NCBI RefSeq assembly: GCF_030812315.1
Contig: NZ_JAUSSM010000013.1
Coordinates: 1-64,000, forward strand
DNA from: Arthrobacter oryzae
Lineage (GTDB): Bacteria > Actinomycetota > Actinomycetes > Actinomycetales > Micrococcaceae
Direction: 5' to 3'
DNA: 64,000 nt
A program made the position numbers and the translations under genes. The notes under the pieces are model-generated. The model was not told the DNA's origin. It saw nothing but the letters and a program-made list of their open reading frames with translations, and searched no databases. Shown here in pieces: positions 1 through 64,000 of this stretch (positions within the stretch are counted from its first letter, which is position 1; each line of letters begins with the position of its first letter).

Positions 1-1
1 C

Positions 2-85
2 TACCGAAACAAACCCACCGCACCAGCCGCCCCGGCCCACGCCGGCATCAACTACAAAACCAACCAGCTGTCACAAACAGCTTGA
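2..85 (+). CDS. C-terminal fragment of an unidentified protein, possibly a transposase (partial at window edge)
   Basis: An open frame enters from the left edge and stops with TGA at 83-85, giving 27 residues ending INYKTNQLSQTA. The basic, Pro/Ala-rich tail resembles C-termini of integrase-fold transposases, but no catalytic residue is in view, so this is a guess. Just downstream the 13-bp sequence TTCCGGCGACCTC is present twice (98-110 and 117-129), which may be an element end. It could equally be the tail of any other gene. Confidence 0.3.
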   Translation, partial: YRNKPTAPAAPAHAGINYKTNQLSQTA

Positions 86-136
86 TTCATTCCGAGGTTC
101 CGGCGACCTCGCACGTTTCCGGCGACCTCAGTGCAA

Positions 137-1570
137 TCAGATCGAGTAGCGCTCGTCCTCGTGGTCTCCCGGGTGGTCGTTGACCAGGCCGGCGGCAAGG
201 GTGTTGCCGTCCAGCGGATCGATCACCAGGAAGGCTCCGGTGCGGCGGTGGTGCAGGTAGTTCTCCAGCGGCAGCGGGGCGGCGAGCCGGAGCTGCGCGT
301 GGCCGATGTCGTTGAGCTCCAGGCTGGATGCGCCCTCAAGCTTGAAGGTGGCGAGGTCCAGCTTGCCGCTGACGCTGCGGACCAGCGCCTGCACGGTGCG
401 GGTGCCGTGCTTAACCAGCACCTTGGCGCCTTCACGGAGCGGCTTCGGCGACAGCCAGCACAACGCGGCGTAGAGGTCGGCGGAGGCTTCGCGGACGGTG
501 CCTGCAGCGGCGATCGTGTCACCGCGGGCGACGTCGAACTCGTCAGCGAGGCGCAGGGCCACGGACTGCGGAGCCACGGCTTCGGTGAGCTCAGCGCCCG
601 CGAAGTCGATGCCCGTGACGGTGGTGGTGCGCGGGGCCTGGCCCGGGGTCAGCACGCTGACTTTGTCCCCCACCTTGACCGATCCTTCCGTGATCTGCCC
701 GGCGTAAGCGCGGTAGTCACGGTACTTCTCGACGTCGAGTCCGCCGGCAACCGCGTCGGGAGCCAGCGCGCCCTGCGGCCGGACCACCAGCTGCACCGGG
801 AAGCGGAAGCTCTCCAGGTGGCTTTCCAGTTCGTCCGCGGCGGGCAGGGTCTCGAGCACCTCAAGGAGGGCCGGGCCGGTGTACCAGGGGGTGCGCTCCG
901 AGCGCTCCACCACGTTGTCGCCGTCGAGCGCGGAAACCGGAACCACCAGCAGGTCGGTGATCCCATCGGAACCGAGGCCGAGCTCGCGGCCCACCTTCTG
1001 AACGTCGGCTTCGATCCCGCGGAATACACTCTCGCTGAAGTCCACCAGGTCGATCTTGTTCACGGCCACGATCACGTGCGCCACGCGCAGCAGCTGCAGC
1101 ACGGACAGGTGCCGGCGGGTCTGCTCCAGGACACCCTTGCGGGCGTCAATGAGTACGACGACGGCGTCCGCGGTGGACGCGCCGGTCACGGTGTTCTTGG
1201 TGTACTGCACGTGCCCGGGGCAGTCGGCGAGGATGAAGCTGCGGCGGTCCGTGGCGAAATACCGGTAGGCGACGTCGATGGTGATGCCCTGCTCGCGCTC
1301 GGCACGCAGGCCGTCGGTCAGCAGTGCCAGGTCGATCGCTTGTACACCGGCTGCGCCCGGTCCCCCAAATCCGCGGTCCGCGGACGTGCGGGCAACGGCG
1401 TCCAGCTGGTCGGCAAGGATCGCCTTGGAGTCGTGCAGCAGGCGGCCCACCAGGGTGGACTTGCCGTCGTCGACCGATCCGGCGGTTGCGAAGCGGAACA
1501 GGGAGGCGTGCGCGAGCGGGGCCTCGTCAAGAAGGGCAGCCGCGCGGGCTGTATCGATTTCGGTGCTCAT
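137..1570 (-). CDS. cysN: Sulfate adenylyltransferase large subunit (GTPase), CysN
   Basis: GTP-hydrolysing subunit of ATP sulfurylase, which with CysD activates sulfate to adenosine 5'-phosphosulfate (APS). An EF-Tu-like GTPase domain is plain: P-loop GSVDDGKS at residues 31-38, switch region EREQGITIDV near 91-100, DCPGH at 116-120 and NKID at 171-174, followed by beta-barrel domains. At 477 residues it has no room for a C-terminal APS kinase (CysC), which fits the APS-type reductase upstream. The ATG overlaps the cysD stop by one base (TAATG), indicating translational coupling. It is the last gene of the leftward operon sir-cysH-cysD-cysN. Confidence 0.96.
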   Translation of the reverse strand: MSTEIDTARAAALLDEAPLAHASLFRFATAGSVDDGKSTLVGRLLHDSKAILADQLDAVARTSADRGFGGPGAAGVQAIDLALLTDGLRAEREQGITIDVAYRYFATDRRSFILADCPGHVQYTKNTVTGASTADAVVVLIDARKGVLEQTRRHLSVLQLLRVAHVIVAVNKIDLVDFSESVFRGIEADVQKVGRELGLGSDGITDLLVVPVSALDGDNVVERSERTPWYTGPALLEVLETLPAADELESHLESFRFPVQLVVRPQGALAPDAVAGGLDVEKYRDYRAYAGQITEGSVKVGDKVSVLTPGQAPRTTTVTGIDFAGAELTEAVAPQSVALRLADEFDVARGDTIAAAGTVREASADLYAALCWLSPKPLREGAKVLVKHGTRTVQALVRSVSGKLDLATFKLEGASSLELNDIGHAQLRLAAPLPLENYLHHRRTGAFLVIDPLDGNTLAAGLVNDHPGDHEDERYSI

Positions 1571-2517
1571 TAGAAATAGCCATCCTTCTTGCGGTCTTCC
1601 ATGGCGGCCTCGGAGATGCGGTCATCGGCACGGGTGGCGCCACGTTCGGTGATGGTGGAGGCGGCAACTTCAATCACGACGTCGCGCACGGTAGCGGCAG
1701 CCGACTCAACAGCGCCGGTGCAGGACATGTCGCCGACGGTCCGGTAGCGGACGGTCTTGGTGATGACTTCCTCATCGGGGCGGGGCTGGGAAACCTCGCC
1801 CACTGCGCGCCACATGCCGTCGCGGGCAAAGACCTCGCGGTCGTGGGCGTAGTACAGGCCGGGCAGCTCGATGTTTTCGCGCTCAATGTAGCGCCACACG
1901 TCCAGCTCGGTCCAGTTGCTGATGGGGAATGCGCGGACGTGCTGGCCCACGGTGTGGCGGCCGTTGTACAGGTTCCACAGCTCGGGGCGCTGGTTGCGCG
2001 GGTCCCACTGGCCGAACTCGTCGCGGAGGCTCAGGATGCGCTCCTTGGCGCGGGCCTTGTCCTCGTCACGGCGGCCGCCGCCGAAGACGGCGTCGAACTT
2101 GTTGGACTGGATCGCGTCCAGCAGCGGGACGGTCTGCAGCGGGTTGCGGGTGCCGTCGGCACGCTCGGCCAGTTCGCCGCGGTCGATGAACTCCTGGACG
2201 GAGCCGACAACCAGCTTCAGGCCCAGTCGCTCAACGGTGCGGTCGCGGAAGTCGATGACCTCGGGGAAGTTGTGCCCGGTGTCCACGTGCAGCACGGGGA
2301 AGGGAACCTTGCCCGGCCAGAACGCCTTGGTGGCCAGGTGCAGCATCACCACGGAATCCTTGCCGCCGGAGAACAGCAGCGCGGGCTTCTCGAACTCGGC
2401 GACGACCTCGCGGATGATGTGGATGGCCTCTGATTCGAGGGTGTCCAGGCTGGAGAGGCGCGTGGAAACGGCAGCTTCAGTCACCTGGGTGGGCTCCTCA
2501 GTTAGGAAAGTGCTCAT
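1570..2517 (-). CDS. cysD: Sulfate adenylyltransferase small subunit, CysD
   Basis: Catalytic PP-loop subunit of ATP sulfurylase, forming APS from sulfate and ATP. The PP-loop SGGKDS lies near residues 50-55, and the length of 315 residues is normal for CysD. A longer frame begins five codons upstream, but the ATG at 2517 makes an ATGA overlap with the cysH stop and gives the family's usual N-terminus (MSTFL), so that start is preferred. It forms a heterodimer with CysN, the next gene, whose start overlaps this gene's stop. Confidence 0.96.
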   Translation of the reverse strand: MSTFLTEEPTQVTEAAVSTRLSSLDTLESEAIHIIREVVAEFEKPALLFSGGKDSVVMLHLATKAFWPGKVPFPVLHVDTGHNFPEVIDFRDRTVERLGLKLVVGSVQEFIDRGELAERADGTRNPLQTVPLLDAIQSNKFDAVFGGGRRDEDKARAKERILSLRDEFGQWDPRNQRPELWNLYNGRHTVGQHVRAFPISNWTELDVWRYIERENIELPGLYYAHDREVFARDGMWRAVGEVSQPRPDEEVITKTVRYRTVGDMSCTGAVESAAATVRDVVIEVAASTITERGATRADDRISEAAMEDRKKDGYF

Positions 2518-3245
2518 ACGTGTAGTCCGCATTCTGTCTTGTCGGTTCCTGCCCAGCGGCCGGCGCGGGGGTCATCGCCGGGCGCTACCTTGCGGGTGCA
2601 AGGCTGGCAGCCAATGGACGGGTAGCCCTGTGAAAGCAGCGGGTTGACGGGAAGGAGGTTGTCGTCGGAGTACTGCACCAGCTGGTCGAAGCTCCAGGCC
2701 GCCACCGGGTTGACCTTGACCAGGCCGTTGACTTCGTCCCAGGTGATCAGCGGGGTGTTGGTGCGGGTGGGGGCTTCGTCGCGGCGCACGCCGGTGAACC
2801 AGAGTTCATAGCCGGCGAGGGTGCGGCGCAGCGGAGCCACCTTGCGGAGGGCACAGCACTGGGCGGCGTCACGGGCAAAGAGGTCCTTGCCGAGCAGGCG
2901 GTCCTGCTGCTCCACGGTGTTCTCCGGGAGGACGTCCACCACGTTGACGCGGAGGTTTGCGGCCACTTCGTCGCGCGTGGCGTAGGTTTCCGGGAAGTGG
3001 TAGCCGGTCTCCAGGAACAGGACGTCGACGCCGGGAAGCTGGTCGGCAACCAGCGCCGGCAGGACGGCGTCGGCCATGGAGCAGGCCACGGCCACGGCGG
3101 GCAGGTCGAAGTTCCGGGCCACCCAGGCGATGACGTCCCGGGCCGGGGCGTCCCAGCCGAGCTCGGCAGCGCCGGCCTCGGCCAGGGCCTTGAGCTCGTC
3201 GTGGGTGCGGAGTACGGGGTCAATTCCAAGTGCGTGCTTGCTCAT
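2514..3245 (-). CDS. cysH: Adenylylsulfate (APS) reductase, CysH family
   Basis: Reduces APS to sulfite with thioredoxin as electron donor. The 243-residue product carries CysCys at 130-131, CxxC at 213-216 and the C-terminal ECGLH signature at 238-242 with the catalytic cysteine. The two cysteine pairs are the ligands of a [4Fe-4S] cluster in APS-type enzymes and are absent from PAPS-type reductases, so APS is the likely substrate. The ATG at 3245 overlaps the sir stop (ATGA) and is preceded by AGGAGG lying inside the end of sir. An upstream in-frame start at 3278 would lie within sir and is not favoured. Confidence 0.95.
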   Translation of the reverse strand: MSKHALGIDPVLRTHDELKALAEAGAAELGWDAPARDVIAWVARNFDLPAVAVACSMADAVLPALVADQLPGVDVLFLETGYHFPETYATRDEVAANLRVNVVDVLPENTVEQQDRLLGKDLFARDAAQCCALRKVAPLRRTLAGYELWFTGVRRDEAPTRTNTPLITWDEVNGLVKVNPVAAWSFDQLVQYSDDNLLPVNPLLSQGYPSIGCQPCTRKVAPGDDPRAGRWAGTDKTECGLHV

Positions 3246-4987
3246 TGCAGGTCCTCCTCGTCTGCTGCGTGGGCCCACTCGGCGAAGGTCTGGCCTTCGG
3301 CGTGGTCGGCCACGAACTTCCGGACGACGCGCTCGACGTAGTCCGGCAGGTCGTCAACGTAGACCTTGAGGCCGCGGACGGTGCGTCCGAGGCCGGCTTC
3401 TTCGCGGCTGTTGGAAGCCAGCCCGCCGCCCAGGTGGACCTGGAAGCCGGGGCTGGGGTCGCCGTCGGGCGTTGGCAGCATCATGCCCTTGAGTCCGATG
3501 TCCGCGGTCTGGATGCGGGCGCAGGAGTTGGGGCAGCCGTTGATGTGCAGTGACAGGGCGTGGGGCAGCTGGCCGCTCTCCGCGAGGTCCGCGAGGCGGC
3601 GTTCCAGCTCGGCCACGGCGGTCGCGGCGGTCATCTTGGTTTCCACGATGGCCAGCTTGCAGTATTCGATGCCGGTGCAGGCGATGGTGCCGCGGCGGAA
3701 CACGGACGGACGGGCGGAGAGGCCCAGGGCGTCCAGCTCGGCGACCAGCGGTTCAACCTCGTCCTTGGGGACGTCCAGCACAACCAGCTTCTGGTGCGGG
3801 GTGGTGCGCAGGCGGTGCGAGCCGCGGGCCTCGAGGGTGTCCGCGAGCTTCACCAGCTGCGTGCCGGAGAGCCGGCCGGCCAGCGGGGTGGCGCCGATGA
3901 AGAACTTGCCGTCCTTCTGTTCGTGCACGCCCACGTGGTCGCCCGGGGTGGTCGGCTTGGGTGCGGCGGGGCCGTCGGCCAGCTTGTAGCCGAGGTATTC
4001 GTCCTCGAGGATCTGGCGGAACTTCTCGGGTCCCCAGTCGGCCATCAGGAACTTCAGGCGCGCCTTGGTGCGCATGCGGCGGTAACCGTAGTCGCGGAAG
4101 ATGCTGGTGACGCCGAGCCACACGTCGGCTGCCTGCTCGGGCGTAACGAAGGCGCCGAGGCGCTTGCCCAGCATGGGGTTGGTGGACAGTGCGCCGCCGG
4201 CCCAGAGGTCGTAGCCGATGCCGAGTTCGGGGTGCTTGACGCCGACCAGGGCGAAGTCGTTGATCTCGTGCACCACGTCCTGGCTGGGGTGGCCGGTGAT
4301 GGCGGTCTTGTACTTGCGCGGCAGGTTGGACAGCAGCGGGTTGCCGATGAAGCGCTCCCCCAGCTCGGCGATGAGCGGGGTCGGGTCGATGATCTCGTCC
4401 TTGGCGATGCCGGCCACGGGCGAGCCCAAGATGACGCGGGGAACGTCGCCGCAGGCTTCGGTGGTGGACAGGCCCACGCCCTCCAGCCGGGTCCAGATCT
4501 CGGGGATGTCCTCCACGCGGATCCAGTGCAGCTGGATGTTCTGGCGGTCGGTGAGGTCCGCGGAATCCCGGGCGAAGTCCACCGAGATGTTGCCGATCAC
4601 GCGCAGCTGCTCGGTGGTGAGCGCACCGCCGTCGATCCGGACGCGGAGCATGAAGTACTTGTCCTCGAGCTCGTGCGGCTCAAGCGTGGCGGTCTTGCCG
4701 CCGTCGATCCCGGGCTTGCGCTGCGTGTAGAGGCCCCACCAGCGGAAGCGTCCGTGCAGGTCCTGGCCCGGGATGGAGTCGAACCCGTCCTTGGAATAGA
4801 TGGACTCGATACGCTCGCGGACGTTGAGGCCGTCGTCTTCCTGCTTCCAGGTTTCGTTGGCATTGAGCGGGGTGGTGCCGTCCACCTTCCACTGGCCGTG
4901 CGGCTTCGCTGCCGGACGGTTGGCGCGTGCAGGTCGCTTGGCGGCAGCGGAGTCCGCGGACGCTCCGGCTAGAGCTGTATCAGTCAT
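3242..4987 (-). CDS. sir: Ferredoxin-dependent sulfite (nitrite/sulfite) reductase
   Basis: Siroheme/[4Fe-4S] enzyme reducing sulfite to sulfide; first gene of the sulfate-assimilation operon. Cluster ligands are visible as C-x5-C at residues 437 and 443 and C-x3-C (CPNSC) at 485 and 489. The length of 581 residues fits the one-polypeptide ferredoxin-type family that includes mycobacterial SirA/NirA. Sequence alone does not separate sulfite from nitrite reductases, but fusion into the cysH-cysD-cysN operon argues for sulfite. The N-terminal ~35 residues are Ala/Lys rich and probably disordered. The neighbouring chelatase would supply iron for its siroheme. Confidence 0.92.
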   Translation of the reverse strand: MTDTALAGASADSAAAKRPARANRPAAKPHGQWKVDGTTPLNANETWKQEDDGLNVRERIESIYSKDGFDSIPGQDLHGRFRWWGLYTQRKPGIDGGKTATLEPHELEDKYFMLRVRIDGGALTTEQLRVIGNISVDFARDSADLTDRQNIQLHWIRVEDIPEIWTRLEGVGLSTTEACGDVPRVILGSPVAGIAKDEIIDPTPLIAELGERFIGNPLLSNLPRKYKTAITGHPSQDVVHEINDFALVGVKHPELGIGYDLWAGGALSTNPMLGKRLGAFVTPEQAADVWLGVTSIFRDYGYRRMRTKARLKFLMADWGPEKFRQILEDEYLGYKLADGPAAPKPTTPGDHVGVHEQKDGKFFIGATPLAGRLSGTQLVKLADTLEARGSHRLRTTPHQKLVVLDVPKDEVEPLVAELDALGLSARPSVFRRGTIACTGIEYCKLAIVETKMTAATAVAELERRLADLAESGQLPHALSLHINGCPNSCARIQTADIGLKGMMLPTPDGDPSPGFQVHLGGGLASNSREEAGLGRTVRGLKVYVDDLPDYVERVVRKFVADHAEGQTFAEWAHAADEEDLQ

Positions 4988-5050
4988 GCATCGACTGTAG
5001 GTCCGACCCGAAAGCCGTCACAAAGGGTCAGAAACGCGAGGTCACCTAGG

Positions 5051-5060
5051 GAAATATTTC
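5051..5060. promoter_or_regulatory. Palindrome upstream of the sulfate-assimilation operon
   Basis: GAAATATTTC is a perfect 10-bp palindrome and an AT-rich island in GC-rich sequence, about 65 bp upstream of the sir start. Its position suits an operator or promoter element for the leftward operon. No regulator gene is adjacent and the assignment is inference only. Confidence 0.3.
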
Positions 5061-5116
5061 GTCATGAATCGCCGGGAAGCCTTGAAGAAGGGTGGGTGCT
5101 GTGCATGGTCCGGGGC

Positions 5117-5152
5117 CCAGCCGCGGGGCTCCTCGGCGGTGAGCCCGGGGCT
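5117..5152 (-). terminator. Possible stem-loop after the chelatase gene
   Basis: A GC-rich imperfect inverted repeat (CAGCCGCGGGGCTC against GAGCCCGGGGCTG) lies immediately 3' of the leftward chelatase gene. There is no U-tract, so termination is only suggested by position. Confidence 0.3.
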
Positions 5153-5153
5153 G

Positions 5154-5879
5154 TCAGGAGGTCGCTGCTGCGGCGTCTGCCGCGGCCGCGACGGCGGCGT
5201 CGTAGCGGTCCAGGGCAACCTCGGCCATCAGCCGGGAGGGCAGCAGCGGTTCCGTCACCACGTCCGCTTTTGCCTTGGCCAGCTGGTCATGAAAGAACCC
5301 GTGGGCCAGCAGGTACGAGGCAATGATCACGCGTCCCTGCCCCTCCCCGCCGGGGTATTCAGCACGCAGTGAGGCGACGGCGTCGGGCACGGACGGCTTG
5401 GCGGCCGCACCGTAGGCGGGGACGATCCTGTTGCCCCGAAGCGCCCTCAGGTGTTCGGCGAGCTCTTCGACGCTGACCGAGGCTTTGGGGTTGGTGGATC
5501 CCGCAGCCGCGAGCACCACGGCGTCGTGCTCGGTGGCTCCGGCCTCGCGCAGCCGCTGGTCGAGGATCTCCGCCAGCCTGGGATCAGGCCCGAGGGGATC
5601 CGACGCCGAGCTGCCTTCCCGGCCCCGCGCCGCCTTGGCGATGTCCACCTTGGTGTGGAAACCCACGCTGAGCAGCAGCGGCACGATGACGGCCGGCTCC
5701 CCTTTCGGCAACCCTGCCATGACATCCACCAGGTCCGGGTCCTGGACGTCAACATAAGCCTCGCGGACGTCCAGGCCGGGGCGCAGTTCGCTGATCCCGG
5801 CACGGAGTCCGTTGACCTCGGCAGCGCCCAGCGGGCTGGACGTTCCGTGGGCACAGGCGATCATGATGGGGCTATTCAT
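5154..5879 (-). CDS. Sirohydrochlorin chelatase, CbiX/SirB-type
   Basis: Probable chelatase inserting Fe2+ into sirohydrochlorin for siroheme (or Co2+ in cobalamin synthesis). The N-terminus IACAHGTSS carries the metal-binding His at residue 11 of this class of small class II chelatases. At 241 residues it is longer than single-domain CbiX (~120) and looks like two half-domains in tandem; the second half contains HGFFHDQLAKAKADVVTEPLL. It is transcribed leftward beside the sulfite reductase that needs siroheme, which favours iron. No siroheme synthase gene lies in view. Confidence 0.85.
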   Translation of the reverse strand: MNSPIMIACAHGTSSPLGAAEVNGLRAGISELRPGLDVREAYVDVQDPDLVDVMAGLPKGEPAVIVPLLLSVGFHTKVDIAKAARGREGSSASDPLGPDPRLAEILDQRLREAGATEHDAVVLAAAGSTNPKASVSVEELAEHLRALRGNRIVPAYGAAAKPSVPDAVASLRAEYPGGEGQGRVIIASYLLAHGFFHDQLAKAKADVVTEPLLPSRLMAEVALDRYDAAVAAAADAAAATS

Positions 5880-5939
5880 AGGGGCTAGCGTAACGTTGGA
5901 GCCGCCCTATCCGCCCCTTGGAATTCACCGGGACGCCCC

Positions 5940-6611
5940 ATGACCCTCTCATTCAACGCCGTTCTGGTATGGCTGGATCTGGCCGGCGTCTTCTTCTTCG
6001 CAGTGTCCGGGTCCCTCCTGGCGGCGCGGAAACAGTTCGACCTCATTGGCTCACTGCTCCTCGCCTCCCTCGTTTCGCTAGGCGGCGGCGTGATCCGCGA
6101 CATCATCCTCAACAGCGGACCGCCCGCGGCGTTCACCAACCCCGCCTACCTCGCTCCCCCGCTGCTCGCCACCGTGCTGGTGTACTTCCTGTTTTCCAGC
6201 CTCCAGCGCTTCACGTCGCTGCTCATCCTGTTCGACGCCGGCGGCCTGGCGCTGTTCTGCATCACCGGAACACTGAAGGCGCTGAGTTTCGGAATGAACC
6301 CCGTTTCGGCCGTGCTGCTGGGGGTCACGACGGCGGTGGGCGGCGGCCTCCTGCGCGACATCACAGCCAACGAGGTGCCGCAGCTCTTCGACCCGAAGGA
6401 CCTCTACGCGCTGCCCGCGTTCACAGGGGCGGCTCTGACCACGATCCTCTGGGTTTCGGGGTCGTTCAACGCGTTCACCGCCGGGGCCGTTGCCGCCGTC
6501 GTATTCGCTTTCCGGGTCACTGCGTGGCGCCGATCCTGGTACGTTCCGCTGGCCGTCCGGGGGTGGCACCGGCTCGGGCTGGGGACGGCGGAAAACGGTG
6601 GCCGGGATTAG
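5940..6611 (+). CDS. TRIC-family (YadS/UPF0126) membrane protein
   Basis: 223-residue integral membrane protein with about seven hydrophobic segments, of the family now regarded as prokaryotic trimeric intracellular cation (TRIC) channels. Two internal repeats each carry the family's glycine-rich motif: GGGVIRDI near residues 46-53 and GGGLLRDI near 137-144. The likely role is monovalent cation (K+) flux across the cytoplasmic membrane; the native bacterial role is poorly known. It is divergent from the chelatase gene and followed 14 bp later by a SUKH-like gene. Confidence 0.88.
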   Translation: MTLSFNAVLVWLDLAGVFFFAVSGSLLAARKQFDLIGSLLLASLVSLGGGVIRDIILNSGPPAAFTNPAYLAPPLLATVLVYFLFSSLQRFTSLLILFDAGGLALFCITGTLKALSFGMNPVSAVLLGVTTAVGGGLLRDITANEVPQLFDPKDLYALPAFTGAALTTILWVSGSFNAFTAGAVAAVVFAFRVTAWRRSWYVPLAVRGWHRLGLGTAENGGRD

Positions 6612-6625
6612 CTAGGATATGAACC

Positions 6626-7051
6626 ATGACTGACATGTTCCTCGAGAAGTTCCGCGCGCTTGTTCCGAAGTATCTCGAAGACGAATGGCAGGAAGAGGAC
6701 GGACTGTCCGAAGACGAACTCAAAGTCGCACTTGCCGACCACCAGTTCCAGATCCCGCTGGTCCTGAAGGAGTTTTACCAGGCAGTGGGCGGCTGCGAGG
6801 ACCTCATGGAGGCCTACCACTACTTCTGGGACCCCGAGGAACTCGAAGTTGATGACGAAGGCTTCCTCATGTTCCTCGAGGACGAGGAAGAACAGTTCAC
6901 CTGGGGTTTCCGCGTGGGCGACCTCGGCGTTCCGGACCCCATTGTGTACCGCCGCAACAACGCCCGCGGCCAGTGGAAGAGCGAAGAGGGCACGTTCTCC
7001 GAGTTCGTGTTCGACATGTTCGAGTGGGCGTTCAACGACGAAGAGGACTAG
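6626..7051 (+). CDS. SMI1/KNR4 (SUKH)-like protein
   Basis: 141-residue, strongly acidic soluble protein. The pattern of an N-terminal helix, the segment IPLVLKEFYQAVGGCEDLMEAYHYFWDPEEL and a C-terminal FVFDMFEWAFNDEED resembles the SMI1/KNR4 (SUKH) fold, often used by immunity proteins of polymorphic toxins and by general scaffolds. No toxin gene is adjacent, so an immunity role is not supported. The start is preceded by a weak AGGA-like site (GCTAGGATATGAACC). Confidence 0.6.
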   Translation: MTDMFLEKFRALVPKYLEDEWQEEDGLSEDELKVALADHQFQIPLVLKEFYQAVGGCEDLMEAYHYFWDPEELEVDDEGFLMFLEDEEEQFTWGFRVGDLGVPDPIVYRRNNARGQWKSEEGTFSEFVFDMFEWAFNDEED

Positions 7052-7093
7052 GGGTCCCCGCTGCCTAGATTCCTCCCGCTGCGGCTTAACTCT

Positions 7094-7197
7094 GCCGTCG
7101 TGACCCTGTTTCAAGCCCGAAACCCGGCGACGCGCCATGCGGCCGGCGTGTCTGGCCACAGGCAGCGGTAAATCGGGTCACGACGGCGGAACGCGCC
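7094..7197. repeat. Inverted-repeat element, copy 1 (left of DUF559 gene)
   Basis: Perfect 13-bp terminal inverted repeats (GCCGTCGTGACCC at 7094-7106 and GGGTCACGACGGC at 7175-7187) enclose ~68 bp. The internal segments GACGCGCC and GGCGTGTC are shared with a second copy at 8122-8224, in the same orientation. The two copies closely flank the DUF559 gene and its promoter. Confidence 0.7.
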
Positions 7198-7209
7198 GTT
7201 GTGCTGGGC

Positions 7210-8052
7210 TCACCAAGCCGGGGCGAACGTGCCGTCTGCATGCAGCCGCAGTATGGCGCGGATCTCCTCCACCATGGCTTGGGGACGATGCACCACGTCG
7301 TCATAGTAGTAGCGGAGCGTCAACCGACCTCCGAGCATGGTGGCTCTGCTGCGGCGATGGTCTTTCTTGATCTGCCGCGGTTCAAAGTGGGTGGATCCGT
7401 CCAGCTCCACCACCAGGCAGTCGCCCACAAGGAAGTCGACTTCGCCCACCCCGGGCAGTTCCACATGCATGCGTACGCTGAGCCCTGCACGGACAAAATA
7501 CGTGTGTGCCAGTACTTCCAGCAACGAGTCCGCCCTGGGAATCAGTAGGTCCAGCACGGCGCGGGCCCTGCCGTTCCGTTTCCCCGGCAGCTTCCTCCTG
7601 AGGAACTCGACCGTTATCAGCCCCCGACATACTGCGGACTGCACCATGACCAGCGATTCCAGCTCCGGCAAGCAGCGCAAGGCGTGAATGAGCACGTCGG
7701 CCAAGCCTGCCATAGGTAGGGACGGGTGCCGTGGGTGGACGCAGGGTGAATGGTCCACCACTCCGGGCTTCGGAATGCCGTTCCCGCAGCTCAGGTGCAC
7801 GGCCCTGGCCGCGTACAGAGTCCAGAGGTTGTAGAACGGGGCGGCGGAGATGCACGTGAGCTGGCCGTTCGAACGAAAAGCCGCCATGACGCCGTAGTCC
7901 GCGCTTGAAATCGCGTAGACACCCCTCAACGGCCGGAACAGCAGACCGCTTGCCAGCGCAGCCTCAAGCTCCGGTCGCTGGAATCCGGCGGCCAGCAGCT
8001 GACTTCGCTTCGCAGCGCCGCCTCGATGCCGTAAATATGTGTTGAGATCCAT
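7210..8052 (-). CDS. AbiEi-like N-terminus plus DUF559 (Vsr/restriction-like) nuclease-type protein
   Basis: 280 residues from the ATG at 8052 (MDLNTYLRHRGG); a frame reaching 8112 has no better start. The N-terminal part (HRGGAAKRSQLLAAGF...LRGVYAI) matches the winged-helix segment of AbiEi-type antitoxin proteins. The C-terminal part (VDFLVGDCLVVELDGSTHFEPRQIKKDHRRSRATML) has the D-x(n)-E-x-D core of DUF559, a relative of Vsr and PD-(D/E)XK endonucleases. Such solitary genes are common in Micrococcales and their role is unknown; no cognate toxin gene is adjacent. It sits precisely between two copies of an inverted-repeat element. Confidence 0.75.
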   Translation of the reverse strand: MDLNTYLRHRGGAAKRSQLLAAGFQRPELEAALASGLLFRPLRGVYAISSADYGVMAAFRSNGQLTCISAAPFYNLWTLYAARAVHLSCGNGIPKPGVVDHSPCVHPRHPSLPMAGLADVLIHALRCLPELESLVMVQSAVCRGLITVEFLRRKLPGKRNGRARAVLDLLIPRADSLLEVLAHTYFVRAGLSVRMHVELPGVGEVDFLVGDCLVVELDGSTHFEPRQIKKDHRRSRATMLGGRLTLRYYYDDVVHRPQAMVEEIRAILRLHADGTFAPAW

Positions 8053-8121
8053 TGAGCCATGGTGGATTCGAGATCCAGGCCGCAAAATGGCACGGCCACC
8101 ATATGTGGACAACCCGCAAGC

Positions 8122-8224
8122 GCCGTGCCGACCCTGTTTCGACCCACGGGCCCCGCGACGCGCCGTGACCCGGGCGTGTCATCAACGTTCATCAGCAATA
8201 GCAGGTCACGACGGCGGAGCGCGG
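8122..8224. repeat. Inverted-repeat element, copy 2 (right of DUF559 gene)
   Basis: Second copy of the element at 7094-7197, in the same orientation. It begins GCCGTGCCGACCCTGTTTC, keeps GCGACGCGCC and GGCGTGTC, and ends AGGTCACGACGGCGGA. Its inverted ends are slightly degenerate. Confidence 0.65.
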
Positions 8225-8350
8225 CAGCAAAGGCGCCAGCCAGGGCGTGTGACACGCCGATTAACACCCGATTCGCGTTCGTGACAAAGCTGTCATAGAC
8301 TAATTCACGGATCCACTAAATGCCTCCGGTGGATCTGATGCGAACGGAGA

Positions 8351-8408
8351 AATGGCCCCGGTTCGATGCAGCGTATGACTCGTAACACTGCAAAGGACCG
8401 GGGCCATT
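8351..8408 (-). terminator. Long-looped stem, possible terminator of the prenyl synthase operon
   Basis: A perfect 12-bp stem (AATGGCCCCGGT at 8351-8362, ACCGGGGCCATT at 8397-8408) with a 34-nt loop lies 26 bp beyond the stop of the leftward synthase gene. There is no long U-run. Confidence 0.45.
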
Positions 8409-8433
8409 CCGTTTAAGTACGGGCCAACCGCCC

Positions 8434-9537
8434 CTAGCTGGCGCGGTCCACCACGGCCAGCGCGAAGCTGGTGAGTGAATCCTTGACCACGCCTTCGGGC
8501 AGCGGCGCCAGTGCGGCGATGGCCTCATCGGCCCAGGCCCGGGCCACAACCCACGATTCCGCGGTGACGCGGTGGTCTCGCAGGCCGGCCACGGCGGCAG
8601 CGAGTGCATCGTCCGAGGAGAGGTCGCCGTCGATCAGTTTCAGGAGTTCGACGGCGGACGCGTCACCTTCGGCGGCAGCGTTGCGGAGCAGCAGCACGGG
8701 CAGGGTGGGCACCCCTTCGCGCAAATCCGTGCCCGGGGATTTGCCGGACTTGACCTTGATGCCGGTGACATCGATGACGTCGTCGGCCAGCTGGAAGGCC
8801 ACACCGATCTTCTCACCGTACTCCACCAGCATCGGTTCGTAGGCTTCGTCGGCACCGGAGAAAATGGCGCCGAGCTGGCCGGAGGCAGCCACCAGGGATC
8901 CGGTCTTGTCCGCGATGACGGACAGGTAGTGCTCCACAGGGTCCTCGTCGGGCCGGGGTCCCACGGTTTCGTGCAGCTGGCCCAGGCACAGCCGTTCGAA
9001 GGTGCGGGCCTGGATGCCCAGCGCACGCGAGCCGAGTTCGGACACCAGGATGGAGGCCCGGGCGAAGATCAGGTCGCCGGTGAGGACGGCCACGGAGTTG
9101 CCCCAGACCTCGTGGGCGGTGGGGGCGCCGCGGCGGAACGGGGCCGAGTCCATCACGTCGTCGTGGTACAGCGTGGCCAGGTGGGTGAGCTCAACAACAA
9201 CGGCAGCCTGCACCACGGCCGGCCGCGAGGCGTCGCCGAGGTGGGCGCAGAGCAGGGCCAGCAGCGGCCGGATGCGCTTCCCGCCGGCTTCCACCAGGTG
9301 GCGCGACGTCGCATCAGCCAGCGGATCGGAGTTGGCAATGGCCTCGCGGAGCTTCTTTTCCACGCGGGCAAGGTTGGTGGTGATGGCGGGGCCGAGCTCC
9401 GGGTCTGCCGCGATGGCGGCGAACCCAGCCGGCAGCTGGAGACCTGTGGCGATCGCGGTGGTGTTGGGCTCGGGCTCCCTGGAGTCCGGCAGGCCGTGTC
9501 CGGCATGGGTCCAGCTGTGCTTGGCAGAGTTCGTCAC
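8434..9537 (-). CDS. Polyprenyl diphosphate synthase (menaquinone side chain)
   Basis: Trans-prenyltransferase building the long isoprenoid diphosphate for menaquinone. Shows GGKRIRP at residues 85-91, the first aspartate-rich motif DDVMD at 126-130 followed by FRRG, and the second motif QLADDVID about 120 residues later. The 367-residue length includes an ~40-residue unconserved N-terminus. Chain length cannot be read with confidence. Gene order next to menJ and menG parallels the mycobacterial grcC1-menJ-menG neighbourhood. The start is 9 bp after the menJ stop, so the genes are probably co-transcribed. Confidence 0.92.
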   Translation of the reverse strand: MTNSAKHSWTHAGHGLPDSREPEPNTTAIATGLQLPAGFAAIAADPELGPAITTNLARVEKKLREAIANSDPLADATSRHLVEAGGKRIRPLLALLCAHLGDASRPAVVQAAVVVELTHLATLYHDDVMDSAPFRRGAPTAHEVWGNSVAVLTGDLIFARASILVSELGSRALGIQARTFERLCLGQLHETVGPRPDEDPVEHYLSVIADKTGSLVAASGQLGAIFSGADEAYEPMLVEYGEKIGVAFQLADDVIDVTGIKVKSGKSPGTDLREGVPTLPVLLLRNAAAEGDASAVELLKLIDGDLSSDDALAAAVAGLRDHRVTAESWVVARAWADEAIAALAPLPEGVVKDSLTSFALAVVDRAS

Positions 9538-9546
9538 GGGTTAACC

Positions 9547-10881
9547 CTAACTTTTTGGTGCGGAAACCGCGGATGTGTAGCTGGACGGGGACAGGGAGGT
9601 GTTGGACGTGGCAGGCACCAGCGCCTCCAGGAGTCTGATCACCCTGTCCTCGAATCCCTTGGCTGATTCATCCGTGACGTTGGCCATCAGCCGGACTACG
9701 AACTTCATGAGCGCCGGCAGCGGCATGCCGGTCCGCAAGGCGAGCTTCATCACCGACGGCTTGCCGATCACCGAGGCGAAGGCACGGCCCAGGGTGAAGT
9801 GGCTCCCCCACTGGCCGCGCACGTAGTCGGCGTACCCCTTGAAGTGGAGGTCGGCGTCGTCGTGCGTCCACTTGGCGTAGCGGCTCTGCCAGGTGTTGGC
9901 GTCGATGATGTATTCGGCCGCAAAGCGGGCGGATTCCATGGCGTAGGAGATGCCCTCGCCGTTGAACGGGGACACCATCCCGCCGGCGTCGCCCAGCAGC
10001 AGCAGGCCCGGGTAGTAGTGCGGCGTGCGGTTGAAGCCCATGGGCAGCGCGGCGCCGCGGATCTCGCCCACCTGGTTTTCGGGCGTGAAGCCCCACTCGG
10101 CGGGCATGCCGGCGGTCCACTCGCGCAGGACCTGCTTGTAGTCGAGCCGGCCGAATTCCTTGGACGAGTTCAGGATGCCAAGACCCACGTTGGAGGTGCC
10201 GTCGCCCACGCCGAACACCCAGCCGTAGCCGGGGAGCAGTTCGCCGTCGCGGCCGGGGAGCTCCAGCCAGCCTTCCATCCAGTCGTCGTCGTGCCGGGGG
10301 CTGGTGAAGTAGGTGCGCACGGCCACGCCGAGGGGGCGGTCGTCGCGCTTCTGGATGCCGAGGGACACCGCGGTCCGGGACGAGTTGCCGTCCGCTGCGA
10401 GGACGACGTCGGCAAGGAAGTCGCGCGTCTCCCCCGTCTTGCGTCCCGACTCGTCAAGCAGCGCGGCGCGCACCCCGATGACGCGGCCGTCCGGTGAGCG
10501 CAGGGCTTCGGTGACGCTGTGCCCTTCCAGGACGCGGGCGCCGGCGGACTCGGCGTGCCGGGCCAGTTCTTCGTCGAAGCCGAGCCGGGTGCGGATCAGG
10601 CCGTACGTGGGGAAATCGGAAACTTCCGGCCAGGGCAGTTCAATGGTGCGGCCGCCGGCGATCAGGCGAAGGCCTTTGTTGCGCCGCCAGCCGCCTTCCT
10701 CGGGGTGGGGCAGGCCGAGCTTCTGGATCTCGCGGACGGCGCGCGGCGTGAGGCCGTCGCCGCAGACCTTTTCACGCGGGAACGTGGTTTTTTCCAGCAC
10801 CGTGACGCCGATGCCGGCCTTGGCGAGGTAGTAGGCGGCAGTGGACCCTGCTGGTCCTGCGCCGACGATCAGTACGTTCAC
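9547..10881 (-). CDS. menJ: Geranylgeranyl reductase family FAD oxidoreductase, probable menaquinone reductase MenJ
   Basis: FAD-dependent enzyme expected to saturate one isoprene unit of menaquinone. The N-terminus has the Rossmann motif VGAGPAGSTAAYYLAKAG near residues 6-23, then FPREKVCGDGLTPRAV typical of the geranylgeranyl reductase family, and GDAGGMVSPFNGEGISYAMES for the second FAD contact. The 444 residues are slightly longer than typical because of a Ser/Thr-rich tail. MenJ rather than archaeal-type lipid or bacteriochlorophyll reductase is inferred from its place between the polyprenyl synthase and menG, as in mycobacteria. Confidence 0.85.
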   Translation of the reverse strand: MNVLIVGAGPAGSTAAYYLAKAGIGVTVLEKTTFPREKVCGDGLTPRAVREIQKLGLPHPEEGGWRRNKGLRLIAGGRTIELPWPEVSDFPTYGLIRTRLGFDEELARHAESAGARVLEGHSVTEALRSPDGRVIGVRAALLDESGRKTGETRDFLADVVLAADGNSSRTAVSLGIQKRDDRPLGVAVRTYFTSPRHDDDWMEGWLELPGRDGELLPGYGWVFGVGDGTSNVGLGILNSSKEFGRLDYKQVLREWTAGMPAEWGFTPENQVGEIRGAALPMGFNRTPHYYPGLLLLGDAGGMVSPFNGEGISYAMESARFAAEYIIDANTWQSRYAKWTHDDADLHFKGYADYVRGQWGSHFTLGRAFASVIGKPSVMKLALRTGMPLPALMKFVVRLMANVTDESAKGFEDRVIRLLEALVPATSNTSLSPSSYTSAVSAPKS

Positions 10882-10892
10882 GGCAGGTACGG

Positions 10893-11669
10893 CTAGCTCG
10901 CCGGCCGGGTGATGTTGCGGCGGAGCTTCGCCACGGGGCCGGTGTGGTTGGCGATGGCGGCGGCGCTGCCGGACAGGGGCTTGTGCGCGCGGTGGACGGC
11001 GACGATGCCGCCGCTGAGGTTGCGGTAGGTGACCTTCTCCCAGCCGGATTCCTGCAGCCAGCCGGCCAGGTGGTCCTGGTCAGGCCAGGCGCGGATGGAC
11101 TCGGCGAGGTAAACGTAGGCGTCCGGGTTGGACGAGACCTTCACGGCGATGGCCGGCAGCGCGCGCATCAGGTATTCGGTGTACATGGTGCGCCACAGCG
11201 GGACCACGGGCTGGGAGAACTCGGCGATCACCAGCTTGCCGCCGGGCTTGGTGACGCGCAGCATCTCGGCCAGGGCCTTCTTGGGCTCGTTGACGTTGCG
11301 CAGGCCGAACGAAATGGTGGTGGCATCAAAGGTGTTGTCCGCGAACGGAAGACGGGTGGCGTCGCCGGCGATGAAGTCGATGTCGGGACGGCGGCGTTTT
11401 CCAACCTTGAGCATTCCGAGGGAGAAGTCGCAGGCAATGACGTTGATCCCGGCATCCGCGTAGGGCTCACTGGACGTGCCTGTTCCGGCGGCGAGGTCGA
11501 GCACGCGCTGGCCCGGCTTCACATCCATGGCTTCGACGACTACCCGGCGCCAGCGGCGCGTCTGTCCCATGGACAGGACATCATTCACGACGTCGTATTT
11601 GGGGGCGACGTCGTCAAACATCGTGGCTACTTCGTCCGGACGCTTATCCAAGGATGCTCGGTTCACCAT
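10893..11669 (-). CDS. menG: Demethylmenaquinone methyltransferase MenG (UbiE family)
   Basis: SAM-dependent C-methyltransferase for the last step of menaquinone synthesis. The 258-residue protein has the UbiE/MenG N-terminus [27 protein letters not shown], the SAM-binding [18 protein letters not shown] near residues 58-75, and the later signature ISFGLRNV with [15 protein letters not shown]. It heads the leftward set menG-menJ-polyprenyl synthase and is divergent from menF across a ~106-bp spacer that must hold both promoters. Confidence 0.94.
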
Positions 11670-11775
11670 GACATTGTCTCAAATGTTGGGCGGACCCACG
11701 AACCACGGCCCGGTCCAGCGCGGCGGCGGGGCCCAAGAAGGTGCTGGCGGCACTCCGGAGTACTGTTATCTCATC

Positions 11776-13206
11776 ATGACGAGTACGTTCCGCGCCGGCA
11801 TTATTAAGACACTGACAGTCCCTCTGGATGGAAGATCATTCTCCGGGGGGCTGCCGTCATTTCTGGTCCGGGACGATGTCCTCTGCTGGACCCGCCGCGA
11901 AGCCGGACTGGTGGGCTTTGGCGAGATCGCCCGCTTCACTGCCACCGGCCCCGAGCGTTTCCTCGAGGCCGACATCTGGTGGCGGCACCTGGTCATCGAA
12001 GCGGACATCACCGACTCCGTGGAGTGCCCCGGCACCGGCCCGGTGGCCTTCGGCTCCTTCGCCTTCTCCAAGGTGTCCACGCACCGCTCCCGGCTGATTG
12101 TTCCTGAAATCGTTGTGGGGGTCAGGGACGGCCGGGCCTGGCTCACCCAGTTAACGTTCGACGACGGCGAACTCACCGAAGCGGGCGCCCTCGCCGCCCT
12201 GCAGCGCTGGCTGGACGCGGACCCGCTGGACGTTGACCCGCTGGACGTTGACCCGCTGGACGTTAGGGGCGGCGCGCCCGCAGCCCCAAGTGCCGACGTC
12301 GGACTTCCCCTGGCTGCCCGGCCCGGCGCCGGCTTGACCGCCGAACCGGCTGCCGACGTCGTACCTAAACTCGAAACCGGCTCCCTCAGCGAGCATGACT
12401 GGATGGCGGCAGTGGCCGCCGGGGTCGCCGAAATCCGCACCGGCAAGCTCGAAAAGCTGGTGCTGGCCCGGGACATTGTGGCCACGATTCCGGAAGGCGT
12501 GAATGCCGCGGAGATCCTCCGCCAGCTGGCCGTCCGGTACCGCGAATGCTGGACCTACGGCGTGGACGGGCTGGTGGGTTCGACCCCGGAGATGCTGATC
12601 CAGGTGGAGGGCCGCACGGCCCAGGCGCGGGTCCTGGCCGGAACCCTGGACCGGCGCGACGCCGAGGGGATGGACGGCTCGCCGTTGGAATTCGCCGAAC
12701 GCGTGCTGGCCGGGTCCGAGAAGCAGCGGCATGAGCACGAGATCGCCATCCAGTCGCTCACGACCCAGCTGGCGCCGTTTTCCGAGGCCATGAACGCGCA
12801 CAGCGAGCCGTTCATTTTGGAGCTGCCCAACGTGTGGCACCTGGCGTCGGACGTGAAGGCTGAGCTGACCGAGGTGGAGGGCCACGTGCCCACGTGCCTC
12901 GCGCTGATCAACGCGCTGCATCCCACGGCCGCGGTCTGCGGAACCCCCACCACGGTGGCCGGGGCGCTGATCCGCAAGCTCGAGCACATGGACCGCGGAC
13001 CGTACGCTGGCCCGGTGGGCTGGCTGGACGCGGCCGGGAACGGCGAGTGGGGAATCGCGCTCCGCGGTGCCGTCGTCGAGGCGCCGGACACGGTCCGCCT
13101 CTATGCAGGTTGCGGCATCGTGGAGGGCTCCCACCCCGAGGCGGAACTCGCGGAAACCTGGGCCAAGTTCCGTCCGATGCTCGAGTCGCTGGGCATCAGC
13201 AACTAA
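11776..13206 (+). CDS. menF: Isochorismate synthase MenF/EntC type
   Basis: Converts chorismate to isochorismate, the entry step to menaquinone. The 476-residue product from the ATG at 11776 (MTSTFRAG) has the chorismate-binding domain in its C-terminal half: KLVLARDIVA, GSTPEML, LAGTLDRRD, HEHEIAIQ, ALHPTAAVCGTP and the final YAGPVGWLD...GIALRGA...GCGIVEGS. The frame extends upstream, but MenF-like sequence begins at this start. An unusual insertion (DPLDV repeated three times, then an Ala/Pro-rich linker, around residues 149-200) separates the N-terminal and catalytic parts. Assignment to menaquinone rather than siderophore synthesis rests on the adjacent menG and menD. Confidence 0.92.
   Translation: MTSTFRAGIIKTLTVPLDGRSFSGGLPSFLVRDDVLCWTRREAGLVGFGEIARFTATGPERFLEADIWWRHLVIEADITDSVECPGTGPVAFGSFAFSKVSTHRSRLIVPEIVVGVRDGRAWLTQLTFDDGELTEAGALAALQRWLDADPLDVDPLDVDPLDVRGGAPAAPSADVGLPLAARPGAGLTAEPAADVVPKLETGSLSEHDWMAAVAAGVAEIRTGKLEKLVLARDIVATIPEGVNAAEILRQLAVRYRECWTYGVDGLVGSTPEMLIQVEGRTAQARVLAGTLDRRDAEGMDGSPLEFAERVLAGSEKQRHEHEIAIQSLTTQLAPFSEAMNAHSEPFILELPNVWHLASDVKAELTEVEGHVPTCLALINALHPTAAVCGTPTTVAGALIRKLEHMDRGPYAGPVGWLDAAGNGEWGIALRGAVVEAPDTVRLYAGCGIVEGSHPEAELAETWAKFRPMLESLGISN
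12220..12264 (+). repeat. Three perfect 15-bp tandem copies inside menF
   Basis: GACCCGCTGGACGTT occurs three times head to tail, coding DPLDV x3, in the non-conserved linker of MenF. The in-frame unit length suggests slippage expansion that is tolerated there. Confidence 0.9.
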
Positions 13207-13221
13207 AGTTCGCCGCCCCCA

Positions 13222-13287
13222 CCCAACTGACTGGCAGTTAACGTCGCGAAACCGCGTTTTCAGAGCGTTAACTGCGACCCAGTTGGG
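13222..13287. repeat. 66-bp palindromic repeat, copy 1
   Basis: CCCAACTGACTGGCAGTTAACG at the left end pairs with CGTTAACTGCGACCCAGTTGGG at the right end (18 of 22 positions). The same family, equally 66 bp long, recurs at 52244-52309. It lies 15 bp after the menF stop and could act as a terminator, but its recurrence points to a dispersed palindromic element. Confidence 0.75.
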
Positions 13288-13455
13288 CGGAGTGTCCGGA
13301 GACGCAGACACCAGCCCCTCGCCTAGGCTTGAAATCAGCGGTAGTTTGGTTATCCAATAGTGAAACTAAGTTTTCTGTGATGCACATCTCTTATTCGGCG
13401 CTACACTATAAACCGTTTTAGTCACGCATACCCCTGCAACAAAAGGTAAGAAACT

Positions 13456-14259
13456 ATGCAGCCCATGTCCTCCGCCACGGCAAAGCTGGCCGCCAAGGCA
13501 GCCGCTTTCCTCGCCGTCGGCGCCCTTTCCCTCACGGCCTGCGGCGGTAGCTCCACCCCTGCAGCGACCCCCGAGGGCGGGGTCCAGCTCATCAACGCCG
13601 GCAAGCTGACCGTTTGCTCCGACGTCCCCTACGAGCCGTTCGAATTCCAGAAGGACGGCAAGATCGTCGGCTTCGACATGGACATCGCAGCCGAGGTTGC
13701 CAAGGACATGAACGCCGAGCTCAGCGTTGTGGACAGCTCCTTCGAGGCCATCGAGACCGGCACTGCGCTTACGGGCTGCGACATCTCCATCTCCTCCATT
13801 TCCATCACGGACACCCGCAAGGCCGTCATGGACTTCTCCACCCCGTACCTGGACGATGACCTGGCTCTCGTTGCCAGCGAGGGCTCCGGCATCAAGTCCC
13901 TGGACGACGCCAAGGGCAAGAAGGTCGGCGTGCAGCAGGCCACCACGGGCGCCGACTACGCCACCGAGAAGGGACTCGACGCCCAGCAGTTCGAGGACAC
14001 CGGCCTCCTGGTCCAGGCCCTGCAGGCCGGCACCATCGACGCCGCCCTGGGCAACCAGTCCGTCCTGGGCTACGCCATCAAGGACGACCCCAAGTTCAAG
14101 GCAGTCGAGAAGTTTGCCACCGGTGAGCAGCTGGGCATCTCCATCAAGAAGGGCAACACCGCCATGGCCGAAAAGGTCAACGGAACGCTCAAGCGCCTGA
14201 CCGACGACGGAACCCTCGAGAAGTTCGAGACCACCTGGTTCGGCGAGGTCGCCAAGTAG
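13456..14259 (+). CDS. Polar amino-acid ABC transporter substrate-binding lipoprotein
   Basis: Extracellular family 3 solute-binding protein. The N-terminal signal has a lipobox (LTAC, Cys near residue 30) for lipid anchoring, followed by a short Gly/Ser/Thr-rich linker. Family landmarks include LTVCSDVPYEPFEF, GFDMDIA, DISISSISITDTRKAVMDFSTPYLDDDLA and KKGNTAMAEKVNGTLKRL. The substrate is probably an amino acid or related zwitterion and cannot be specified. It is first of a binding protein-permease-ATPase operon; the start is preceded by AAAAGGTAAG. Confidence 0.93.
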   Translation: MQPMSSATAKLAAKAAAFLAVGALSLTACGGSSTPAATPEGGVQLINAGKLTVCSDVPYEPFEFQKDGKIVGFDMDIAAEVAKDMNAELSVVDSSFEAIETGTALTGCDISISSISITDTRKAVMDFSTPYLDDDLALVASEGSGIKSLDDAKGKKVGVQQATTGADYATEKGLDAQQFEDTGLLVQALQAGTIDAALGNQSVLGYAIKDDPKFKAVEKFATGEQLGISIKKGNTAMAEKVNGTLKRLTDDGTLEKFETTWFGEVAK

Positions 14260-14319
14260 CACACACTCCGGCCCGGGCCCTCTAGGCAGGGAAACCCAGG
14301 CAGCCCTGTGACCTACCAA

Positions 14320-14381
14320 GTTGGGGCCCTGTACCGCTGTATGGCAGTCCGCTGTACAAACAGCCTGTACGGGGCCTCAAC
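14320..14381 (+). promoter_or_regulatory. Intercistronic stem-loop between binding protein and permease
   Basis: GTTGGGGCCCTGTAC (14320-14334) pairs with GTACGGGGCCTCAAC (14367-14381). A stem here commonly attenuates readthrough or stabilises the upstream mRNA, so the binding protein exceeds the membrane parts. The assignment is by position and structure only. Confidence 0.55.
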
Positions 14382-14405
14382 TGCGCAAACGAATGTGAGA
14401 ACACC

Positions 14406-15197
14406 ATGGCAATGACCGCACGTCAACGAGCCAAAGTCAGCCTGTACGTCCAGGCCGGAATCTTCGTTGTGGCTGTGGCCGCGCTGATTCTGGCCACGGA
14501 CTGGAAGACCATCGGCAACAGCGTCTTCAATTTCGCCAAAATCGGCCCAATGTTCCCGGACATTTTCCTGATCGGCCTCAAGAACACCCTGATCTACACG
14601 GCCCTGGGCTTCATTGTGGGCCTATCCGGCGGTCTGCTGCTGGCCCTTATGAAGCTCTCCAGCTTCCCGCTCTACCGCTGGATCGCCACCGGCTACATCG
14701 AATTCTTCCGCGGCATCCCAGCGCTGCTCGTGTTCATCGCGTTCGGCTACGGCGTTCCGCTCGCGTTTGGCGTGCAGTGGAACGTGACCATTGTGGTGAT
14801 GATCTCGCTGGGCATGGTGGCTGCGGCCTACATCGCAGAAACGCTCCGCGCCGGCCTTCAGGCCGTGCCCAAGGGACAGCTGGAGGCCGCCCGGTCGCTG
14901 GGCATGCCCCAGTGGCGGGCCATGGTGTCCATCGTGATCCCGCAGGCTTTCCGGATCGTGCTGCCGCCGCTGACCAACGAGGTCATCCTGCTGACCAAGG
15001 ACTCCTCGCTGATCTACGTGCTGGGCCTGACCGCCTCGCAGTACGAACTAACCAAGTTCGGCCGCGACGGCATTTCCAGCCTGGGAGCCGGGCTCACCCC
15101 GCTCCTCGTGGCGGGTGCCTTCTACCTGGTGATCACCATCCCGCTGAGCCTTTTGGCCCGGAAGTTCGAAAGCCGCTCCGCGCGGACGAAGCGATAG
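14406..15197 (+). CDS. Amino-acid ABC transporter permease (HisM/GlnP type)
   Basis: 263-residue inner-membrane permease with about five to six hydrophobic segments. It carries the His/Glu/Gln/Arg-opine family features: [30 protein letters not shown], and the EAA loop [29 protein letters not shown] for docking the ATPase, then [29 protein letters not shown]. Only one permease gene is present, so it probably forms a homodimer. It is followed 11 bp later by the ATPase gene. Confidence 0.94.
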
Positions 15198-15208
15198 GCA
15201 GGACAGTC

Positions 15209-16006
15209 ATGAACGACGTCGAAAACAACGCACGCGGCACTGCCGTGCACGCCGCCGGGGTTTCCCTCAAGGACCTCCGCAAGTCCTACGGCTCCAACGA
15301 AGTCCTCAAGGGCATCAGCCTGGACGTGGCCCCTGGCGAGGTTGTCTGCCTGATCGGCCCGTCCGGCTCCGGCAAGTCCACCCTGCTGCGCTGCGTGAAC
15401 CTGCTCGAGCAGCCCAACGAGGGAACCATCCACGTGGGCGGTTTCGAGGCGACCGACCCCGATGTGGACATCGACAAGATGCGCCGCAAGGTGGGCATGG
15501 TGTTCCAGCAGTTCAACCTGTTCCCGCACCTGAACGCCCAGCAAAACTGCACCATCGCCCAGACCAAGGTGCTCAAGCGCTCCCAGGGCGAGGCCGACAC
15601 GGTGGCGCGCGCCAACCTCGAACGCGTGGGCCTGGGCCACCTGGCAGACCGCTTCCCGGACCAGCTCTCCGGCGGCCAGCAGCAGCGCGTGGCCATTGCC
15701 CGTGCGCTCAGCATGGACCCCCAGCTCATGCTGTTCGATGAGCCCACCTCGGCCCTTGACCCGGAAACCGTGGGCGACGTGCTGTCTGTCATGCGGAACC
15801 TGGCCAAGGAGGGCATGACCATGCTGGTGGTGACCCACGAGATGGGCTTCGCCCGCGAAGTGGCCGACCGCGTGGTCTTCATGGACGGCGGCGTGGTGGT
15901 GGAGGAAGGCGTGGCCGAGCAGGTCATCAGCGCCCCCAAGCAGTCCCGCACCAAGGAATTCCTGAAGCGCGTCCTGGACCCGACCCACATCGACATCTCC
16001 GAGTAA
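15209..16006 (+). CDS. Amino-acid ABC transporter ATP-binding protein
   Basis: 265-residue ATPase of the polar amino-acid uptake system. Walker A GPSGSGKS lies near residues 50-57, the Q-loop is [13 protein letters not shown], the signature LSGGQQQR and Walker [13 protein letters not shown] follow, and the H-loop is [21 protein letters not shown]. The ATG at 15209 is chosen because family homology begins right after it; a longer frame starting at 14777 runs through the permease gene and is not real. A strong stem-loop follows the stop. Confidence 0.95.
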
Positions 16007-16022
16007 GACACGCTCCCGGCGG

Positions 16023-16069
16023 GCAAATGCCCTGGCGCTGCAGGATTCCCGCAGCTCCAGGGCATTTGC
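16023..16069 (+). terminator. Terminator-like hairpin after the amino-acid transporter operon
   Basis: GCAAATGCCCTGG (16023-16035) pairs perfectly with CCAGGGCATTTGC (16057-16069), with an inner GCTGC/GCAGC extension, 16 bp after the ATPase stop. It lies between convergent genes and may serve both strands. Confidence 0.75.
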
Positions 16070-16095
16070 GCGTCAGGACTCAGGCCGCCGGCGCC

Positions 16096-16641
16096 TCAGT
16101 TCCCCGCGGCGCGCACGACCACCACCTCAAAGTCCAGGTCGAAGTAGCGGCCCACCCATCCTTTGGCCCCCGTGATACCGAACGAATAGCGGTCCAGGTG
16201 GCCCGCCCGGGCCAGCACTTGGATGCGGTCAGGATTTTGGGCTTCCCAGGACGAGACGGGCAATTGCACGGGAGCGACAACCCCATGCATGGACACTGTC
16301 CCGACGAGCACCATCCCGCGTTTGTCCTCCCTGACGGCAGTGGAAGTGAACTCGATGCGCGGAAAGTCGGCCACATCCAGCAGTCCCGGACCCTTGACGT
16401 CGCGGTCGCGCTTCGCATTGTCGGATTTGAAACTGGCGGCATCGATGGTCGCCATGGCCCGGCACTCAGAGAGCGATTCCGCAATATCCAGTCGCCCGGA
16501 CGCGATGCTAAATTCGGCTCGCACCTTGCCCAGGCCGAACATATGCCGGCTTGTGTAAGTGACCCTGGAACGGACACCGTCGATGCGGTAGGTGCCTGCG
16601 GTGGGCATGCTGGGGGTTTTTGTGGCTGGCTGGGTGGTCAT
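16096..16641 (-). CDS. YceI family protein
   Basis: 181-residue member of the YceI lipocalin-like family, proteins that bind isoprenoid or polyprenyl lipids. Visible family features are GTYRIDGVRSRVTYTSRHMFGLGKVRAEF, the KSDNAKRDRDVKGPGLLDVADFPRIEF block and a C-terminal beta-rich YFDLDFEVVVV. There is no signal peptide from the ATG at 16641, which is preceded by AAGAGG, so a cytoplasmic location is likely. It is divergent from a MarR gene, with two operator-like palindromes between them; MarR control is inferred. Confidence 0.88.
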   Translation of the reverse strand: MTTQPATKTPSMPTAGTYRIDGVRSRVTYTSRHMFGLGKVRAEFSIASGRLDIAESLSECRAMATIDAASFKSDNAKRDRDVKGPGLLDVADFPRIEFTSTAVREDKRGMVLVGTVSMHGVVAPVQLPVSSWEAQNPDRIQVLARAGHLDRYSFGITGAKGWVGRYFDLDFEVVVVRAAGN

Positions 16642-16689
16642 GGCGGTTTTCCTCTTGGCTTTGGCCCGAATCCCCTCTCGGGCAATTGC

Positions 16690-16730
16690 TGATGTATCAA
16701 CAACTTTGCTCCTGCTATGCTGACATGTCA
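16690..16730. promoter_or_regulatory. Twin operator-like palindromes between yceI and marR
   Basis: TGATGTATCA (16690-16699) and TGACATGTCA (16721-16730) are 10-bp palindromes 31 bp apart, each followed by the identical ACAACTTT. The layout suits two MarR dimers bound on one face of the helix over divergent promoters. Confidence 0.55.
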
Positions 16731-16766
16731 ACAACTTTTACCAGCCGTCCGTGAAAGGAACACCAA

Positions 16767-17234
16767 ATGCCCAAGCCCCGCTGGTTGAGCAAGGACGAGG
16801 AGGAAGTCTGGTTCGCCTACATCCTCTTTAGCCGCCAACTGGCAGCGGGCATGGAGCGGCAGTTGGCGGGGAGCGGCGTCTCAGGCGCCGATTACCAGAT
16901 GCTTGCCCCCCTGGCCGAAGCCGGGGCAGCCGGCATGCGCCCCCGGGACCTCGGACACAGCGCGGGCTGGGACCGCAGTCGACTGGCGCACCAGCTGCGA
17001 CGGATGGAGCAGCGCGGCCTTGTCACCCGCGAACAGGCGGAAGACGACGCCCGCGGCATAGTGGTCCACCTCACGGAAGCCGGGCGGGCCGCACTGCGCG
17101 CGGCATCGCCGGGGCACATCGAATGGGTCCGGGAGAACTTTCTTGAGCTGATAACTCCAGCTGAACGGCGGATGTTAGTTGAGCTCTCCGAACGCGTCAT
17201 GGCCAAGCTCGAGCCCGAGTCGCGCCCCCGCTAA
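16767..17234 (+). CDS. MarR family transcriptional regulator
   Basis: 155-residue winged-helix repressor-type protein. The central region ADYQMLAPLAEAGAAGMRPRDLGHSAGWDRSRLAHQLRRMEQRGLVTREQAEDDARGIVVHLTEAG has the helix-turn-helix and the basic wing expected of MarR. It is divergent from the YceI gene and probably autoregulated through the paired palindromes upstream. Its ligand is unknown. The 3' end overlaps the convergent menD stop by 4 bp. Confidence 0.9.
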   Translation: MPKPRWLSKDEEEVWFAYILFSRQLAAGMERQLAGSGVSGADYQMLAPLAEAGAAGMRPRDLGHSAGWDRSRLAHQLRRMEQRGLVTREQAEDDARGIVVHLTEAGRAALRAASPGHIEWVRENFLELITPAERRMLVELSERVMAKLEPESRPR

Positions 17235-19099
17235 CCCGCCAGCAAGCCCCGGACTGCTTCCGCCACTGCGGCCTTGATGCGGCCGTGCAGCTCCCGGAGG
17301 CCATGCCGGTCGGTGCGGACCTCAATAATGCTCCGCCCCGACCGCGGTGCGGCGAGCGCCTCGGCGAGTTCCGCCGTCGTACTTACCGCACAATGTCCGA
17401 CGCCGTACGCTGCGGCGAGCGCCGCGATGTCCACTGTGTGCGGGGTGCCGAAGAGGCGTTCGACGGCGTTCCCGTACGTTCCGGCTTCCTGCACGGCTCC
17501 GTGCTCCAGGAGGTTGAAGATGGCCCCGCCGGCGTCGTTCAGCACCACGATCCGCAGGAGGGGGTCATTCTCCGCGAAGCCCAGGAGCAGGCCGCCGGCG
17601 TCGTGCAGGAAGGTGACGTCGCCTGCCAGGAGGGTGGTTTCCTGCCGGCCGCCCCACGCGATGCCCGTGGCAGTGGAGATGGTGCCGTCGATCCCGGCGA
17701 GGCCGCGGTTGGCGAAGACCGTGGCATGCGGTTCGGGCAGGGGCTGGCCGGCGAGGTCCACGTCCCGGATGCCGTTGGAGGACCCCAGCATCAGCTGGCC
17801 GCGCGCGTGCTTCCACACCAGCGCGCCGACGGAGGGCCCGGTTGCCGCTGTTTCCCCGGACAGGACCTGGTCGAGCGCGTGCTGGGCGGCGGCACCGGCC
17901 AACAGCCAGGTATCCAGCCAGGCCGAGGAGCCGCGGCCGGAGAAGTCGGCGAGATCCGCGAGGTTGTCCAGCGGGAGTTCGGTCCGGCGGCCCGGTTCGT
18001 ACCAGGCCACGGGAACCGGCTGGTACAGGGCCGCGGGGACGTCGGCGCGGGCCAGGAGTGCGGAGACGGGGCGGGACAGGGTGGGCCGGCCGAAGAGGAC
18101 CACGCGCTCGATCGGCTGGGCGGCATCCGGGCCGAAGTGCTCAAGCAGGAGACGGTACGGGCCCACGGCATTCGGGCCGAAGCGTGAGTTGGAGGATGGT
18201 TCGGCGAGCAGCGGCAGGCCGTGGGCGCGGGCGAAGGCTTCGGCGACCGGACCGGCGTCGTGCCCTGCCAGCACCACGGTGCGCCGTTCTTCCAAGGTGG
18301 CCGGCGCGGGCGCAAGGGCCATGGGCTCCGGGCCGCGTCCGATCCGCCACGTCCTGCGGCCCGCTGCTTCCGGCAGGTGGTCGCCGGCGGCCGGGACCAG
18401 CGGATCACGGAAGGCCAGGTTCAGCTGCACGGGCCCGGGCGCGACGTCTTCGAACACGCCGGTGGCAGCGCTGAGGGCGGTCTCCACCGCGCGTTCCGGG
18501 TCGGTGCCCGCGGGGACGTCGGCGGCGAACCGCACGTGCTCGCCGAAGAGGTCAAGCTGGACGGTGGTCTGGTTGGCGCCGGTGCCGCGAAGCTCATCGG
18601 GCCGGTCGGCGGACAGCACCACCAGCGGCACGGCGGCGTGGTTGGCCTCCATCACGGCGGGCATGAGGTTTCCGACGGCGGTGCCGGACGTGGTGAGCAC
18701 GGCGACCGGCGCTCCCGTGGACAGGGCAAGGCCAAGGGCAGTGAACCCGGCGGAGCGTTCATCGATCCGGACCAGGAGTTCCAAGCGGCCGGCGGCGTCG
18801 GCTTCGGCAAGCGCATAGGCCATGGGTGCGGACCGCGATCCCGGCGAAACCACCACGTACCGGACGCCGCCGTCGAGCAGGGCGGACACGGCAACCCTGG
18901 AAGCCTGGATAGCGGTCAGGGCGCCCTGCGCTGCCTCGGTGCGCGTGACAGTATCCGCATCGCCGCGGGTGTCCGGTGCTGCTTCGGGGTCCTGTGCTGC
19001 TTCGGCCGGGGCGCCGGTGGCGTCACCTTCGGAAAGAGGGGCGTCGTCGGCAGCGGCATAGGCATTGAGCGGGTCCAGCGGGTTCTCGGAAGTCACCAA
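17231..19099 (-). CDS. menD: SEPHCHC synthase MenD (2-succinyl-5-enolpyruvyl-6-hydroxy-3-cyclohexene-1-carboxylate synthase)
   Basis: Thiamine-diphosphate enzyme condensing isochorismate with 2-oxoglutarate, the step after MenF. The 622-residue protein contains the family's VVVSPGSRSAPMAYALAE near residues 83-100, DERSAGFTALGLALSTGAPVAVLTTSGTA, DRPDELRGTGANQTT and the C-terminal ThDP/Mg2+ site GDVTFLHDAGGLL...IVVLNDAGGAIF. The first ~45 residues are an acidic, Ala/Asp-rich extension absent from most homologues. The promoter must lie in or beside the 32-bp repeat cluster upstream. Confidence 0.94.
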   Translation of the reverse strand: MVTSENPLDPLNAYAAADDAPLSEGDATGAPAEAAQDPEAAPDTRGDADTVTRTEAAQGALTAIQASRVAVSALLDGGVRYVVVSPGSRSAPMAYALAEADAAGRLELLVRIDERSAGFTALGLALSTGAPVAVLTTSGTAVGNLMPAVMEANHAAVPLVVLSADRPDELRGTGANQTTVQLDLFGEHVRFAADVPAGTDPERAVETALSAATGVFEDVAPGPVQLNLAFRDPLVPAAGDHLPEAAGRRTWRIGRGPEPMALAPAPATLEERRTVVLAGHDAGPVAEAFARAHGLPLLAEPSSNSRFGPNAVGPYRLLLEHFGPDAAQPIERVVLFGRPTLSRPVSALLARADVPAALYQPVPVAWYEPGRRTELPLDNLADLADFSGRGSSAWLDTWLLAGAAAQHALDQVLSGETAATGPSVGALVWKHARGQLMLGSSNGIRDVDLAGQPLPEPHATVFANRGLAGIDGTISTATGIAWGGRQETTLLAGDVTFLHDAGGLLLGFAENDPLLRIVVLNDAGGAIFNLLEHGAVQEAGTYGNAVERLFGTPHTVDIAALAAAYGVGHCAVSTTAELAEALAAPRSGRSIIEVRTDRHGLRELHGRIKAAVAEAVRGLLAG

Positions 19100-19120
19100 T
19101 CCAGTCTCCCATCAACCCCA

Positions 19121-19286
19121 ACGCTCTCTCACTTCCTGCACCCCAAACCCCAACGCTCTCTCACTTCCTGCCGCCCAATCCCCAACCCTCTCGCACTTCC
19201 TTCAACGCAGTGAGAGAGGGACGCAAGAAAGCCGACAGATAGTGAGAGAGCGTCTCAAGAAAGACCCCCAACAAGTGAGAGAGCGT
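19121..19286. repeat. 32-bp phased repeat cluster A (three forward, three reverse units)
   Basis: Forward units ACGCTCTCTCACTTCCTGC begin at 19121, 19153 and 19185 (the last degenerate), exactly 32 bp apart. Reverse cores GTGAGAGAGCGT begin at 19210 (degenerate), 19242 and 19275. The cluster occupies the divergent promoter region between menD and the lacI-type gene. Confidence 0.9.
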
Positions 19287-19299
19287 GGCGGGGAGGGCG

Positions 19300-19319
19300 C
19301 GGCTCACACGAGTTAGGTA
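19300..19319. promoter_or_regulatory. Degenerate LacI-type operator upstream of the lacI-family gene
   Basis: CTCACACGAGTTAGG matches 14 of 20 positions of the perfect operator at 25451-25470. It is ~43 bp upstream of the regulator's ATG and may mediate autoregulation; this is inference. Confidence 0.4.
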
Positions 19320-19361
19320 AACTGCAGCAAAGCAGTGTTTTCCCATCCGGAGGATCAGCCC

Positions 19362-20471
19362 ATGAACCGCAAGGCCACCGCGCTGGACGTCGCCAAGCTG
19401 GCGGGTGTCTCGCGCAGCGCTGTGTCGCTCGTGCTCAACGGGCGGGGCGACGGCAACGTGGCCGCAGAAAGCCAGCAGCGCATCCGGGAAGCAGCAGCAG
19501 CGCTCAATTATTCGCCCAACAAAATTGCCCTGAGCCTGCGCAACCAGCAGTCGCGGATCATCGGGATCGTGTCGGACGAGGTGGTCACCAGCCCGTTCGA
19601 CGGCAACATCATCGCCGGCGCGGATGCCGTGGCGCGGTCGCACGGCTTTGTCACCGTGGTGATGGATACGGAGCACGACGAGTCCCGGGACGAAGGTGCC
19701 GTGGAAACCCTGCTGGACCGGCAGGTGGACGGGCTCATGTACGTGACGGTGGGGCTGCGTCCCCTGAACGTGCCGCCGAACATGGCCCGGGTCCCGTCGA
19801 TCCTGGCCAACTGCTTCGATGACCGCCCCGATGCAGGCCTTCCGGCCGTCATCCCGGACGAGGTCCGGGGCGGGCGGGAAGCCGCTGAACACGTGATGGC
19901 CCTCGGCCACCGGGACATCGCCTTCCTCGCCGGTGATTCCCTGACTCCCGCCGCGCCCCGCCGGATCGAAGGCTACCGCGATGCCTTCAAGGCCGCGGGC
20001 CTGCCGGTGAACGAGGACCGGGTCATCCAGGTGGGCTGGGACATTGACACCGGCTTCCACGGCGCCATGAAGCTCCTCGACGGCATGGAACCGTCCACCC
20101 GCCCCACCGCGATCCTGTGCGCCAACGACCGTCTGGCCATAGGCGTCGTGCTGGCCTGCTACCGGCTGGGGCTGAACGTCCCGCAGGATGTTTCCGTGAT
20201 GGGCTACGACGACGAATTCCGCGTCGCCAAGGCCATGGTCCCCGCGCTCACCACCATGGCCCTTCCGCTCCGGGAGATGGGTGCCGCGGCCATGACCGCG
20301 CTGCTCGCCGAGGTGGCGACCACTCCAAACGGGAAGAACGACGACGACGGCGGCTCGGGTGCCGGCGCTGACCCCGCGGCCAGCGCCAGTCCGGCTGCTA
20401 GCGCCGAGACGATGGTTCCCTGCCGCCTCGTGGTCCGGGATTCCACCGGCCCCGTACCGGCCGGTCGGTAA
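19362..20471 (+). CDS. LacI family transcriptional regulator
   Basis: 369-residue repressor-type regulator. The N-terminal HTH is clear (ALDVAKLAGVSRSAVSLVLNG, residues ~5-25, with hinge sequence ALNYSPNKIALSLR), followed by a periplasmic-binding-protein-like sensor domain. The ATG at 19362 has an upstream CCGGAGGA and is preferred to one nine codons earlier. A Gly/Ala/Ser-rich insert (around residues 326-350) interrupts the C-terminal part. It is convergent with the GH32 gene, so it probably controls the fructan/sucrose operon through the palindromes upstream of the binding-protein gene. Confidence 0.9.
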   Translation: MNRKATALDVAKLAGVSRSAVSLVLNGRGDGNVAAESQQRIREAAAALNYSPNKIALSLRNQQSRIIGIVSDEVVTSPFDGNIIAGADAVARSHGFVTVVMDTEHDESRDEGAVETLLDRQVDGLMYVTVGLRPLNVPPNMARVPSILANCFDDRPDAGLPAVIPDEVRGGREAAEHVMALGHRDIAFLAGDSLTPAAPRRIEGYRDAFKAAGLPVNEDRVIQVGWDIDTGFHGAMKLLDGMEPSTRPTAILCANDRLAIGVVLACYRLGLNVPQDVSVMGYDDEFRVAKAMVPALTTMALPLREMGAAAMTALLAEVATTPNGKNDDDGGSGAGADPAASASPAASAETMVPCRLVVRDSTGPVPAGR

Positions 20472-20561
20472 CACCCGGCCGGTCGAAACACCCGTCCGGT
20501 AACACCCGCCCCGTCTGTAACACGCAGCCGAACTGTAACAGCGGGCCGGGTCCAAGACCCC

Positions 20562-20592
20562 GGGTGCGCCCGCCAAACAGGCAGGCGCACCC
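20562..20592. terminator. Bidirectional terminator-like hairpin between lacI-type and GH32 genes
   Basis: GGGTGCGCCCGCC pairs with GGCAGGCGCACCC around a short A-rich loop, between convergent genes. Upstream of it (20464-20545) is a run of degenerate GTAACACCCGNCC-like units of unknown role. Confidence 0.6.
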
Positions 20593-20610
20593 TGGGCCGC
20601 ACACGAAGAG

Positions 20611-22089
20611 TCAGCCGTGGGCTGCGGGCTGCTCCAGTTCCCATACGTCAGCCGTGGCCCCGGACGGAAGGTGCAGCTGCCATTCCTCCCCCGCTGCCGG
20701 GTAAGCACGCAGGGTTGTGGCGACTGAACCCGACCGGTAGACCTCCACCAATGAGGCGTCCACGAATATCCGCAACTCCTCCCCCGGTGCGATGGATCCG
20801 CTGAAGACCGTCTGGCGGCTGCCGTTCCCCACGAGCAGGACCTCGACGGCGGTGTCCCCGCCGCCAGCACCGGCATCACCGGCATCACGGGCATCACCAG
20901 CAGAGCCAGCTCCGCTCGCAGTAACCAAGGCTTCGGCAAACGGAGGCAGCACAACGGTTCCACCCGCCTGGCTGGCCGTCTGCGCTCCACGGTAGGCGTC
21001 GATTTCGGGGGCCGGGCTGACGGCAAGGGCGCCGTCGACCACCGAGAGTTCACGCGGGAAAGTCAGGACACCGGCCCAGCCGGCGACGTCAATTTCGTCC
21101 TGGCTGCGGCCGCGGCGTCCGTCGCGGCCGGGTCCCTCATTGGCCCAGCCCCACAGCAAGGCCCGGTCCTCCAATGCCACGATCTGGGGCGCATAGAAGT
21201 CGCGCCCGAGGTCCGACTTCCCGCCGCCGCGGGGCGAGAAGACCGGCAACCCGGACTCCGGGTCCTCCGTCAGCGAACCGACCAGGTGGCCCACGCCGTT
21301 GGCGTGTTCGTGCGCGTCACCCGAGAGCCAGAGCGAGAACATCATGAGCCAGGTTCCGGTATCGCCTGAGGAGTCGCCGGACTCGCGTGAGTCCGAAGAG
21401 TCCCCGGAGGAATCAGGCACCCGCACCAGCTGCGGGCATTCCCAGATCTCGGCCGGCGTGAACTCGGCGGCCACCGGGTTCTCCGAGGTCAGCCAGATGC
21501 CCTGGTACTTCCAGTCGGACATGTCCTCCACCGTGTACAGCAGCAGCGCTGCGTGCCCGTCGGCGAGGCCGGCGCCCTGCATGGCGTACCGCTTGCCGTT
21601 GAACCGGAAGATGAACGGGTCGCGCACCGCAGTGACCTGCCCGTCAGCCGGCATCGAGGCGGCCACGTGGCCGGTCTGCTCCCAATGGGCCAGGTCTTCC
21701 GAGCCGCGGGCGATGACCACCTGTGAGTGGCCCCCGTCGCCACGGACGCCCGAGTACGCCGCGGTGGGAACACCGCCGTCGTCCGTCACCACGCCGGTCC
21801 AGCAGCCGTACTCATCCGGTCCGCCGTACTGCGGGCGCAGCGCCACCGGGTGTTCCTCCCAGCGCACCAGGTCGGCCGAGCTCACATGGCCCCACGCGAT
21901 CCGGTGGTGCCGGGCGGAGTCCGGGTTGTACTGGAAGAACACGTGGTACCGGCCGTTGATGTGGCTGATGCCGTTGGGATCGTTGATCCAGCCCTGCGCG
22001 GGACGCGGGTGGAAGTGCGGGAAGGCGGGGTCGGTGTGGGCGGCGGCGACGTCGTCGAAGCGCATGGCGGCGAGGTCCGGGGAGGGCAT
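20611..22089 (-). CDS. Glycoside hydrolase family 32 (sucrose/fructan hydrolase)
   Basis: Intracellular-type beta-fructosidase, with no signal peptide, 492 residues. Catalytic landmarks are all present: WINDPNG with the nucleophile Asp near residue 35, the RDPF motif stabilising the transition state, and the acid/base Glu in EIWECPQL. Low-complexity inserts occur in a surface loop (DSSGDSSDSRESGDSSGD, residues ~223-245) and in the C-terminal beta-sandwich (GSAGDARDAGDAGAGGGD). It is the last gene of an operon with a sugar ABC transporter, so imported sucrose or short fructans are the probable substrates. Confidence 0.92.
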   Translation of the reverse strand: MPSPDLAAMRFDDVAAAHTDPAFPHFHPRPAQGWINDPNGISHINGRYHVFFQYNPDSARHHRIAWGHVSSADLVRWEEHPVALRPQYGGPDEYGCWTGVVTDDGGVPTAAYSGVRGDGGHSQVVIARGSEDLAHWEQTGHVAASMPADGQVTAVRDPFIFRFNGKRYAMQGAGLADGHAALLLYTVEDMSDWKYQGIWLTSENPVAAEFTPAEIWECPQLVRVPDSSGDSSDSRESGDSSGDTGTWLMMFSLWLSGDAHEHANGVGHLVGSLTEDPESGLPVFSPRGGGKSDLGRDFYAPQIVALEDRALLWGWANEGPGRDGRRGRSQDEIDVAGWAGVLTFPRELSVVDGALAVSPAPEIDAYRGAQTASQAGGTVVLPPFAEALVTASGAGSAGDARDAGDAGAGGGDTAVEVLLVGNGSRQTVFSGSIAPGEELRIFVDASLVEVYRSGSVATTLRAYPAAGEEWQLHLPSGATADVWELEQPAAHG

Positions 22090-22112
22090 GGCAGGGCCTT
22101 TCGGTGAAGAGG

Positions 22113-23015
22113 TTATTTTCCGGTGCCGGCCGTGAGGCCGTCCTGGAGTACGCGCTGGCCGAACATAAAGACCACCAGCGCCGGAATCATGGACAGGACC
22201 ACGCCTGCGAGCACCACGGAAATGCTTCCGGTCCCCAGGTTGCCCTGGAGCGAGACAAGTCCCAGCGGGAGCGTGAAGTTTTGCTCGGAGATGGTCAGGA
22301 TGAGCGGGCGGAAGAACTCGTTCCAGTGGAAGTTGAATGCGAGGATTCCCACGATCGCCATGCCGGGCATCGCCAGCGGAGCATATACGGAACGGAACGT
22401 CCGCCAGGGCGAGGCGCCGTCGATCGAGGCGGCCTCGGCCAGCTCGGCGGGGAGCCCCATGAAGTACTGGCGCATCAGGAAGGTGCCGAACGCCGTCGGA
22501 ATGGCCGGCAGGATCAGCGCCAGCAGCGTGTCGGAGAGGCCCATGCCGCGGATCAGCATAAAGACGGGCACGATCGTGACCTGCATCGGCACCATCATGG
22601 TTGCCAGCACGATCGAGAAGAGTGCGCCGCGGCCGCGGAACTTCAGGTGCGCGAAGGCGTAGCCTGCCATCGCCGCGGACACCATCTGGCCCACCGCGAT
22701 CAGCCCGGTCACCAAGGCGCTGTTGAGGACGAGCAAGAAGATATTCAGCTGCTGGAATACTTCACCGTAGGACGTGAAGTCCGGGTTCCACGGGAAGAAC
22801 GACGGCGGCAGCTTGAAGGATTCCGACGGCGACCGCAGCGACGTGGACAGGGTCCACAGCACCGGGCCCAGCGTCAGGGCGGCCGCGATCAGCAGCAGGA
22901 CGATGCGGATGGCGAAGTTCCAGCTGAACCTGCGCCGGTTGGGGGACGTTTCCGGGAGGCCTTCGGAAAGCCGGGGTGAATGCCCAGCCAGGCCGTGGTC
23001 TGTTGTGGTTGTCAT
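22113..23015 (-). CDS. Sugar ABC transporter permease (MalG type)
   Basis: 300-residue permease of a CUT1 carbohydrate importer with about six membrane segments. The EAA docking loop is ELAEAASIDGASPWRTFRSVYAPLAMPG. The soluble N-terminus is ~30 residues. It starts 8 bp after the partner permease and is followed by GH32. No ATPase gene is in the operon; CUT1 systems in actinobacteria often share one multitask ATPase (MsiK type) encoded elsewhere. Confidence 0.93.
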   Translation of the reverse strand: MTTTTDHGLAGHSPRLSEGLPETSPNRRRFSWNFAIRIVLLLIAAALTLGPVLWTLSTSLRSPSESFKLPPSFFPWNPDFTSYGEVFQQLNIFLLVLNSALVTGLIAVGQMVSAAMAGYAFAHLKFRGRGALFSIVLATMMVPMQVTIVPVFMLIRGMGLSDTLLALILPAIPTAFGTFLMRQYFMGLPAELAEAASIDGASPWRTFRSVYAPLAMPGMAIVGILAFNFHWNEFFRPLILTISEQNFTLPLGLVSLQGNLGTGSISVVLAGVVLSMIPALVVFMFGQRVLQDGLTAGTGK

Positions 23016-23023
23016 GGCTGGCC

Positions 23024-24022
23024 TTACTGGTAGAAGACGAATCGTTTGCTGAGCCGGAACTGCGCGGCCGTGATGGCCATGATGATCAGGGTGAGAAGCA
23101 CGCCGACGGCGGACGCCTGACCGAACTCGAGGCGCTGGAAGGCCGATTCGAAGATGACCATGACGGCGGTGCGGGTGGAGTCACCCGGGCCGCCGCGGGT
23201 CAGCACGTAGGGCTGGTCGAACACCTGCAGGGCGTTGATGATCGCCATCACCGACGCCACCAGGGTGGTGGGGCTCAGCAGGGGCAGCGTCACGTACAGG
23301 TGCTTGCGCCAGCCGGTGGCGCCGTCGATCGATGCCGCTTCGTATGTCTCAACGGGAATGGATGCCAGGCCGCCGATGAACAGCAGGAAGGAGAACCCGA
23401 AGTTCTGCCACACGTACACAAGGATCACGACGGCGGCGGACCCGCCCGGCGTGGTCAGCCACGGCACCGCGGGGATGCCCACGAGGGACAGGAACCAGTT
23501 GACCACGCCGAACTGTTCGTTGAAGAGGTACCGCATGAAGATGGAAACGGAGGCCGCGGACAGTATCAGCGGGAAGAAGAAGGCCGAGCGGAAGAAGACC
23601 CGCAGCCACGCCGGCATCTTCTCCTGCACCATGATGGCCAGCGCCAGGGCGAGCCCCAGCTGGAGGGCCACGGCCACCACCACGAACAGGATGGTGTTCA
23701 GGAAGGACACCCGGACTGTGGGGTCCTGGACCACTTCGGAAAAATTGTCGAAGCCCACGAAGGTGGGCGCCGAGATGATGTCCCAGCGGAAGAAGGCGAG
23801 GACCATGGAGGCCACAATCGGGATCAGGGTGAACAGCCCCATGCCGAGGATGGTGGGGGCCAGGAAGATCCAGGCTAGCCAGCGCTGGCTCTGCCGTGAC
23901 TTGGCGGTGGGTTGGTGCTGGGGCGGGGCGTTGGGGTCAGGCGTCGTCGGTTCGCCGGCTACCCCTTTGCCGGACTGCCTCTTGCCGGACTCCCCTGCCA
24001 TGCGGCGGGTGATGGTGCTCAT
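23024..24022 (-). CDS. Sugar ABC transporter permease (MalF type)
   Basis: 332-residue permease, partner of the downstream MalG-type protein. It has a hydrophilic N-terminus of ~45 residues, about six membrane segments and the EAA loop ETYEAASIDGATGWRKHLYVTLPLLSP. The start ATG overlaps the stop of the binding-protein gene by 4 bp, so translation is coupled. The substrate is inferred from the GH32 gene in the operon. Confidence 0.93.
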   Translation of the reverse strand: MSTITRRMAGESGKRQSGKGVAGEPTTPDPNAPPQHQPTAKSRQSQRWLAWIFLAPTILGMGLFTLIPIVASMVLAFFRWDIISAPTFVGFDNFSEVVQDPTVRVSFLNTILFVVVAVALQLGLALALAIMVQEKMPAWLRVFFRSAFFFPLILSAASVSIFMRYLFNEQFGVVNWFLSLVGIPAVPWLTTPGGSAAVVILVYVWQNFGFSFLLFIGGLASIPVETYEAASIDGATGWRKHLYVTLPLLSPTTLVASVMAIINALQVFDQPYVLTRGGPGDSTRTAVMVIFESAFQRLEFGQASAVGVLLTLIIMAITAAQFRLSKRFVFYQ

Positions 24023-25440
24023 GACTGCCTCCTCAGGGCCAGTTCAAGGTCGCGCTGCATGGAAGCGAGGGCCTGCTTGAGCTGGCGCTCGTCGCCGCTG
24101 ACAGCCAGCGATACGTTCTTCATCAGGGCCGTTTCGACGGCGGCCTGCTGCGGCGGCGCCGGGATGGGGCCGGTGGCGGGGAACCGGTCCAGGGTGTCGT
24201 AGAAGACCTTCCAATTGGCGGGCCCCTTGCCGGAATAGAGCTGCTCGTTGACCATGGAGCGCCGCGCCGGCGTCGTGGCCGGGTTGGGGAAGATCAGTTC
24301 CATCGCCTCGCGGCTGGAGCTGAACTTGATCCACTCCCAGGCGGCGTCCTTGTCCTTGGCGGTCTTCATGATTGCGTAGCCGGCGGTGCCGAACTGGTGG
24401 CGCTGGGTCTTCCAGCGCGGGAAGAACTGGACGTCGAAATCGCTTTCGCCCATCCCGGCCTCGTGCAGCCCCTGCACCCAGTAGCCGCCGGCAGGCGTCG
24501 TCCCAATGCGGTTGGACGCGAACAGGCCGACGAGCGAGCTGCCGCCGCCTTCCTCCGGACGGACACCGAGCCCGTCCTTGACCAGCCCGCGCAGGTAGTC
24601 GAAGGACTCGAATACGCGGTCGTCATTGGCGTTGGGCTCCAGCCACTGATACCCGCCCGAACGGAGGCTGCGGGAGGGATCGTTGGCGTAGAAGCCGTCC
24701 CAGAGCCACTCCCCGCCGGCGGACCTGGTCTCCTTCAGGAAGCTGGTGTCGTTCGCGTAGAGCCACGGCACCACACCGCCGAAGAGCCGGTTGGTCCAGT
24801 AGTACGGGGTGAAGTCCGAGGTGCGGGCCTTGCGCATGGCGGCGAGGCTGTTGCGGAAGTCCAGGTGGGTCCAGTCGTCCGCCGGGCGCTCCAGCCCTGC
24901 CTGCGCGAACGCGGTGGTGTTGTAGTACATGTTGGCCGCGTTCCAGTCCATCGGGAGCTGGTACAGGCTGCCCTTGTACATAAAGGCCTCCACCAGGCTG
25001 GGGTGGACGTCGTCGAAGAACTCGGCCATGTCCGCGGCGTCGCGGCGCACATACTCGTCGAGCGGATGGGCGAGCTTCTCCGCGAACAGCTGGGCGCCTT
25101 CGGTGGCCACGTAGACCACGTCCGGCGGCGTGCCTGCAGCCACCATGGTGAGGATCTTGGTGAAGAAGTCTTTCCAGTCCACGGCCTGGATGGCCTGGAC
25201 CTTGACCCTGATCTCCGGGTGGAGTCGGGTGAAAGCGTCAATGGCGCGCTGGCGGGCGGCGGCGTCCGCGGCGGTGCCCATGATGGCGATGCTGAGGCTG
25301 TTGTCCCCGCGGCCCGGAATGTCCGTCCCGGAGAGACGCGGCCACGATGCCACGGTAGCTCCGATAATTCCCGCGCCGAGGGCACCGAGGGCGGTACGGC
25401 GGGTGATTTCCCGCAGGTGCCCGTTTGTGGCTCCGGTCAT
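24019..25440 (-). CDS. Sugar ABC transporter extracellular substrate-binding protein
   Basis: 473-residue family 1 solute-binding protein, first gene of the sucrose/fructan operon. The N-terminus EITRRTALGALGAGIIGATVA has a twin-arginine pair (R14, R15) before a hydrophobic stretch, so Tat export is likely. No lipobox Cys is evident, which is unusual for a Gram-positive binding protein. The body shows AAARQRAIDAFTRLHPEIRVKVQAI and TNRLFGGVVPWLYANDTSF as in sugar binders. Two operator-like palindromes lie just upstream of the start. Confidence 0.9.
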   Translation of the reverse strand: MTGATNGHLREITRRTALGALGAGIIGATVASWPRLSGTDIPGRGDNSLSIAIMGTAADAAARQRAIDAFTRLHPEIRVKVQAIQAVDWKDFFTKILTMVAAGTPPDVVYVATEGAQLFAEKLAHPLDEYVRRDAADMAEFFDDVHPSLVEAFMYKGSLYQLPMDWNAANMYYNTTAFAQAGLERPADDWTHLDFRNSLAAMRKARTSDFTPYYWTNRLFGGVVPWLYANDTSFLKETRSAGGEWLWDGFYANDPSRSLRSGGYQWLEPNANDDRVFESFDYLRGLVKDGLGVRPEEGGGSSLVGLFASNRIGTTPAGGYWVQGLHEAGMGESDFDVQFFPRWKTQRHQFGTAGYAIMKTAKDKDAAWEWIKFSSSREAMELIFPNPATTPARRSMVNEQLYSGKGPANWKVFYDTLDRFPATGPIPAPPQQAAVETALMKNVSLAVSGDERQLKQALASMQRDLELALRRQS

Positions 25441-25450
25441 GTCAATTTCC

Positions 25451-25500
25451 TTCCTAACACGTGTTAGGAACTGTAGATGACGGACCTAACACGTGTCAAG
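25451..25500. promoter_or_regulatory. Twin LacI-type operators
   Basis: TTCCTAACACGTGTTAGGAA (25451-25470) is a perfect 20-bp palindrome with the central CG typical of LacI-family sites. A second, imperfect copy, CCTAACACGTGTCAAG, is at 25485-25500; the two centres are 32 bp apart. They lie 10-60 bp upstream of the binding-protein ATG. Confidence 0.85.
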
Positions 25501-25526
25501 CGTCACAACCTGACTCCTTCAATGCG

Positions 25527-25639
25527 ACGCTCTCTCACATCCTGCCGCCCAACCCCGGACGCTCTCTCACTTCCTGCTGCTCAATCCCGGACGCTCTCTC
25601 ACATCCTGCCGCCCAACCCCGGACGCTCTCTCACTTCCC
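25527..25639. repeat. 32-bp phased repeat cluster B (four forward units)
   Basis: Units beginning ACGCTCTCTCAC start at 25527, 25559, 25591 and 25623, exactly 32 bp apart, with TTCCTGC or ATCCTGC following. No reverse units are present. The cluster is between the divergent binding-protein and GNAT genes. Confidence 0.92.
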
Positions 25640-25670
25640 CAGGTGAGGCCCAGGTGAGGCCCAGGTGAGA
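25640..25670 (+). repeat. Short tandem repeat of 11 bp
   Basis: CAGGTGAGGCC occurs twice and a third, diverged copy (CAGGTGAGAC) follows, directly after repeat cluster B and ~30 bp upstream of the GNAT start. Confidence 0.75.
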
Positions 25671-25699
25671 CGGTTGGCCTGGCGTGATGGAATCAAGGG

Positions 25700-26164
25700 A
25701 TGGAGATCCGTCCCTACGCCGAAACCGATGCCGAAGCGACCCTGAACGTGTTCCTCGCGGCGGTGACGGAGACGGCTTCGCTGCACTACTCAGCGGCTCA
25801 GATCGCCGCATGGGCGCGCCCGGCTGTGCGCGATGTCAACCAATGGGACTCCGCAAGGAAGGCGCTCAATACCTACGTGGCAACCCTCGGGGGCGAAGTC
25901 GCCGGCTTCTCCGACGTCAGAGACGATGGCTACATCGACATGATGTTTGTCGCTCCCAAGTTCGGTCGACGCGGTATGGCCGGTGCCCTCCTGGCGCATC
26001 TCCAGAGCATCGCAGCGGGGGCCGGCGCATCCGAGCTGTCCACCAACGCGAGCATCACGGCACGGCCATTCTTCGAGCAGCACGGGTTCGTCGTGGTCGC
26101 CGAGCAGCGCCCCATCACACTGGGCGTAAAGATGACCAACTACAAGATGGTGCACCCGCTCTAG
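25700..26164 (+). CDS. GNAT family N-acetyltransferase
   Basis: 154-residue acetyltransferase of unknown substrate. It begins MEIRPYAETDAEATLNVFLAAV, has the acetyl-CoA-binding motif A region VAPKFGRRGMAGALLAHLQSIA near residues 83-104, and ends in the FFEQHGFVVVAEQRPITLGVKMTNYKM pattern typical of YafP/ElaA-like GNATs. The next gene is convergent, so it is probably monocistronic. Only a weak ribosome-binding site (AAGGGATGG) precedes the ATG. Confidence 0.85.
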   Translation: MEIRPYAETDAEATLNVFLAAVTETASLHYSAAQIAAWARPAVRDVNQWDSARKALNTYVATLGGEVAGFSDVRDDGYIDMMFVAPKFGRRGMAGALLAHLQSIAAGAGASELSTNASITARPFFEQHGFVVVAEQRPITLGVKMTNYKMVHPL

Positions 26165-26454
26165 AGCCGGTTCAACCCAAGGACCGCTCCGTTGGCGCTC
26201 CCGGAGGTGCACGCGAACTTCCATGCCCCCATAGTCCCGTGAGGCGATCCGCAGGCGCCGCCGTCGCCGGGGTGAAAGCCGCCGCAGGAGCTCCTTGGCG
26301 AGGGGGCGCTACGAGGACAGTTACCGACTCTGCTACGTCCGCCGCCCGGAAGGATCATCGTTATGCTTGCGGAGCAGATCGGCTGAGGGCTCCGGCAGTA
26401 AGTGAGAGAGCGTTTGGGAAAAACCGGCAGTAAGTGAGAGAGCGTTCCTGAGGG
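26165..26454. other. Non-coding stretch between GNAT and argS genes
   Basis: No gene supported. Its right end holds repeat cluster C; the rest shows no recognisable feature. Confidence 0.5.
26402..26445. repeat. 32-bp phased repeat cluster C (two reverse units)
   Basis: GTGAGAGAGCGT cores begin at 26402 and 26434 (32 bp apart), each preceded by CCGGCAGTAA. The cluster lies between convergent genes, just beyond the argS stop. Confidence 0.9.
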
Positions 26455-28305
26455 CTACATGCTCTCCGGGGTTTCGATGCCCAGCAGGTCGAGCCCCTCG
26501 GAGAGCCTGTGGAGGACCAGTGCGCACAGGGCAAGCCGCGACTCACAGACGGACTCTTCGGCCTTTAGCACAGGGCACTGGTCGTAGAAGGACGTGAACA
26601 GCTGGGAGAGCTCGAACAGGTACGCACACAGCCGGTGCGGCTCGAGCAGTTCCCCCACCTTTCGGAGGGTCGCCCCATATTCGAGCAGGTGCAGGGCCAG
26701 GGCACGCTCGGCGGGTTCGACGACGGCGATCGTCGCGGCCGCCGTCGGCTCGCCGGCCGCCCCGCCGACAGACACCGCCCCACCGGCAGACACCGCCCCG
26801 CCCGCGCCCGCCGTCGGCTCGCCAGCCGCCCCACCGGCAGACACCGCCCCGCCCGCGGCCACAGCCTCGCCGGCCTTTCGCACGATGGAGCGGATCCGCG
26901 CGGCGGCGTACTGCACGTAGGGGCCGGTATTGCCGCTGAGTGCCAGCATGCGGTCGAAGTCGAATACATACTCGGTATCGTGACCCACGGAGAGGTCGGC
27001 GTACTTCACGGCTCCGATGCCCACCTGCCGGGCGGTCACGGCACGCACCTCCTCCGAGAGATCCGGGCGGCTCGAGTCCACCACGGCGCGGGCACGGTCC
27101 ACCGCTTCGTCCAGCAGGGCCATGAGCTTCACCGGGGTGCCGGAACGGGATTTCAGGATCTTGCCGTCTTCGCCCAGTACGTTGCCGATCTGCACGTGGG
27201 TGGCCTCGACCGCGTTAGGCAGCCAGCCGGCCTCGCGCGCCGTCTCCATGACCATCCGCAGGTGGACGTTCTGCGGCGCGCCCACCACGTAGAGGATGCG
27301 GTCGGCGTGGAGTTCCTGGACCCGGTACCGGATGGTGGCGAGGTCCGTCGTTGCGTACCCGTACCCGCCGTCGGACTTGCGGATAATGAGCGGCAGCGGC
27401 TCGCCGTCCCTGCCCGTAAACCCGGCCGGGAAGGTGCACAGCGCCCCCTCGCTGACGCGGGCCAGGCCACGCTCCTCCAGTTCCTGGCACAGCTGTGCTA
27501 AATGGGCGTCATACGAGCTTTCACCCGCGATGTGGTCGTCCTGGAGGCTGACTCCCAGCGTGGAGTAGATGGCGTTGAAGTACACCTTCGAGTGGTCCAC
27601 CAGCCGCTGCCAGACCTCTAGTGTCTCCTCGTGGGCCGACTGGAGTGACACCACACGGAGCCGGGCACGCGTCGCGAAGCTGTCCGGGCCGGAATCGGAC
27701 GCGTCGAACTTTGCCCGCGCTGCCTGATAGAACGCACTGGGGTCCTCCACCAGCAGCGCCGCCTCGGGCGAATCCTCCCCGATCTCCAGCCAGTGCTCAA
27801 TCAGCATGCCGAACGGCGTGCCCCAGTCGCCGATGTGGTTCTGCCGGATCACCGTGTGGCCCAGCGCTTCGAGGACGCGGACCAGGCTGTCCCCCACCAC
27901 GGTGGTGCGGAGGTGCCCCACGTGCATTTCCTTCGCAACGTTTGGGGAGGAATAGTCGACGACGACGCGCTGGGCGTGCGCCGCCGGCCCGCCCTGCGGC
28001 CGGGACGCCTGGGCGTTGAGTAGCTCCTCAATCCAGGTGCCGTCGAAGGTTAGGTTGATGAATCCGGGGCCGGAAATTTCGACGCCGGTGCACATGCCGT
28101 CGAGCTCCAGTGCCTCAACAATGCGTGTCGCAGCGTCCCGGGGCGGCAGGCCGACCTTTTTGGCCAGCGCCATGGCGGCGTTGACCTGGATGTCCGCGAA
28201 CTGCGACGGCCGGACCACCGGGTCCGTGTCCCGGAACTCCTCGCCGAACGCTTGGGCAATAGCTGCCTGGACTCTGGGGACAACCATCTCAGCCGGATTA
28301 TTCAC
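26455..28305 (-). CDS. argS: Arginyl-tRNA synthetase
   Basis: Class I synthetase charging tRNA-Arg. The HIGH-like motif is HVGH within SSPNVAKEMHVGHLRTT, and a KMSKS-equivalent region occurs as KILKSRSG. The N-terminal Add domain and C-terminal DALR anticodon-binding domain are recognisable. At 616 residues it is longer than usual because of a Gly/Ala-rich repetitive insert at residues 480-524, between NTGPYVQYAAARIRSI and the DALR domain. It is not beside lysA, where many actinobacteria keep argS, so a second copy may exist elsewhere; this window cannot show that. Confidence 0.93.
   Translation of the reverse strand: MNNPAEMVVPRVQAAIAQAFGEEFRDTDPVVRPSQFADIQVNAAMALAKKVGLPPRDAATRIVEALELDGMCTGVEISGPGFINLTFDGTWIEELLNAQASRPQGGPAAHAQRVVVDYSSPNVAKEMHVGHLRTTVVGDSLVRVLEALGHTVIRQNHIGDWGTPFGMLIEHWLEIGEDSPEAALLVEDPSAFYQAARAKFDASDSGPDSFATRARLRVVSLQSAHEETLEVWQRLVDHSKVYFNAIYSTLGVSLQDDHIAGESSYDAHLAQLCQELEERGLARVSEGALCTFPAGFTGRDGEPLPLIIRKSDGGYGYATTDLATIRYRVQELHADRILYVVGAPQNVHLRMVMETAREAGWLPNAVEATHVQIGNVLGEDGKILKSRSGTPVKLMALLDEAVDRARAVVDSSRPDLSEEVRAVTARQVGIGAVKYADLSVGHDTEYVFDFDRMLALSGNTGPYVQYAAARIRSIVRKAGEAVAAGGAVSAGGAAGEPTAGAGGAVSAGGAVSVGGAAGEPTAAATIAVVEPAERALALHLLEYGATLRKVGELLEPHRLCAYLFELSQLFTSFYDQCPVLKAEESVCESRLALCALVLHRLSEGLDLLGIETPESM
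26734..26868 (-). repeat. Low-complexity repetitive insert inside argS
   Basis: Codons 480-524 encode imperfect repeats of GGAVSAGGA and AAGEPTA. The DNA is built of reused segments such as CCACCGGCAGACACCGCCCC, consistent with slippage between the catalytic and anticodon-binding domains. Confidence 0.8.
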
Positions 28306-28336
28306 ATGCTCAAATTATCAGGCCGGGCCCCTTCCG

Positions 28337-28479
28337 ACGCTCTCTCACTTCCCGCGGTTAAATCCGGGACGCTCTCTCACTACCTGCCGCCAAAAAGGCG
28401 ACGCTCTCTCACCTCCCGGCCGCGCGGCCAGAAAAGTGAGAGAGCGTCACCAAGAAGCCCACGAAAAGTGGGAGAGCGT
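28337..28479. repeat. 32-bp phased repeat cluster D (three forward, two reverse units)
   Basis: Forward units start at 28337, 28369 and 28401; reverse cores start at 28436 and 28468 (the second is GTGGGAGAGCGT). All like-oriented spacings are 32 bp. The cluster lies between two leftward genes, argS start and phoX-like stop. Confidence 0.9.
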
Positions 28480-28486
28480 CGGGCCT

Positions 28487-30565
28487 TTAGCCGCGGAAGA
28501 CCTGGACCACCGACGGGCGCGGGGCGCGGGCCTGGCCACGCGCCGGCGTCGTGCCTGCCGGAACGTAGTCCGGGAAGTACGAGTTGGGCGCGTCGAACGT
28601 GCCTTCCTCCCCCGGGTGCTGCACGGCCACGAACACGGTGCGCTCGTCGTCGTGGATGATCGGTCCGCAGGTTTCGGCGTCGCGCGGCACGGCCAGGAAC
28701 TGTTCCACCTTGCCGCGCTCGGCGCCGTCCAGGGTGACCTTGAACAGGCCGTCAGCCTTGCCGATGCCGGAGGGGGCGCCGTCGGTGGAGATCCAGAGGT
28801 TGCCCACGGAGTCGAATGCGAGGTTGTCCGGGCAGGAGATCGGCGAGACCTTGTTAACCGGGAAGCCGGAGAAGTAGGTGACGTCGCCCTGGGCAGGATC
28901 GCCGCAGACCATCAGCAGGTTCCAGGTGAACTGGGTGGACGTCTGGTCCCCGGTCTCGGTGATCTCCACAATGTGCCCGTCACGGTTCTGATTGCGCGGG
29001 TTAACCTCGTTGGCGCCTTCCTTGCCGGCCTTGCCGCGGTCCGAGTTGTTGGTGCAGGCGACGTAGACCTTGCCGGTGTGCAGGCTTGGCTCGACGTCCT
29101 CGGCGCGGTCCATCTTGGTGGGGCCCACCTTGTCCGCGGCCAGCCGGGTGTAGACCAGGACCTCTTCGACGGACATGCCGTCCACGGCCGAGACCCCGTT
29201 TACCACCAGTGGCAGCCACTCGCCGGTGCCGTCGAAGGCGCCGTCGGCCGGTACCGCGCCGGTGCCGGTGATCTCAGCCGCCGGCGAGTTGCCGGTGAAT
29301 TTGGCCACGTACAGGTTGCCGGCGGACAGCAGCGTCATGTTGTGCTTGCGGTCGCCCTCACGGTACTTGTCCTTGGAGACAAACTTGTAGAGGTAGTCGA
29401 AGCGCTCATCGTCGCCGGAGTAGGCCACCACGTGACCGGACTCGGCCACGATCACGTTGGCGCCTTCGTGCTTAAAACGGCCCAGCGAGGAGTGCTTCTT
29501 CGGCGTGGACGTGGGGTCGAACGGGTCCACTTCCACGATCCAGCCGAAGCGGTTGGCCTCATTCGCGTAACCGGCGTTGCGGGTGTCCCAGCGCTTCTCG
29601 TCCAGTTCCCACTTGCGCGCCGTGGCCGACGACGTCAGGCCGTAGCGCTTGTCCTCGGCGGTGGTGCCGGGCGCCGCGAAGTAGCCTTGGAAGTTCTCCT
29701 CGCCGGAGAGGATGGTGCCCCACGGCGTGGTGCCGCCGGCGCAGTTGCCGAGGGTGCCCTTGATCCAACGGCCGGCGCTATCGTCCTTAGTCTTGACCAG
29801 GGGGGAGCCCGCCGCGGGGCCGGTGAGCTCGTAGACCGTGCTGTTCAGGTAGCGGCGGTTCAGTTCCGCGCCCTTAACGTAGGTCCAGGGCTGGTTCTTG
29901 TTCTTGCGCTCAAGCTCCACCACGGACAGGCCGTGCGCGGCTGCCCCCACAGCGCGCACGTCGGCTGCCGGCATGGTGGACGGGAACATGATGGCGTCGT
30001 TGGTGTATTCGTGGTTCGCGAACAGCACGGCGCGGCGGCCCTTGGTGCCGGGGATTTCCAGGATGTCCGTGTAGTCGCAGTTGTAGCCGAACTGCTTTTC
30101 CTGCGCGGCGGCCGTCTGGTTGTTGAGGTCGAACTCAGGGGTTCCGTTGAACATCGGGTCACCCCAGCGGATGATCGGCTGCCAGGTGAAACCTTCAGGG
30201 ACTGTGACGGCGTCGACGGCGGCATCCACCGGAGCGATCGCGGTGAACTGCAGCTTGGACTTGCCGAAGCCGTCCTTTGCTGCGGCGGCGAGGCCGGTGC
30301 CGCCGTCGGCCACTGCCGTTCCGGCGGACGTTGCGGCACTGCCCAGCACGACGGCGAGGGCGCCGGCGGCGCCGAAGCCGAGGGCGGCGCGGCGGGACAT
30401 GGTGGCCGAGGCGATGTCGCGGAAGTAGCTGTTCGAGCTGGTGTTGCAGACTTCGCCCGAGCAGGCGTTGTCGCACTTCAGCGCGCAGGTGACGGGGCTG
30501 CGCTTGCCTTTGGTGTGGCCGAGCATGGGGAGCAGGGCAAACTTGCGTCCGGTCGTTTCAGACAT
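28487..30565 (-). CDS. PhoX family (DUF839) secreted phosphatase
   Basis: 692-residue homologue of PhoX alkaline phosphatases, Ca2+/Fe enzymes exported by Tat. A twin-arginine signal appears internally as TMSRRAALGFGAAGALAVVLGSAATSAG (residues ~54-81), preceded by an N-terminal segment rich in Cys (KCDNACSGEVCNTSS) often seen in actinobacterial members. Other landmarks are CNYTDILEIPGTKGRRAVLFANHEYTND, GGTTPWGTILSGEENFQGYF, ARKWELDEKRWD and CGDPAQGDVTYFSGFP. It probably releases phosphate from organic esters outside the cell. Start alternatives near the Tat signal are less likely because the Cys-rich leader is conserved. Confidence 0.9.
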   Translation of the reverse strand: MSETTGRKFALLPMLGHTKGKRSPVTCALKCDNACSGEVCNTSSNSYFRDIASATMSRRAALGFGAAGALAVVLGSAATSAGTAVADGGTGLAAAAKDGFGKSKLQFTAIAPVDAAVDAVTVPEGFTWQPIIRWGDPMFNGTPEFDLNNQTAAAQEKQFGYNCDYTDILEIPGTKGRRAVLFANHEYTNDAIMFPSTMPAADVRAVGAAAHGLSVVELERKNKNQPWTYVKGAELNRRYLNSTVYELTGPAAGSPLVKTKDDSAGRWIKGTLGNCAGGTTPWGTILSGEENFQGYFAAPGTTAEDKRYGLTSSATARKWELDEKRWDTRNAGYANEANRFGWIVEVDPFDPTSTPKKHSSLGRFKHEGANVIVAESGHVVAYSGDDERFDYLYKFVSKDKYREGDRKHNMTLLSAGNLYVAKFTGNSPAAEITGTGAVPADGAFDGTGEWLPLVVNGVSAVDGMSVEEVLVYTRLAADKVGPTKMDRAEDVEPSLHTGKVYVACTNNSDRGKAGKEGANEVNPRNQNRDGHIVEITETGDQTSTQFTWNLLMVCGDPAQGDVTYFSGFPVNKVSPISCPDNLAFDSVGNLWISTDGAPSGIGKADGLFKVTLDGAERGKVEQFLAVPRDAETCGPIIHDDERTVFVAVQHPGEEGTFDAPNSYFPDYVPAGTTPARGQARAPRPSVVQVFRG

Positions 30566-30675
30566 GGGGGGCCTTCCAAGGAATCCGATGAGGTCCCGCC
30601 CACCCTGTCAGTCGGTTCCAACCGGGAGCCGACAACCAGATGAAGACCCGGTGAACCGGCAGTGACCTACGAAAG

Positions 30676-30719
30676 GTGAGAGAGCGTCCCGGGAAAACCC
30701 ACAGGAAGTGAGAGAGCGT
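30676..30719. repeat. 32-bp phased repeat cluster E (two reverse units)
   Basis: GTGAGAGAGCGT cores begin at 30676 and 30708, 32 bp apart, between the start of the phoX-like gene and the stop of menC. Confidence 0.9.
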
Positions 30720-30731
30720 TCGGTTGTTGGG

Positions 30732-31742
30732 TTAGCGGGCGGCCAGCGACGCGTGCACGCGGCGGAGGCGGTCCAGCCACCAGTCCCGGCGGTCGGCGGG
30801 GGCGGCGAACTCCTCGAGCAGGCCGGCGTCGGCCGTGACGTCGCGGAGGCGGATGGCGCCGTCGTCGGCCACGAGGGAATCCCGCGTGACGTCGGCCGCG
30901 AGCAGGGACACCGTTCCCAGCCCGCACGCGTACGGCAGCTCCGGCAAGGAAGCCGCCAAGGCCAGCCCGGCGCGGATCCCCACCGAGGTGTCCAGCGCAG
31001 AGCTCACGACGGCAGGCAGCCCGGCCTGCGCCACGATGTCCAACGCGCGCCGCACTCCCCCGAGCGGCGCCACCTTGACCACAATGAGGTCCGCCGCGCC
31101 CGCCCGAGCCACACGCAGGGGATCCTCCTCCTTGCGCACGCTTTCGTCCGCGGCGATCAGCACGGGGATGCCGGCTGCCCGCAGCTGCCGGCGCACCTCG
31201 GCGAGTCCCTCAATCGACGGCACTGGCTGCTCGGCGTATTCAAGCCCGACGGCGGACAGCCGGGTCAGTGCCGCAACGGCCGTGGGCACGTCCCACCCTC
31301 CGTTCGCATCCACCCTGATGGCTGCGTCCGGCAGGGCGCTGCGGACGGCGGCGACCCGGGCGGCGTCGTCGTCGAGCGTCTGGCCGCGTTCCGCCACCTT
31401 GATCTTGACGGCGTCCACGCGGCCGAAGCGGGCCAGCACCTCGGGCACACGGTCCGCGGAGACGGCCGGCACGGTGGCGTTCACCGGAATCACGGACCGC
31501 AGCGGCGTGGGAAATCCCTGCCAGCCGGCCTCGACGGCGGAGGCGAGCCAGCGGGAGGCTTCGGCGTCGCCGTATTCGGGGAAGGGGCAGAACTCGCCCC
31601 ACCCCAGCGGCCCTTCCAACAGCAGGGCCTCGCGCTGGGTGATGCCGCGGAACGTCACGCGCATGGGCAGGCTCACCACATGGGCGGACGCCAAAAGCCG
31701 GTCCAGGGAAGGAAGGGGGTGGCTGGGTGCGTCGGCGGGCAT
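30732..31742 (-). CDS. menC: o-Succinylbenzoate synthase MenC
   Basis: Enolase-superfamily dehydratase forming o-succinylbenzoate from SHCHC in menaquinone synthesis. The 336-residue product from the ATG at 31742 shows the family order: KIKV (Lys of the KxK motif), IRVDANGGWD (metal Asp), EYAEQPVPS (metal Glu), IAADESV (metal Asp) and IVVKVAPLGG (second catalytic Lys). A longer frame to 31859 is not conserved-looking. It is separated by ~12 kb from the other men genes in this window, so it must be regulated independently. Confidence 0.92.
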   Translation of the reverse strand: MPADAPSHPLPSLDRLLASAHVVSLPMRVTFRGITQREALLLEGPLGWGEFCPFPEYGDAEASRWLASAVEAGWQGFPTPLRSVIPVNATVPAVSADRVPEVLARFGRVDAVKIKVAERGQTLDDDAARVAAVRSALPDAAIRVDANGGWDVPTAVAALTRLSAVGLEYAEQPVPSIEGLAEVRRQLRAAGIPVLIAADESVRKEEDPLRVARAGAADLIVVKVAPLGGVRRALDIVAQAGLPAVVSSALDTSVGIRAGLALAASLPELPYACGLGTVSLLAADVTRDSLVADDGAIRLRDVTADAGLLEEFAAPADRRDWWLDRLRRVHASLAAR

Positions 31743-32005
31743 GGTTTTCACTCTACCGGCCACCCCTGACAACGGGCCCGCACAAAAAACCCCGCTGCAG
31801 AAAGGGAAATGCCCAGGAGTCCCTTGGTAGGGCCGACGGCGACTGGGGGCGAGCTTCACGTTTATGAGACTCGTCGCCGCCGGCCCAGCTCAAGGAGCCC
31901 CGGGCGTACACATTCCCTGCGGTTACCCGCCGGATCTGCTGCGGGGCGGTCCGTGTAAAACCGGACCGTTGATAAAATCCTAGGGATCCCGGGCCGCCGC
32001 CGCAT

Positions 32006-32020
32006 GAGTACCCGCTACTC
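32006..32020. promoter_or_regulatory. GAGTA-N5-TACTC motif, site 1
   Basis: GAGTACCCGCTACTC is a perfect 5-bp-arm inverted repeat followed by GTTTTGGCGG. Similar sequences occur at 33151, 37773 and 58725, all intergenic. Confidence 0.4.
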
Positions 32021-32050
32021 GTTTTGGCGGCGCAGATGTACTCAGGAAAG

Positions 32051-32086
32051 CGGCCATCACGCGCCGCGAAAAGGGCGTGATGGCCG
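32051..32086 (-). terminator. Hairpin after the secreted hypothetical gene
   Basis: CGGCCATCACGC (32051-32062) pairs perfectly with GCGTGATGGCCG (32075-32086), ~40 bp beyond the stop of the leftward gene. The right-side sequence is not U-rich. Confidence 0.6.
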
Positions 32087-32126
32087 CCGGTTGGAAGGGT
32101 GCAAGCACCCCTAACCAAACACGGAG

Positions 32127-32771
32127 TTACCGGTGCTTGTGGTCGTCATCCTTGGCGCGGTCCAGCAGCTTGCAGAGGTCCTTCGCGTGCCGGATGCTGT
32201 TGTGCGTGATCTCACCGGAGACGATCTCCATCTGGTCAACGGAGGCATAGACAACGTTCCCAGCCAGCCGTCCGCGTTCGAAGTAGAAAGCCTTCGGCAG
32301 TCCTGCGTCCTCAAAAGCCTTCTCGTCAGCGGCTCCCACGGCAAACACCAGGCTGGGACCCCGTGCCGAGAGGTGGGCGCTCAGGCCGTCTGCTGCGAGC
32401 CTCTGGGTGAACGGACCGGATACGTCCAGCTCGTCGATGGTCGCACCGTCGGAGACGCGGGTCAGGTCAACGGTGGCGTCGCCGCGGAACTTGATCACCA
32501 GGGTCCCGTTGTCCTTCTTCTCGCCCTTGTACTTCACCTCGCGCTCGTCGCCGGCCTCCACCTTGATGGTGGTGTCGCAGGCCTGGAACTCGTAGGGGTC
32601 GTAGTACGCGTCAGGCACGGAGACGTACTTTCCGTCGGTGTCCTGCGGGGGCCACGGCCCTGCGGCCCCTCCGCCGCCGTCAGACCCGGCGGATGCCGGA
32701 GCGGAAATTCCCGTAAGCAATGCCAGCGCAAGGGTGGCGGGCAGACACAGATACCTCATTTTTCGGTTCAT
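32127..32771 (-). CDS. Secreted protein of unknown function
   Basis: 214 residues from the ATG at 32771, which has AGGAG nine bases upstream. A Sec signal peptide is clear (NRKMRYLCLPATLALALLTGISAPASA). The mature part starts with Gly/Pro-rich sequence, then a beta-rich domain with DAYYDPYEFQACDTTIKVEAGDEREVKYKGEKK, and ends in basic residues. There are few cysteines and no anchor, so it is probably released or wall-associated. I do not recognise a named family; similar short secreted proteins are common in Micrococcaceae. Confidence 0.7.
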   Translation of the reverse strand: MNRKMRYLCLPATLALALLTGISAPASAGSDGGGGAAGPWPPQDTDGKYVSVPDAYYDPYEFQACDTTIKVEAGDEREVKYKGEKKDNGTLVIKFRGDATVDLTRVSDGATIDELDVSGPFTQRLAADGLSAHLSARGPSLVFAVGAADEKAFEDAGLPKAFYFERGRLAGNVVYASVDQMEIVSGEITHNSIRHAKDLCKLLDRAKDDDHKHR

Positions 32772-33307
32772 GGCAGCACTCCTGAAGATGGCAGGAGGGG
32801 TCGCATACGGGCCTGACCTGCCAATGTTGGTAAACATCAAATGCCAGCTAGGCGACGAGACCAGTTGTGATGCGGTGATCTTGCGGCCGCTGTGTTCAGG
32901 CCCGCAATACGTTCAAGCTAGCGCCGCCGTCATGGGGGTGTCAACGGGTAATCGGACACCCGCGGCACGCGGATTAGGGCCGCCAATTGGGGCACGCACA
33001 TAGGGCACGCAAATGCGGTGGTTTTGCGGATGCCAATGCCCTGCGTGTCACCGTCGTTCCGGGCATTGGCATCCGCTGCGGTCGTCGGCTTAGTGCTGAT
33101 CGGCTGGCGGCCGGTATGCCTAGCGTAGGAAAATCGCCGACGCCCAGCACGAGTATTTGCTACCTGTTTTGGCGCGCCATCGCAGCCAGTGGTTGCCGGC
33201 GATACGGGGTCCCTGGCCCCGCAGCGTCGGCACCGCAGGCCGCAGCGCAGGGCCCTGCGCGGTCACTCCTCAGACGGCTCCCAGCATTTTGTGGGACGCT
33301 GAAGGTG
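32772..33307. other. Non-coding stretch between secreted hypothetical and PAP2 genes
   Basis: About 530 bp with no credible gene; an open frame running into PAP2 has no start with a ribosome-binding site. It contains the GAGTA-N5-TACCT motif at 33151-33165 and probably divergent promoters. Confidence 0.5.
33151..33165. promoter_or_regulatory. GAGTA-N5-TACCT motif, site 2
   Basis: GAGTATTTGCTACCT followed by GTTTTGGCGC, ~145 bp upstream of the PAP2 start. It shares 10 following bases almost exactly with site 1. Confidence 0.4.
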
Positions 33308-34222
33308 ATGAGCTCTCACCTTAAAGATTCCCGACGACGGCGGCCCGCCGGGCAGGTGCGTGGCGCAAAGCGCCTGGCTGCGCTGTGCCTCCTCGCAACA
33401 CTGGCCTGTGTAGCCGGGCTGACCGCCACGTACTACTTCTTCGTGCAGACCACCACGGGACAGTACATCGACGAATCCGCGCTCGTGGAGGCCGTGGCCA
33501 TCCACGGACCCGCCGGGAAGGCCGCCACCAGGTTCCTGGACTGGCTGCCCACCATCTCGCTGGTGATGGCCGCCGTCGTCGTCCTCTTTGTCACGGTGAT
33601 CCGGAAACGCTGGCGGGCCGCAGGCATTGCCGTGGCCGCGTGCATCGGCGCGAACATCGCCACCCAGGTATTGAAGGAACTGCTGCCGGCCCGGCCGTTC
33701 CGCGGAGTGGAAACGCTCGAGCTGAATTCACTGCCGTCCGGGCACACCACGCTGGCAGCGTCCGCTGCGGCCGCCGTGTTCCTTATGGCGTCGCCGCGCT
33801 GGCGGCCGTTCGCGGGCTTTGTGGGCGGCAGCTTCGCCATCGTGTCCGGGATTTCCACGGTGGTGAACCAGTGGCACCGCCCGGCCGACGTCGTGGCGGC
33901 CTTCCTGCTGGTGGGCGCGTTCGCCATCCCGGCCGGGTGGATGATCATCCGCACGGGCAACTCATGGAACGTGTGGGACGGCTTCGGCGGACACTGGGCG
34001 TCCTCACGCTGGTGGATCCGGCTGCCGTCCCTGATCTGCCTGGTGTTCGCGGCGGCCGCCGCGTATTTGCTCACCCGGTACATTCCCGGCCAGGGCGGCA
34101 GTGCCAACAGCTATTTCTGGGGCGGCATCTCGCTGATCGTGGTGGCCGGATACCTCGCGACGGTGGCAACCACCGCCCTGTTCGCTTTTGCCGCACGACG
34201 GCGGGCGGCCGGCACCCGCTGA
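33308..34222 (+). CDS. PAP2 superfamily phosphatase (membrane)
   Basis: 304-residue membrane protein with about six hydrophobic segments. The three phosphatase motifs are present: KELLPARP (KX6RP), LPSGH (PSGH) and a third motif with WHRPADVV (HX3D). It probably dephosphorylates a lipid such as undecaprenyl or phosphatidyl phosphate at the outer face of the membrane; specificity cannot be read. The ATG at 33308 is chosen because homology and the basic cytoplasmic N-terminus begin there, preceded by GAAGGTG. The following gene is convergent. Confidence 0.87.
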   Translation: MSSHLKDSRRRRPAGQVRGAKRLAALCLLATLACVAGLTATYYFFVQTTTGQYIDESALVEAVAIHGPAGKAATRFLDWLPTISLVMAAVVVLFVTVIRKRWRAAGIAVAACIGANIATQVLKELLPARPFRGVETLELNSLPSGHTTLAASAAAAVFLMASPRWRPFAGFVGGSFAIVSGISTVVNQWHRPADVVAAFLLVGAFAIPAGWMIIRTGNSWNVWDGFGGHWASSRWWIRLPSLICLVFAAAAAYLLTRYIPGQGGSANSYFWGGISLIVVAGYLATVATTALFAFAARRRAAGTR

Positions 34223-34237
34223 CGGCCCGACTGGCGC

Positions 34238-34870
34238 CTACTTCAGGAACGAGGCGTTGAAGGAGTTCAAGTCCACCGGCACGCCGTTGAGGCTGTGCTC
34301 GAACTTCTGCTGGATGCCGATCCGCATGGTGGCGGATGTGTTCCAGCCGCCGTACTGGACCGGGGCGGGCGCGAGGTAGTCGGCCGTCCAGGTGGAGTAG
34401 TTGAGGTTGCTGGTATTCGTATCCCAGAGCGGGACGTCGGAGAAGGCGGTGCTGTTGCTCATGAGTCCCGGCCACATGCCGCTGCCGCTGTAGATCACGG
34501 GCCGCACGCCCATGCTGCGGACGCCGTCCACCATTTCCCGGGTCACCGGAGAGCTGCCCGGCTCAACGTCGAGGGCGAAGAACTGCAGCTGCGAGGCGTA
34601 CGGTCCGGCCGCGTTGATGCCTCCCTGCCAGCAGGAGGCGTCCCGCGTGTAAACGGCGATTTTCAGGCCGGCATCGAGCGCCATCTTGAGCTGGGCCTGG
34701 GTCCGGTACCAGGGATCACAAGTACCCCAGGCGGTGGAGTGCATCACGTACAGCCGGATCCCGGCGTCGTACGCCTTTGTGAACCAGGCGGGGTCGGTGA
34801 TCGCAGCTGTGGTGTCCACAACCTTCACCGAAGAACCTGAAACGGGCGGGGTGCGCTTGGTGGGCTGCAT
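34238..34870 (-). CDS. GH25-like / DUF1906-type glycosidase-like protein
   Basis: 210-residue protein whose order of motifs (DTTAAITDPAWFTKAYDAGIRLYVMHS, AGLKIAVYTRDASCW, FFALDVEPG, VRPVIYSGSGMWP, PLWDTNTSN) follows the GH25 lysozyme-like TIM barrel. The D-x-E pair in ALDVEPG is positioned like the catalytic acids. No signal peptide is present from this start, so either export is non-classical or the start is elsewhere. Phage endolysin origin is possible, but no other phage genes are nearby. Function as a lysozyme is inference. Confidence 0.65.
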   Translation of the reverse strand: MQPTKRTPPVSGSSVKVVDTTAAITDPAWFTKAYDAGIRLYVMHSTAWGTCDPWYRTQAQLKMALDAGLKIAVYTRDASCWQGGINAAGPYASQLQFFALDVEPGSSPVTREMVDGVRSMGVRPVIYSGSGMWPGLMSNSTAFSDVPLWDTNTSNLNYSTWTADYLAPAPVQYGGWNTSATMRIGIQQKFEHSLNGVPVDLNSFNASFLK

Positions 34871-35093
34871 CTTCGCCTCCTAGACTCTGAAGCAAACGAT
34901 ACTCCTGGGTCTGGCCGGCCCGGCGGGGATGGGGCAGGCATGGCGCGGCAAGGCCGTGTGAAGGGGGGCCGGGCCGCGAAGGCATCTCCCATTTACATTG
35001 CCGCCCGCGAAGGCCAGAATAAATCGCACAACAGCCTCCACTGGCTCAGCAGCGAGCTGACTTCCATGCTGCTCAAAACAGGGGGCTGCTCTG

Positions 35094-36311
35094 ATGGCCA
35101 ATCTCTACGAATCCAACCTTTCCACGCGGGTGGATTTCCCCGCCCGGGCCAGGGCTGTTGCTTCTATTCCTTCGTTGTTGAGGCTCCAGGCCTTCCTGCG
35201 CATGCATGCTCAACGCCAGCATGAACCGGGAATCTGCGACTTCACCCTCGGCAATCCGCATCAAATGCCGCAAGAGGCATATGTCGCGGCGCTGCGGAAC
35301 CAGCTGGAACCCAGGAACGAACTCTGGTTTGCCTACAAATCCAACGGCGTGGAGGCTCAGCAGGCCGCGGCCGCGTCGCTGCAGCGCCTGTTGGAGATGC
35401 CGTTCGAGCCGGCGGACATCCACCTCACCACGGGAGGCTTCACCGCTATCGCTATGGCATTGAAGGCCGTGGCCGACCCTGGCGACGAGGTGATCTACAG
35501 CCTGCCGCCGTGGTTCCTGTATGAGCCGATCATCACCGAAGCAGGCCTTGTTCCGGTCAAAGTGCTGATCGACACGGAGACGTTTGACCTAGACCTCATG
35601 GCCATCGCCTCCGCCATCACGCCCCGGACCAGGGTGGTGATTGTCAACAGCCCCAACAACCCCACCGGCCGGATCTACCCGCCCGCGCTGCTGGTGAAAT
35701 TGGCGGCGATGCTGGAACTGGCTTCGGAGCGGAACGGACGCCGGATCTATCTCCTGTCCGATGAGGCGTACAACCGGATTGTGTATGACGGCGTCCGCTT
35801 CCATAGCCCGGCCGAGTACTATCCGAACACCCTGCTGGCCTACTCCTACGGGAAGACGCACCTGGCACCAGGGCAACGCATAGGCTACCTGGCCCTGCCG
35901 CCCACCATGCCGGATCGGGACGCCCTGCGTGAAATCCTGAGTGCCCTGCAGGTTGCCATGGGCTGGATCTACCCCAACGCGCTGATGCAGTATGCGCTGC
36001 CCGCGCTGGAGACGTTTTCCATCGACGTGGGGCAGCTGCAGCGGAAGCGGGACCGGCTGTACGAGGAGCTGACGGGGATGGGGTACCGGCTCCACCGGCC
36101 CGAGGGCTCGTTCTATCTCTTTGTGAACTCGCCGGTGCCCGACGACGAAGCGTTCACTGAATCGCTGGCCATCCGCGACGTCTTTGTGCTGCCGGGTGTC
36201 CTGTTTGAGACGCCGGGGTTCTTCCGGATCTCGCTCACCGCCAACGAGGAGATGGTGGAGCGCAGCCTGCCCGCGTTTGCCGAGGCGATCCGGCTGGCGG
36301 GGGCTGGGTAG
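35094..36311 (+). CDS. Class I/II pyridoxal-phosphate aminotransferase
   Basis: 405-residue fold-type I enzyme. PLP-site features are VNSPNNPTGRIYPP (Asn binding PLP), LLSDEAYNRIVYDG (Asp to the ring nitrogen) and YSYGKTHLAPGQRIGYLALPP (Schiff-base Lys in SYGKTH). Its N-terminus (NLYESNLSTRVDFPARARAVASIPSLLRL) is unlike AspC and matches a subgroup of aminotransferase-like proteins of unassigned substrate. It appears monocistronic, convergent with the SARP-type regulator. The start is supported by homology at MANLY; no strong Shine-Dalgarno is seen. Confidence 0.85.
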   Translation: MANLYESNLSTRVDFPARARAVASIPSLLRLQAFLRMHAQRQHEPGICDFTLGNPHQMPQEAYVAALRNQLEPRNELWFAYKSNGVEAQQAAAASLQRLLEMPFEPADIHLTTGGFTAIAMALKAVADPGDEVIYSLPPWFLYEPIITEAGLVPVKVLIDTETFDLDLMAIASAITPRTRVVIVNSPNNPTGRIYPPALLVKLAAMLELASERNGRRIYLLSDEAYNRIVYDGVRFHSPAEYYPNTLLAYSYGKTHLAPGQRIGYLALPPTMPDRDALREILSALQVAMGWIYPNALMQYALPALETFSIDVGQLQRKRDRLYEELTGMGYRLHRPEGSFYLFVNSPVPDDEAFTESLAIRDVFVLPGVLFETPGFFRISLTANEEMVERSLPAFAEAIRLAGAG

Positions 36312-36347
36312 GTAGGCGGTCAAGTTGGGCGAGGCGCAGCCGAAACC

Positions 36348-37730
36348 CTACGCGCTGCCCTGCCCCAACCTGGCGACGATGGACGGATGTACCAGCATGT
36401 TTCCCGTCTTCACGTTGCGGAGCGTGTCCAGCATGAGCGCCAGCGGCCCGTCCCGGGGAAGGAAGGCGCACACTCCGAGTGCCGATGCCTCGCAGAGGGC
36501 CGCAGGCGTGCATTCGGCGGTGAGCATCACGATCCTCGTCTCCGGGGATTCCAGGAGCATCTGCCGGGCCGCGTCCAGCCCGGTTCCGTCAGGCAGCCGG
36601 TAAGTCATGATCACGGCGTCGGGCTTCAAGGCGCGCCTCATTGCGACGCCGGACTCAACGGTCATTGCTGCGCCGATGCTGCGCAGATCCGGTTCGCGGT
36701 CCAAGGCATCGGCGAGCAGCTCGACGAACTGGGCGTCGTGCCCAACGGTCAGGACCAGCCGCTCGGCAGCCGCGGACTCCGGCCTTCCGCCGGCCGCCGA
36801 CTCTGGCCGTCCGGCGGGTGTAGTCCCCGCAATCTCCAGCACCTTCATCTCCGGTACCTTCGCAGGCGCTCCCACGTCGGCTGCGGCGGTGCACTTCAGG
36901 AGGCGTGCGTGGGCAGCTCGCAGGAGCGGCCCCGGTGCACACCCCATTTCCTTGTCCATCACGTGCCGGCAGCGGTCGAAGGCCCGCAATGCCGCGGTCA
37001 GCTGCCCAGCCCGTTCCAGCCCCAGGACCAACACCGTCCAGGCGCGCTCGGCCAGGACGTCGTCCTCTAGCGCGGCGGTTGCCCACGCGATGGCTGTCTC
37101 GGAGTCCCCCAGCGAGCATGCAGCCTGAGCAGCCAAGACCTTGGCTTCCACGACGCGTGATGCATGCATTGCCCGTTCCTCCTCCGCCCATGCGGGAAGG
37201 AGTTCTCCGCCCAGCAACGGCGCAGGGGCCAGGGCGAGGGCCTCGGTCAGGAAGCTGAGCGCACGACGCGGTTCCGTCTGCGCGGCCAGCCGGAACAGGA
37301 CGTCGAACCGGTCCAGGTCAAGATTCACCAGCGCGCGGTCCATCAGGTAGCCGCCCGTCACGGTCTTCAGCGGGCCGGCCTTACCAGTGCCGGGTTGGAG
37401 GTGCCGGCGCAACACGCTGACGTGGCTTTCCAGGGTCGGCAACGCCACGGCAGGGGCCTGTCCCTCCCACAGCAGATCGATCAGCCGGCCCTTGGACACG
37501 GGGGCGCCGAGGTGGAGCAGGAGGATTTCCAGGATCTGGCGCGGTTTGGGTCCGCCCAGTTCATGAGCGCCAAGCGTCTCAGTTCCCCGTCGAATCGTCA
37601 GCGGGCCCAGGATGCTGACGTCCAGCTTGCGGGACGGCGCCCTGAGCCGCGGACCCCACGGCGGGTGTTGCGGTTTCGAGGCAATGTCCAGTTCGAGCAT
37701 GCGGGCAAACCCCCAATTCCACACCGACAA
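36348..37730 (-). CDS. SARP/AfsR-type regulator with a C-terminal degenerate receiver domain
   Basis: 460 residues in an uncommon order. Residues ~34-110 form an OmpR/SARP winged helix (LDVSILGPLTIRRG...LGGPKPRQILEILLLHLGAPVSKGRLIDLLW), ~120-275 a bacterial transcriptional activation domain of TPR type, and ~320-450 a receiver-like domain (LVLTVGHDAQFVELL...VIMTYRLPDGTGLDAAR...IVMLTAECTPAALCEASALGVCAFLPRD). The phospho-acceptor Asp position reads Thr (IMTYRLPDG) and the conserved Lys reads Arg (FLPRD), so phosphorylation is unlikely. The start could be ten codons later (37700). A GAGTA-N5-TACCT motif lies just upstream. Confidence 0.85.
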   Translation of the reverse strand: MSVWNWGFARMLELDIASKPQHPPWGPRLRAPSRKLDVSILGPLTIRRGTETLGAHELGGPKPRQILEILLLHLGAPVSKGRLIDLLWEGQAPAVALPTLESHVSVLRRHLQPGTGKAGPLKTVTGGYLMDRALVNLDLDRFDVLFRLAAQTEPRRALSFLTEALALAPAPLLGGELLPAWAEEERAMHASRVVEAKVLAAQAACSLGDSETAIAWATAALEDDVLAERAWTVLVLGLERAGQLTAALRAFDRCRHVMDKEMGCAPGPLLRAAHARLLKCTAAADVGAPAKVPEMKVLEIAGTTPAGRPESAAGGRPESAAAERLVLTVGHDAQFVELLADALDREPDLRSIGAAMTVESGVAMRRALKPDAVIMTYRLPDGTGLDAARQMLLESPETRIVMLTAECTPAALCEASALGVCAFLPRDGPLALMLDTLRNVKTGNMLVHPSIVARLGQGSA

Positions 37731-37772
37731 CGGTTAGGGACCATCCTTGCCCAGCAGGCCTATGTACCGCCC

Positions 37773-37787
37773 GAGTAGTCACTACCT
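37773..37787. promoter_or_regulatory. GAGTA-N5-TACCT motif, site 3
   Basis: GAGTAGTCACTACCT, containing the palindrome GTAGTCACTAC, followed by GTTCTTC. It lies in the divergent spacer, ~45 bp upstream of the SARP-type gene. Confidence 0.4.
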
Positions 37788-37977
37788 GTTCTTCATGGCC
37801 CACTCCTGCATGGTGGCCCGACCGCTACGCACAAGTACAGCTGTCTCCCGAACACGCCGGGCTGTGTGTTGACTCGCCGGTGGCCGCGGAGGAATATCGC
37901 ACTTGTCCGCATCGGCGCTGCCAGGGCACTCCACCGCCGTGCAGCGCGGGTGGCCCCAGCCGGAAGAAGGATCCCCC

Positions 37978-38589
37978 ATGTCCATACTCGCCACCACTCC
38001 CGAAAGCCAGGCGTTCGGCCTGAAGGCGAAGATTTACGACGACGACCTCCGGTCCCACGGTTACGTCGCCAAGCACACGAAGGACCTGGCCGTGAACCCG
38101 GAGGCGTATGTGGCGTTCGAGGGGCTCATCAGCGCCATCACGCAGAACATGGACGTGCGGCGCTACGAGCTGATCACGCTGGCCGCCGCGCAGGCACTCG
38201 GTTCGGCACACTGCCGTCTGGCCCACGGGCTGAAGGCACTGCGGGCCATCGCCGAGGACGAGCTGGTGCAGATCGCCCGTGACTACCACAACGCGGGACT
38301 GACCCCGGCGGAGGTGGCCATGATGGAGTACGCCGAGCGGCTCAGCACCGACGCGGTGACCATGACCGACGCGGACACGCTCGAGCTGCGGGACCACGGC
38401 TTCACTGACCGGGAAATCCTGGACATTACGCTGGCTGCTGCCGCCAGGAACTATATGAGCCGCACGCTGCAGGCCATCTCCGCGGAAGTTGATGTTCCCA
38501 CCAAGCTTTCAGCCCAGCTCCGCAGCGCCCTGCTGTCTCCCCTGGCACAGTACGGCGCGGCCGCGAAGCCCCGGCACCGCGACGCCTAA
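37978..38589 (+). CDS. Carboxymuconolactone decarboxylase / AhpD-like protein
   Basis: 203-residue helical protein with the AhpD-like core NMDVRRYELITLAAAQALGSAHCRLAHGLKALRA. The usual CxxC of AhpD peroxidase partners is reduced to one Cys (SAHCRLAHG), as in many CMD-domain proteins related to uncharacterised peroxidase-like families. The second half repeats the helical pattern (EVAMMEYAERLSTDAVTMT...DREILDITLAAAARNY). The ATG at 37978 has GAAGAAGGA upstream. Divergent from the SARP-type regulator; a link between them is only positional. Confidence 0.82.
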   Translation: MSILATTPESQAFGLKAKIYDDDLRSHGYVAKHTKDLAVNPEAYVAFEGLISAITQNMDVRRYELITLAAAQALGSAHCRLAHGLKALRAIAEDELVQIARDYHNAGLTPAEVAMMEYAERLSTDAVTMTDADTLELRDHGFTDREILDITLAAAARNYMSRTLQAISAEVDVPTKLSAQLRSALLSPLAQYGAAAKPRHRDA

Positions 38590-38609
38590 CCCCACACGCC
38601 CGCCCCGCA

Positions 38610-38784
38610 ACGCTCTCTCACTTCCTGCCGGTTTTTCGGCGACGCTCTCTCACTTCCTGCCGCCGAATACCAAACGCTCTCTCACCGCCGGCCGGCCGCC
38701 AAGCCGGAATAGGGCGACAGCGTCGCAGAAAAACGTGCAAGTGAGAGAGCATTTGAGAAAAAGGGGCAGGAAGTGAGAGAGCGT
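38610..38784. repeat. 32-bp phased repeat cluster F (three forward, three reverse units)
   Basis: Forward units start at 38610, 38642 and 38674 (32 bp apart). Reverse cores are at 38712 (degenerate, 9 of 12), 38741 and 38773 (29 and 32 bp apart). The cluster lies between convergent genes. Confidence 0.9.
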
Positions 38785-38833
38785 CACCAGAGATAGGGCA
38801 TGGTTAGGCGCCTTCCTCCCCAACCAGGTAGCG

Positions 38834-39394
38834 CTAGGCCTGCCGGCGGTACGTTGCCTCGACCACCTGGTACGGATCGTGGCCGGGCACCATGTTGAGC
38901 ATAGTGATCCGTCCGCCGTTGCCGTCGCCGGGGTGGATGTGGATCTGCCAGCCCCAGTCCGGTCCCGGCGGCGCGGGGTACCAGCCTGTCAGCCGGATCA
39001 CGCCGTCGTCGTCGATGTACCCGTCGAGGGTCAGCCATTCCGGACCGGAGTGGTACGAATCCACCCAGACCGCCGTCGCCCCTTGAGTCCCGGCGGCTGC
39101 TTCCGGCTCCGCCGCGTCCCCTAAGTCGGACGCCGCCGTCGTGTCTCCCGAGTCGTCCCCGTCGAATGCCGCCTCTTCCCCGCCGGACGCCGGTCCGGAG
39201 CCCAGGAGCAGCAGGCCGTTCTGCGGCTTGTCCTCGTGTTGCCATGTGTATTCGATGGTCACGAACGCGCCGGCAGTCACGTTGACGGTCGCGGCTGACA
39301 CCGACTCCTCGTACTCGTCGGTGGGCATGAGCCGCATCCGGTTATGGCCCTGCCAGCTTCCGGTGAACGGCGCCAAACTTTCGATAATCGTCAT
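38834..39394 (-). CDS. Hypothetical protein (DUF1579-like)
   Basis: 186 residues from the ATG at 39394 (MTIIESLAPFTGSWQGHNRMRLMPTD). The N-terminus and the beta-strand pattern (FVTIEYTWQHEDKPQNGLLLLG...WVDSYHSGPEWLTLDGYIDDDGVIRLTGWY) resemble DUF1579-type proteins with a lipocalin-like barrel. An acidic low-complexity insert (residues ~82-112, rich in Gly, Asp, Ala, Glu) interrupts the barrel. No signal peptide. The frame extends upstream to 39613, but that part is low-complexity and overlaps the MFS gene. Function unknown. Confidence 0.7.
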   Translation of the reverse strand: MTIIESLAPFTGSWQGHNRMRLMPTDEYEESVSAATVNVTAGAFVTIEYTWQHEDKPQNGLLLLGSGPASGGEEAAFDGDDSGDTTAASDLGDAAEPEAAAGTQGATAVWVDSYHSGPEWLTLDGYIDDDGVIRLTGWYPAPPGPDWGWQIHIHPGDGNGGRITMLNMVPGHDPYQVVEATYRRQA

Positions 39395-39452
39395 ACCGGC
39401 AGTCTGGCGGGTGAGCAGCGGTGCCGCCAGCCCGGCACGCCGTACTCTGCAG

Positions 39453-40679
39453 CTAGTAGTTCCGCCGGTGCTTGAGCCGCGGAATCGTGATGGCGAAGAC
39501 GACGGCGGCGGCGAACCCCAGCACGCCGGTGGCCCACACGCCCGCCCCCAGTGAGACTGCCGCGGTGACGCCGGAGAGCAGCACGGGGCCGCCGGTGGCG
39601 CCGGCGTCGGCAATAAAGCGCCAGAGTCCCAGGAACTGGCCGCGGCCGCGGTCCGGGGAGAAGTCGGCCCCGAGGGTCATGATCAGGCCGGAGCTGATGC
39701 CGTTGCCGAACCCGATCAGCAGCGCCGCGAGCAGCAGGCCCACAAAGGTGCCCGTCAGCGGGATGAGCATCAGGGCGGTGCCCATGATCACCGTGGACGG
39801 GATGGCCACCCATTGGCGGCCCTTGCGGTCCATGAGCTTGCCCGCAGGGTAGAACACCAGCATGTCGATGGCCCCGGACAGGCCGTAGATCAGGGAGGCG
39901 TGCGTGGCGTCCATGCCCAGGTTGTCCGCCCACAGCGGGATGACCACCTGGCGGGAGGCGCGCAGTGCGCTGAGCAGCAGGATGCCGGCGCCGACGGTGA
40001 GGAATACGCCGGCGTGGGACCTGGCGATGCCGCGCATGGTGGGCTCGGGTCCGTGGTGCGCGCCGCCCGAACCGGCAACAGCAGGCAGGTCGGGGATGGT
40101 GATGGACAGGACGGCCGCGGCTGCCATGGCGGCGACACCCACCCAGTACGCGCCGCTGATGCCGGCAAACTGCATCACGCCGGCGCCCACGAACGGTCCG
40201 ATGAAGATGCCGACCCTGCTGACGCCGCCCAACGTGGACAGAGCCCGGGCGCGGAAGGCCACCGGCACCGCCTCGGTCAGGTATTTCTGCCGGGCCAGGC
40301 TGAAGACGCTTGCGGCCATTCCGACGACGATCATCGCCACGGCGAGCAGCCACAGTCCGTTGGGAATCACCGAGGACAGCCCTGCCGCCGTCAGCGCCAG
40401 CGCGCCGGCCGCGGCGGCCCCGACGATGGACCAGCGTTCGCCGAATTTGAGTGTGATCAGGGAGGCTGGCAGGTTGAAGAACCAGGAGCCCAGGCCGATG
40501 AGCGTGACGATCAGGGCAGCCACGGCGACGGACGCGCCGAGGTCGCGGGCGGAGAGTGCCACCACCGGGAGCACCGCCCCTTCGCCGATGCAGAACAGCA
40601 GCGCCGGTCCGAATGCGGGAACGGCAATGCTGCGAAGGCTGAAGGCTTTGGTGGCTTGCGCGGAGGTCATCCCCTTCAT
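39453..40679 (-). CDS. Major facilitator superfamily transporter
   Basis: 408-residue membrane protein with 12 expected helices, of the drug/metabolite exporter type. Visible are FNLPASLITLKFGERW with the loop-2 region, LARQKYLTEAVPVAFRARALSTLGGVSRVGIFIGPFVGAG (motif C-like gating helix) and AGKLMDRKGRQW. The ATG at 40679 is chosen because the longer frame has no supported start; MTSAQ nine bases later is an alternative. A ~156-bp piece of this gene (40214-40369) is duplicated at 50778-50933. Substrate unknown. Confidence 0.85.
   Translation of the reverse strand: MKGMTSAQATKAFSLRSIAVPAFGPALLFCIGEGAVLPVVALSARDLGASVAVAALIVTLIGLGSWFFNLPASLITLKFGERWSIVGAAAAGALALTAAGLSSVIPNGLWLLAVAMIVVGMAASVFSLARQKYLTEAVPVAFRARALSTLGGVSRVGIFIGPFVGAGVMQFAGISGAYWVGVAAMAAAAVLSITIPDLPAVAGSGGAHHGPEPTMRGIARSHAGVFLTVGAGILLLSALRASRQVVIPLWADNLGMDATHASLIYGLSGAIDMLVFYPAGKLMDRKGRQWVAIPSTVIMGTALMLIPLTGTFVGLLLAALLIGFGNGISSGLIMTLGADFSPDRGRGQFLGLWRFIADAGATGGPVLLSGVTAAVSLGAGVWATGVLGFAAAVVFAITIPRLKHRRNY
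40214..40369 (-). repeat. 156-bp direct repeat, left (original) copy inside the MFS gene
   Basis: Nearly identical to 50778-50933 in the same orientation, with roughly ten mismatches counted by eye. The two copies bracket the SLH-protein island. Confidence 0.9.
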
Positions 40680-40845
40680 CCTATGATCCCGCCAGGACGG
40701 GTGTTTCAGGTCCGGACCATCGCGGTTTCCGCGGCGGCATGAGTATTGATTGTCGGACCGCAATTACTATGGCATTCTTTGGATGTCGCTGCGCTTCCGG
40801 GGCCAGCGAATCCTGGGGGCTACCGGACGTTTCGTCGCTGCATTA

Positions 40846-40882
40846 TTTCCCCCGGCTCACGTCTATTTGGGGGAAACAATTG
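40846..40882 (+). promoter_or_regulatory. Hairpin masking the ribosome-binding site of the first SLH gene
   Basis: TTTCCCCC (40846-40853) is fully complementary to GGGGGAAA (40869-40876), which is the only Shine-Dalgarno-like tract before the TTG at 40880. The structure could control translation; no ligand domain is recognised. Confidence 0.5.
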
Positions 40883-42574
40883 CATATCTTTAGCGGCGCC
40901 CTGCGCCTTGCGCGCCAAAGTATTTCCAGATGCGCAAAAATGGCAGTGGGCGCCTTGACGTGCCTTGCCCTGGTGTCGGCAACGTTGCTCGTGGGCACTC
41001 CTGCCGCGCAGGCCGCCGATCTGGTCGGCGGAGAAACGATCGACAGAAGCAACCAGGAGCAGATCGTCGACGTCTTCAACGGCATTAATGACTTCAGGGC
41101 TTCAATTGGACTGAACCGTGTGAATTTCAATGCCACTGTTTCGGAAATGGCTGAAGACTGGTCTGACCACCTGGCAGCATCGGGCGAGTTTTACCACAAT
41201 CCAGATTTTTACTCCGACCCCCGGGTTGCGGGACGCCTGAACGGAGCGGCCGAAATCATTGCGGCCCGGTCAGATTTCTCGGGTCAGGGCCTAGTGGACC
41301 AGTGGATCTACTCGCCGGGGCATAACGCAATCATGAGCGATCCGGGCCTCACCACCATCGGCGTGGGGATCTCTACGATCAGGGACGGCTCTCCGAGTGG
41401 CCTCCGCTTATACGGCACGGTGAATTTCTTTACCTTTTGGAATCCGCCAGTGGGGATGTACACCACCGCCCAGGACTTCTTTGACGGCAAGCCCTCCATC
41501 GACACGCCACAGATAATCACGGTCGACGTACAGGACCCGGTATTTGACGACACGCTCAACACAGTTACTATTCCCGAAATGGAGGGCGTGGATTACCTCC
41601 TGAACGGGGTTTCTGCGCTGCCGGGAACGCACAACGCGGCTGAAGGTCGCATGGTTGTTACCTATGTGGCCAAGTCGGGATACCGCGTTTTTGGGCCGGC
41701 GTATTGGGACCATGTGTTTCTCCCGCCGCCCAAGGAAATCGTCCCCGTCGCCCCGACGTTCAACGGCGAAACCGGCCAATTCACCGTTCCCTATATGGAA
41801 GGTGTCCAATATTGGGTTAATGATTCGATCTGGGGTTCATCAACCTTCAGCAGCGAATGGGACACAACCGTCTACATCCGGGCCGAAGCCCTCAGTGGCT
41901 ACAAGCTGAGCGGCACTACATCCTGGCAGTACTACTTTGCCAAACCGGACCAGCCCGCTGACCCGGGCCCGGTCACACCCACGGAGCCGGCCGGCAGCTT
42001 TACCGACATCCCCGCGGGAACCCAGTTCGCCGCCGAGATCAACTGGCTAGCCGGCCGCGGCATCAGCACCGGCTGGGTTGATGGCAACGGCGATGCTACC
42101 TACCGGCCCCTTACTCCGGTCAACCGCGACGCCATGGCGGCCTTCATGTATCGCCTGCTGGGCGAGCCGCCCTTCAATGCCCCTGCCACCTCTCCGTTTG
42201 CGGACATGGCCGGGGGCACCAAGTTCTACAAGGAAATCACCTGGCTCGCGGATAAGCGCATTTCCGCAGGCTGGGAAGCCAACGGCGTGCGGACGTACCG
42301 CCCGGTAACGCCCGTCAACCGGGATGCCATGGCTGCCTTTTTGTACCGGCTCGCCGGCGAGCCGGACTTCACTCCCCCGCTCGCCTCGCCTTTCGTGGAC
42401 GTGGATACGAGCAATCAGTTCTACAAGGAAATCACCTGGCTTGCCGCGCAGGGCATTTCCACCGGCTGGGACGAAGGAAACGGCAGGATTACCTTCCGCC
42501 CCCTCTCCGCCGTCAACCGCGACGCCATGGCCGCTTTCATGTACCGCTGGAACACGAAATTCGGGCGGCCGTAA
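40880..42574 (+). CDS. Secreted CAP-domain protein with three C-terminal SLH-like repeats
   Basis: 564 residues from a TTG start preceded by GGGGGAAACAA. Signal peptide (residues ~1-45, ending TPAAQA), then a CAP/SCP domain (~58-180) with GEFYHNP, AAEIIAARSD and SPGHNAIM, two ~75-residue beta modules (FTVPYMEGVQYWVND type), and three ~62-residue SLH-like repeats of pattern FxD...QFxxEIxWLAxxGISTGW...YRPLxPVNRDAMAAFMYR. There is no LPXTG, so attachment through the SLH-like repeats is likely. A longer ATG frame from 40739 lacks a signal peptide. The paralogue downstream has the same start context. Confidence 0.85.
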   Translation: MHIFSGALRLARQSISRCAKMAVGALTCLALVSATLLVGTPAAQAADLVGGETIDRSNQEQIVDVFNGINDFRASIGLNRVNFNATVSEMAEDWSDHLAASGEFYHNPDFYSDPRVAGRLNGAAEIIAARSDFSGQGLVDQWIYSPGHNAIMSDPGLTTIGVGISTIRDGSPSGLRLYGTVNFFTFWNPPVGMYTTAQDFFDGKPSIDTPQIITVDVQDPVFDDTLNTVTIPEMEGVDYLLNGVSALPGTHNAAEGRMVVTYVAKSGYRVFGPAYWDHVFLPPPKEIVPVAPTFNGETGQFTVPYMEGVQYWVNDSIWGSSTFSSEWDTTVYIRAEALSGYKLSGTTSWQYYFAKPDQPADPGPVTPTEPAGSFTDIPAGTQFAAEINWLAGRGISTGWVDGNGDATYRPLTPVNRDAMAAFMYRLLGEPPFNAPATSPFADMAGGTKFYKEITWLADKRISAGWEANGVRTYRPVTPVNRDAMAAFLYRLAGEPDFTPPLASPFVDVDTSNQFYKEITWLAAQGISTGWDEGNGRITFRPLSAVNRDAMAAFMYRWNTKFGRP

Positions 42575-42643
42575 GCCCGCACACCAACAAGCGTCATCGC
42601 CAGGTCTTACTGAGAATGCTCACCAACATTAAGGGGAAATCAA

Positions 42644-44005
42644 TTGCACCAATTCACTGCGCGCCTGCGTTCGCTGCAGAATCCATGGACTGCACGCAAG
42701 GCAGCGGCTGCCCTAACCTGCACCGTGCTGCTTTCGGCCACCTTCTTTGTGGGCGGCACAGCAGCTTCTGCCGCTCCCGGAGCCGCCGGCACCGAAACGT
42801 CCGACACCGCCCAGGTTGAGCAGGTGGGGACACCGGCGATCGCGCCGGCGCCCGCCTCGGCCGAGCAACCGGCCGCAGGAACCGAGGGCCTGCCGAACTT
42901 TCCGGCAGCTCCGCCGCTGACGGCCGACGGCGGTCCTGTCACCGAAGGCGCGGCAGTCGCCGGCGGGACCATCGACAGGGCGAACAGCCAACAGATCGTC
43001 GACGTCTTCAACGCCATCAACGCCTTCCGCGCCTCGAAAAGCCTGCAGCCCGTGACGTTCAATGCCACGGTGTCGGAAATGGCAGAGGACTGGTCCGACT
43101 ACATGGCCAGCAGCGGCACTTTCGAGCACAACCCGAATTACCATACTGACCCGCGCGTGGCAGACCGCTGGAACTGGGCAGCCGAAATCATCGCGGGCCG
43201 TCCGGACTCCTCGGGAGCCGGGCTGGTCGACCAGTGGATCGCATCGCCTGGCCACAACGCAATCCTGAGCGATCCCAACTTCACCACCATCGGCATCGGC
43301 ATCGCCCGGATCGCCTCCCCGGAATACCTTCTGGGCACGGTCAACTTCTTCGACTTCGCAGTGCCGCCGGCCGGAACCTACGCCACGGCCCAGGCCTTCC
43401 TGAACGGTGGATCCGAAGTCGGCGTGCCGTTCGCGGATGTGCTGTCCACTACGCAGTTCGCGGACGAGATCCACTGGCTGGCCAGCCAGGGCATCAGCAA
43501 CGGGTGGAAAGAAGGGAACGGCACAACCACCTACCGGCCCGTCACACCGGTCAACCGTGATGCCATGGCAGCGTTCATGTACCGGTTTGTGGGCGAACCC
43601 CCGTTCAACGCGCCGCAATACTCCTGGTTCGCGGACATTCCTCCCGGAACGCAGTTCTACAAGGAGATCAACTGGCTGGCAGCGTACGGCATCTCGGGCG
43701 GCTGGGACGAAGGCAACGGCCAGTTCACGTACCGCTCGCTGACACCGGTGAACCGTGATGCCATGGCCGCTTTCCTTTACCGGCTGTCTGGCAAGCCTGC
43801 GTTCACTCCCCCGGCCACGTCGCCGTTCGTGGATGTGTCCACCAGCAACCAGTTCTACAAGGAGATCACCTGGCTGGCCTCCATGGAGATCTCCACCGGC
43901 TGGGACGAAGGAAATGGCAAGGCGAGCTACCGTCCGCTGAACTCGGTCAACCGGGACGCCATGGCCGCATTCATGTACCGCCTGGCCATGGCCTACAGCG
44001 GCTAA
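42644..44005 (+). CDS. Secreted CAP-domain protein with three SLH-like repeats (second paralogue)
   Basis: 453 residues starting at TTG 42644, preceded by AGGGGAAATCAA. The signal peptide ends near GTAASA, followed by an Ala/Pro/Glu-rich linker, a CAP domain (~105-245) sharing the segments NATVSEMAEDWSDYMA and QWIASPGHNAI with the gene before, and three SLH-like repeats from ~260 to the end. The beta modules of the first paralogue are missing. It lies 69 bp after that gene in the same direction and ends at a hairpin at 44026-44061. Tandem duplication with domain loss or gain is the simplest origin. Confidence 0.87.
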   Translation: MHQFTARLRSLQNPWTARKAAAALTCTVLLSATFFVGGTAASAAPGAAGTETSDTAQVEQVGTPAIAPAPASAEQPAAGTEGLPNFPAAPPLTADGGPVTEGAAVAGGTIDRANSQQIVDVFNAINAFRASKSLQPVTFNATVSEMAEDWSDYMASSGTFEHNPNYHTDPRVADRWNWAAEIIAGRPDSSGAGLVDQWIASPGHNAILSDPNFTTIGIGIARIASPEYLLGTVNFFDFAVPPAGTYATAQAFLNGGSEVGVPFADVLSTTQFADEIHWLASQGISNGWKEGNGTTTYRPVTPVNRDAMAAFMYRFVGEPPFNAPQYSWFADIPPGTQFYKEINWLAAYGISGGWDEGNGQFTYRSLTPVNRDAMAAFLYRLSGKPAFTPPATSPFVDVSTSNQFYKEITWLASMEISTGWDEGNGKASYRPLNSVNRDAMAAFMYRLAMAYSG

Positions 44006-44025
44006 CCTTAGGTCTGCGCGCAACA

Positions 44026-44061
44026 GAAGCCGGTCACGGGAACCCCCGTGGCCGGCTTCTG
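44026..44061. terminator. Bidirectional terminator hairpin (copy 1)
   Basis: AGAAGCCGGTCACGGG (44026-44041) pairs with CCCGTGGCCGGCTTCT (44046-44061). It lies between convergent SLH genes; an almost identical hairpin is at 47984-48018. Confidence 0.85.
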
Positions 44062-44100
44062 CATTTCAGTTGTGAGGCAGATGGCCAAAATCGACCGGAG

Positions 44101-46062
44101 TTAGAGACCGCCGAATTTGCTGTTGTACCGATGCATAAACGCCGCCATCGCATCACGGTTGACCGGCTCGAGGGAACGGTAGACCCGGGACGACGTCGGT
44201 GGGGAAACAAGGTAATTGTCCACGGTCCATCCCGTGCTGATTCCGTTGTTCGCGAGCCATTCGATCTCTTTGAAGAACTGGCTGTCAACGGGAACATCAG
44301 CGAAAGTTCCATGGGGTGAGTAGCCGGGAGGGTGCGGCCCCGGGGCCGGAGGAGGTGGCGGGAACGCCTTGTCGCCGGCGAAGCGGTACATGAATGCCGC
44401 CATGGCATCCCGATTGACTGGTTGCAGGGGGCGGTAAGTCTTACTGCCGTTCGCCTCCTTCCAGCCGGTGGAAATGTTGCGCTCCGAGAGCCAGGTGATT
44501 TCCTTGTAGAACTGGGTGTTCGGCGTGACATCGCCAAATGGGGAGACGGCGGGCGGCGTGTACAGAGGGCTTCCAGCGAGCCTGTACATGAAGGCGGCCA
44601 TGGCGTCGCGGTTCACGGCTTGGTAGGGGCGATAGGACCGGGTCCCGTTGCTTTCCTCCCATCCTGTGGACACGCCGTGTTCGGCCAACCACGTGATCTC
44701 GTTGGAGAACTGATTGCCCTTGCCGACGTCGATGAACGAGACCGGGCTGACCGTGTACGTCTGCGTGATTTGGCGGGATGCGTTGCCCGTGACGTCGACC
44801 GCCACATAGCGGATGGTCGTGTTCGTGGTAAGTCGGATTGGTGCCGTATACGGCGTGGAATTTTGGGTGGGAACGGTGCCATCAGTGGTGAAGTAGATGG
44901 CGGCAATCTCGTCAGGGATCAGGGCAACCGACTGCCCCACGGTGTAGGCACCAGTTGCCGGTGTGGCTTCAACCCCGGGTGCTGTGCTGTCCCGAACGGG
45001 TATCACTGGTACAACGTACACCTGCTGCTCTGGACGCGAGGTGTTGCCGGCGAGGTCCCGGCCGATGTAGCGAAGTGTAGTGTTCCCAGCCAGGGCGATG
45101 GGCTTGCTGTATCTGGGGCTGGATGTCGTCGGGGTGCTTCCGTCAGTGCTGTAAAAGACGGCGGCGGTTTCGTCTGCAGTCAGCCTCACGCTCTGGCCTT
45201 GGACATAGTCCCCTCCGGCGGCCGACGCCGTAACTAGCGGTGCCGTGACATCCACTGGAGCAGGGGCCGCCGGCGGAGGCCCTGCTGCAATGATGTCCGA
45301 CGGCGCGCTTGTCTTTGAGACTGTGGCCCACTCTGGTCGCCAGCCTGTCATGGTTACCGTCATCCGGTGGCCGAGGTCTGCTGTCGTGAGCGTATACAGC
45401 CGCCCCGTGGCGCCATCTATATGTACCCCGTCGCGAGCCCACTGATACGAAAAGCTCAGGGCGGAGTTTTCCCAAGACTGCCATACCCCGGAGGTCAGGA
45501 AGGTGCTCTTGGCGGCCAGTATGTGCCCTACTGCCATGTTTCCGTGGTTGGAATCGTCGAGTACTACGACTGGAATGGGCGGATCGACGTAAGACTGCAC
45601 TGATCCGATAGGAACCGTTGGGGCGCTGGTTTTGGCCGTGGTGACGTAACCGGGTTTGGATCCAGTCACGGTGACTGCGAGCGCCTTGCCCTGGTCAGCA
45701 TCGGTTAGCGTATACGAACGCGTCGTGGCCCCGGGTATAGCGGCCCCGTCGCGCTTCCACTGGACGTGGACCGTTGCTTCGGGGGTGAGGGAACAGGCGT
45801 TCGTTCCGAGTGTTCGGCCAACGTTGAAGCGGCCTCCGACGCTCGGTGCGTCAAGTTCCACATAGGGTGCAACCGACGTCTGAACATTGCAGAGTCCGTT
45901 GCCCCCGCCGGTGCCGTCGTCGGAGCAAACGGCAGACCCATTTGGTGCCACGAAGCAAGCTTCAGCGGCACGTGCGGGCGGCACGTCTCCCCCGATCGCG
46001 ATGATGCCCATCACTGACAAGACAATCGCTGCAGGCACAGCGAAAAACATTCTTGTACGCAA
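44101..46062 (-). CDS. Secreted Ig/chitobiase-like repeat protein with three SLH-like repeats
   Basis: 653 residues from the TTG at 46062, preceded by a GGGGGG tract; an ATG four codons later (46050) is the alternative. The signal peptide is FFAVPAAIVLSVMGIIAIGG...ARA. The next part has two ~85-residue modules of the kind ATVHVQWKRDG/GATTRSYTLTDADQG, then two CHB_HEX_C-type Ig-like modules (AVFYSTDGSTPTTSSPRYSKPI and AIYFTTDGTVPTQNSTPYTAPI), then three SLH-like repeats. The modules suggest adhesion or polysaccharide binding. It is the only leftward member of the island. Confidence 0.85.
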   Translation of the reverse strand: MRTRMFFAVPAAIVLSVMGIIAIGGDVPPARAAEACFVAPNGSAVCSDDGTGGGNGLCNVQTSVAPYVELDAPSVGGRFNVGRTLGTNACSLTPEATVHVQWKRDGAAIPGATTRSYTLTDADQGKALAVTVTGSKPGYVTTAKTSAPTVPIGSVQSYVDPPIPVVVLDDSNHGNMAVGHILAAKSTFLTSGVWQSWENSALSFSYQWARDGVHIDGATGRLYTLTTADLGHRMTVTMTGWRPEWATVSKTSAPSDIIAAGPPPAAPAPVDVTAPLVTASAAGGDYVQGQSVRLTADETAAVFYSTDGSTPTTSSPRYSKPIALAGNTTLRYIGRDLAGNTSRPEQQVYVVPVIPVRDSTAPGVEATPATGAYTVGQSVALIPDEIAAIYFTTDGTVPTQNSTPYTAPIRLTTNTTIRYVAVDVTGNASRQITQTYTVSPVSFIDVGKGNQFSNEITWLAEHGVSTGWEESNGTRSYRPYQAVNRDAMAAFMYRLAGSPLYTPPAVSPFGDVTPNTQFYKEITWLSERNISTGWKEANGSKTYRPLQPVNRDAMAAFMYRFAGDKAFPPPPPAPGPHPPGYSPHGTFADVPVDSQFFKEIEWLANNGISTGWTVDNYLVSPPTSSRVYRSLEPVNRDAMAAFMHRYNSKFGGL

Positions 46063-46277
46063 AAAGAGACCCCCCAAAGAAAGCCGCAACGGCTTATGGA
46101 CGGATCATAACTCAACCGGGACAAGTTTTGGGTGAATTGAATGACGCCTGCTACCTTCAGCTCAAGACACAAATAAACGCCCTTGGTTTCCAGAGGTGGG
46201 TGTCTGTTTTTGGGGGAAAACAGATCGCCTGCTTTAGGCGTGCCCCATTCGTGCGCAATGGGAATGGAGATTTTCAC

Positions 46278-47966
46278 ATGGTTTCAGTCGAAACAATGGA
46301 TGCGATTCAAGGATTACCGGGAACCAAACAGCGGATTCGCGGCAGGACGAAAAATACCTGGGGGAGAGCGGCCCTCGGTGCCGTGCTCGCCTCGGTTCTA
46401 GCCGCAGGAGCGGCGGTCGCTGGGCCAGCTGCTTCGGCACAAGCCACCGGGCCCGCAAATGTCGAGAGCGGGCCAGTCGCCATCCCGGTTGGTCAAAGCC
46501 CGGGATCGTTGAAGTTCAACCGCGCAGGTACCCGCGCCTATGTGGCGAACCAGGGTTCAGGCACCGTCTCTGTCATAGACACAGCGACGAACTCAGTGCA
46601 GGCAACGGTAGCTACTGGCAGTTCCCCCGGTTCAGTTGCCGTGAGCCGTGACGCCGCGCGCGTCTACGCAGCTGGCTCGACCGCGAACGGTGGCGGCACT
46701 GTCGCCGTCATCGATGCCTCCACCAACACCCTGACCACTACCATCGACGTAGGATCGTTTCCCGGTCACCTGGAAACCAGCCGCGATGGCCGGTACCTGT
46801 ATGTCGGCAAGATATTCGAACTCAAAGTCGTTGACACCCAGACAAATAGCGTTATCTCAACCGTTCCCCTGCCGCAGAACCCGATGGAATTGCTGCTGAA
46901 CGCGGACGGGTCCCGGCTCTACGTGACCACCCAGAATGGCAACGCCGGTGCGGTGCTGGCGTTGGACACGGCCAGCAAGACCGTCGTCGCAACGATCCCC
47001 ACCAAGGGCACGCCGGGAACCATGGTCATTGATGCCAACCTGGGACGCATGTATGTGGGCGAGCCGAGCTGGAACAGTGTCACTGTTATCAATACGGCCA
47101 CCAACCAAGTTTCATCCACTACAGCTCTGTCCGGTCCACCGATGGACGGAAGCCTGGCTTTGGATCCGACCGGAAAACGCCTCTACACCAAGTACTCGGG
47201 TTTTCGACTTGAGCAGCGCGACACGTTCACCACTGTCATGGAGCAAAGCACGGCCCTCAGCGGCCCGTCAAAGATCATTGCCAACCTCAGCGGCCGCGGC
47301 GGCGGGATGTCGGTTAGCCCCTCCGGTGGCAACCTCTACGTGCCGATGTCGGACCGCAACACTGTGACCGCGGTACCCCTTGCCCCAGCCTTCGCCGATG
47401 TGCCCGCCGGTACCAAGTTCGCCGCCGAGATCAACTGGCTGGCTAGCCGGGGCATCAGTACAGGCTGGGAGGACGGCAACGGCACTGCGACGTACCGTCC
47501 CCTGACTCCGGTCAACCGTGATGCCATGGCAGCCTTCATGTACCGCCTCGCAGGCAAGCCCGCTTTCACGGCTCCGGCCGTCTCCCCCTTCGCGGACATG
47601 GCCCCAAGCACCCAGTTCTACGCGGAAATCACCTGGCTGGCGGACCAAGAAATCTCAACCGGCTGGGAAGCAAACGGCATACGCACATACCGTCCCGTAA
47701 CGCCTGTGAACCGCGACGCCATGGCCGCATTTATGTACCGGCTAGCCGGCGAGCCCGCATTCACGCCCCCGGCCACCTCGCCGTTCATGGATGTGGATAC
47801 CAGCAACCAGTTCTACAAGGAAATCACCTGGCTGGCCGACCAGGGCATCTCCACCGGCTGGGGCGAAGGAAACGGCCAGGCAAGCTACCGGCCGCTGACG
47901 CCAGTCAACCGCGACGCCATGGCCGCCTTTATGTACCGCTTCGACAGCAAGCACGGCGCAAAATGA
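46278..47966 (+). CDS. Secreted beta-propeller protein with three SLH-like repeats
   Basis: 562 residues from the ATG at 46278, which has GGAGA eight bases upstream. The signal peptide is long (GRAALGAVLASVLAAGAAVAGPAASAQA, ending near residue 55). Six or so YVTN-type propeller blades follow (AYVANQGSGTVSVIDTATNSVQATV, VYAAGSTANGGGTVAVIDASTNTL and so on), then three SLH-like repeats. Unlike its neighbours it has no TTG next to its G-rich tract (TTGGGGGAAAACAG, 46210-46223), which lies 55 bp upstream in a leader with two small hairpins. Confidence 0.85.
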   Translation: MVSVETMDAIQGLPGTKQRIRGRTKNTWGRAALGAVLASVLAAGAAVAGPAASAQATGPANVESGPVAIPVGQSPGSLKFNRAGTRAYVANQGSGTVSVIDTATNSVQATVATGSSPGSVAVSRDAARVYAAGSTANGGGTVAVIDASTNTLTTTIDVGSFPGHLETSRDGRYLYVGKIFELKVVDTQTNSVISTVPLPQNPMELLLNADGSRLYVTTQNGNAGAVLALDTASKTVVATIPTKGTPGTMVIDANLGRMYVGEPSWNSVTVINTATNQVSSTTALSGPPMDGSLALDPTGKRLYTKYSGFRLEQRDTFTTVMEQSTALSGPSKIIANLSGRGGGMSVSPSGGNLYVPMSDRNTVTAVPLAPAFADVPAGTKFAAEINWLASRGISTGWEDGNGTATYRPLTPVNRDAMAAFMYRLAGKPAFTAPAVSPFADMAPSTQFYAEITWLADQEISTGWEANGIRTYRPVTPVNRDAMAAFMYRLAGEPAFTPPATSPFMDVDTSNQFYKEITWLADQGISTGWGEGNGQASYRPLTPVNRDAMAAFMYRFDSKHGAK

Positions 47967-47983
47967 CCGACTAGACAAGAAAT

Positions 47984-48018
47984 AGAAGCCGGTCATGGGA
48001 ACCCCGTGGCCGGCTTCT
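47984..48018 (+). terminator. Terminator hairpin (copy 2)
   Basis: AGAAGCCGGTCATGGG pairs with CCCGTGGCCGGCTTCT, the same sequence as the hairpin at 44026-44061 with minor changes. It follows the propeller gene by 17 bp. Confidence 0.85.
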
Positions 48019-48063
48019 GCCGTTCACTGGCCCGGGCATCGGGCACCGTGGCAGACTGCCACC

Positions 48064-48771
48064 ATGGGGGACGGAACAGAAGCAGGCGGGTCAAAAGCAG
48101 ACGGACAGCAAGGACCTGCCCGTGACCGGAAGACGCTCACCAAACGCCAGCAGGCGCTCCTGTACTTCAACACCACCCGCCGCAAGTTCTGGGCGGGTGC
48201 CGCCCTGGTGGCCGTGTGGTTCCTGCTGATGGTCTTGCTCGACGACCGGCCGTACCTGGAGCTGATTCCGAACTTCGTCCTCTACGCCGGCATCCCTATC
48301 CTCTGGGTCCTGTTCACGCACGGTGCAGGGCTCATCAAACCGGTGCCGATGCCTGCGGACATCATGCGCCAGGACGCCCCGGGCCGGTTCTCCAACCAGG
48401 AGGAATGGGAGTCGCCGCTCCCGCCGGAGGAGGCCTTCGCAGCGCTGCAGGAGCTTTTCACACAGACCGGTGTGCGGACCGAGGTGATGGACGCCAGCCT
48501 CTGGGTCGAACTGGGCAAGGAGTGGCAGGCTGCCGAGTGGTGGCATCGCGATGCCGCCCCGCACATGAAGCGCCGCCCGTCCCTGCTGTTCTTCGTCCAA
48601 GCGGCCGACGGCGGTTCGAGGGTCACGGCGTTCAGCGTGGACCGTGCGCTCGGCGGGCTGTACGACGTCGTGAAACTGTCGGACGAAATGTCCGCCACCG
48701 CCGTCGGACTTGCCCGGAAAGCCACCGGCGCACCGCCGCAAGCAAAACCGCCCAAAGGCCGGCGAAAATAG
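48064..48771 (+). CDS. Membrane protein of unknown function
   Basis: 235 residues from the ATG at 48064. A basic N-terminus (RDRKTLTKRQQALLYFNTTRRKFW) precedes two membrane helices (GAALVAVWFLLMVLL and LIPNFVLYAGIPILWVLFT), and the soluble C-terminal part faces the cytoplasm by the positive-inside rule. No family is recognised. It interrupts the series of SLH genes, has no SLH-like repeat itself and is short of a good ribosome-binding site. Function unknown. Confidence 0.7.
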   Translation: MGDGTEAGGSKADGQQGPARDRKTLTKRQQALLYFNTTRRKFWAGAALVAVWFLLMVLLDDRPYLELIPNFVLYAGIPILWVLFTHGAGLIKPVPMPADIMRQDAPGRFSNQEEWESPLPPEEAFAALQELFTQTGVRTEVMDASLWVELGKEWQAAEWWHRDAAPHMKRRPSLLFFVQAADGGSRVTAFSVDRALGGLYDVVKLSDEMSATAVGLARKATGAPPQAKPPKGRRK

Positions 48772-48861
48772 CCATTGTTCGACTTGGTAATCCGGCCCGA
48801 ATAGACTTCGCTCACTCGCACTTTTCCGGGTGCCGTTTGCATTCATAATCTGGGGGAACAA

Positions 48862-50460
48862 TTGAAGATGCTGGAGCGGCCCAAAACTTTGGGTCCAGTA
48901 ATCCTTGCGGTGATTCTGTCACTGCTGTTTATGACGTCGGTGCCGGCCACAGCCGCTGGCGGCGCCACCATCAGCGGCACAGTGTCCGTCCCTCAAGGGA
49001 CGGATATCAAGAATGCGTACGTGGCAATTTTGGGCACGAACTACTCGCGGCAGGTCGGGGTTTCGGCGGACGGTTCGTACCGCTTCGATGAGCTCGGCGC
49101 CGGAACGTACAAGGTGCGTTTCGATTACCAGTCCTGGCCCAGCGCGGACACTCCACGCCCGGCCCCGCAGTGGTTCAAGGGCGGTGCCACGTTCAGCCAG
49201 GCCACACCCATCACGGTTGCCGCCGGCCAGAGCCTCAGCGGTATTTCGGCAACGCTCGACGCCGGCGCTTTCATCAGCGGCAAGCTCACGGTGCCTTCCG
49301 GGGTGGACGCCTCGAAGGTCAGGATCGTCGCCAGTGAGACCGGCAATGCGAGCTACCTGCATTCCGCCACCGTATATGCGCGGGCCGGCGGCAGTTACGC
49401 ATTTTCGGGGCTCCCGCCGGGCCGGTACCAGCTGTACTTCTCCTCGCAGGACCGCGCCGGCGGCGGCATTGTCAGCGCTTACCACGGCGGATCCACCGAG
49501 GCAGCAGCAAAGGTCCTGGACGTCCCGCACCTCGGCGGCATCAACAATGTGGACCAGGTGCTCACAGCGGCCGGCGCCATCACCGGTACGGTCACGGTGC
49601 CCGAGGGCATCTCGCCAGCGGGCGTCCACGTCACCGCTTATCCGCAGCACGGATCCACCCGGACTCCCAGCGCCCGGGTAGGTGCCGACGGAAAGTTTGA
49701 CATCGGCTATGTCACGCCCGGGACGTATAAACTCCTCTTTGAGGCGGCGGGCCTTGACCCGCAGTGGTACGGCCAAACTGAGTCGGCCGACGATTCGCCC
49801 CTGCTGACGGTGGCGGCTGGCCAGACCGTGTCAGGGCTGCACGAAACCATCCAGCTCACCGCGCCGGCGTCACCGCTGGTGTTCGCGGACGTTCCGCCGG
49901 GCACTCAGTTCGAGACGGAGATCAACTGGATGGCCGGCCAGGGCATCAGCACCGGCTGGATTGACGGCAACGGCACCAAGACCTACCGCCCGCTGGCGCC
50001 AGTGAACCGTGATGCCATGGCGGCCTTCATGCACCGGCTCGCGGGGAAGCCCGATTTCTCGCCGCCGCCCGTCTCGCCGTTCGCAGATCTTGCGCCGGGT
50101 GACATGTTCTACAAAGAGATCGTTTGGCTGTCTGCCCGTTACATCTCCACCGGCTGGGATGAAGGTAACGGCATCAAGACGTTCCGCCCGAGCCAGCCGG
50201 TCAACCGCGACGCCATGGCCGCGTTCATGTACCGGCTGGCGGGCAAGCCCGCGTTCAATCCCCCGGCAGTGTCCCCGTTCGCGGACGTCACCAAGGACAA
50301 CATCTACTATCACGAGATCACCTGGCTCGCGGCCCAGGACATCTCCACGGGCTGGGCCGAAGCGGGCGGCACCAGGACGTTCCGCCCCCTGCAGGAAGTG
50401 AACCGCGACGCCATGGCCGCGTTCATGTACCGCTTCGCTTCCAAGTTCAGCGCGGTGTAA
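48862..50460 (+). CDS. Secreted carboxypeptidase-regulatory-like repeat protein with three SLH-like repeats
   Basis: 532 residues starting at TTG 48862, directly after TGGGGGAACAA; an ATG two codons later is possible. Signal peptide VILAVILSLLFMTSVPATAAG. Three ~100-residue beta-sandwich modules follow (ATISGTVSVPQGTDIKNAYVAI, AFISGKLTVPSGVDASKVRI, GAITGTVTVPEGISPAGVHV), each with a G-TY-KxxF strand, of the carboxypeptidase-regulatory/CnaB-like fold. Three SLH-like repeats end the protein. A perfect hairpin follows the stop. Confidence 0.86.
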   Translation: MKMLERPKTLGPVILAVILSLLFMTSVPATAAGGATISGTVSVPQGTDIKNAYVAILGTNYSRQVGVSADGSYRFDELGAGTYKVRFDYQSWPSADTPRPAPQWFKGGATFSQATPITVAAGQSLSGISATLDAGAFISGKLTVPSGVDASKVRIVASETGNASYLHSATVYARAGGSYAFSGLPPGRYQLYFSSQDRAGGGIVSAYHGGSTEAAAKVLDVPHLGGINNVDQVLTAAGAITGTVTVPEGISPAGVHVTAYPQHGSTRTPSARVGADGKFDIGYVTPGTYKLLFEAAGLDPQWYGQTESADDSPLLTVAAGQTVSGLHETIQLTAPASPLVFADVPPGTQFETEINWMAGQGISTGWIDGNGTKTYRPLAPVNRDAMAAFMHRLAGKPDFSPPPVSPFADLAPGDMFYKEIVWLSARYISTGWDEGNGIKTFRPSQPVNRDAMAAFMYRLAGKPAFNPPAVSPFADVTKDNIYYHEITWLAAQDISTGWAEAGGTRTFRPLQEVNRDAMAAFMYRFASKFSAV

Positions 50461-50475
50461 CGGCTACAAAACACT

Positions 50476-50513
50476 GGAGGCCCCGGACTGTCACAATGAC
50501 GTCCGGGGCCTCC
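50476..50513. terminator. Terminator hairpin after the last intact SLH gene
   Basis: GGAGGCCCCGGAC pairs perfectly with GTCCGGGGCCTCC around a 12-nt loop, between convergent reading frames. Confidence 0.85.
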
Positions 50514-50528
50514 GACTTCAAGCGCAGG

Positions 50529-50768
50529 TTAAGCGGCTGAGTGCTTAAGGTTGAATCGGTACATGAAGGCTGCCATCGCATCGCGGTTTACCGGGAGGAG
50601 AGGGCGGTAGCTCTTGGCGCCGTTCCCCTCGTCCCAGCCGGTGCTGATTTCCTGGGACGCGAGCCAGCCAATCTCCTTGGCGAACTGGTTGTTCACGGCA
50701 ACGTCAGTGAAACCCGGTGCTTGGGTGGAGTCCGGACTACCGCCGAACCGGTAGAGGAATGCTGCCAT
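50529..50768 (-). pseudogene. Truncated SLH-like gene remnant
   Basis: 79 codons encode the last piece of an SLH protein: the end of one repeat (MAAFLYRFGGSPDSTQAP) and one full repeat (FTDVAVNNQFAKEIGWLASQEISTGWDEGN...NRDAMAAFMYR). Everything upstream (signal peptide, N-terminal domain, earlier repeats) is missing. The break falls inside the conserved NRDAM motif (here RGAM), where the duplicated MFS fragment begins within ~10 bp. It is most likely not expressed as a functional protein. Confidence 0.85.
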
Positions 50769-50777
50769 CGCGCCGCG

Positions 50778-50933
50778 GCCTGCTCACGCCCCCCAACGTG
50801 GACAGAGCCCGGGCGCGGAACGCCACCGGCACCGCCTCGGTCAGGTATTTCTGCCGGGCCAGGCTGAAGACGCTCGCGGCCATCCCGACGACGACCATCG
50901 CCACGGCCAGCAGCCACAGTCCGTTGGGGATCA
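50778..50933 (-). pseudogene. Duplicated fragment of the MFS transporter gene (right 156-bp repeat)
   Basis: Encodes a near-identical copy of an internal MFS segment (PNGLWLLAVAM, SVFSLARQKYLTEA and ARALSTLGGV follow one another) found at 40214-40369. It has neither the start nor the end of the gene and is fused to the SLH remnant. It marks the right border of the SLH island. Confidence 0.9.
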
Positions 50934-51071
50934 TCCTGTGGCCCGGGTTCCGACGTCGGCCCCGCGGGGAATCCGACGCACATGCGGGGGTCACAAAAGG
51001 CCTCGAGAGGACTACCGTTTGCCTTGTGGGGTACTTACACGTGTGCCCGTCACCAAAAGGAGGATCGTCCC

Positions 51072-51437
51072 ATGGGCGAAGTGTGGATACGCACGGTCAA
51101 CAACAGCCTGGTCCGCGGCAGCATGGTCACCGAGATCGCTTCCACCCGCGGGTCCCTTCATGAGGACCAGGGCTACGCGCTGAAGGTCATCCTGGACGGC
51201 AAGGCCCACGTACTGATCGACGACGGCGAGCTCCGGGGCTCGCTGACCGAACGGCTCGAGTATGCCCGGAACCTGGAGGACGCCCTGCTGCTTGCCCTGG
51301 ACGAGGCAGGACGGATGGGGGCGTCCGCGGTGGTGGAGCACGATCCGGAGCGGGACCGGTGGCAGGTTATTGCCGGCGCGGAACTGGATGGTAGTGTCCA
51401 GGCCGGCTTCAACGCTGCGGCAGGTTCACGCGTGTAA
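51072..51437 (+). CDS. Conserved-looking hypothetical protein
   Basis: 121-residue soluble protein starting at ATG 51072 after a strong AAAGGAGGA. The sequence alternates beta-rich (MGEVWIRTVNNSLVRGSMVTEIAS, ALKVILDGKAHVLID) and helical (SLTERLEYARNLEDALLLALDEAG) parts, ending in WQVIAGAELDGSVQAGF. No catalytic motif or named family is recognised. Good ribosome-binding site and codon use support expression. It is 60 bp upstream of the NAD(P)-binding protein gene in the same direction. Confidence 0.7.
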   Translation: MGEVWIRTVNNSLVRGSMVTEIASTRGSLHEDQGYALKVILDGKAHVLIDDGELRGSLTERLEYARNLEDALLLALDEAGRMGASAVVEHDPERDRWQVIAGAELDGSVQAGFNAAAGSRV

Positions 51438-51497
51438 GAAAGTCGGCGCTCCCTTATCGTGCCGGGATTGGCTGCCTGCCAGGAAAGGAAGCACGCT

Positions 51498-52256
51498 ATG
51501 AAGATCGCCGTTGCCGGGGGAACCGGAACTGTCGGTCACCAGGTGGTCAGCATCGCCAGGGACCGAGGGCATCAGGTGGTGAGCGTGAGCCGTGCAGACG
51601 GCGTGGACCTGGTCACCGGCCGCGGCCTCGACGAGGCACTCCGGGGTGTGGAGACGGTCATCGACGTTTCCGGCATTCAGACTAGGTCGACCAAGAAGGC
51701 CGTGGACTTTTTCACGAACAGCACCCAGAATCTGCTGGCTGCCGAGAAGAAGGCCGGAGTGCGCCACCATCTTGCCCTCTCGATTGTGGGCATCGACACG
51801 GCGACGTCGGGGCTATACGCGGGAAAGTTGGTGCAGGAGGATGCGGTCCGGCACGGCGGTGTGCCCTGGACGCTCCTGAGGTCAACCCAGTTCCACGAGT
51901 TTGTGCCGATGACCGTCGGCATCGCTTCACTGGGCCCGCTGGTGCTTGTTCCGCAGATGCGGACCCAGCCGGTGGCGGCGCGGGAGGTGGCGGAGGCGCT
52001 GGTGGATGCCGCAGAGGCAGGGCCGAGTGGCCCCATGGCAGACCTCGGCGGGCCACGCGCGGAAGAACTGGACGACCTCGTCCGCGCCTACCTGCAGAAA
52101 TTCCGCATGCGGAAGCAGATCGCGAAACTGTTCATCCCCGGTTCCATGGGCAAAGCCATGCGCAGCGGCGACCTCATCCCCAAGCCGGGTGCCGCCGTCG
52201 GACGCCAGACGTTCCAGGAGTGGCTGGAGACGGACGCCTCTTCCCCAACTAGGTAG
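51498..52256 (+). CDS. NmrA/atypical SDR-type NAD(P)-binding protein
   Basis: 252 residues from the ATG at 51498 (AGGAAAGG upstream). The N-terminal MKIAVAGGTGTVGHQVVSIARDRGHQVVSVSR is the Rossmann GGTGTVG motif of NmrA-like atypical short-chain dehydrogenases; the usual YxxxK catalytic pair is replaced by YAGKLVQE, so activity is uncertain. It may sense or use NAD(P)H. The last codons and the TAG stop lie inside a 66-bp palindromic repeat, so the C-terminal PTR is repeat-derived. Confidence 0.85.
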   Translation: MKIAVAGGTGTVGHQVVSIARDRGHQVVSVSRADGVDLVTGRGLDEALRGVETVIDVSGIQTRSTKKAVDFFTNSTQNLLAAEKKAGVRHHLALSIVGIDTATSGLYAGKLVQEDAVRHGGVPWTLLRSTQFHEFVPMTVGIASLGPLVLVPQMRTQPVAAREVAEALVDAAEAGPSGPMADLGGPRAEELDDLVRAYLQKFRMRKQIAKLFIPGSMGKAMRSGDLIPKPGAAVGRQTFQEWLETDASSPTR

Positions 52257-52309
52257 CAGCAGATGTCGTTATGAGCGCTCATAACGACATTAACTGCGAC
52301 CTAGTTGGG
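52244..52309. repeat. 66-bp palindromic repeat, copy 2
   Basis: Left and right 33-bp halves match at about 29 positions around a central GAGCGCTC. The right half contains TAACTGCGACCTAGTTGGG, shared with copy 1 at 13222-13287 except for one base. It overlaps the 3' end of the preceding gene. Confidence 0.85.
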
Positions 52310-52332
52310 CAGGTGAAGCGAAAGGAGAAGGC

Positions 52333-53703
52333 TTAGACGTACCCGTCCACAATCGCGGCCGCGATCTCCTTGTAGGCGCGGCGGGTTTCCGGGCGCAGCA
52401 CGTCGAGGGTGACCAGGTCTCCGTCGGCCACTCCGCGGTCGTGCGGGACGGCGATCAGCTGCCGGCAGATGCCCGAGAGGTGTTCCTCGATGGCGTCCTT
52501 GTCCACGCGGGAGGAGACCTCGTCCTTGTCCGTGATCACCACGATGGCGTTGCGGGCCAGGTCCTCGTAGCCGTGGTGAGCGAGCCACTGCAGGGTGCTG
52601 CGGGCACGCTTGGCGCCGCTCACCGCGTACCCGGCGGCGATCACCAGGTTGTCGGCGGACTGCAGGATGCCGCTCATGGCGTTGTGCGTGACGCCGGTGC
52701 CGCAGTCGGTCAGGGCCACGGAGTAGTAGCCGGAAATGAGCTTGCGGATGCGGAGGTATTCCTCGGCCGTGAGCGAGTCCGAGACTTCCGGGTCCTGCTC
52801 CCCCGCGATCAGGTGCAGCCGCCCGGCGTGATGCATGTAGCGGGCCAGCGCCGTGAGGGAATCGACCGATTCGATGTTCTTGAGCAGGTCCGTGATGGTG
52901 CGGGGGCTGGCCTGCTGGTAAATGCCTTCGCCCAGGGCGCGCTCCACGAGGTCGCCGGAGTCCGGGTTGGCGTCGATGGCGCACGGGGCGTCGCCGCGGA
53001 ACTCGGCGAGGGTCAGGCCCACGCCCACGGTGGTGGAGGTCTTGCCGATGCCGCCCTTGAGGCTCAGCACGGCGGTGTTGTAGCTGCCCTGCAGCTGGCG
53101 GGAGATCCGCCGGCCCAGTTCGTCCTCTTCACGCTGGCGCGGGCCGGGGCCCAGGTTGATCGCCCCGCCGGTCATGGCGAAGAGGGCGCCGCGGAAGCCG
53201 CCGCGGGGGCGCGGCTTCTGCTGGCGGACAAAGGAACCCGGTGAGGTGATGAAGTCGGACACGGGCGCGTCCGCTGCCGCCAGTTTCGCGGCCTGGCGCG
53301 AGGTTCCGCGCTGCGCGGGAACAGCGGCAGGAGCCGTCTCTTGAGGAGCAGCGGCCGACGGCGGCGTGCTGGGTTCTGCGGGGACGGCCCGGCGGGAGGT
53401 GGCCGGCTGTGAGGTGGGGAGGGCGGGTGCGGACGCCGACACCGGGGACGGCACTTCGGCAGGAGCCTCCGGACCGGCCTCCACTTCCGCCTGCGCGTCG
53501 GCGACGGCGGCCGCTTCAGCCCAGGAAGTCCGTCGGGTGGGAGCGGTGCGGCTGTTGTTCGGAGTTGCAGCGGCGGGCATGGTTCCTGTCCGGGCATCCG
53601 GAGATGCACCGGCCGGGCGACGGAGGTCGCGGCGGCGGCGCGTCTGGGACTGCCCTGCATTTTTTGCAGAGGCTCGTGCGTTTTTATCGGCCGATTCGGG
53701 CAT
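52333..53703 (-). CDS. MinD/ParA-like ATPase, EspI type
   Basis: 456 residues: a Pro/Ala/Ser-rich disordered N-terminal half (~1-190), then a SIMIBI-class ATPase. The deviant Walker A is SLKGGIGKTSTTVG, followed by CAIDANPDSGDL and TDCGTGVTHNAMSGIL. This architecture matches EspI/MinD-like proteins linked in actinobacteria to type VII secretion, where they act as energy- or localisation-related regulators. No ESX genes (WXG100, EccC) occur nearby, so it is an orphan here and its partner is unknown. Confidence 0.82.
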   Translation of the reverse strand: MPESADKNARASAKNAGQSQTRRRRDLRRPAGASPDARTGTMPAAATPNNSRTAPTRRTSWAEAAAVADAQAEVEAGPEAPAEVPSPVSASAPALPTSQPATSRRAVPAEPSTPPSAAAPQETAPAAVPAQRGTSRQAAKLAAADAPVSDFITSPGSFVRQQKPRPRGGFRGALFAMTGGAINLGPGPRQREEDELGRRISRQLQGSYNTAVLSLKGGIGKTSTTVGVGLTLAEFRGDAPCAIDANPDSGDLVERALGEGIYQQASPRTITDLLKNIESVDSLTALARYMHHAGRLHLIAGEQDPEVSDSLTAEEYLRIRKLISGYYSVALTDCGTGVTHNAMSGILQSADNLVIAAGYAVSGAKRARSTLQWLAHHGYEDLARNAIVVITDKDEVSSRVDKDAIEEHLSGICRQLIAVPHDRGVADGDLVTLDVLRPETRRAYKEIAAAIVDGYV

Positions 53704-53862
53704 GTTTGTCCCCCCAGGACGTTCGGCAAAGCGTGCAGCTGCTCTTTAGGGCGTGGGTCAATCAGCAATTCTAGGTGCTGCGGGACGAAAGTCCGCCATG
53801 CCCGGGGAGGAAGAGACGCGGCGCACAGTTGCTCCGCACCGGTGGGCGCTTTAGATTGGGGC

Positions 53863-54600
53863 ATGACCAACTCGCCCGAGCACGAACGCGTCCTGGAACT
53901 CCAGGATCACATTATCGGCACCCAGAATGTTGCCGAATTCCTGGAGCGGCTGTCCATCATGGCGGCCGAGGCGCTGAGCCGTGAGTCGTCGAGCAAGATC
54001 GAATGCGGCGTCACCCTGAAGCGCCGGAAGCGGACGTTCACGGTGGCCGGGAGCAGCCCCCGGGCGGTCCACCTGGACGAGATTGAGCAAAGCATCGGGG
54101 AAGGCCCTTGCATCGAAGCGCTCCGCGTCAAGGCTCCCGTGCTGCTGGGCAACGTCGACACGGATCCCCGCTGGCCGGCCTATCGGGAAGCATTGGCGGC
54201 CGAGGGGTGCCGGAGCACCCTGGGCGTACCGCTGGAAATCGGCGAGAATGCGGCCGCCGCGCTGAACTTCTTCGCAACGTCCACGGGGATTTTCACACCG
54301 GACATCATCCAGGAGGCTTCGGAGTTTGCCGATATCGCCGAAGGTGCCGTGCGGCTGGCGGTCCGGCTGGGCACCGCGCAGTCGCTGGCAGAGGATCTGA
54401 CCGCCGCCATGGAAAGCAGGACGTCCATCGACCTGGCCTGCGGGGTGATCATGGGCCAGAACCGGTGCTCCCAAGCCGAGGCGATGGCCATCCTCACCAA
54501 GGTGTCCAGCAACCGCAACCAGAAGCTCCGCGTGGTGGCCGAAGAGATGCTCAGCAACCTGGCGGGCGGAGACATCCGGACGCACTTCGATCCCTCCTGA
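53863..54600 (+). CDS. GAF and ANTAR domain protein
   Basis: 245-residue two-domain regulator. A GAF sensor domain (~15-165; IEQSIGEGPCIEALRVKAPVLLGNVDTDPRWPAYREAL and GVPLEIGENAAAALNFFA) is followed by an ANTAR RNA-binding domain (~185-240; LTAAMESRTSIDLACGVIMGQNRCSQAEAMAILTKVSSNRNQKLRVVAEEML). ANTAR proteins bind dual hairpins in mRNA and prevent termination. Target transcripts are unknown. Divergent from the EspI-like gene. The start ATG is chosen because homology begins at NSPEHER. Confidence 0.9.
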   Translation: MTNSPEHERVLELQDHIIGTQNVAEFLERLSIMAAEALSRESSSKIECGVTLKRRKRTFTVAGSSPRAVHLDEIEQSIGEGPCIEALRVKAPVLLGNVDTDPRWPAYREALAAEGCRSTLGVPLEIGENAAAALNFFATSTGIFTPDIIQEASEFADIAEGAVRLAVRLGTAQSLAEDLTAAMESRTSIDLACGVIMGQNRCSQAEAMAILTKVSSNRNQKLRVVAEEMLSNLAGGDIRTHFDPS

Positions 54601-54642
54601 TCCACAAGGGCAACCCAACGCTGCGGCGATAGTCCCTTGCGG

Positions 54643-55338
54643 CTAAACTCCCGGCGTGCCTGCCCGTGGGTTCAACCGCTCGGCGAGTCCGGACAGAAGG
54701 ATGTCGATTCCCTGATCCAGCTCCGCCGCGCCATCGTAGTCCGCGAGCACGGGCGCCAGCTCGCGGAGGTGGGTGAAATCGCGAGCCGGGAGCCTGTGAA
54801 GGCCCAGCCGGAGCAGCGCCACGTTTTCGTCCGGGTCCACAACGAACTCCTGAAGTTCATTCAGGATGTGGCCATACAGGAAGCCGTAGTACGCGCGGTA
54901 CACGTGGAGCGCGTCGTTCGGCGCAAAGCCTGCCTCAATGAGCAGGCCCAGAATCTGCTCGAGCGGGCGTAGCGTCCCCAGCGGCCGCAGCCCCAGCGGG
55001 GTGGACAGCGGACGCGTCACCAGCAGCGGCACAACGTTGGGATGGCGGAGGGCAATGAGCCGCAGGTCGTGGGCGATCCTGCGCAGCTGGGCCTGCCAAT
55101 CGGGGTCCTCGGGGAAGATGGCCAGCTCATTGAAAACCAGTTCGGTGACCCCGTCCAGCAGATCCGCGCGGTTGGCCGCATAGCGGTACAGGCCCATGGG
55201 GTCACGGTCCAGGGCCTGGCCCAGCCTTCGCATTGTGAGGGCGTCAAGGCCTTCGGCATCTACCAACTCGAGCGCCGTCTGGAGGACCGCCTCGCGACTT
55301 AGCCGCCTTCTGGGAACCGTGTCCTGCGGGGGTGTCAT
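54643..55338 (-). CDS. TetR family transcriptional regulator
   Basis: 231-residue repressor-type protein. The N-terminal HTH is clear (LSREAVLQTALELVDAEGLDALTMRRLGQALDRDPMGLYRYAANRADLLDGV, residues ~13-65), and the C-terminal ligand domain fits the TetR_C_1 class. Inverted and direct CTACGG-type repeats lie in the spacer upstream, so autoregulation is likely. No co-regulated efflux gene is adjacent. Ligand unknown. Confidence 0.9.
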   Translation of the reverse strand: MTPPQDTVPRRRLSREAVLQTALELVDAEGLDALTMRRLGQALDRDPMGLYRYAANRADLLDGVTELVFNELAIFPEDPDWQAQLRRIAHDLRLIALRHPNVVPLLVTRPLSTPLGLRPLGTLRPLEQILGLLIEAGFAPNDALHVYRAYYGFLYGHILNELQEFVVDPDENVALLRLGLHRLPARDFTHLRELAPVLADYDGAAELDQGIDILLSGLAERLNPRAGTPGV

Positions 55339-55404
55339 CGTGGTGATCCTTACTTCGGAATGACCGGGAATGCGGGCGCATCCGGCTGTTCACTATTGCT
55401 TTAC

Positions 55405-55430
55405 CCGTAGTCTACGCCTAGAGTCTACGG
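55405..55430. promoter_or_regulatory. Probable TetR operator region
   Basis: CCGTAG (55405-55410) and CTACGG (55425-55430) form an inverted repeat, and GTCTACG is repeated twice inside it (55410-55416 and 55423-55429). It lies ~70 bp upstream of the TetR gene and may be its binding site. Confidence 0.5.
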
Positions 55431-55581
55431 TGTAGATATGTTCCGCGAAGATACATGGATATGTCACATCACTGCCGCTTAGATCAGGGCGTGACCCGCT
55501 TCGGGCCTTGTGCATGGCTCCGGAGCGTAGCTGCTGTAGCCACATGGCGGCACATGATGCACAGCATAAAAAGGACCAATC

Positions 55582-55839
55582 ATGGCCGTTTCACATTTTG
55601 ACCGCTTCCTGCGTGAAGCCACCGCACCGGACCAGGACGGCGACGCCTCGCTGAGGAAAGACCAGCTGTACGGGCTGTACACCAGCTGGTGCCTAATCAA
55701 CCAGTCCACCCCGGCACCAGGAACCGACTTTTGGTCCGCAATGAAGGGTCACCGTATCCGGCCTTCAGACAGCGGCCTCCGCATGACCGGGCCCGCCGCC
55801 GCGGACTACATCCTGTCCACGTATCCGGTACTGGTCTAA
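55582..55839 (+). CDS. Small hypothetical protein
   Basis: 85 residues, MAVSHFDRFLREATAPDQDGD... with the helical stretch KDQLYGLYTSWCLINQSTPAPGTDFWSAMKGH followed by a basic, beta-like end. The helix-wing pattern recalls the winged-helix tail of phage/plasmid primases (D5-like), but the similarity is too weak for a call. It is well placed after AAAAAGGACC and 4 bp before the next small gene. Function unknown. Confidence 0.6.
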   Translation: MAVSHFDRFLREATAPDQDGDASLRKDQLYGLYTSWCLINQSTPAPGTDFWSAMKGHRIRPSDSGLRMTGPAAADYILSTYPVLV

Positions 55840-55843
55840 CGAC

Positions 55844-56131
55844 ATGTCAATCAGTTTCGAGCCCCGTCCGTTGGCGCTCGGTGAAGACGTCCTGGTCGAC
55901 AACATAACGGGCGAGTACATCCATTGCGGAGAAGCCATGAAAGCGCCGGATTCCGAGGTGGAGGGCATTTTTGATACCGCTTCCACGGAACGGCAAATCC
56001 CCGGGGCATCCCTGAGGGCATACCTCCGGACCCGCGTCCGGCGGTGCGCCTGCGGCTTCCAGATCGAGCTTCCGAGCCAACAGTCAGCCACCGGACCGCG
56101 CAAGCCATCTCCGGACTTGAGCCAGCTCTAA
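55844..56131 (+). CDS. Small hypothetical protein with paired cysteines
   Basis: 95 residues beginning MSISFEPRPLALGEDVLVDNITGEYIHCGEAM. Cysteines occur as YIHCGEAM and VRRCACGF, together resembling a zinc site split across a ~50-residue loop. The start is 4 bp after the previous stop, so the two small genes are probably co-transcribed. No known family. Confidence 0.55.
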   Translation: MSISFEPRPLALGEDVLVDNITGEYIHCGEAMKAPDSEVEGIFDTASTERQIPGASLRAYLRTRVRRCACGFQIELPSQQSATGPRKPSPDLSQL

Positions 56132-56209
56132 CGGTCGAAACCGGCCTGCTGGCCAGCCTTGCGCTGGTCGGCAAGCCGGTTTTTATTCGCAATGCTCGCA
56201 TTTATGCCC

Positions 56210-56440
56210 CTACCGGGATAGCGCCCGCAGTCCCCCACGCGACAGGGAAGACTGCTGCCCGCAGTCGGAACAGGTGATCCGGTACTTCCGCGACAGCGTG
56301 ATGAGCGGGATGAAGAACACCGTGAACTTGGAAGCCCGCTCCTCGAGGTAATGCTCAACAGTGGACCCACAGTGCCGGCATGTCGAAAGCCTGCCGGGCA
56401 GTTGCTTTATTGCCGTCTTAATTCCGAAGAGAAGCAGCAT
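56210..56440 (-). CDS. Zinc-ribbon domain protein
   Basis: 76-residue protein MLLLFGIKTAIKQL... with two CxxC knuckles: CRHCGS (residues ~21-26) and CSDCGQ (~57-62), separated by a hydrophobic stretch KFTVFFIPLITLSRKYRI. This matches short actinobacterial zinc-ribbon proteins of unknown function. A 20-bp tandem repeat and a CATG-centred palindrome lie upstream of the start. Confidence 0.85.
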   Translation of the reverse strand: MLLLFGIKTAIKQLPGRLSTCRHCGSTVEHYLEERASKFTVFFIPLITLSRKYRITCSDCGQQSSLSRGGLRALSR

Positions 56441-56450
56441 CTCTTCCTTT

Positions 56451-56510
56451 CAGGTGGTGGCTGGAAGCCCCAGGTAGTGGTTGGAAGCCTCCGGTTGTAG
56501 TTGGAAGCCG
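56451..56510 (-). repeat. Three tandem 20-bp repeats upstream of the zinc-ribbon gene
   Basis: Units CAGGTGGTGGCTGGAAGCCC (56451), CAGGTAGTGGTTGGAAGCCT (56471) and CCGGTTGTAGTTGGAAGCCG (56491) follow head to tail with no gap, 11-70 bp upstream of the start. They share GTNGTNGYTGGAAGCC. Confidence 0.85.
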
Positions 56511-56523
56511 GGGAAAGCCGCAG

Positions 56524-56551
56524 GGTACATTACTAAGCATGCTTATGGTAC
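56524..56551. promoter_or_regulatory. Nested palindrome with CATG centre
   Basis: TAAGCATGCTTA (56534-56545) is a perfect 12-bp palindrome inside outer arms GGTAC and GTACC. It lies upstream of the zinc-ribbon gene and near the 3' end of the metallophosphoesterase gene. The sequence ATCATGCTTACC near 58901-58912 is similar. Confidence 0.5.
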
Positions 56552-56587
56552 CTTGTTGTTCCCTGCGGCCCCGCTCAGCCCGACCGC

Positions 56588-58588
56588 CTACGGCGCCGCC
56601 GCCCTCACGTTGTCCACAAGCACAGTGATCGGGGCATTGTTAGCAGTGCTTGAGAGATACGTCATCAACCCCACGTTGCCCGCCGCCTGGAGAGCCGCCG
56701 TCGTGTCCGTCACCGAACGCTGCCAGGTCGCCGGCTCAGCCGTCCCGACTTCCCAGACTTTGGCGCGGATGGTGGTGGTCCCCGTGCCAGTGACCTGGAG
56801 GCGCATTGCCAAGCGATCGCCAACGACATAGTTCAGGCCAGCGATCGTGATGCCGCTCTGGATGGTGGTTTCGGCGCCGCTGGCCGTTGTCCTGACCAAC
56901 GACAGGTTCACAGCACCCGTGGATGTCAAGTGGGCCTTGGCGCGGTACTCTCCGGATGCCGCAATCCTTCGTCCGACAACCGAGAGATACAGGCCGGAAC
57001 CGGAGGCGGGCTTGTCGGTGGCAAGCTCAAGGTAGATGTCGGTCGCCGAGGAACTGACAGAACCCAGATGGGCGTAATTCCCGGAACCTGCCGTGGCGAT
57101 CCGCAGGCGTCCTGTACCGCTGGCCACGGAATAATTGCTCGCGCTACCCGACACGGTCCAGGGGCCGCCCGTGTCCGCTGTGCCGAGCCCATTTGTGACC
57201 GTCCTCGTGAACGCGTCCTGGGCAAACGGCGCGGTGCCGGCTGTTGTTGTGACTGTCTGGGTTGTCGCGTTTGTGGCGCCGCCGTTGTCAGTGACAGTCA
57301 GGGTGACGTTGTAGTTGCCGGGGGCGGCGTAGGCGTGCGACGGCGAAGGGCCGGTGCCGCTGGTCCCGTCGCCGAAGTTCCAGGCATAGCTGGTTATGGT
57401 GCCGTCGGGATCCGTGGACGCCGACGAATTGAATGCACACGTGAGGTTGGGACAGGACGAGGTGAAGGACGCCGTTGGTGGCGCATTGCCCCCGGCCGAA
57501 ACGACGCTGAAGGCATCGGTGAATGTGCCGTTGGTGGCGACGAATCCGGCGTCCATGGTGGTGGCGGTGAACTTCATATCCAGCAGGCCGTGACTTGGGT
57601 TGATATTGAGGCTGTTGTAGGCCGCGAAGTACGGTGTTTCCGGATCGGCGGTATTGACGTCGCGCAGGCCGGTGCCACCTGTCCCCACCGTTGTGTAGAC
57701 GGTGCCCGCTCCCTTGGTCAAGGCGTTGTCCCCGTCACGCACGCAGGACGCGTTGTAGGTGCCCGGCTGAAGCCCAGTGCAACCCGCCGCTACGGAAAGC
57801 TGCTTGCTGCGCTGATAGTGATGTTCATGGCCGTTGAGGACAAGGTCGACCTTCTTGCTGAGCAGCAGGTTGGTAATGTCGGTCCCTGCGACGCAGCCGT
57901 ATACACCGATTGAGATGCACGGCGTGTGCATGCCCACCACCACCCAGGGAATGGACGCGGACCGGGCTCCGTCGATTGCTGCTGCCGTCCAGTTATAGCG
58001 CGGGCTTCCGACGGAGTAGTCCCAGGTTCCGTCCGCAAAAGGAATTCCCGGAGAGATGAACACAAAACGTGTCAGGGGATTCTCTTGCGGGACATCAACG
58101 TAGTACTGCCGGGCGTAGGAGCCCACCGCCCCCGGGAGTTGGTTGGGCAGGCAGGCGGCAAAATCGTTGATGTTTCCGTTCAGACCATTGCTTTCATGGT
58201 TGCCCGATACGAGTTGGAACGGGAAGCCCGCACCGGTGCGGGACGTGACGAAATCGCACCAGGACTGCTCCGCTCCGGTGGCACCGTAGGAGAGGTCCCC
58301 CAAGGCCAGGTGCAGGTCCGGCTTGAGCTGCCCGACCCGTGAGATAACACCGGCGGCTTCGGGTGAGCTGGAATAGTCGCCCGCCGCTGTGACGCGCAGT
58401 TCCCCCGGGACGGCAGGGATAACGGCGGCTTCGGCAGCGTCAGTTCCACCGGATATCAAGGGACTTATCGCCACGGAGCCCGCTAAGACAAGGGCGGCGC
58501 TCGTAATCGACACGGTGACGAGATGCCAAAACGTGGCGATACGGGGGGTTGCTGGTCTCTTCGTTGCACTCACGGCACGCTTCTCCAT
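56588..58588 (-). CDS. Secreted calcineurin-like metallophosphoesterase with PKD domain
   Basis: 666 residues. A Sec-type signal anchor (FWHLVTVSITSAALVLAGSVA, residues ~20-40) is followed by a purple-acid-phosphatase-like catalytic domain (~65-370) with metal motifs TAAGDYSS, LALGDLSYG, VSGNHES, VVVGMHTP and NGHEHHYQRS. Then come a PKD domain (~375-450; NFGDGTSGTGPSPSHAYAAPGNYNVTLTVTDN) and a C-terminal concanavalin-like module (~460-666). It probably hydrolyses phosphoesters outside the cell, with binding to surface polymers by the C-terminal modules. Confidence 0.9.
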   Translation of the reverse strand: MEKRAVSATKRPATPRIATFWHLVTVSITSAALVLAGSVAISPLISGGTDAAEAAVIPAVPGELRVTAAGDYSSSPEAAGVISRVGQLKPDLHLALGDLSYGATGAEQSWCDFVTSRTGAGFPFQLVSGNHESNGLNGNINDFAACLPNQLPGAVGSYARQYYVDVPQENPLTRFVFISPGIPFADGTWDYSVGSPRYNWTAAAIDGARSASIPWVVVGMHTPCISIGVYGCVAGTDITNLLLSKKVDLVLNGHEHHYQRSKQLSVAAGCTGLQPGTYNASCVRDGDNALTKGAGTVYTTVGTGGTGLRDVNTADPETPYFAAYNSLNINPSHGLLDMKFTATTMDAGFVATNGTFTDAFSVVSAGGNAPPTASFTSSCPNLTCAFNSSASTDPDGTITSYAWNFGDGTSGTGPSPSHAYAAPGNYNVTLTVTDNGGATNATTQTVTTTAGTAPFAQDAFTRTVTNGLGTADTGGPWTVSGSASNYSVASGTGRLRIATAGSGNYAHLGSVSSSATDIYLELATDKPASGSGLYLSVVGRRIAASGEYRAKAHLTSTGAVNLSLVRTTASGAETTIQSGITIAGLNYVVGDRLAMRLQVTGTGTTTIRAKVWEVGTAEPATWQRSVTDTTAALQAAGNVGLMTYLSSTANNAPITVLVDNVRAAAP

Positions 58589-58724
58589 CCGGTGCTGCCC
58601 CCTCGGGAATTGCCTTCAACGGCGTCGCTAGTGGCGTGCTGGGCGGGCACGTCAGCGTTATATTCCGCTCCCCACACCGCTTGTGTGTTGGTTGAACGGT
58701 AGGCCGGGGCCACTTCGGATGCCT

Positions 58725-58739
58725 GAGTATGCGCTACCT
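58725..58739. promoter_or_regulatory. GAGTA-N5-TACCT motif, site 4
   Basis: GAGTATGCGCTACCT followed by ATCTTTTTTGCC, ~137 bp upstream of the metallophosphoesterase start. Confidence 0.4.
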
Positions 58740-58884
58740 ATCTTTTTTGCCCCCTTGCACGTCCTGCTCGCATTCATACGTGCGTATGCATTGAGCACTG
58801 CAGGGTCTATCAGCCGCAACACGCCGACACAGGGCCGCCCGGGCAACGCGGCGACAACTCCGGACACGTCAATGGCAAGGGTGC

Positions 58885-58901
58885 TTACTATTTATTAGTA
58901 A
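58885..58901. promoter_or_regulatory. Probable MarR operator
   Basis: TTACTATTTATTAGTAA has 6-bp inverted arms around 5 bp, is unusually AT-rich for the region and lies 77 bp upstream of the MarR start, as expected for an autoregulatory site. Confidence 0.55.
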
Positions 58902-58977
58902 TCATGCTTACCATTGGGGAGCCGGTGGAGCTGGTTCATGCTCAGCCGCGGTCTCTTGGAAGGCAGGCGAATTTAAC

Positions 58978-59442
58978 ATGGTCTCGGCCCATCAGAACAG
59001 ACCGGCAGGATGGTCAACGCACCGCTTATTGTCGACGGCGGCCCGGCTGGATGAGCGCCGGATCAACCGGTGCCTGGTTGGCCTGGGTCTCACCAAGTCC
59101 TCCTTCGACGCTTTGGATTGCGTGGAGGAGTTGGGACCGGCCACCCAGAACCACCTTGCCGACGAGCTCGGAATCACCGCGCAAAGCCTTGGCAAGATCC
59201 TGGACCGGCTGAAGGTTCTGGGCCTCGTAACCAAGGAGCGTGCCTCCGGCGACGGCAGGATCAGGAGCGTGCGGCTGACGCAGCGCGGGCGTTCGGTGCT
59301 GCGGACCGCCGAGGAACTGGTCCGCGGGCTGCCCCGCCCTGAGCGGGAGGCCGAGGTGAACCTGCGGCAGCATCTGGAACAGCACATCGCACACCTTACG
59401 ATGTCCCAGCGGGCCGAGCAGGCCCAATCCCGGCAGGCCTAG
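58978..59442 (+). CDS. MarR family transcriptional regulator
   Basis: 154-residue winged-helix protein. The segment TQNHLADELGITAQSLGKILDRLKVLGLVTKERASGDGRIRSVRLTQRGRSVL is a standard MarR recognition helix and wing with the D-R pair in GDGRIRS. It is divergent from the secreted metallophosphoesterase, with an operator-like palindrome upstream. Ligand and targets unknown. The start is preceded by GGAAGGCAGGCG; other starts within the first ten codons are possible. Confidence 0.88.
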   Translation: MVSAHQNRPAGWSTHRLLSTAARLDERRINRCLVGLGLTKSSFDALDCVEELGPATQNHLADELGITAQSLGKILDRLKVLGLVTKERASGDGRIRSVRLTQRGRSVLRTAEELVRGLPRPEREAEVNLRQHLEQHIAHLTMSQRAEQAQSRQA

Positions 59443-59475
59443 GCCGAGCCGTTCGGAGGTCCCGAAAAACGCAGG

Positions 59476-60213
59476 CTAACGCTTGAACCACGCCGCCCGG
59501 ACGGGCGTGCCGGACCGGAGGCTTGCGGAGAGTGACTGCCCCTGAAGGCCCAGTTCCGAAAAGCCGTCCAGTACGCGGCGTGTGAGGTCTCCCCGGTCCA
59601 CTTTCGGCACCGGACCGTCGTCCACCCCGTCGGCGGGACCTGCGTAGCCGTCGTGGGCGAGAAGTATTGAACCCCGGACGGTCCCGTCAAGCGCTTTTTG
59701 CACCCGCTCCGCCTGCGAAATGTGTCTGGAATCCCACGTAGTCGGGCCCCACATGACGGGGTGCAGTCCGGTCGCCATGACTGCACGCCAGGACGCAAAC
59801 GTCTGCCGGCCGTAGGGCGGACGCATCCAGCCAACACTCCGCCCCGTTAGGTCCTCCAGCTCATTCTTGCCGCTTTGGGTTCGCCGCCTCACTTCCTCAG
59901 AACTGAACTGGGTGAGGCAGCGGTGGTCCTGGCCATGGAGTGCGACTTCATGACCTTCCGACATCACCTCGTTCAGAAGGCCAGGGTGAGCTCTGGCCCG
60001 CGTAAGGAGCACAAAAAAGGTCGCCGTTGCGCGACGATCAGCAAGTGCAGCCAGTATCTGATCGGTTCCGCCCGGCTCCGGGCCGTCATCGTAGGTCAGG
60101 ACGACGTGTGGCTCGCTGGTTTTGACGGCAACCACCGACCCGACGAAGCTCGAGTGGCGTCGAATCACGGGTTTCAGGACCCGGCCCAAGGCCCGCCGCG
60201 CTACAGACACCAT
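59476..60213 (-). CDS. Polysaccharide deacetylase (NodB homology) family protein
   Basis: 245-residue CE4-type deacetylase. Motif 1 TYDDGPEPGG supplies the catalytic base and metal Asp, motif 2 HGQDH the two metal His ligands, motif 3 RPPYGRQ the Arg/Pro lining, and MGPTTWDSRH plus LLAHDG complete the active site. No clear signal peptide is seen; a basic N-terminus (RRALGRVLKPVIRRH) may be cytoplasmic. Its place next to glycosyltransferases suggests modification of a glycan precursor or surface polysaccharide. Confidence 0.88.
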   Translation of the reverse strand: MVSVARRALGRVLKPVIRRHSSFVGSVVAVKTSEPHVVLTYDDGPEPGGTDQILAALADRRATATFFVLLTRARAHPGLLNEVMSEGHEVALHGQDHRCLTQFSSEEVRRRTQSGKNELEDLTGRSVGWMRPPYGRQTFASWRAVMATGLHPVMWGPTTWDSRHISQAERVQKALDGTVRGSILLAHDGYAGPADGVDDGPVPKVDRGDLTRRVLDGFSELGLQGQSLSASLRSGTPVRAAWFKR

Positions 60214-60222
60214 GGCCTCCGG

Positions 60223-61167
60223 TCAGTCATCACGTGAGTATTCCTGATAGGCGAAGCCGGCGGCTCCTGCCACCATTCCCGCTCCGCGGAAGGCGGTCCG
60301 GAGTCCCCTCGCCTGATGACGTAACGATCTTCGGAGAAGGCCGTACGTGTAGCGCGCGGTTCCCGCCACTACCCGCACAAGACCACGGAAGCCGGCTCGG
60401 GCGCGGACCACCGCCCTGCCGACTGTCCCCGTCGCCAGGTGCATATCAACCAGAGTCGAGGAATTACCGTGGCTCCACGAGCGGGCCAGCACCCACTTGC
60501 GCGTCATCCGATCGGCAGGCACGAAGTCTGTGGTCCTGGATTCCTCGCACCAGACGATCCGCCCGCCGCGCTTCACCAGGGCTTTGCTGAAATGGGTGTC
60601 CTCACCTCCGGTAAGTCCGAACCGGTGGTGGAAACGAACCCTGAGCTCCAGCAGCTGCTTCATGTCCAGCAGGAGATTGCCCGCGGCCGCCACCTGAATG
60701 GGCGTTCCCGTTTGCATTGTTCGACGGGTGAAGAAAGACCCCGCAGAAACCCATGGTTCCAGCTCACCTTGGAACTCCGAGATCACCCGGCCCATCACGG
60801 CAGTCGCCTGGGTATCACGCCACGTGCGGATCAGCGGCACCAGCCATTGTTCCTGTGGCCGCTCATCATCGTCGATGAAAATGAGGAGATCGGCGGCGCC
60901 GGCTTCATCCAAGGCACGGTTACGGCCCGCTGAAATACCCGGTTCGGGCTCTAGTACGTAGGACACGAGAGGGTGGTCCAGCCGGCTCACAACTGGCTCC
61001 GCGCTTGCCGCGGGATCGTTGTCGATTACCAGGATCCTGGCGGAGACCGTTTCCTCCGGTGAATCATTCAATGCGGAAACATGCCTGATCATCAGGGGCA
61101 GCCCAAGGGAAAGCTCGTTTGGACGCATGTACGTCAGAACAGCCACGACTACACTCAACGGCTTCAC
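60223..61167 (-). CDS. Glycosyltransferase family 2
   Basis: 314 residues from a GTG at 61167 with GGAAGG upstream, starting VKPLSVVVAVLTYMRPNEL. The GT-A fold is shown by ISAGRNRALDEAGAADLLIFIDDDERPQEQW, with the metal-binding DDD, and by GLTGGEDTHFSKALVKRGGRIVWCEES near the acceptor site. The longer frame from 61272 would overlap the upstream gene by 88 bp. It is followed within 10 bp by the deacetylase gene. Donor sugar and acceptor unknown. Confidence 0.87.
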   Translation of the reverse strand: MKPLSVVVAVLTYMRPNELSLGLPLMIRHVSALNDSPEETVSARILVIDNDPAASAEPVVSRLDHPLVSYVLEPEPGISAGRNRALDEAGAADLLIFIDDDERPQEQWLVPLIRTWRDTQATAVMGRVISEFQGELEPWVSAGSFFTRRTMQTGTPIQVAAAGNLLLDMKQLLELRVRFHHRFGLTGGEDTHFSKALVKRGGRIVWCEESRTTDFVPADRMTRKWVLARSWSHGNSSTLVDMHLATGTVGRAVVRARAGFRGLVRVVAGTARYTYGLLRRSLRHQARGLRTAFRGAGMVAGAAGFAYQEYSRDD

Positions 61168-61184
61168 GTGTTGCTTGGTCCTTC

Positions 61185-62222
61185 CTATGCAGGCGGTCCA
61201 GGACGTCGGGGCCTTGACCGTTCCATAGCTTGCCGGTAGGCCCCCAGGTGGTCCACGCCAGCCGATCCCCATTCCCGTCCTTTGAGGTTGGGCTCCGGTC
61301 GCGGTCCAGCAGCCCGAAGGCCCGCCAATGTCCGGATGAGGTGCTCACTCGTCAGCGGCCCCTCAAAAAGGAAAACCCATCCCGGTCCTACTTCGTCGGA
61401 CAATCTTCGGTTGACCTCGTTATCGGGCACCAGCACCGGCCTGCCCAAGGATAAGGAAGTCAGGACGCCCGCGGAATTGTGCATGAGCCGGTACGGAAGT
61501 ACAACGAGCTCGGATGATGTAATAACCCCCACGAGGTCCTCGTCGGAAATGAACCTCAAGTCCAGGTGGATCCGGTTGTCACCTTGGGCCGCGGAACGGA
61601 TAGAGTCCGCCAACGCCTCACTGGTGGGGTTGCCGGCCAAGCGCAGTGAAATATCGTCAGCCACGTGGCGGGTGCCTCGGAAGGCGCGCACCAGTTCCTC
61701 AACGCCCTTATACCGCCGGATCAGGCCGATGTAGCCGATCTGCCCCGAAACCTGATTCTGAGGCGTAAACGGCGCGAACCAATCCCGGTAATGGCCATGG
61801 GGAATGGTACGGAAGGGTTCACCGGCTGGAATCGGCGTCGTGCTGTTTAGCCGGATCCGCAGCGTTGTCGCCTTATCCAGAAGCCGGAGAAGGAGCCTCT
61901 CCCGCCTGGAAATATCCTGGGGCACTTCGACATTATGGACGGTGCGCACCAGCGGGGTCCGGAAAATACGAAGCCTCAGAATAAGTCCGAGGGTCAGTGC
62001 CTGCCGGACGATCTTTTTCAGCGGGCTGTGTCCATTCACAAGGATTTCCGGCCAATGGACATGGAACACGTCGTATTTGCCGAGCAGCGCGGTTCGCCAG
62101 GAGAAGGTCTTCACCTCGACATCTGGGAGGCTGTGCAAACTTTGCCGCAGCATGACGAGATATGGATTAGTTGTGGGACGGGGGTTGGGAAAGGACTGCA
62201 AGACCGTAAGTTCGTCCCTCAC
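61185..62222 (-). CDS. GT-B glycosyltransferase (family 4-like)
   Basis: 345 residues with two Rossmann-like halves. The N-terminal half has KYDVFHVHWPEIL and RTVHNVEVPQDISRRE; the C-terminal half has GQIGYIGLIRRYKGVEELVRAF, ELVVLPYRLMHNSAGVLTSLSLGRPVLVPDNEVN, the E-x7-E-like nucleotide-sugar loop being replaced by NSAGVLTSLS. Such proteins resemble the GumK/GumH-like and EpsF-like transferases of exopolysaccharide clusters. It is the first gene of the leftward set; the next is 17 bp away. Confidence 0.85.
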   Translation of the reverse strand: MRDELTVLQSFPNPRPTTNPYLVMLRQSLHSLPDVEVKTFSWRTALLGKYDVFHVHWPEILVNGHSPLKKIVRQALTLGLILRLRIFRTPLVRTVHNVEVPQDISRRERLLLRLLDKATTLRIRLNSTTPIPAGEPFRTIPHGHYRDWFAPFTPQNQVSGQIGYIGLIRRYKGVEELVRAFRGTRHVADDISLRLAGNPTSEALADSIRSAAQGDNRIHLDLRFISDEDLVGVITSSELVVLPYRLMHNSAGVLTSLSLGRPVLVPDNEVNRRLSDEVGPGWVFLFEGPLTSEHLIRTLAGLRAAGPRPEPNLKGREWGSAGVDHLGAYRQAMERSRPRRPGPPA

Positions 62223-62364
62223 CCGCTACCCCCTGACTAACATTATTGGCCCTCCGAAGTACCCCAAAACTAATGCATCAACTGTTGCTTCCGTAAGGGC
62301 TAAAGTCCCAGTCAGGTAGGGCTACTCGTTTCCACGGGCACTCCTGCTGGGTATTGTGCCTTCC

Positions 62365-63348
62365 ATGACCAGAGCCGAAGCTTCGCGCGTAGCCGTGGTG
62401 GTGGTGAACTTCGGTTCGCACCACCTTCTGGAACTCAACCTCCTTCCCGTGGCAAGGCATTCTCCGGACGCGCTCATTGTCGTGGTGGACAATTTCTCGT
62501 CAATGGCGGAAAGGGAGGCAGTATCTGTTCAGGCTGACCGCCACGGCTGGGAAGCTGTGCTTGCCTCCTCGAATCTCGGCTTCGGCGAGGGCATGAACCT
62601 CGGTGTGGAACGTGCCGTGGCCTTGGGAGCGACCAGCTTTTTGCTTCTCAACCCCGACGCCACCCTGGACGCAGCCAGTTTTGATTTGCTGAGGAAAAAG
62701 GTGGCCGCGGAACCAATGTCGCTGGTCTCCCCCGTGGTCGTTCGCCCGGACGGTTCAGTGTGGTTTGCAGGAAGCGATTTGTACCTTGAGTCGGGAAATA
62801 TGCGCTCGAGGAATAGGAGGGTGGACGCTGCTGATAATCGGATCGAACCGTGGCTCAGCGGCGCCTGCCTTATGGTGACCAAGGAATTGTGGCGCAAGTT
62901 GGGTGGGTTCTCCGACGCCTACTTTCTGTATTGGGAAGACGTGGACCTCTCGTACCGGACCCGCCTGCTCGGGGGCGACGTCGTCGTCCTGGAGGGCGCA
63001 AAGGCCGTCCACGATGAGGGCGGAACCCACGAGCTGGAGTCCCGGGCCAAAGTGGGCCGGGGCAAGTCGGCCACCTACTACTACTACAATTTGCGAAACC
63101 GCCTCGTGTTTGCTTCCGCCTGTCTCGACGAACCGGATCTTCGACGCTGGATGCGGAGGTCAGTGCAGGCGGCGCGCGATGTGCTCCTGCAGGGCGGGAA
63201 GAAACAGTTCCTGCGGCCCGTCCAACCGCTATCGGCCGCCTTCCGCGGGACTTGGGATGGACTCCAGATCGCGCGTAATGAACTGAGGCTAAGGCGCGCC
63301 CTGAAACGCCGCGCAGTTGTTTTGCCCTCAGGCGAAGAGCCGCGTTAG
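62365..63348 (+). CDS. Glycosyltransferase family 2 (rhamnosyltransferase-like)
   Basis: 327 residues from ATG 62365; an in-frame GTG three codons upstream is the alternative. The pattern VVVVNFGSHHLLELNL, VVVDNFSS, SSNLGFGEGMNLGVERAVALGATSFLLLNPDATLDAASF matches the WbbL/rhamnosyltransferase branch of GT2, and DVDLSYRTRLLGGDVVVLEGAKAVHDEGGT is the acceptor-side motif. It is divergent from the GT-B gene and convergent with the tyrosine phosphatase gene, with a 21-bp 3' overlap. Confidence 0.87.
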   Translation: MTRAEASRVAVVVVNFGSHHLLELNLLPVARHSPDALIVVVDNFSSMAEREAVSVQADRHGWEAVLASSNLGFGEGMNLGVERAVALGATSFLLLNPDATLDAASFDLLRKKVAAEPMSLVSPVVVRPDGSVWFAGSDLYLESGNMRSRNRRVDAADNRIEPWLSGACLMVTKELWRKLGGFSDAYFLYWEDVDLSYRTRLLGGDVVVLEGAKAVHDEGGTHELESRAKVGRGKSATYYYYNLRNRLVFASACLDEPDLRRWMRRSVQAARDVLLQGGKKQFLRPVQPLSAAFRGTWDGLQIARNELRLRRALKRRAVVLPSGEEPR

Positions 63349-63966
63349 GTCCGCCGCTATGTTCTCAGTGGCTTCTCCGACCTGCGCTAAAACAGCTTTG
63401 TGCTGGCGGTTTGTGGAGTTATGGCCGTCCGGGATATCGAGGGGATCGATCCCTCGAGAGCTGGTCCTCTTCCACCATGGACCGGCCGCCGGCGCTGTTA
63501 GCCGGGCATCTCCCCGAAGCGAGTTGAGTTCCTCCACGAACTCTCGGAACCGGACGTCACCGGGTGCGTCATGGTCAGAGGAGTCCGGTCGCGGCCCCAG
63601 CTGCACATGCTGGGCAAGCCGTGCAGCTTCCCGGAGGGTGAACGTCCTTTGGCGGGCCGACGGGGAGATCAAGGCCACCGCTGATCGGTGGGCGAGCTCC
63701 ATGACCAGAACGAGGTCGGCGGAATCGATGGCGGAATCGTCGACCAATGACGAAGCGTGCGCGGGAGACTCCCCCGTCACACGCTCACCGGATAGGAGGC
63801 TTGCCGCTTCGCTGCAAAGACCGGCATCCCTAATTGCCTTTGTCCCCGCGCTGGTTACCTGAAATCCAGGCTGGCCCGGCAACCGCGAAAGCCGGGCGCC
63901 CAGGACCGCCGCGGCGTATGGAGAGCGACAAATGTTCGCTGTGCAAACCATCAGGATTTTATTCAC
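63328..63966 (-). CDS. Low-molecular-weight protein tyrosine phosphatase
   Basis: 212 residues; the N-terminal VCTANICRSPYAAAVL is the P-loop C-x5-R-S with catalytic Cys 8 or so. The C-terminal half is less standard, and the general-acid Asp of the usual D-P-Y loop is not obvious (candidate DHDAPGDVRF). The length exceeds the ~150 residues typical of Wzb/PtpA. Placement beside glycosyltransferases suggests a Wzb-like role in regulating exopolysaccharide export. Confidence 0.78.
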   Translation of the reverse strand: MNKILMVCTANICRSPYAAAVLGARLSRLPGQPGFQVTSAGTKAIRDAGLCSEAASLLSGERVTGESPAHASSLVDDSAIDSADLVLVMELAHRSAVALISPSARQRTFTLREAARLAQHVQLGPRPDSSDHDAPGDVRFREFVEELNSLRGDARLTAPAAGPWWKRTSSRGIDPLDIPDGHNSTNRQHKAVLAQVGEATENIAADLTRLFA

Positions 63967-64000
63967 GGATCCGGCGTTCGCTCCTTGTCAACGGGCTTCC

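Follow-up and report, generated by a model that had tools for sequence, protein, structure and literature searches.

The closest described counterpart of the locus reported here is homology-facilitated illegitimate recombination in Escherichia coli. In the available part of the study, conjugation yielded mostly single-crossover clones in which the anchor gene is partly duplicated (109 to 950 bp) beside the insert, and homology at the joint was absent from three of the four true one-sided integrants (PMC3240628). That work describes one-sided integrations in the laboratory as very rare; most span about 1 kb, are accompanied by a corresponding deletion and show 3-10 bp of microhomology, and its authors are doubtful that natural insertion-deletion loci arise in this way (PMC3240628). 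A second comparison is provided by the T6SS clusters of Vibrio cholerae. According to the available part of that report, incoming modules settle next to a conserved anchor and displace the residents; the proposed mechanism resembles homology-facilitated illegitimate recombination, and Rhs loci are mentioned (PMC5361080). A third is the merodiploids of Streptococcus pneumoniae, which, in the part of the work consulted, are attributed to unequal exchange during transformation (PMC3784515).

Our locus comes from Arthrobacter oryzae (contig NZ_JAUSSM010000013.1 of GCF_030812315.1), and the window that we analysed is a stretch of 64,000 nucleotides. It contains a cluster of SLH surface-protein genes, hereafter the island, beside an MFS transporter gene. 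As in E. coli, one end of the exchanged DNA would be homologous and the other has little or no homology, and a partial duplicate of the anchor, here a piece of MFS, lies beside the insert as in the single-crossover products (PMC3240628). Unlike the kilobase inserts selected in the laboratory (PMC3240628), ours is a block of about 10 kb, the piece has since lost 309 bp, and the history is read from sequence. As in the V. cholerae clusters (PMC5361080), a module lies beside a conserved anchor, residents are shifted, and fragments of them can stay behind. Unlike them, the locus has no effector-immunity logic, a transporter gene is displaced, the module consists of SLH surface proteins, and only one scar of this kind was found here. 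As in the S. pneumoniae merodiploids, genetic exchange would leave a tandem second copy of a chromosomal piece; those are mostly of about 100-900 kb, unstable and formed via repeats (PMC3784515), whereas the second copy here is a 155-bp remnant. The island proteins resemble the SLH-domain cell-wall proteins of Gram-positive bacteria in carrying SLH repeats on varied extracellular domains. In the part of that literature surveyed, 10 of 15 papers deal with Paenibacillus, Bacillus or Brevibacillus, and none of the titles concerns SLH genes of Arthrobacter.

A preliminary description of this DNA reported a 156-bp direct repeat bracketing the island. The repeat is real and its copies have the same orientation, but each is 155 bp long, the first base of the proposed pair (40214/50778) being mismatched (Table 1). 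The copies are identical at 147 of 155 positions (94.8%), with eight mismatches and a longest perfect stretch of 53 bp. No other pair in the window reaches both 60 bp and 85% identity, and the second copy is the repeat's sole further match in the 5.15-Mb assembly (E = 2.8e-65). Could the bracket be an artefact of assembly or a mis-join? The assembly is a draft of 38 contigs. However, the bracket is internal to a 74-kb contig, the gene order to the right of the joint agrees with that of a related genome (G148, below), and a mis-assembly is unlikely to yield two copies with 5% divergence. We find an artefact hardly credible.

Table 1. Features of the MFS-ParA interval, in window coordinates
Feature	Position	Strand	Remarks
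Full-length MFS transporter gene (left copy), interval anchor	39453..40679	-	PF07690, E 1.2e-46
Left repeat copy	40215..40369	+	Internal to MFS gene, codons 104-155
SLH1, CAP + SLH surface protein	40739..42574	+	PF00188, PF00395; true start probably within ORF
SLH2, CAP + SLH surface protein	42644..44005	+	Pfam; 89.6% DNA identity to G141
CHB_HEX_C_1/Fn3_assoc + SLH protein	44101..46089	-	Pfam
Beta-propeller (lactonase/YncE-like) + SLH protein	46053..47966	+	Pfam; true start probably within ORF
258-aa protein	47995..48771	+	No Pfam match
CarboxypepD_reg + SLH protein	48862..50460	+	Pfam
SLH gene remnant, N-terminal part missing	50529..50778	-	Homology to 50778; sub-threshold PF00395, E 0.025
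65-aa scar frame	50737..50934	-	Start codon of MFS' linked in frame to codon 105
Abrupt joint between SLH remnant and MFS interior	50778..50779		SLH homology to 50778, MFS homology from 50779
Right repeat copy	50779..50933	+	Piece of second MFS allele (MFS')
MFS-ORF121 intergenic sequence	50934..51071		Directly upstream of MFS in G148
ORF121, 121 aa, old divergent neighbour of MFS	51072..51437	+	No Pfam match
NmrA/NAD(P)-binding protein	51498..52256	+	96% DNA identity to G148
MinD/ParA-like ATPase gene, right anchor of variable interval	52333..53703	-	CbiA/MinD/ParA domain 24.9 bits, just under the cut-off of 25.4

Seven of the eight mismatches change a third codon position without altering the amino acid (P = 0.0026 if codon positions were hit at random), which indicates that the copies are diverged coding alleles. 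The two carry different private and shared changes, and each of the four found in the right copy alone is a synonymous change at a third position. This speaks against the suggestion that the repeat is a duplicated target. Transposition would make short direct repeats that are identical at first, whereas the right copy here belongs to a 155-bp pair, continues into sequence from upstream of MFS and lacks 309 bp. Dating the event by the mismatches was likewise rejected, as they measure divergence between functional alleles.

The relatives of this genome show both of the simpler arrangements. A match to the MFS gene is found in 148 of the 150 genomes of the genus, this one included (in G082 only at E 8.6e-4). 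A search with the repeat fragment matched 182 of 204 genomes, again including our own, and found two matches only in our genome and in G051, where the second MFS match is a 74% copy on a different contig. In G148, a sister genome that is probably Arthrobacter sp. Y81, the counterparts of window positions 37610-40685 and 50933-54863 are adjacent, with an 8-bp overlap and no island between them. The island is absent from G020 too, in which the start of MFS adjoins sequence found to the right of 50933 here. Genomes with MFS and an empty site do therefore exist, as the preliminary description had anticipated, and the island is a presence/absence segment at this site. In four further relatives (G114, G123, G063 and G141) the stretch from MFS to the ParA-like gene contains SLH genes, and each genome has a single match to the fragment. 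These are islands that lack a right-hand fragment, the observation that the preliminary description had named as making the bracketing incidental.

ORF121 was not found in the class A genomes (named for their MFS allele) among alignments of at least 150 bits within the stretches compared. At 35 of 39 named ORF121 loci an MFS gene lies leftward on the opposite strand, at 17 of the 39 within 200 bp, and three SLH queries found no match between the two genes at those 39 loci. To judge from this gene order, the adjacency of ORF121 and MFS is old. Our genome joins two arrangements, MFS facing ORF121 and MFS followed by an SLH cluster. The ParA-like gene has a match at E <= 0.001 in 180 of 204 genomes. 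Its spacing from MFS ranges from 74 bp to 104,874 bp, with a median of 3,256, in the 102 genomes tabulated, namely those in which both matches, among the best listed, could be paired by hand on one contig, and in distant genomes the ParA match may be a paralogue. On these spacings, the interval is a region of gene turnover in the genus.

The right-hand repeat copy is most informative at its edges. It is collinear with an MFS gene that formerly faced ORF121, and on its 3' side it stops abruptly at a truncated SLH gene, with no clear microhomology at 50778/50779. The 65-aa frame lost 309 bp after the MFS' start codon, with a 3-bp microhomology (TCA), and runs into the SLH remnant. From 50934 to about 53,300 the sequence is 92-98% like that of G148 in every 200-bp bin. 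Another origin suggested for the bracket is that an MFS-SLH block was duplicated in tandem within the lineage and later underwent deletion. It agrees with the two pieces being more alike (94.8%) than the right piece is to the MFS gene of any other genome (92.9% at best). However, on its 5' side the right piece runs into MFS-ORF121 intergenic sequence of the G148 type and not into SLH1, the left copy is equally far from the G114 gene (eight mismatches, the same distance as to the right copy), and private and shared changes differ between the copies. We regard such a duplication as quite improbable.

The MFS alleles have a history that differs from that of their surroundings. Both flanks group this genome with G148 (support 100/100 and 99/98), whereas the left MFS nests with G063 and G114 (98/97) in a careful tree of 28 of the 50 MFS sequences that entered a quick tree. 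The quick tree dropped L109 (no match) and L130 (partial), and was built without L096, which is on the same contig as G148, and L132-L134. At 98 informative sites the left MFS agrees with class A at 85, with class B, that of the G148 gene, at 9 and with neither at 4, bearing in mind that the MFS of G148 may itself be a replaced one. The first two of these sites (39543 and 39579) are G148-like, and from 39683 on they are mostly class A. Of 17 informative sites in the right copy, 15 are class A. In the quick tree this 155-bp fragment, which is too short for resolution, falls outside class A, as the basal branch of a group that unites class A with G047, G010, G061 and G083 (0.846). The class A fragment is fused to a flank for which G148 is the nearest genome, yet G148 itself has a class B MFS, which tells against the exchange that we favour below. 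Either a class A MFS earlier lay beside ORF121 in this lineage, or G148 acquired its class B gene, or there was more than one event. A single clade of class A and class B was not rejected (p-AU 0.216), in AU tests for which the groups were picked after the identity tables or trees had been viewed. The quick tree joined the class B MFS of G148 and that of G020 to a Pseudarthrobacter-rich group (support 1.0), a placement that we set aside, their position being left open by the careful tree.

The claim that all SLH genes lie between the repeats holds for the window, where 16 of 16 SLH motif matches do, with three motifs in most island proteins. It does not hold for the genome: further matches occur on five other contigs (C2, C3, C5, C6 and C9), so the island genes are not its full SLH set. 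SLH2 is closest to G141 (89.6%, against 80.7-83.3%), and SLH1 to G123, at only 77.6%. The CarboxypepD_reg gene has 81-85% DNA identity to G063, G114, G123 and G141 (over 763 bases only for G141), and of the CHB_HEX_C_1/Fn3_assoc protein little aligns to the relatives compared beyond the SLH part. We looked for a single named donor and none fits: with a left MFS like that of G063 and G114 and an SLH2 nearest G141, no one sampled genome accounts for the block.

Is the island a mobile element that arrived with a duplicated target or an att site and can excise as a circle? Such an element would explain a presence/absence island bracketed by direct repeats, and a perfect stretch of 53 bp is enough in principle for rare RecA-dependent recombination. 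However, no integrase or transposase was found when the six complete proteins of the island and its SLH remnant were scanned against Pfam, the repeats are imperfect and diverged at synonymous sites, and matching att repeats do not recur in the four relatives, whose islands lack the repeat. Excision would also be damaging. A crossover between the copies would strip residues 2-104 from the sole full-length copy of this MFS, so the proposed excision device would not be a useful one, though rare excision may occur. We consider a mobile element very improbable, and the bracket, from its sequence, is probably without excision function.

We think it probable that the repeat is the remnant of an incomplete allelic exchange, in either direction, with one homologous and one illegitimate end. 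The starting haplotypes would have been MFS facing ORF121, with NmrA and the ParA-like gene beyond, and MFS followed by an SLH surface-protein cluster. One end of the exchanged DNA may have recombined homologously, most simply within MFS, while the opposite end would have been joined illegitimately by end-joining; the genome encodes Ku, an end-joining protein. Illegitimate joining of one end would cut the SLH gene and fuse it to the interior of the MFS allele facing ORF121, which a later 309-bp deletion with 3-bp microhomology may have reduced to 155 bp. In support we observe relatives with an empty site and others with the island only, a right piece collinear with MFS and its upstream flank, a joint that is abrupt, divergence at synonymous sites, and two flanks that track G148. 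The block lies beside its MFS anchor, the left MFS departs from the flanks in its affinities, and at the other end (50778/50779) there is little or no homology, as in homology-facilitated illegitimate recombination. Against this exchange stand the size of the block, about 10 kb, and a joint without clear microhomology, unlike the laboratory one-sided integrations in the available part of that work (PMC3240628). Entry of the island into the ORF121 haplotype is our tentative choice of direction, one that falls a little short of an even chance, and a foreign origin of the SLH genes is less clear.

The opposite history deserves consideration, as the G141-like SLH genes also fit an island that was inherited vertically over a long time and lost in G148. 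Here the island would be vertical and the DNA from MFS' through ORF121 to NmrA would have invaded from the right, with a homologous end in NmrA or the ParA-like gene and an illegitimate end in the SLH gene. SLH2 and the CarboxypepD_reg gene are nearest G141, as the flank trees would predict, the truncation of the SLH gene at the joint falls on the island side, and the right flank, to about 53,300, resembles G148 throughout. That resemblance needs no import, however, because G148 is the sister genome, and the anomalous left MFS is left unexplained. We consider this history unlikely, including its placement of the two ends, though it is a serious competitor of the exchange that we prefer.

Overall, the repeat looks like an ordinary recombination scar and not like something that serves to move or excise the cluster. 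A more speculative and rather improbable reading is that SLH clusters in Arthrobacter are cassettes, exchanged at the MFS-ParA interval around a shared MFS anchor, and that displaced alleles are left as scars. On that reading the 65-aa mini-MFS, which is in frame and keeps its start codon, may be expressed and under selection, its four private changes all being synonymous. At this well-resolved locus, a bracketing repeat resembles the trace of an insertion but is the remnant of a second allele. Two clues distinguish these: where in the codon the mismatches fall, and what sequence lies beyond the repeat. The case also marks the MFS-ParA interval as a site of differences in surface-protein genes among Arthrobacter genomes.

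The direct repeat reported in the preliminary description is present in the same orientation, with its coordinates corrected by one base: the two copies are each 155 bp long and differ by 8 mismatches (94.8% identity). A search of the 5.15-Mb assembly returned the other copy as the sole second match (E 2.8e-65), and the window holds no other repeat pair of comparable quality. The left copy lies within an intact MFS gene (PF07690) and spans its codons 104-155. That the SLH genes all lie between the repeats holds for the window, where 16 of 16 SLH-motif matches do so, but not for the genome (G000), as there are SLH matches on other contigs.

Coordinates of the repeat, its neighbours and nearby variable features
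Feature	Position	Strand	Remarks
ACGCTCTCTCACTTCCTG further sites	19121, 19153, 25559, 30702		dispersed motif
Regulator-like gene	36348-37730		
Variable segment	36600-37400		part of regulator-like gene
ACGCTCTCTCACTTCCTG inverted pair	38610-38788		
MFS gene	39453-40679	-	contains left copy
Left copy	40215-40369		155 bp
SLH gene	44101-46089		
SLH gene	46053-47966		
Protein in SLH cluster	47995-48771		258 aa, no Pfam match
SLH gene remnant	50529-50778	-	N-terminal part missing
Right copy	50779-50933		155 bp
ORF121	51072-51437		121 aa, no Pfam match
NmrA	51498-52256		
Palindrome	52244-52309		66 bp, between NmrA and ParA-like gene
ParA-like gene	52333-53703		

SLH homology left of the right copy extends to 50778. 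From 50934 rightward the sequence matches the upstream flank of MFS in the sister genome, G148, at 96% identity; in G148, window 37610-40685 directly adjoins window 50933-54863 with an 8-bp overlap. The right piece thus runs from an internal 155 bp of MFS through the start-codon region to the upstream flank. The adjacency in G148 and the 96% match argue that this piece is collinear with an MFS gene, now lost, which we call MFS'. Relative to the left copy it lacks 309 bp (103 codons, residues 2-104); the gap carries a 3-bp TCA microhomology, and codon 105 now follows the start codon in frame.

The MFS genes compared fall into class A (the left gene, G114, G123, G063, G101, G059 and G141; 88-96% identical) and class B (G148 and G020; 91%), with 81-84% identity between classes; a single clade of both is not rejected (p-AU 0.216). 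Of 17 informative sites in the right fragment, 15 follow class A, one class B and one neither; the left gene scores 85, 9 and 4 of 98. The careful tree nests the left gene with those of G063 and G114 (98/97). Grouping the G000 and G148 genes as a clade, a hypothesis chosen after seeing the data, is rejected (p-AU 3e-60). In the trees of both flanks G000 joins G148 first and G141 next (27-36 kb, 100/100; 52.3-55.8 kb, 99/98), so the left MFS allele has a different history from its surroundings. SLH2 is 89.6% identical to its G141 counterpart vs 80.7-83.3% to those of the other three island genomes, a third signal, which comes from the SLH genes. No donor of the whole block was found among the sampled genomes.

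Of the eight differences between the copies, seven are synonymous and in third codon position; the eighth replaces Ile with Val (P = 0.0026 for at least seven of eight in third position under random codon position). With six related genomes used to polarise them, four changes come out as private, or nearly so, to the right copy, all four in third position. At 40365 the state of the left copy is found in five of the six genomes and that of the right copy in both class B genomes; the left state is shared with G063 at 40320 and with G114 and G063 at 40331. The left copy has 8 mismatches to the G114 gene, the same distance as to the right copy. This equal distance and the synonymous pattern indicate that the copies diverged as two alleles of working genes, although possible selection on the remaining 65-aa frame would yield the same pattern. 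The truncation of MFS' is probably young relative to the allele divergence. Counting mismatches, proposed earlier as a means of dating the bracket, therefore measures that divergence and gives no age for the bracket.

An MFS match is found in 148 of 150 genus genomes, own included (that in G082 only at E 8.6e-4). MFS lies to the left of ORF121 on the opposite strand at 35 of 39 named ORF121 loci, the four others (L109, L132, L133 and L134) having no MFS match, and within 200 bp at 17; three SLH queries gave no hit between the two. ORF121 is an old neighbour of MFS. In G148 and G020 MFS adjoins ORF121 and the island is absent, which supplies the island-free genomes that the preliminary description suggested looking for. 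SLH genes lie between MFS and the ParA-like gene in G114, G123, G063 and G141, where the stretches fetched gave no ORF121 alignment of at least 150 bits; in G101 and G059 that interval contains neither SLH genes nor ORF121. The right copy as query matched 182 of 204 genomes (own included), twice only in G000 and in G051; the second MFS match seen in G051 lies on a different contig, as a 74% copy. The bracket is thus private to G000 among the genomes searched. Islands occur without the right-hand fragment, the outcome that the preliminary description had named as making the bracketing incidental. The spacing from MFS to the ParA-like gene is as short as 74 bp and as long as 104,874 bp (median 3,256; 102 genomes tabulated), marking a variable interval of gene turnover.

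Further repeats and variable segments lie nearby. The palindrome is near-perfect, its two 33-bp arms being 88% complementary and joined without a spacer. Eight more sites in the genome carry related copies (78-95% identity), and it is also repeated in the G141 and G020 stretches; it resembles a dispersed REP-like element. Genome-wide, ACGCTCTCTCACTTCCTG was counted 30 times, 13 of them forward and 17 reverse, against 0 for the reversed control; its sites often pair at about 32 bp and form a dispersed repeat family. Within the cluster, the 258-aa protein gene has an 82% DNA match in that of G123. The non-SLH parts of the two tabulated SLH genes are almost without counterpart in the relatives' islands compared, and hence may be later additions to a mosaic island. 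Left of MFS, 36600-37400 behaves as another small variable segment, aligning at 74-87% in G114, G123, G063 and G101 and not at all in G148, G059, G141 and G020. The MFS gene of G106 (C5:68261-69364) is matched in two adjacent parts (query 3-975 and 1096-1231), and so seems to be without an internal stretch.

Excision of the island as a circle through the repeats had also been proposed. The longest perfect stretch shared by the copies is 53 bp, and rare RecA-dependent exchange is possible in principle over that length. The product would be an MFS without residues 2-104, whose frame would run on from the start codon at the fusion, while the circle would take away the 5' part of the good copy; the bracket is not a clean excision site. 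A Pfam scan of island proteins found no integrase or transposase.

In the observed arrangement an island haplotype supplies the left half (MFS-SLH) and an ORF121 haplotype the right half (MFS'-ORF121-NmrA-ParA). Such a fusion would arise directly from an exchange that was homologous at one end, in MFS, and illegitimate at the other. As flanks and MFS disagree, we tentatively prefer, at somewhat short of an even chance, that the island entered an ORF121 chromosome. The reverse, ORF121 DNA entering an island chromosome, we consider less likely; the class B MFS of G148 may itself be a replacement, which weakens the choice between the two directions. A class A fragment fused to a G148-like flank calls for either an ancestral class A MFS adjoining ORF121 or one or more additional exchanges. 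The genome encodes Ku, so end joining is possible, though this is no more than suggestive.

In an E. coli conjugation study most recovered clones were single-crossover products with the anchor gene partly duplicated (109 to 950 bp), three of four one-sided integrants having no homology at the illegitimate joint (PMC3240628). One-sided events were about a million times rarer there than homologous recombination, and its authors are doubtful of them as an explanation for natural insertion-deletion loci (PMC3240628). A study of T6SS loci proposes an event of this type for the displacement of resident modules (PMC5361080). The bracket is genuine and is best read as an ordinary recombination scar, of a kind already known, in a region of gene turnover.
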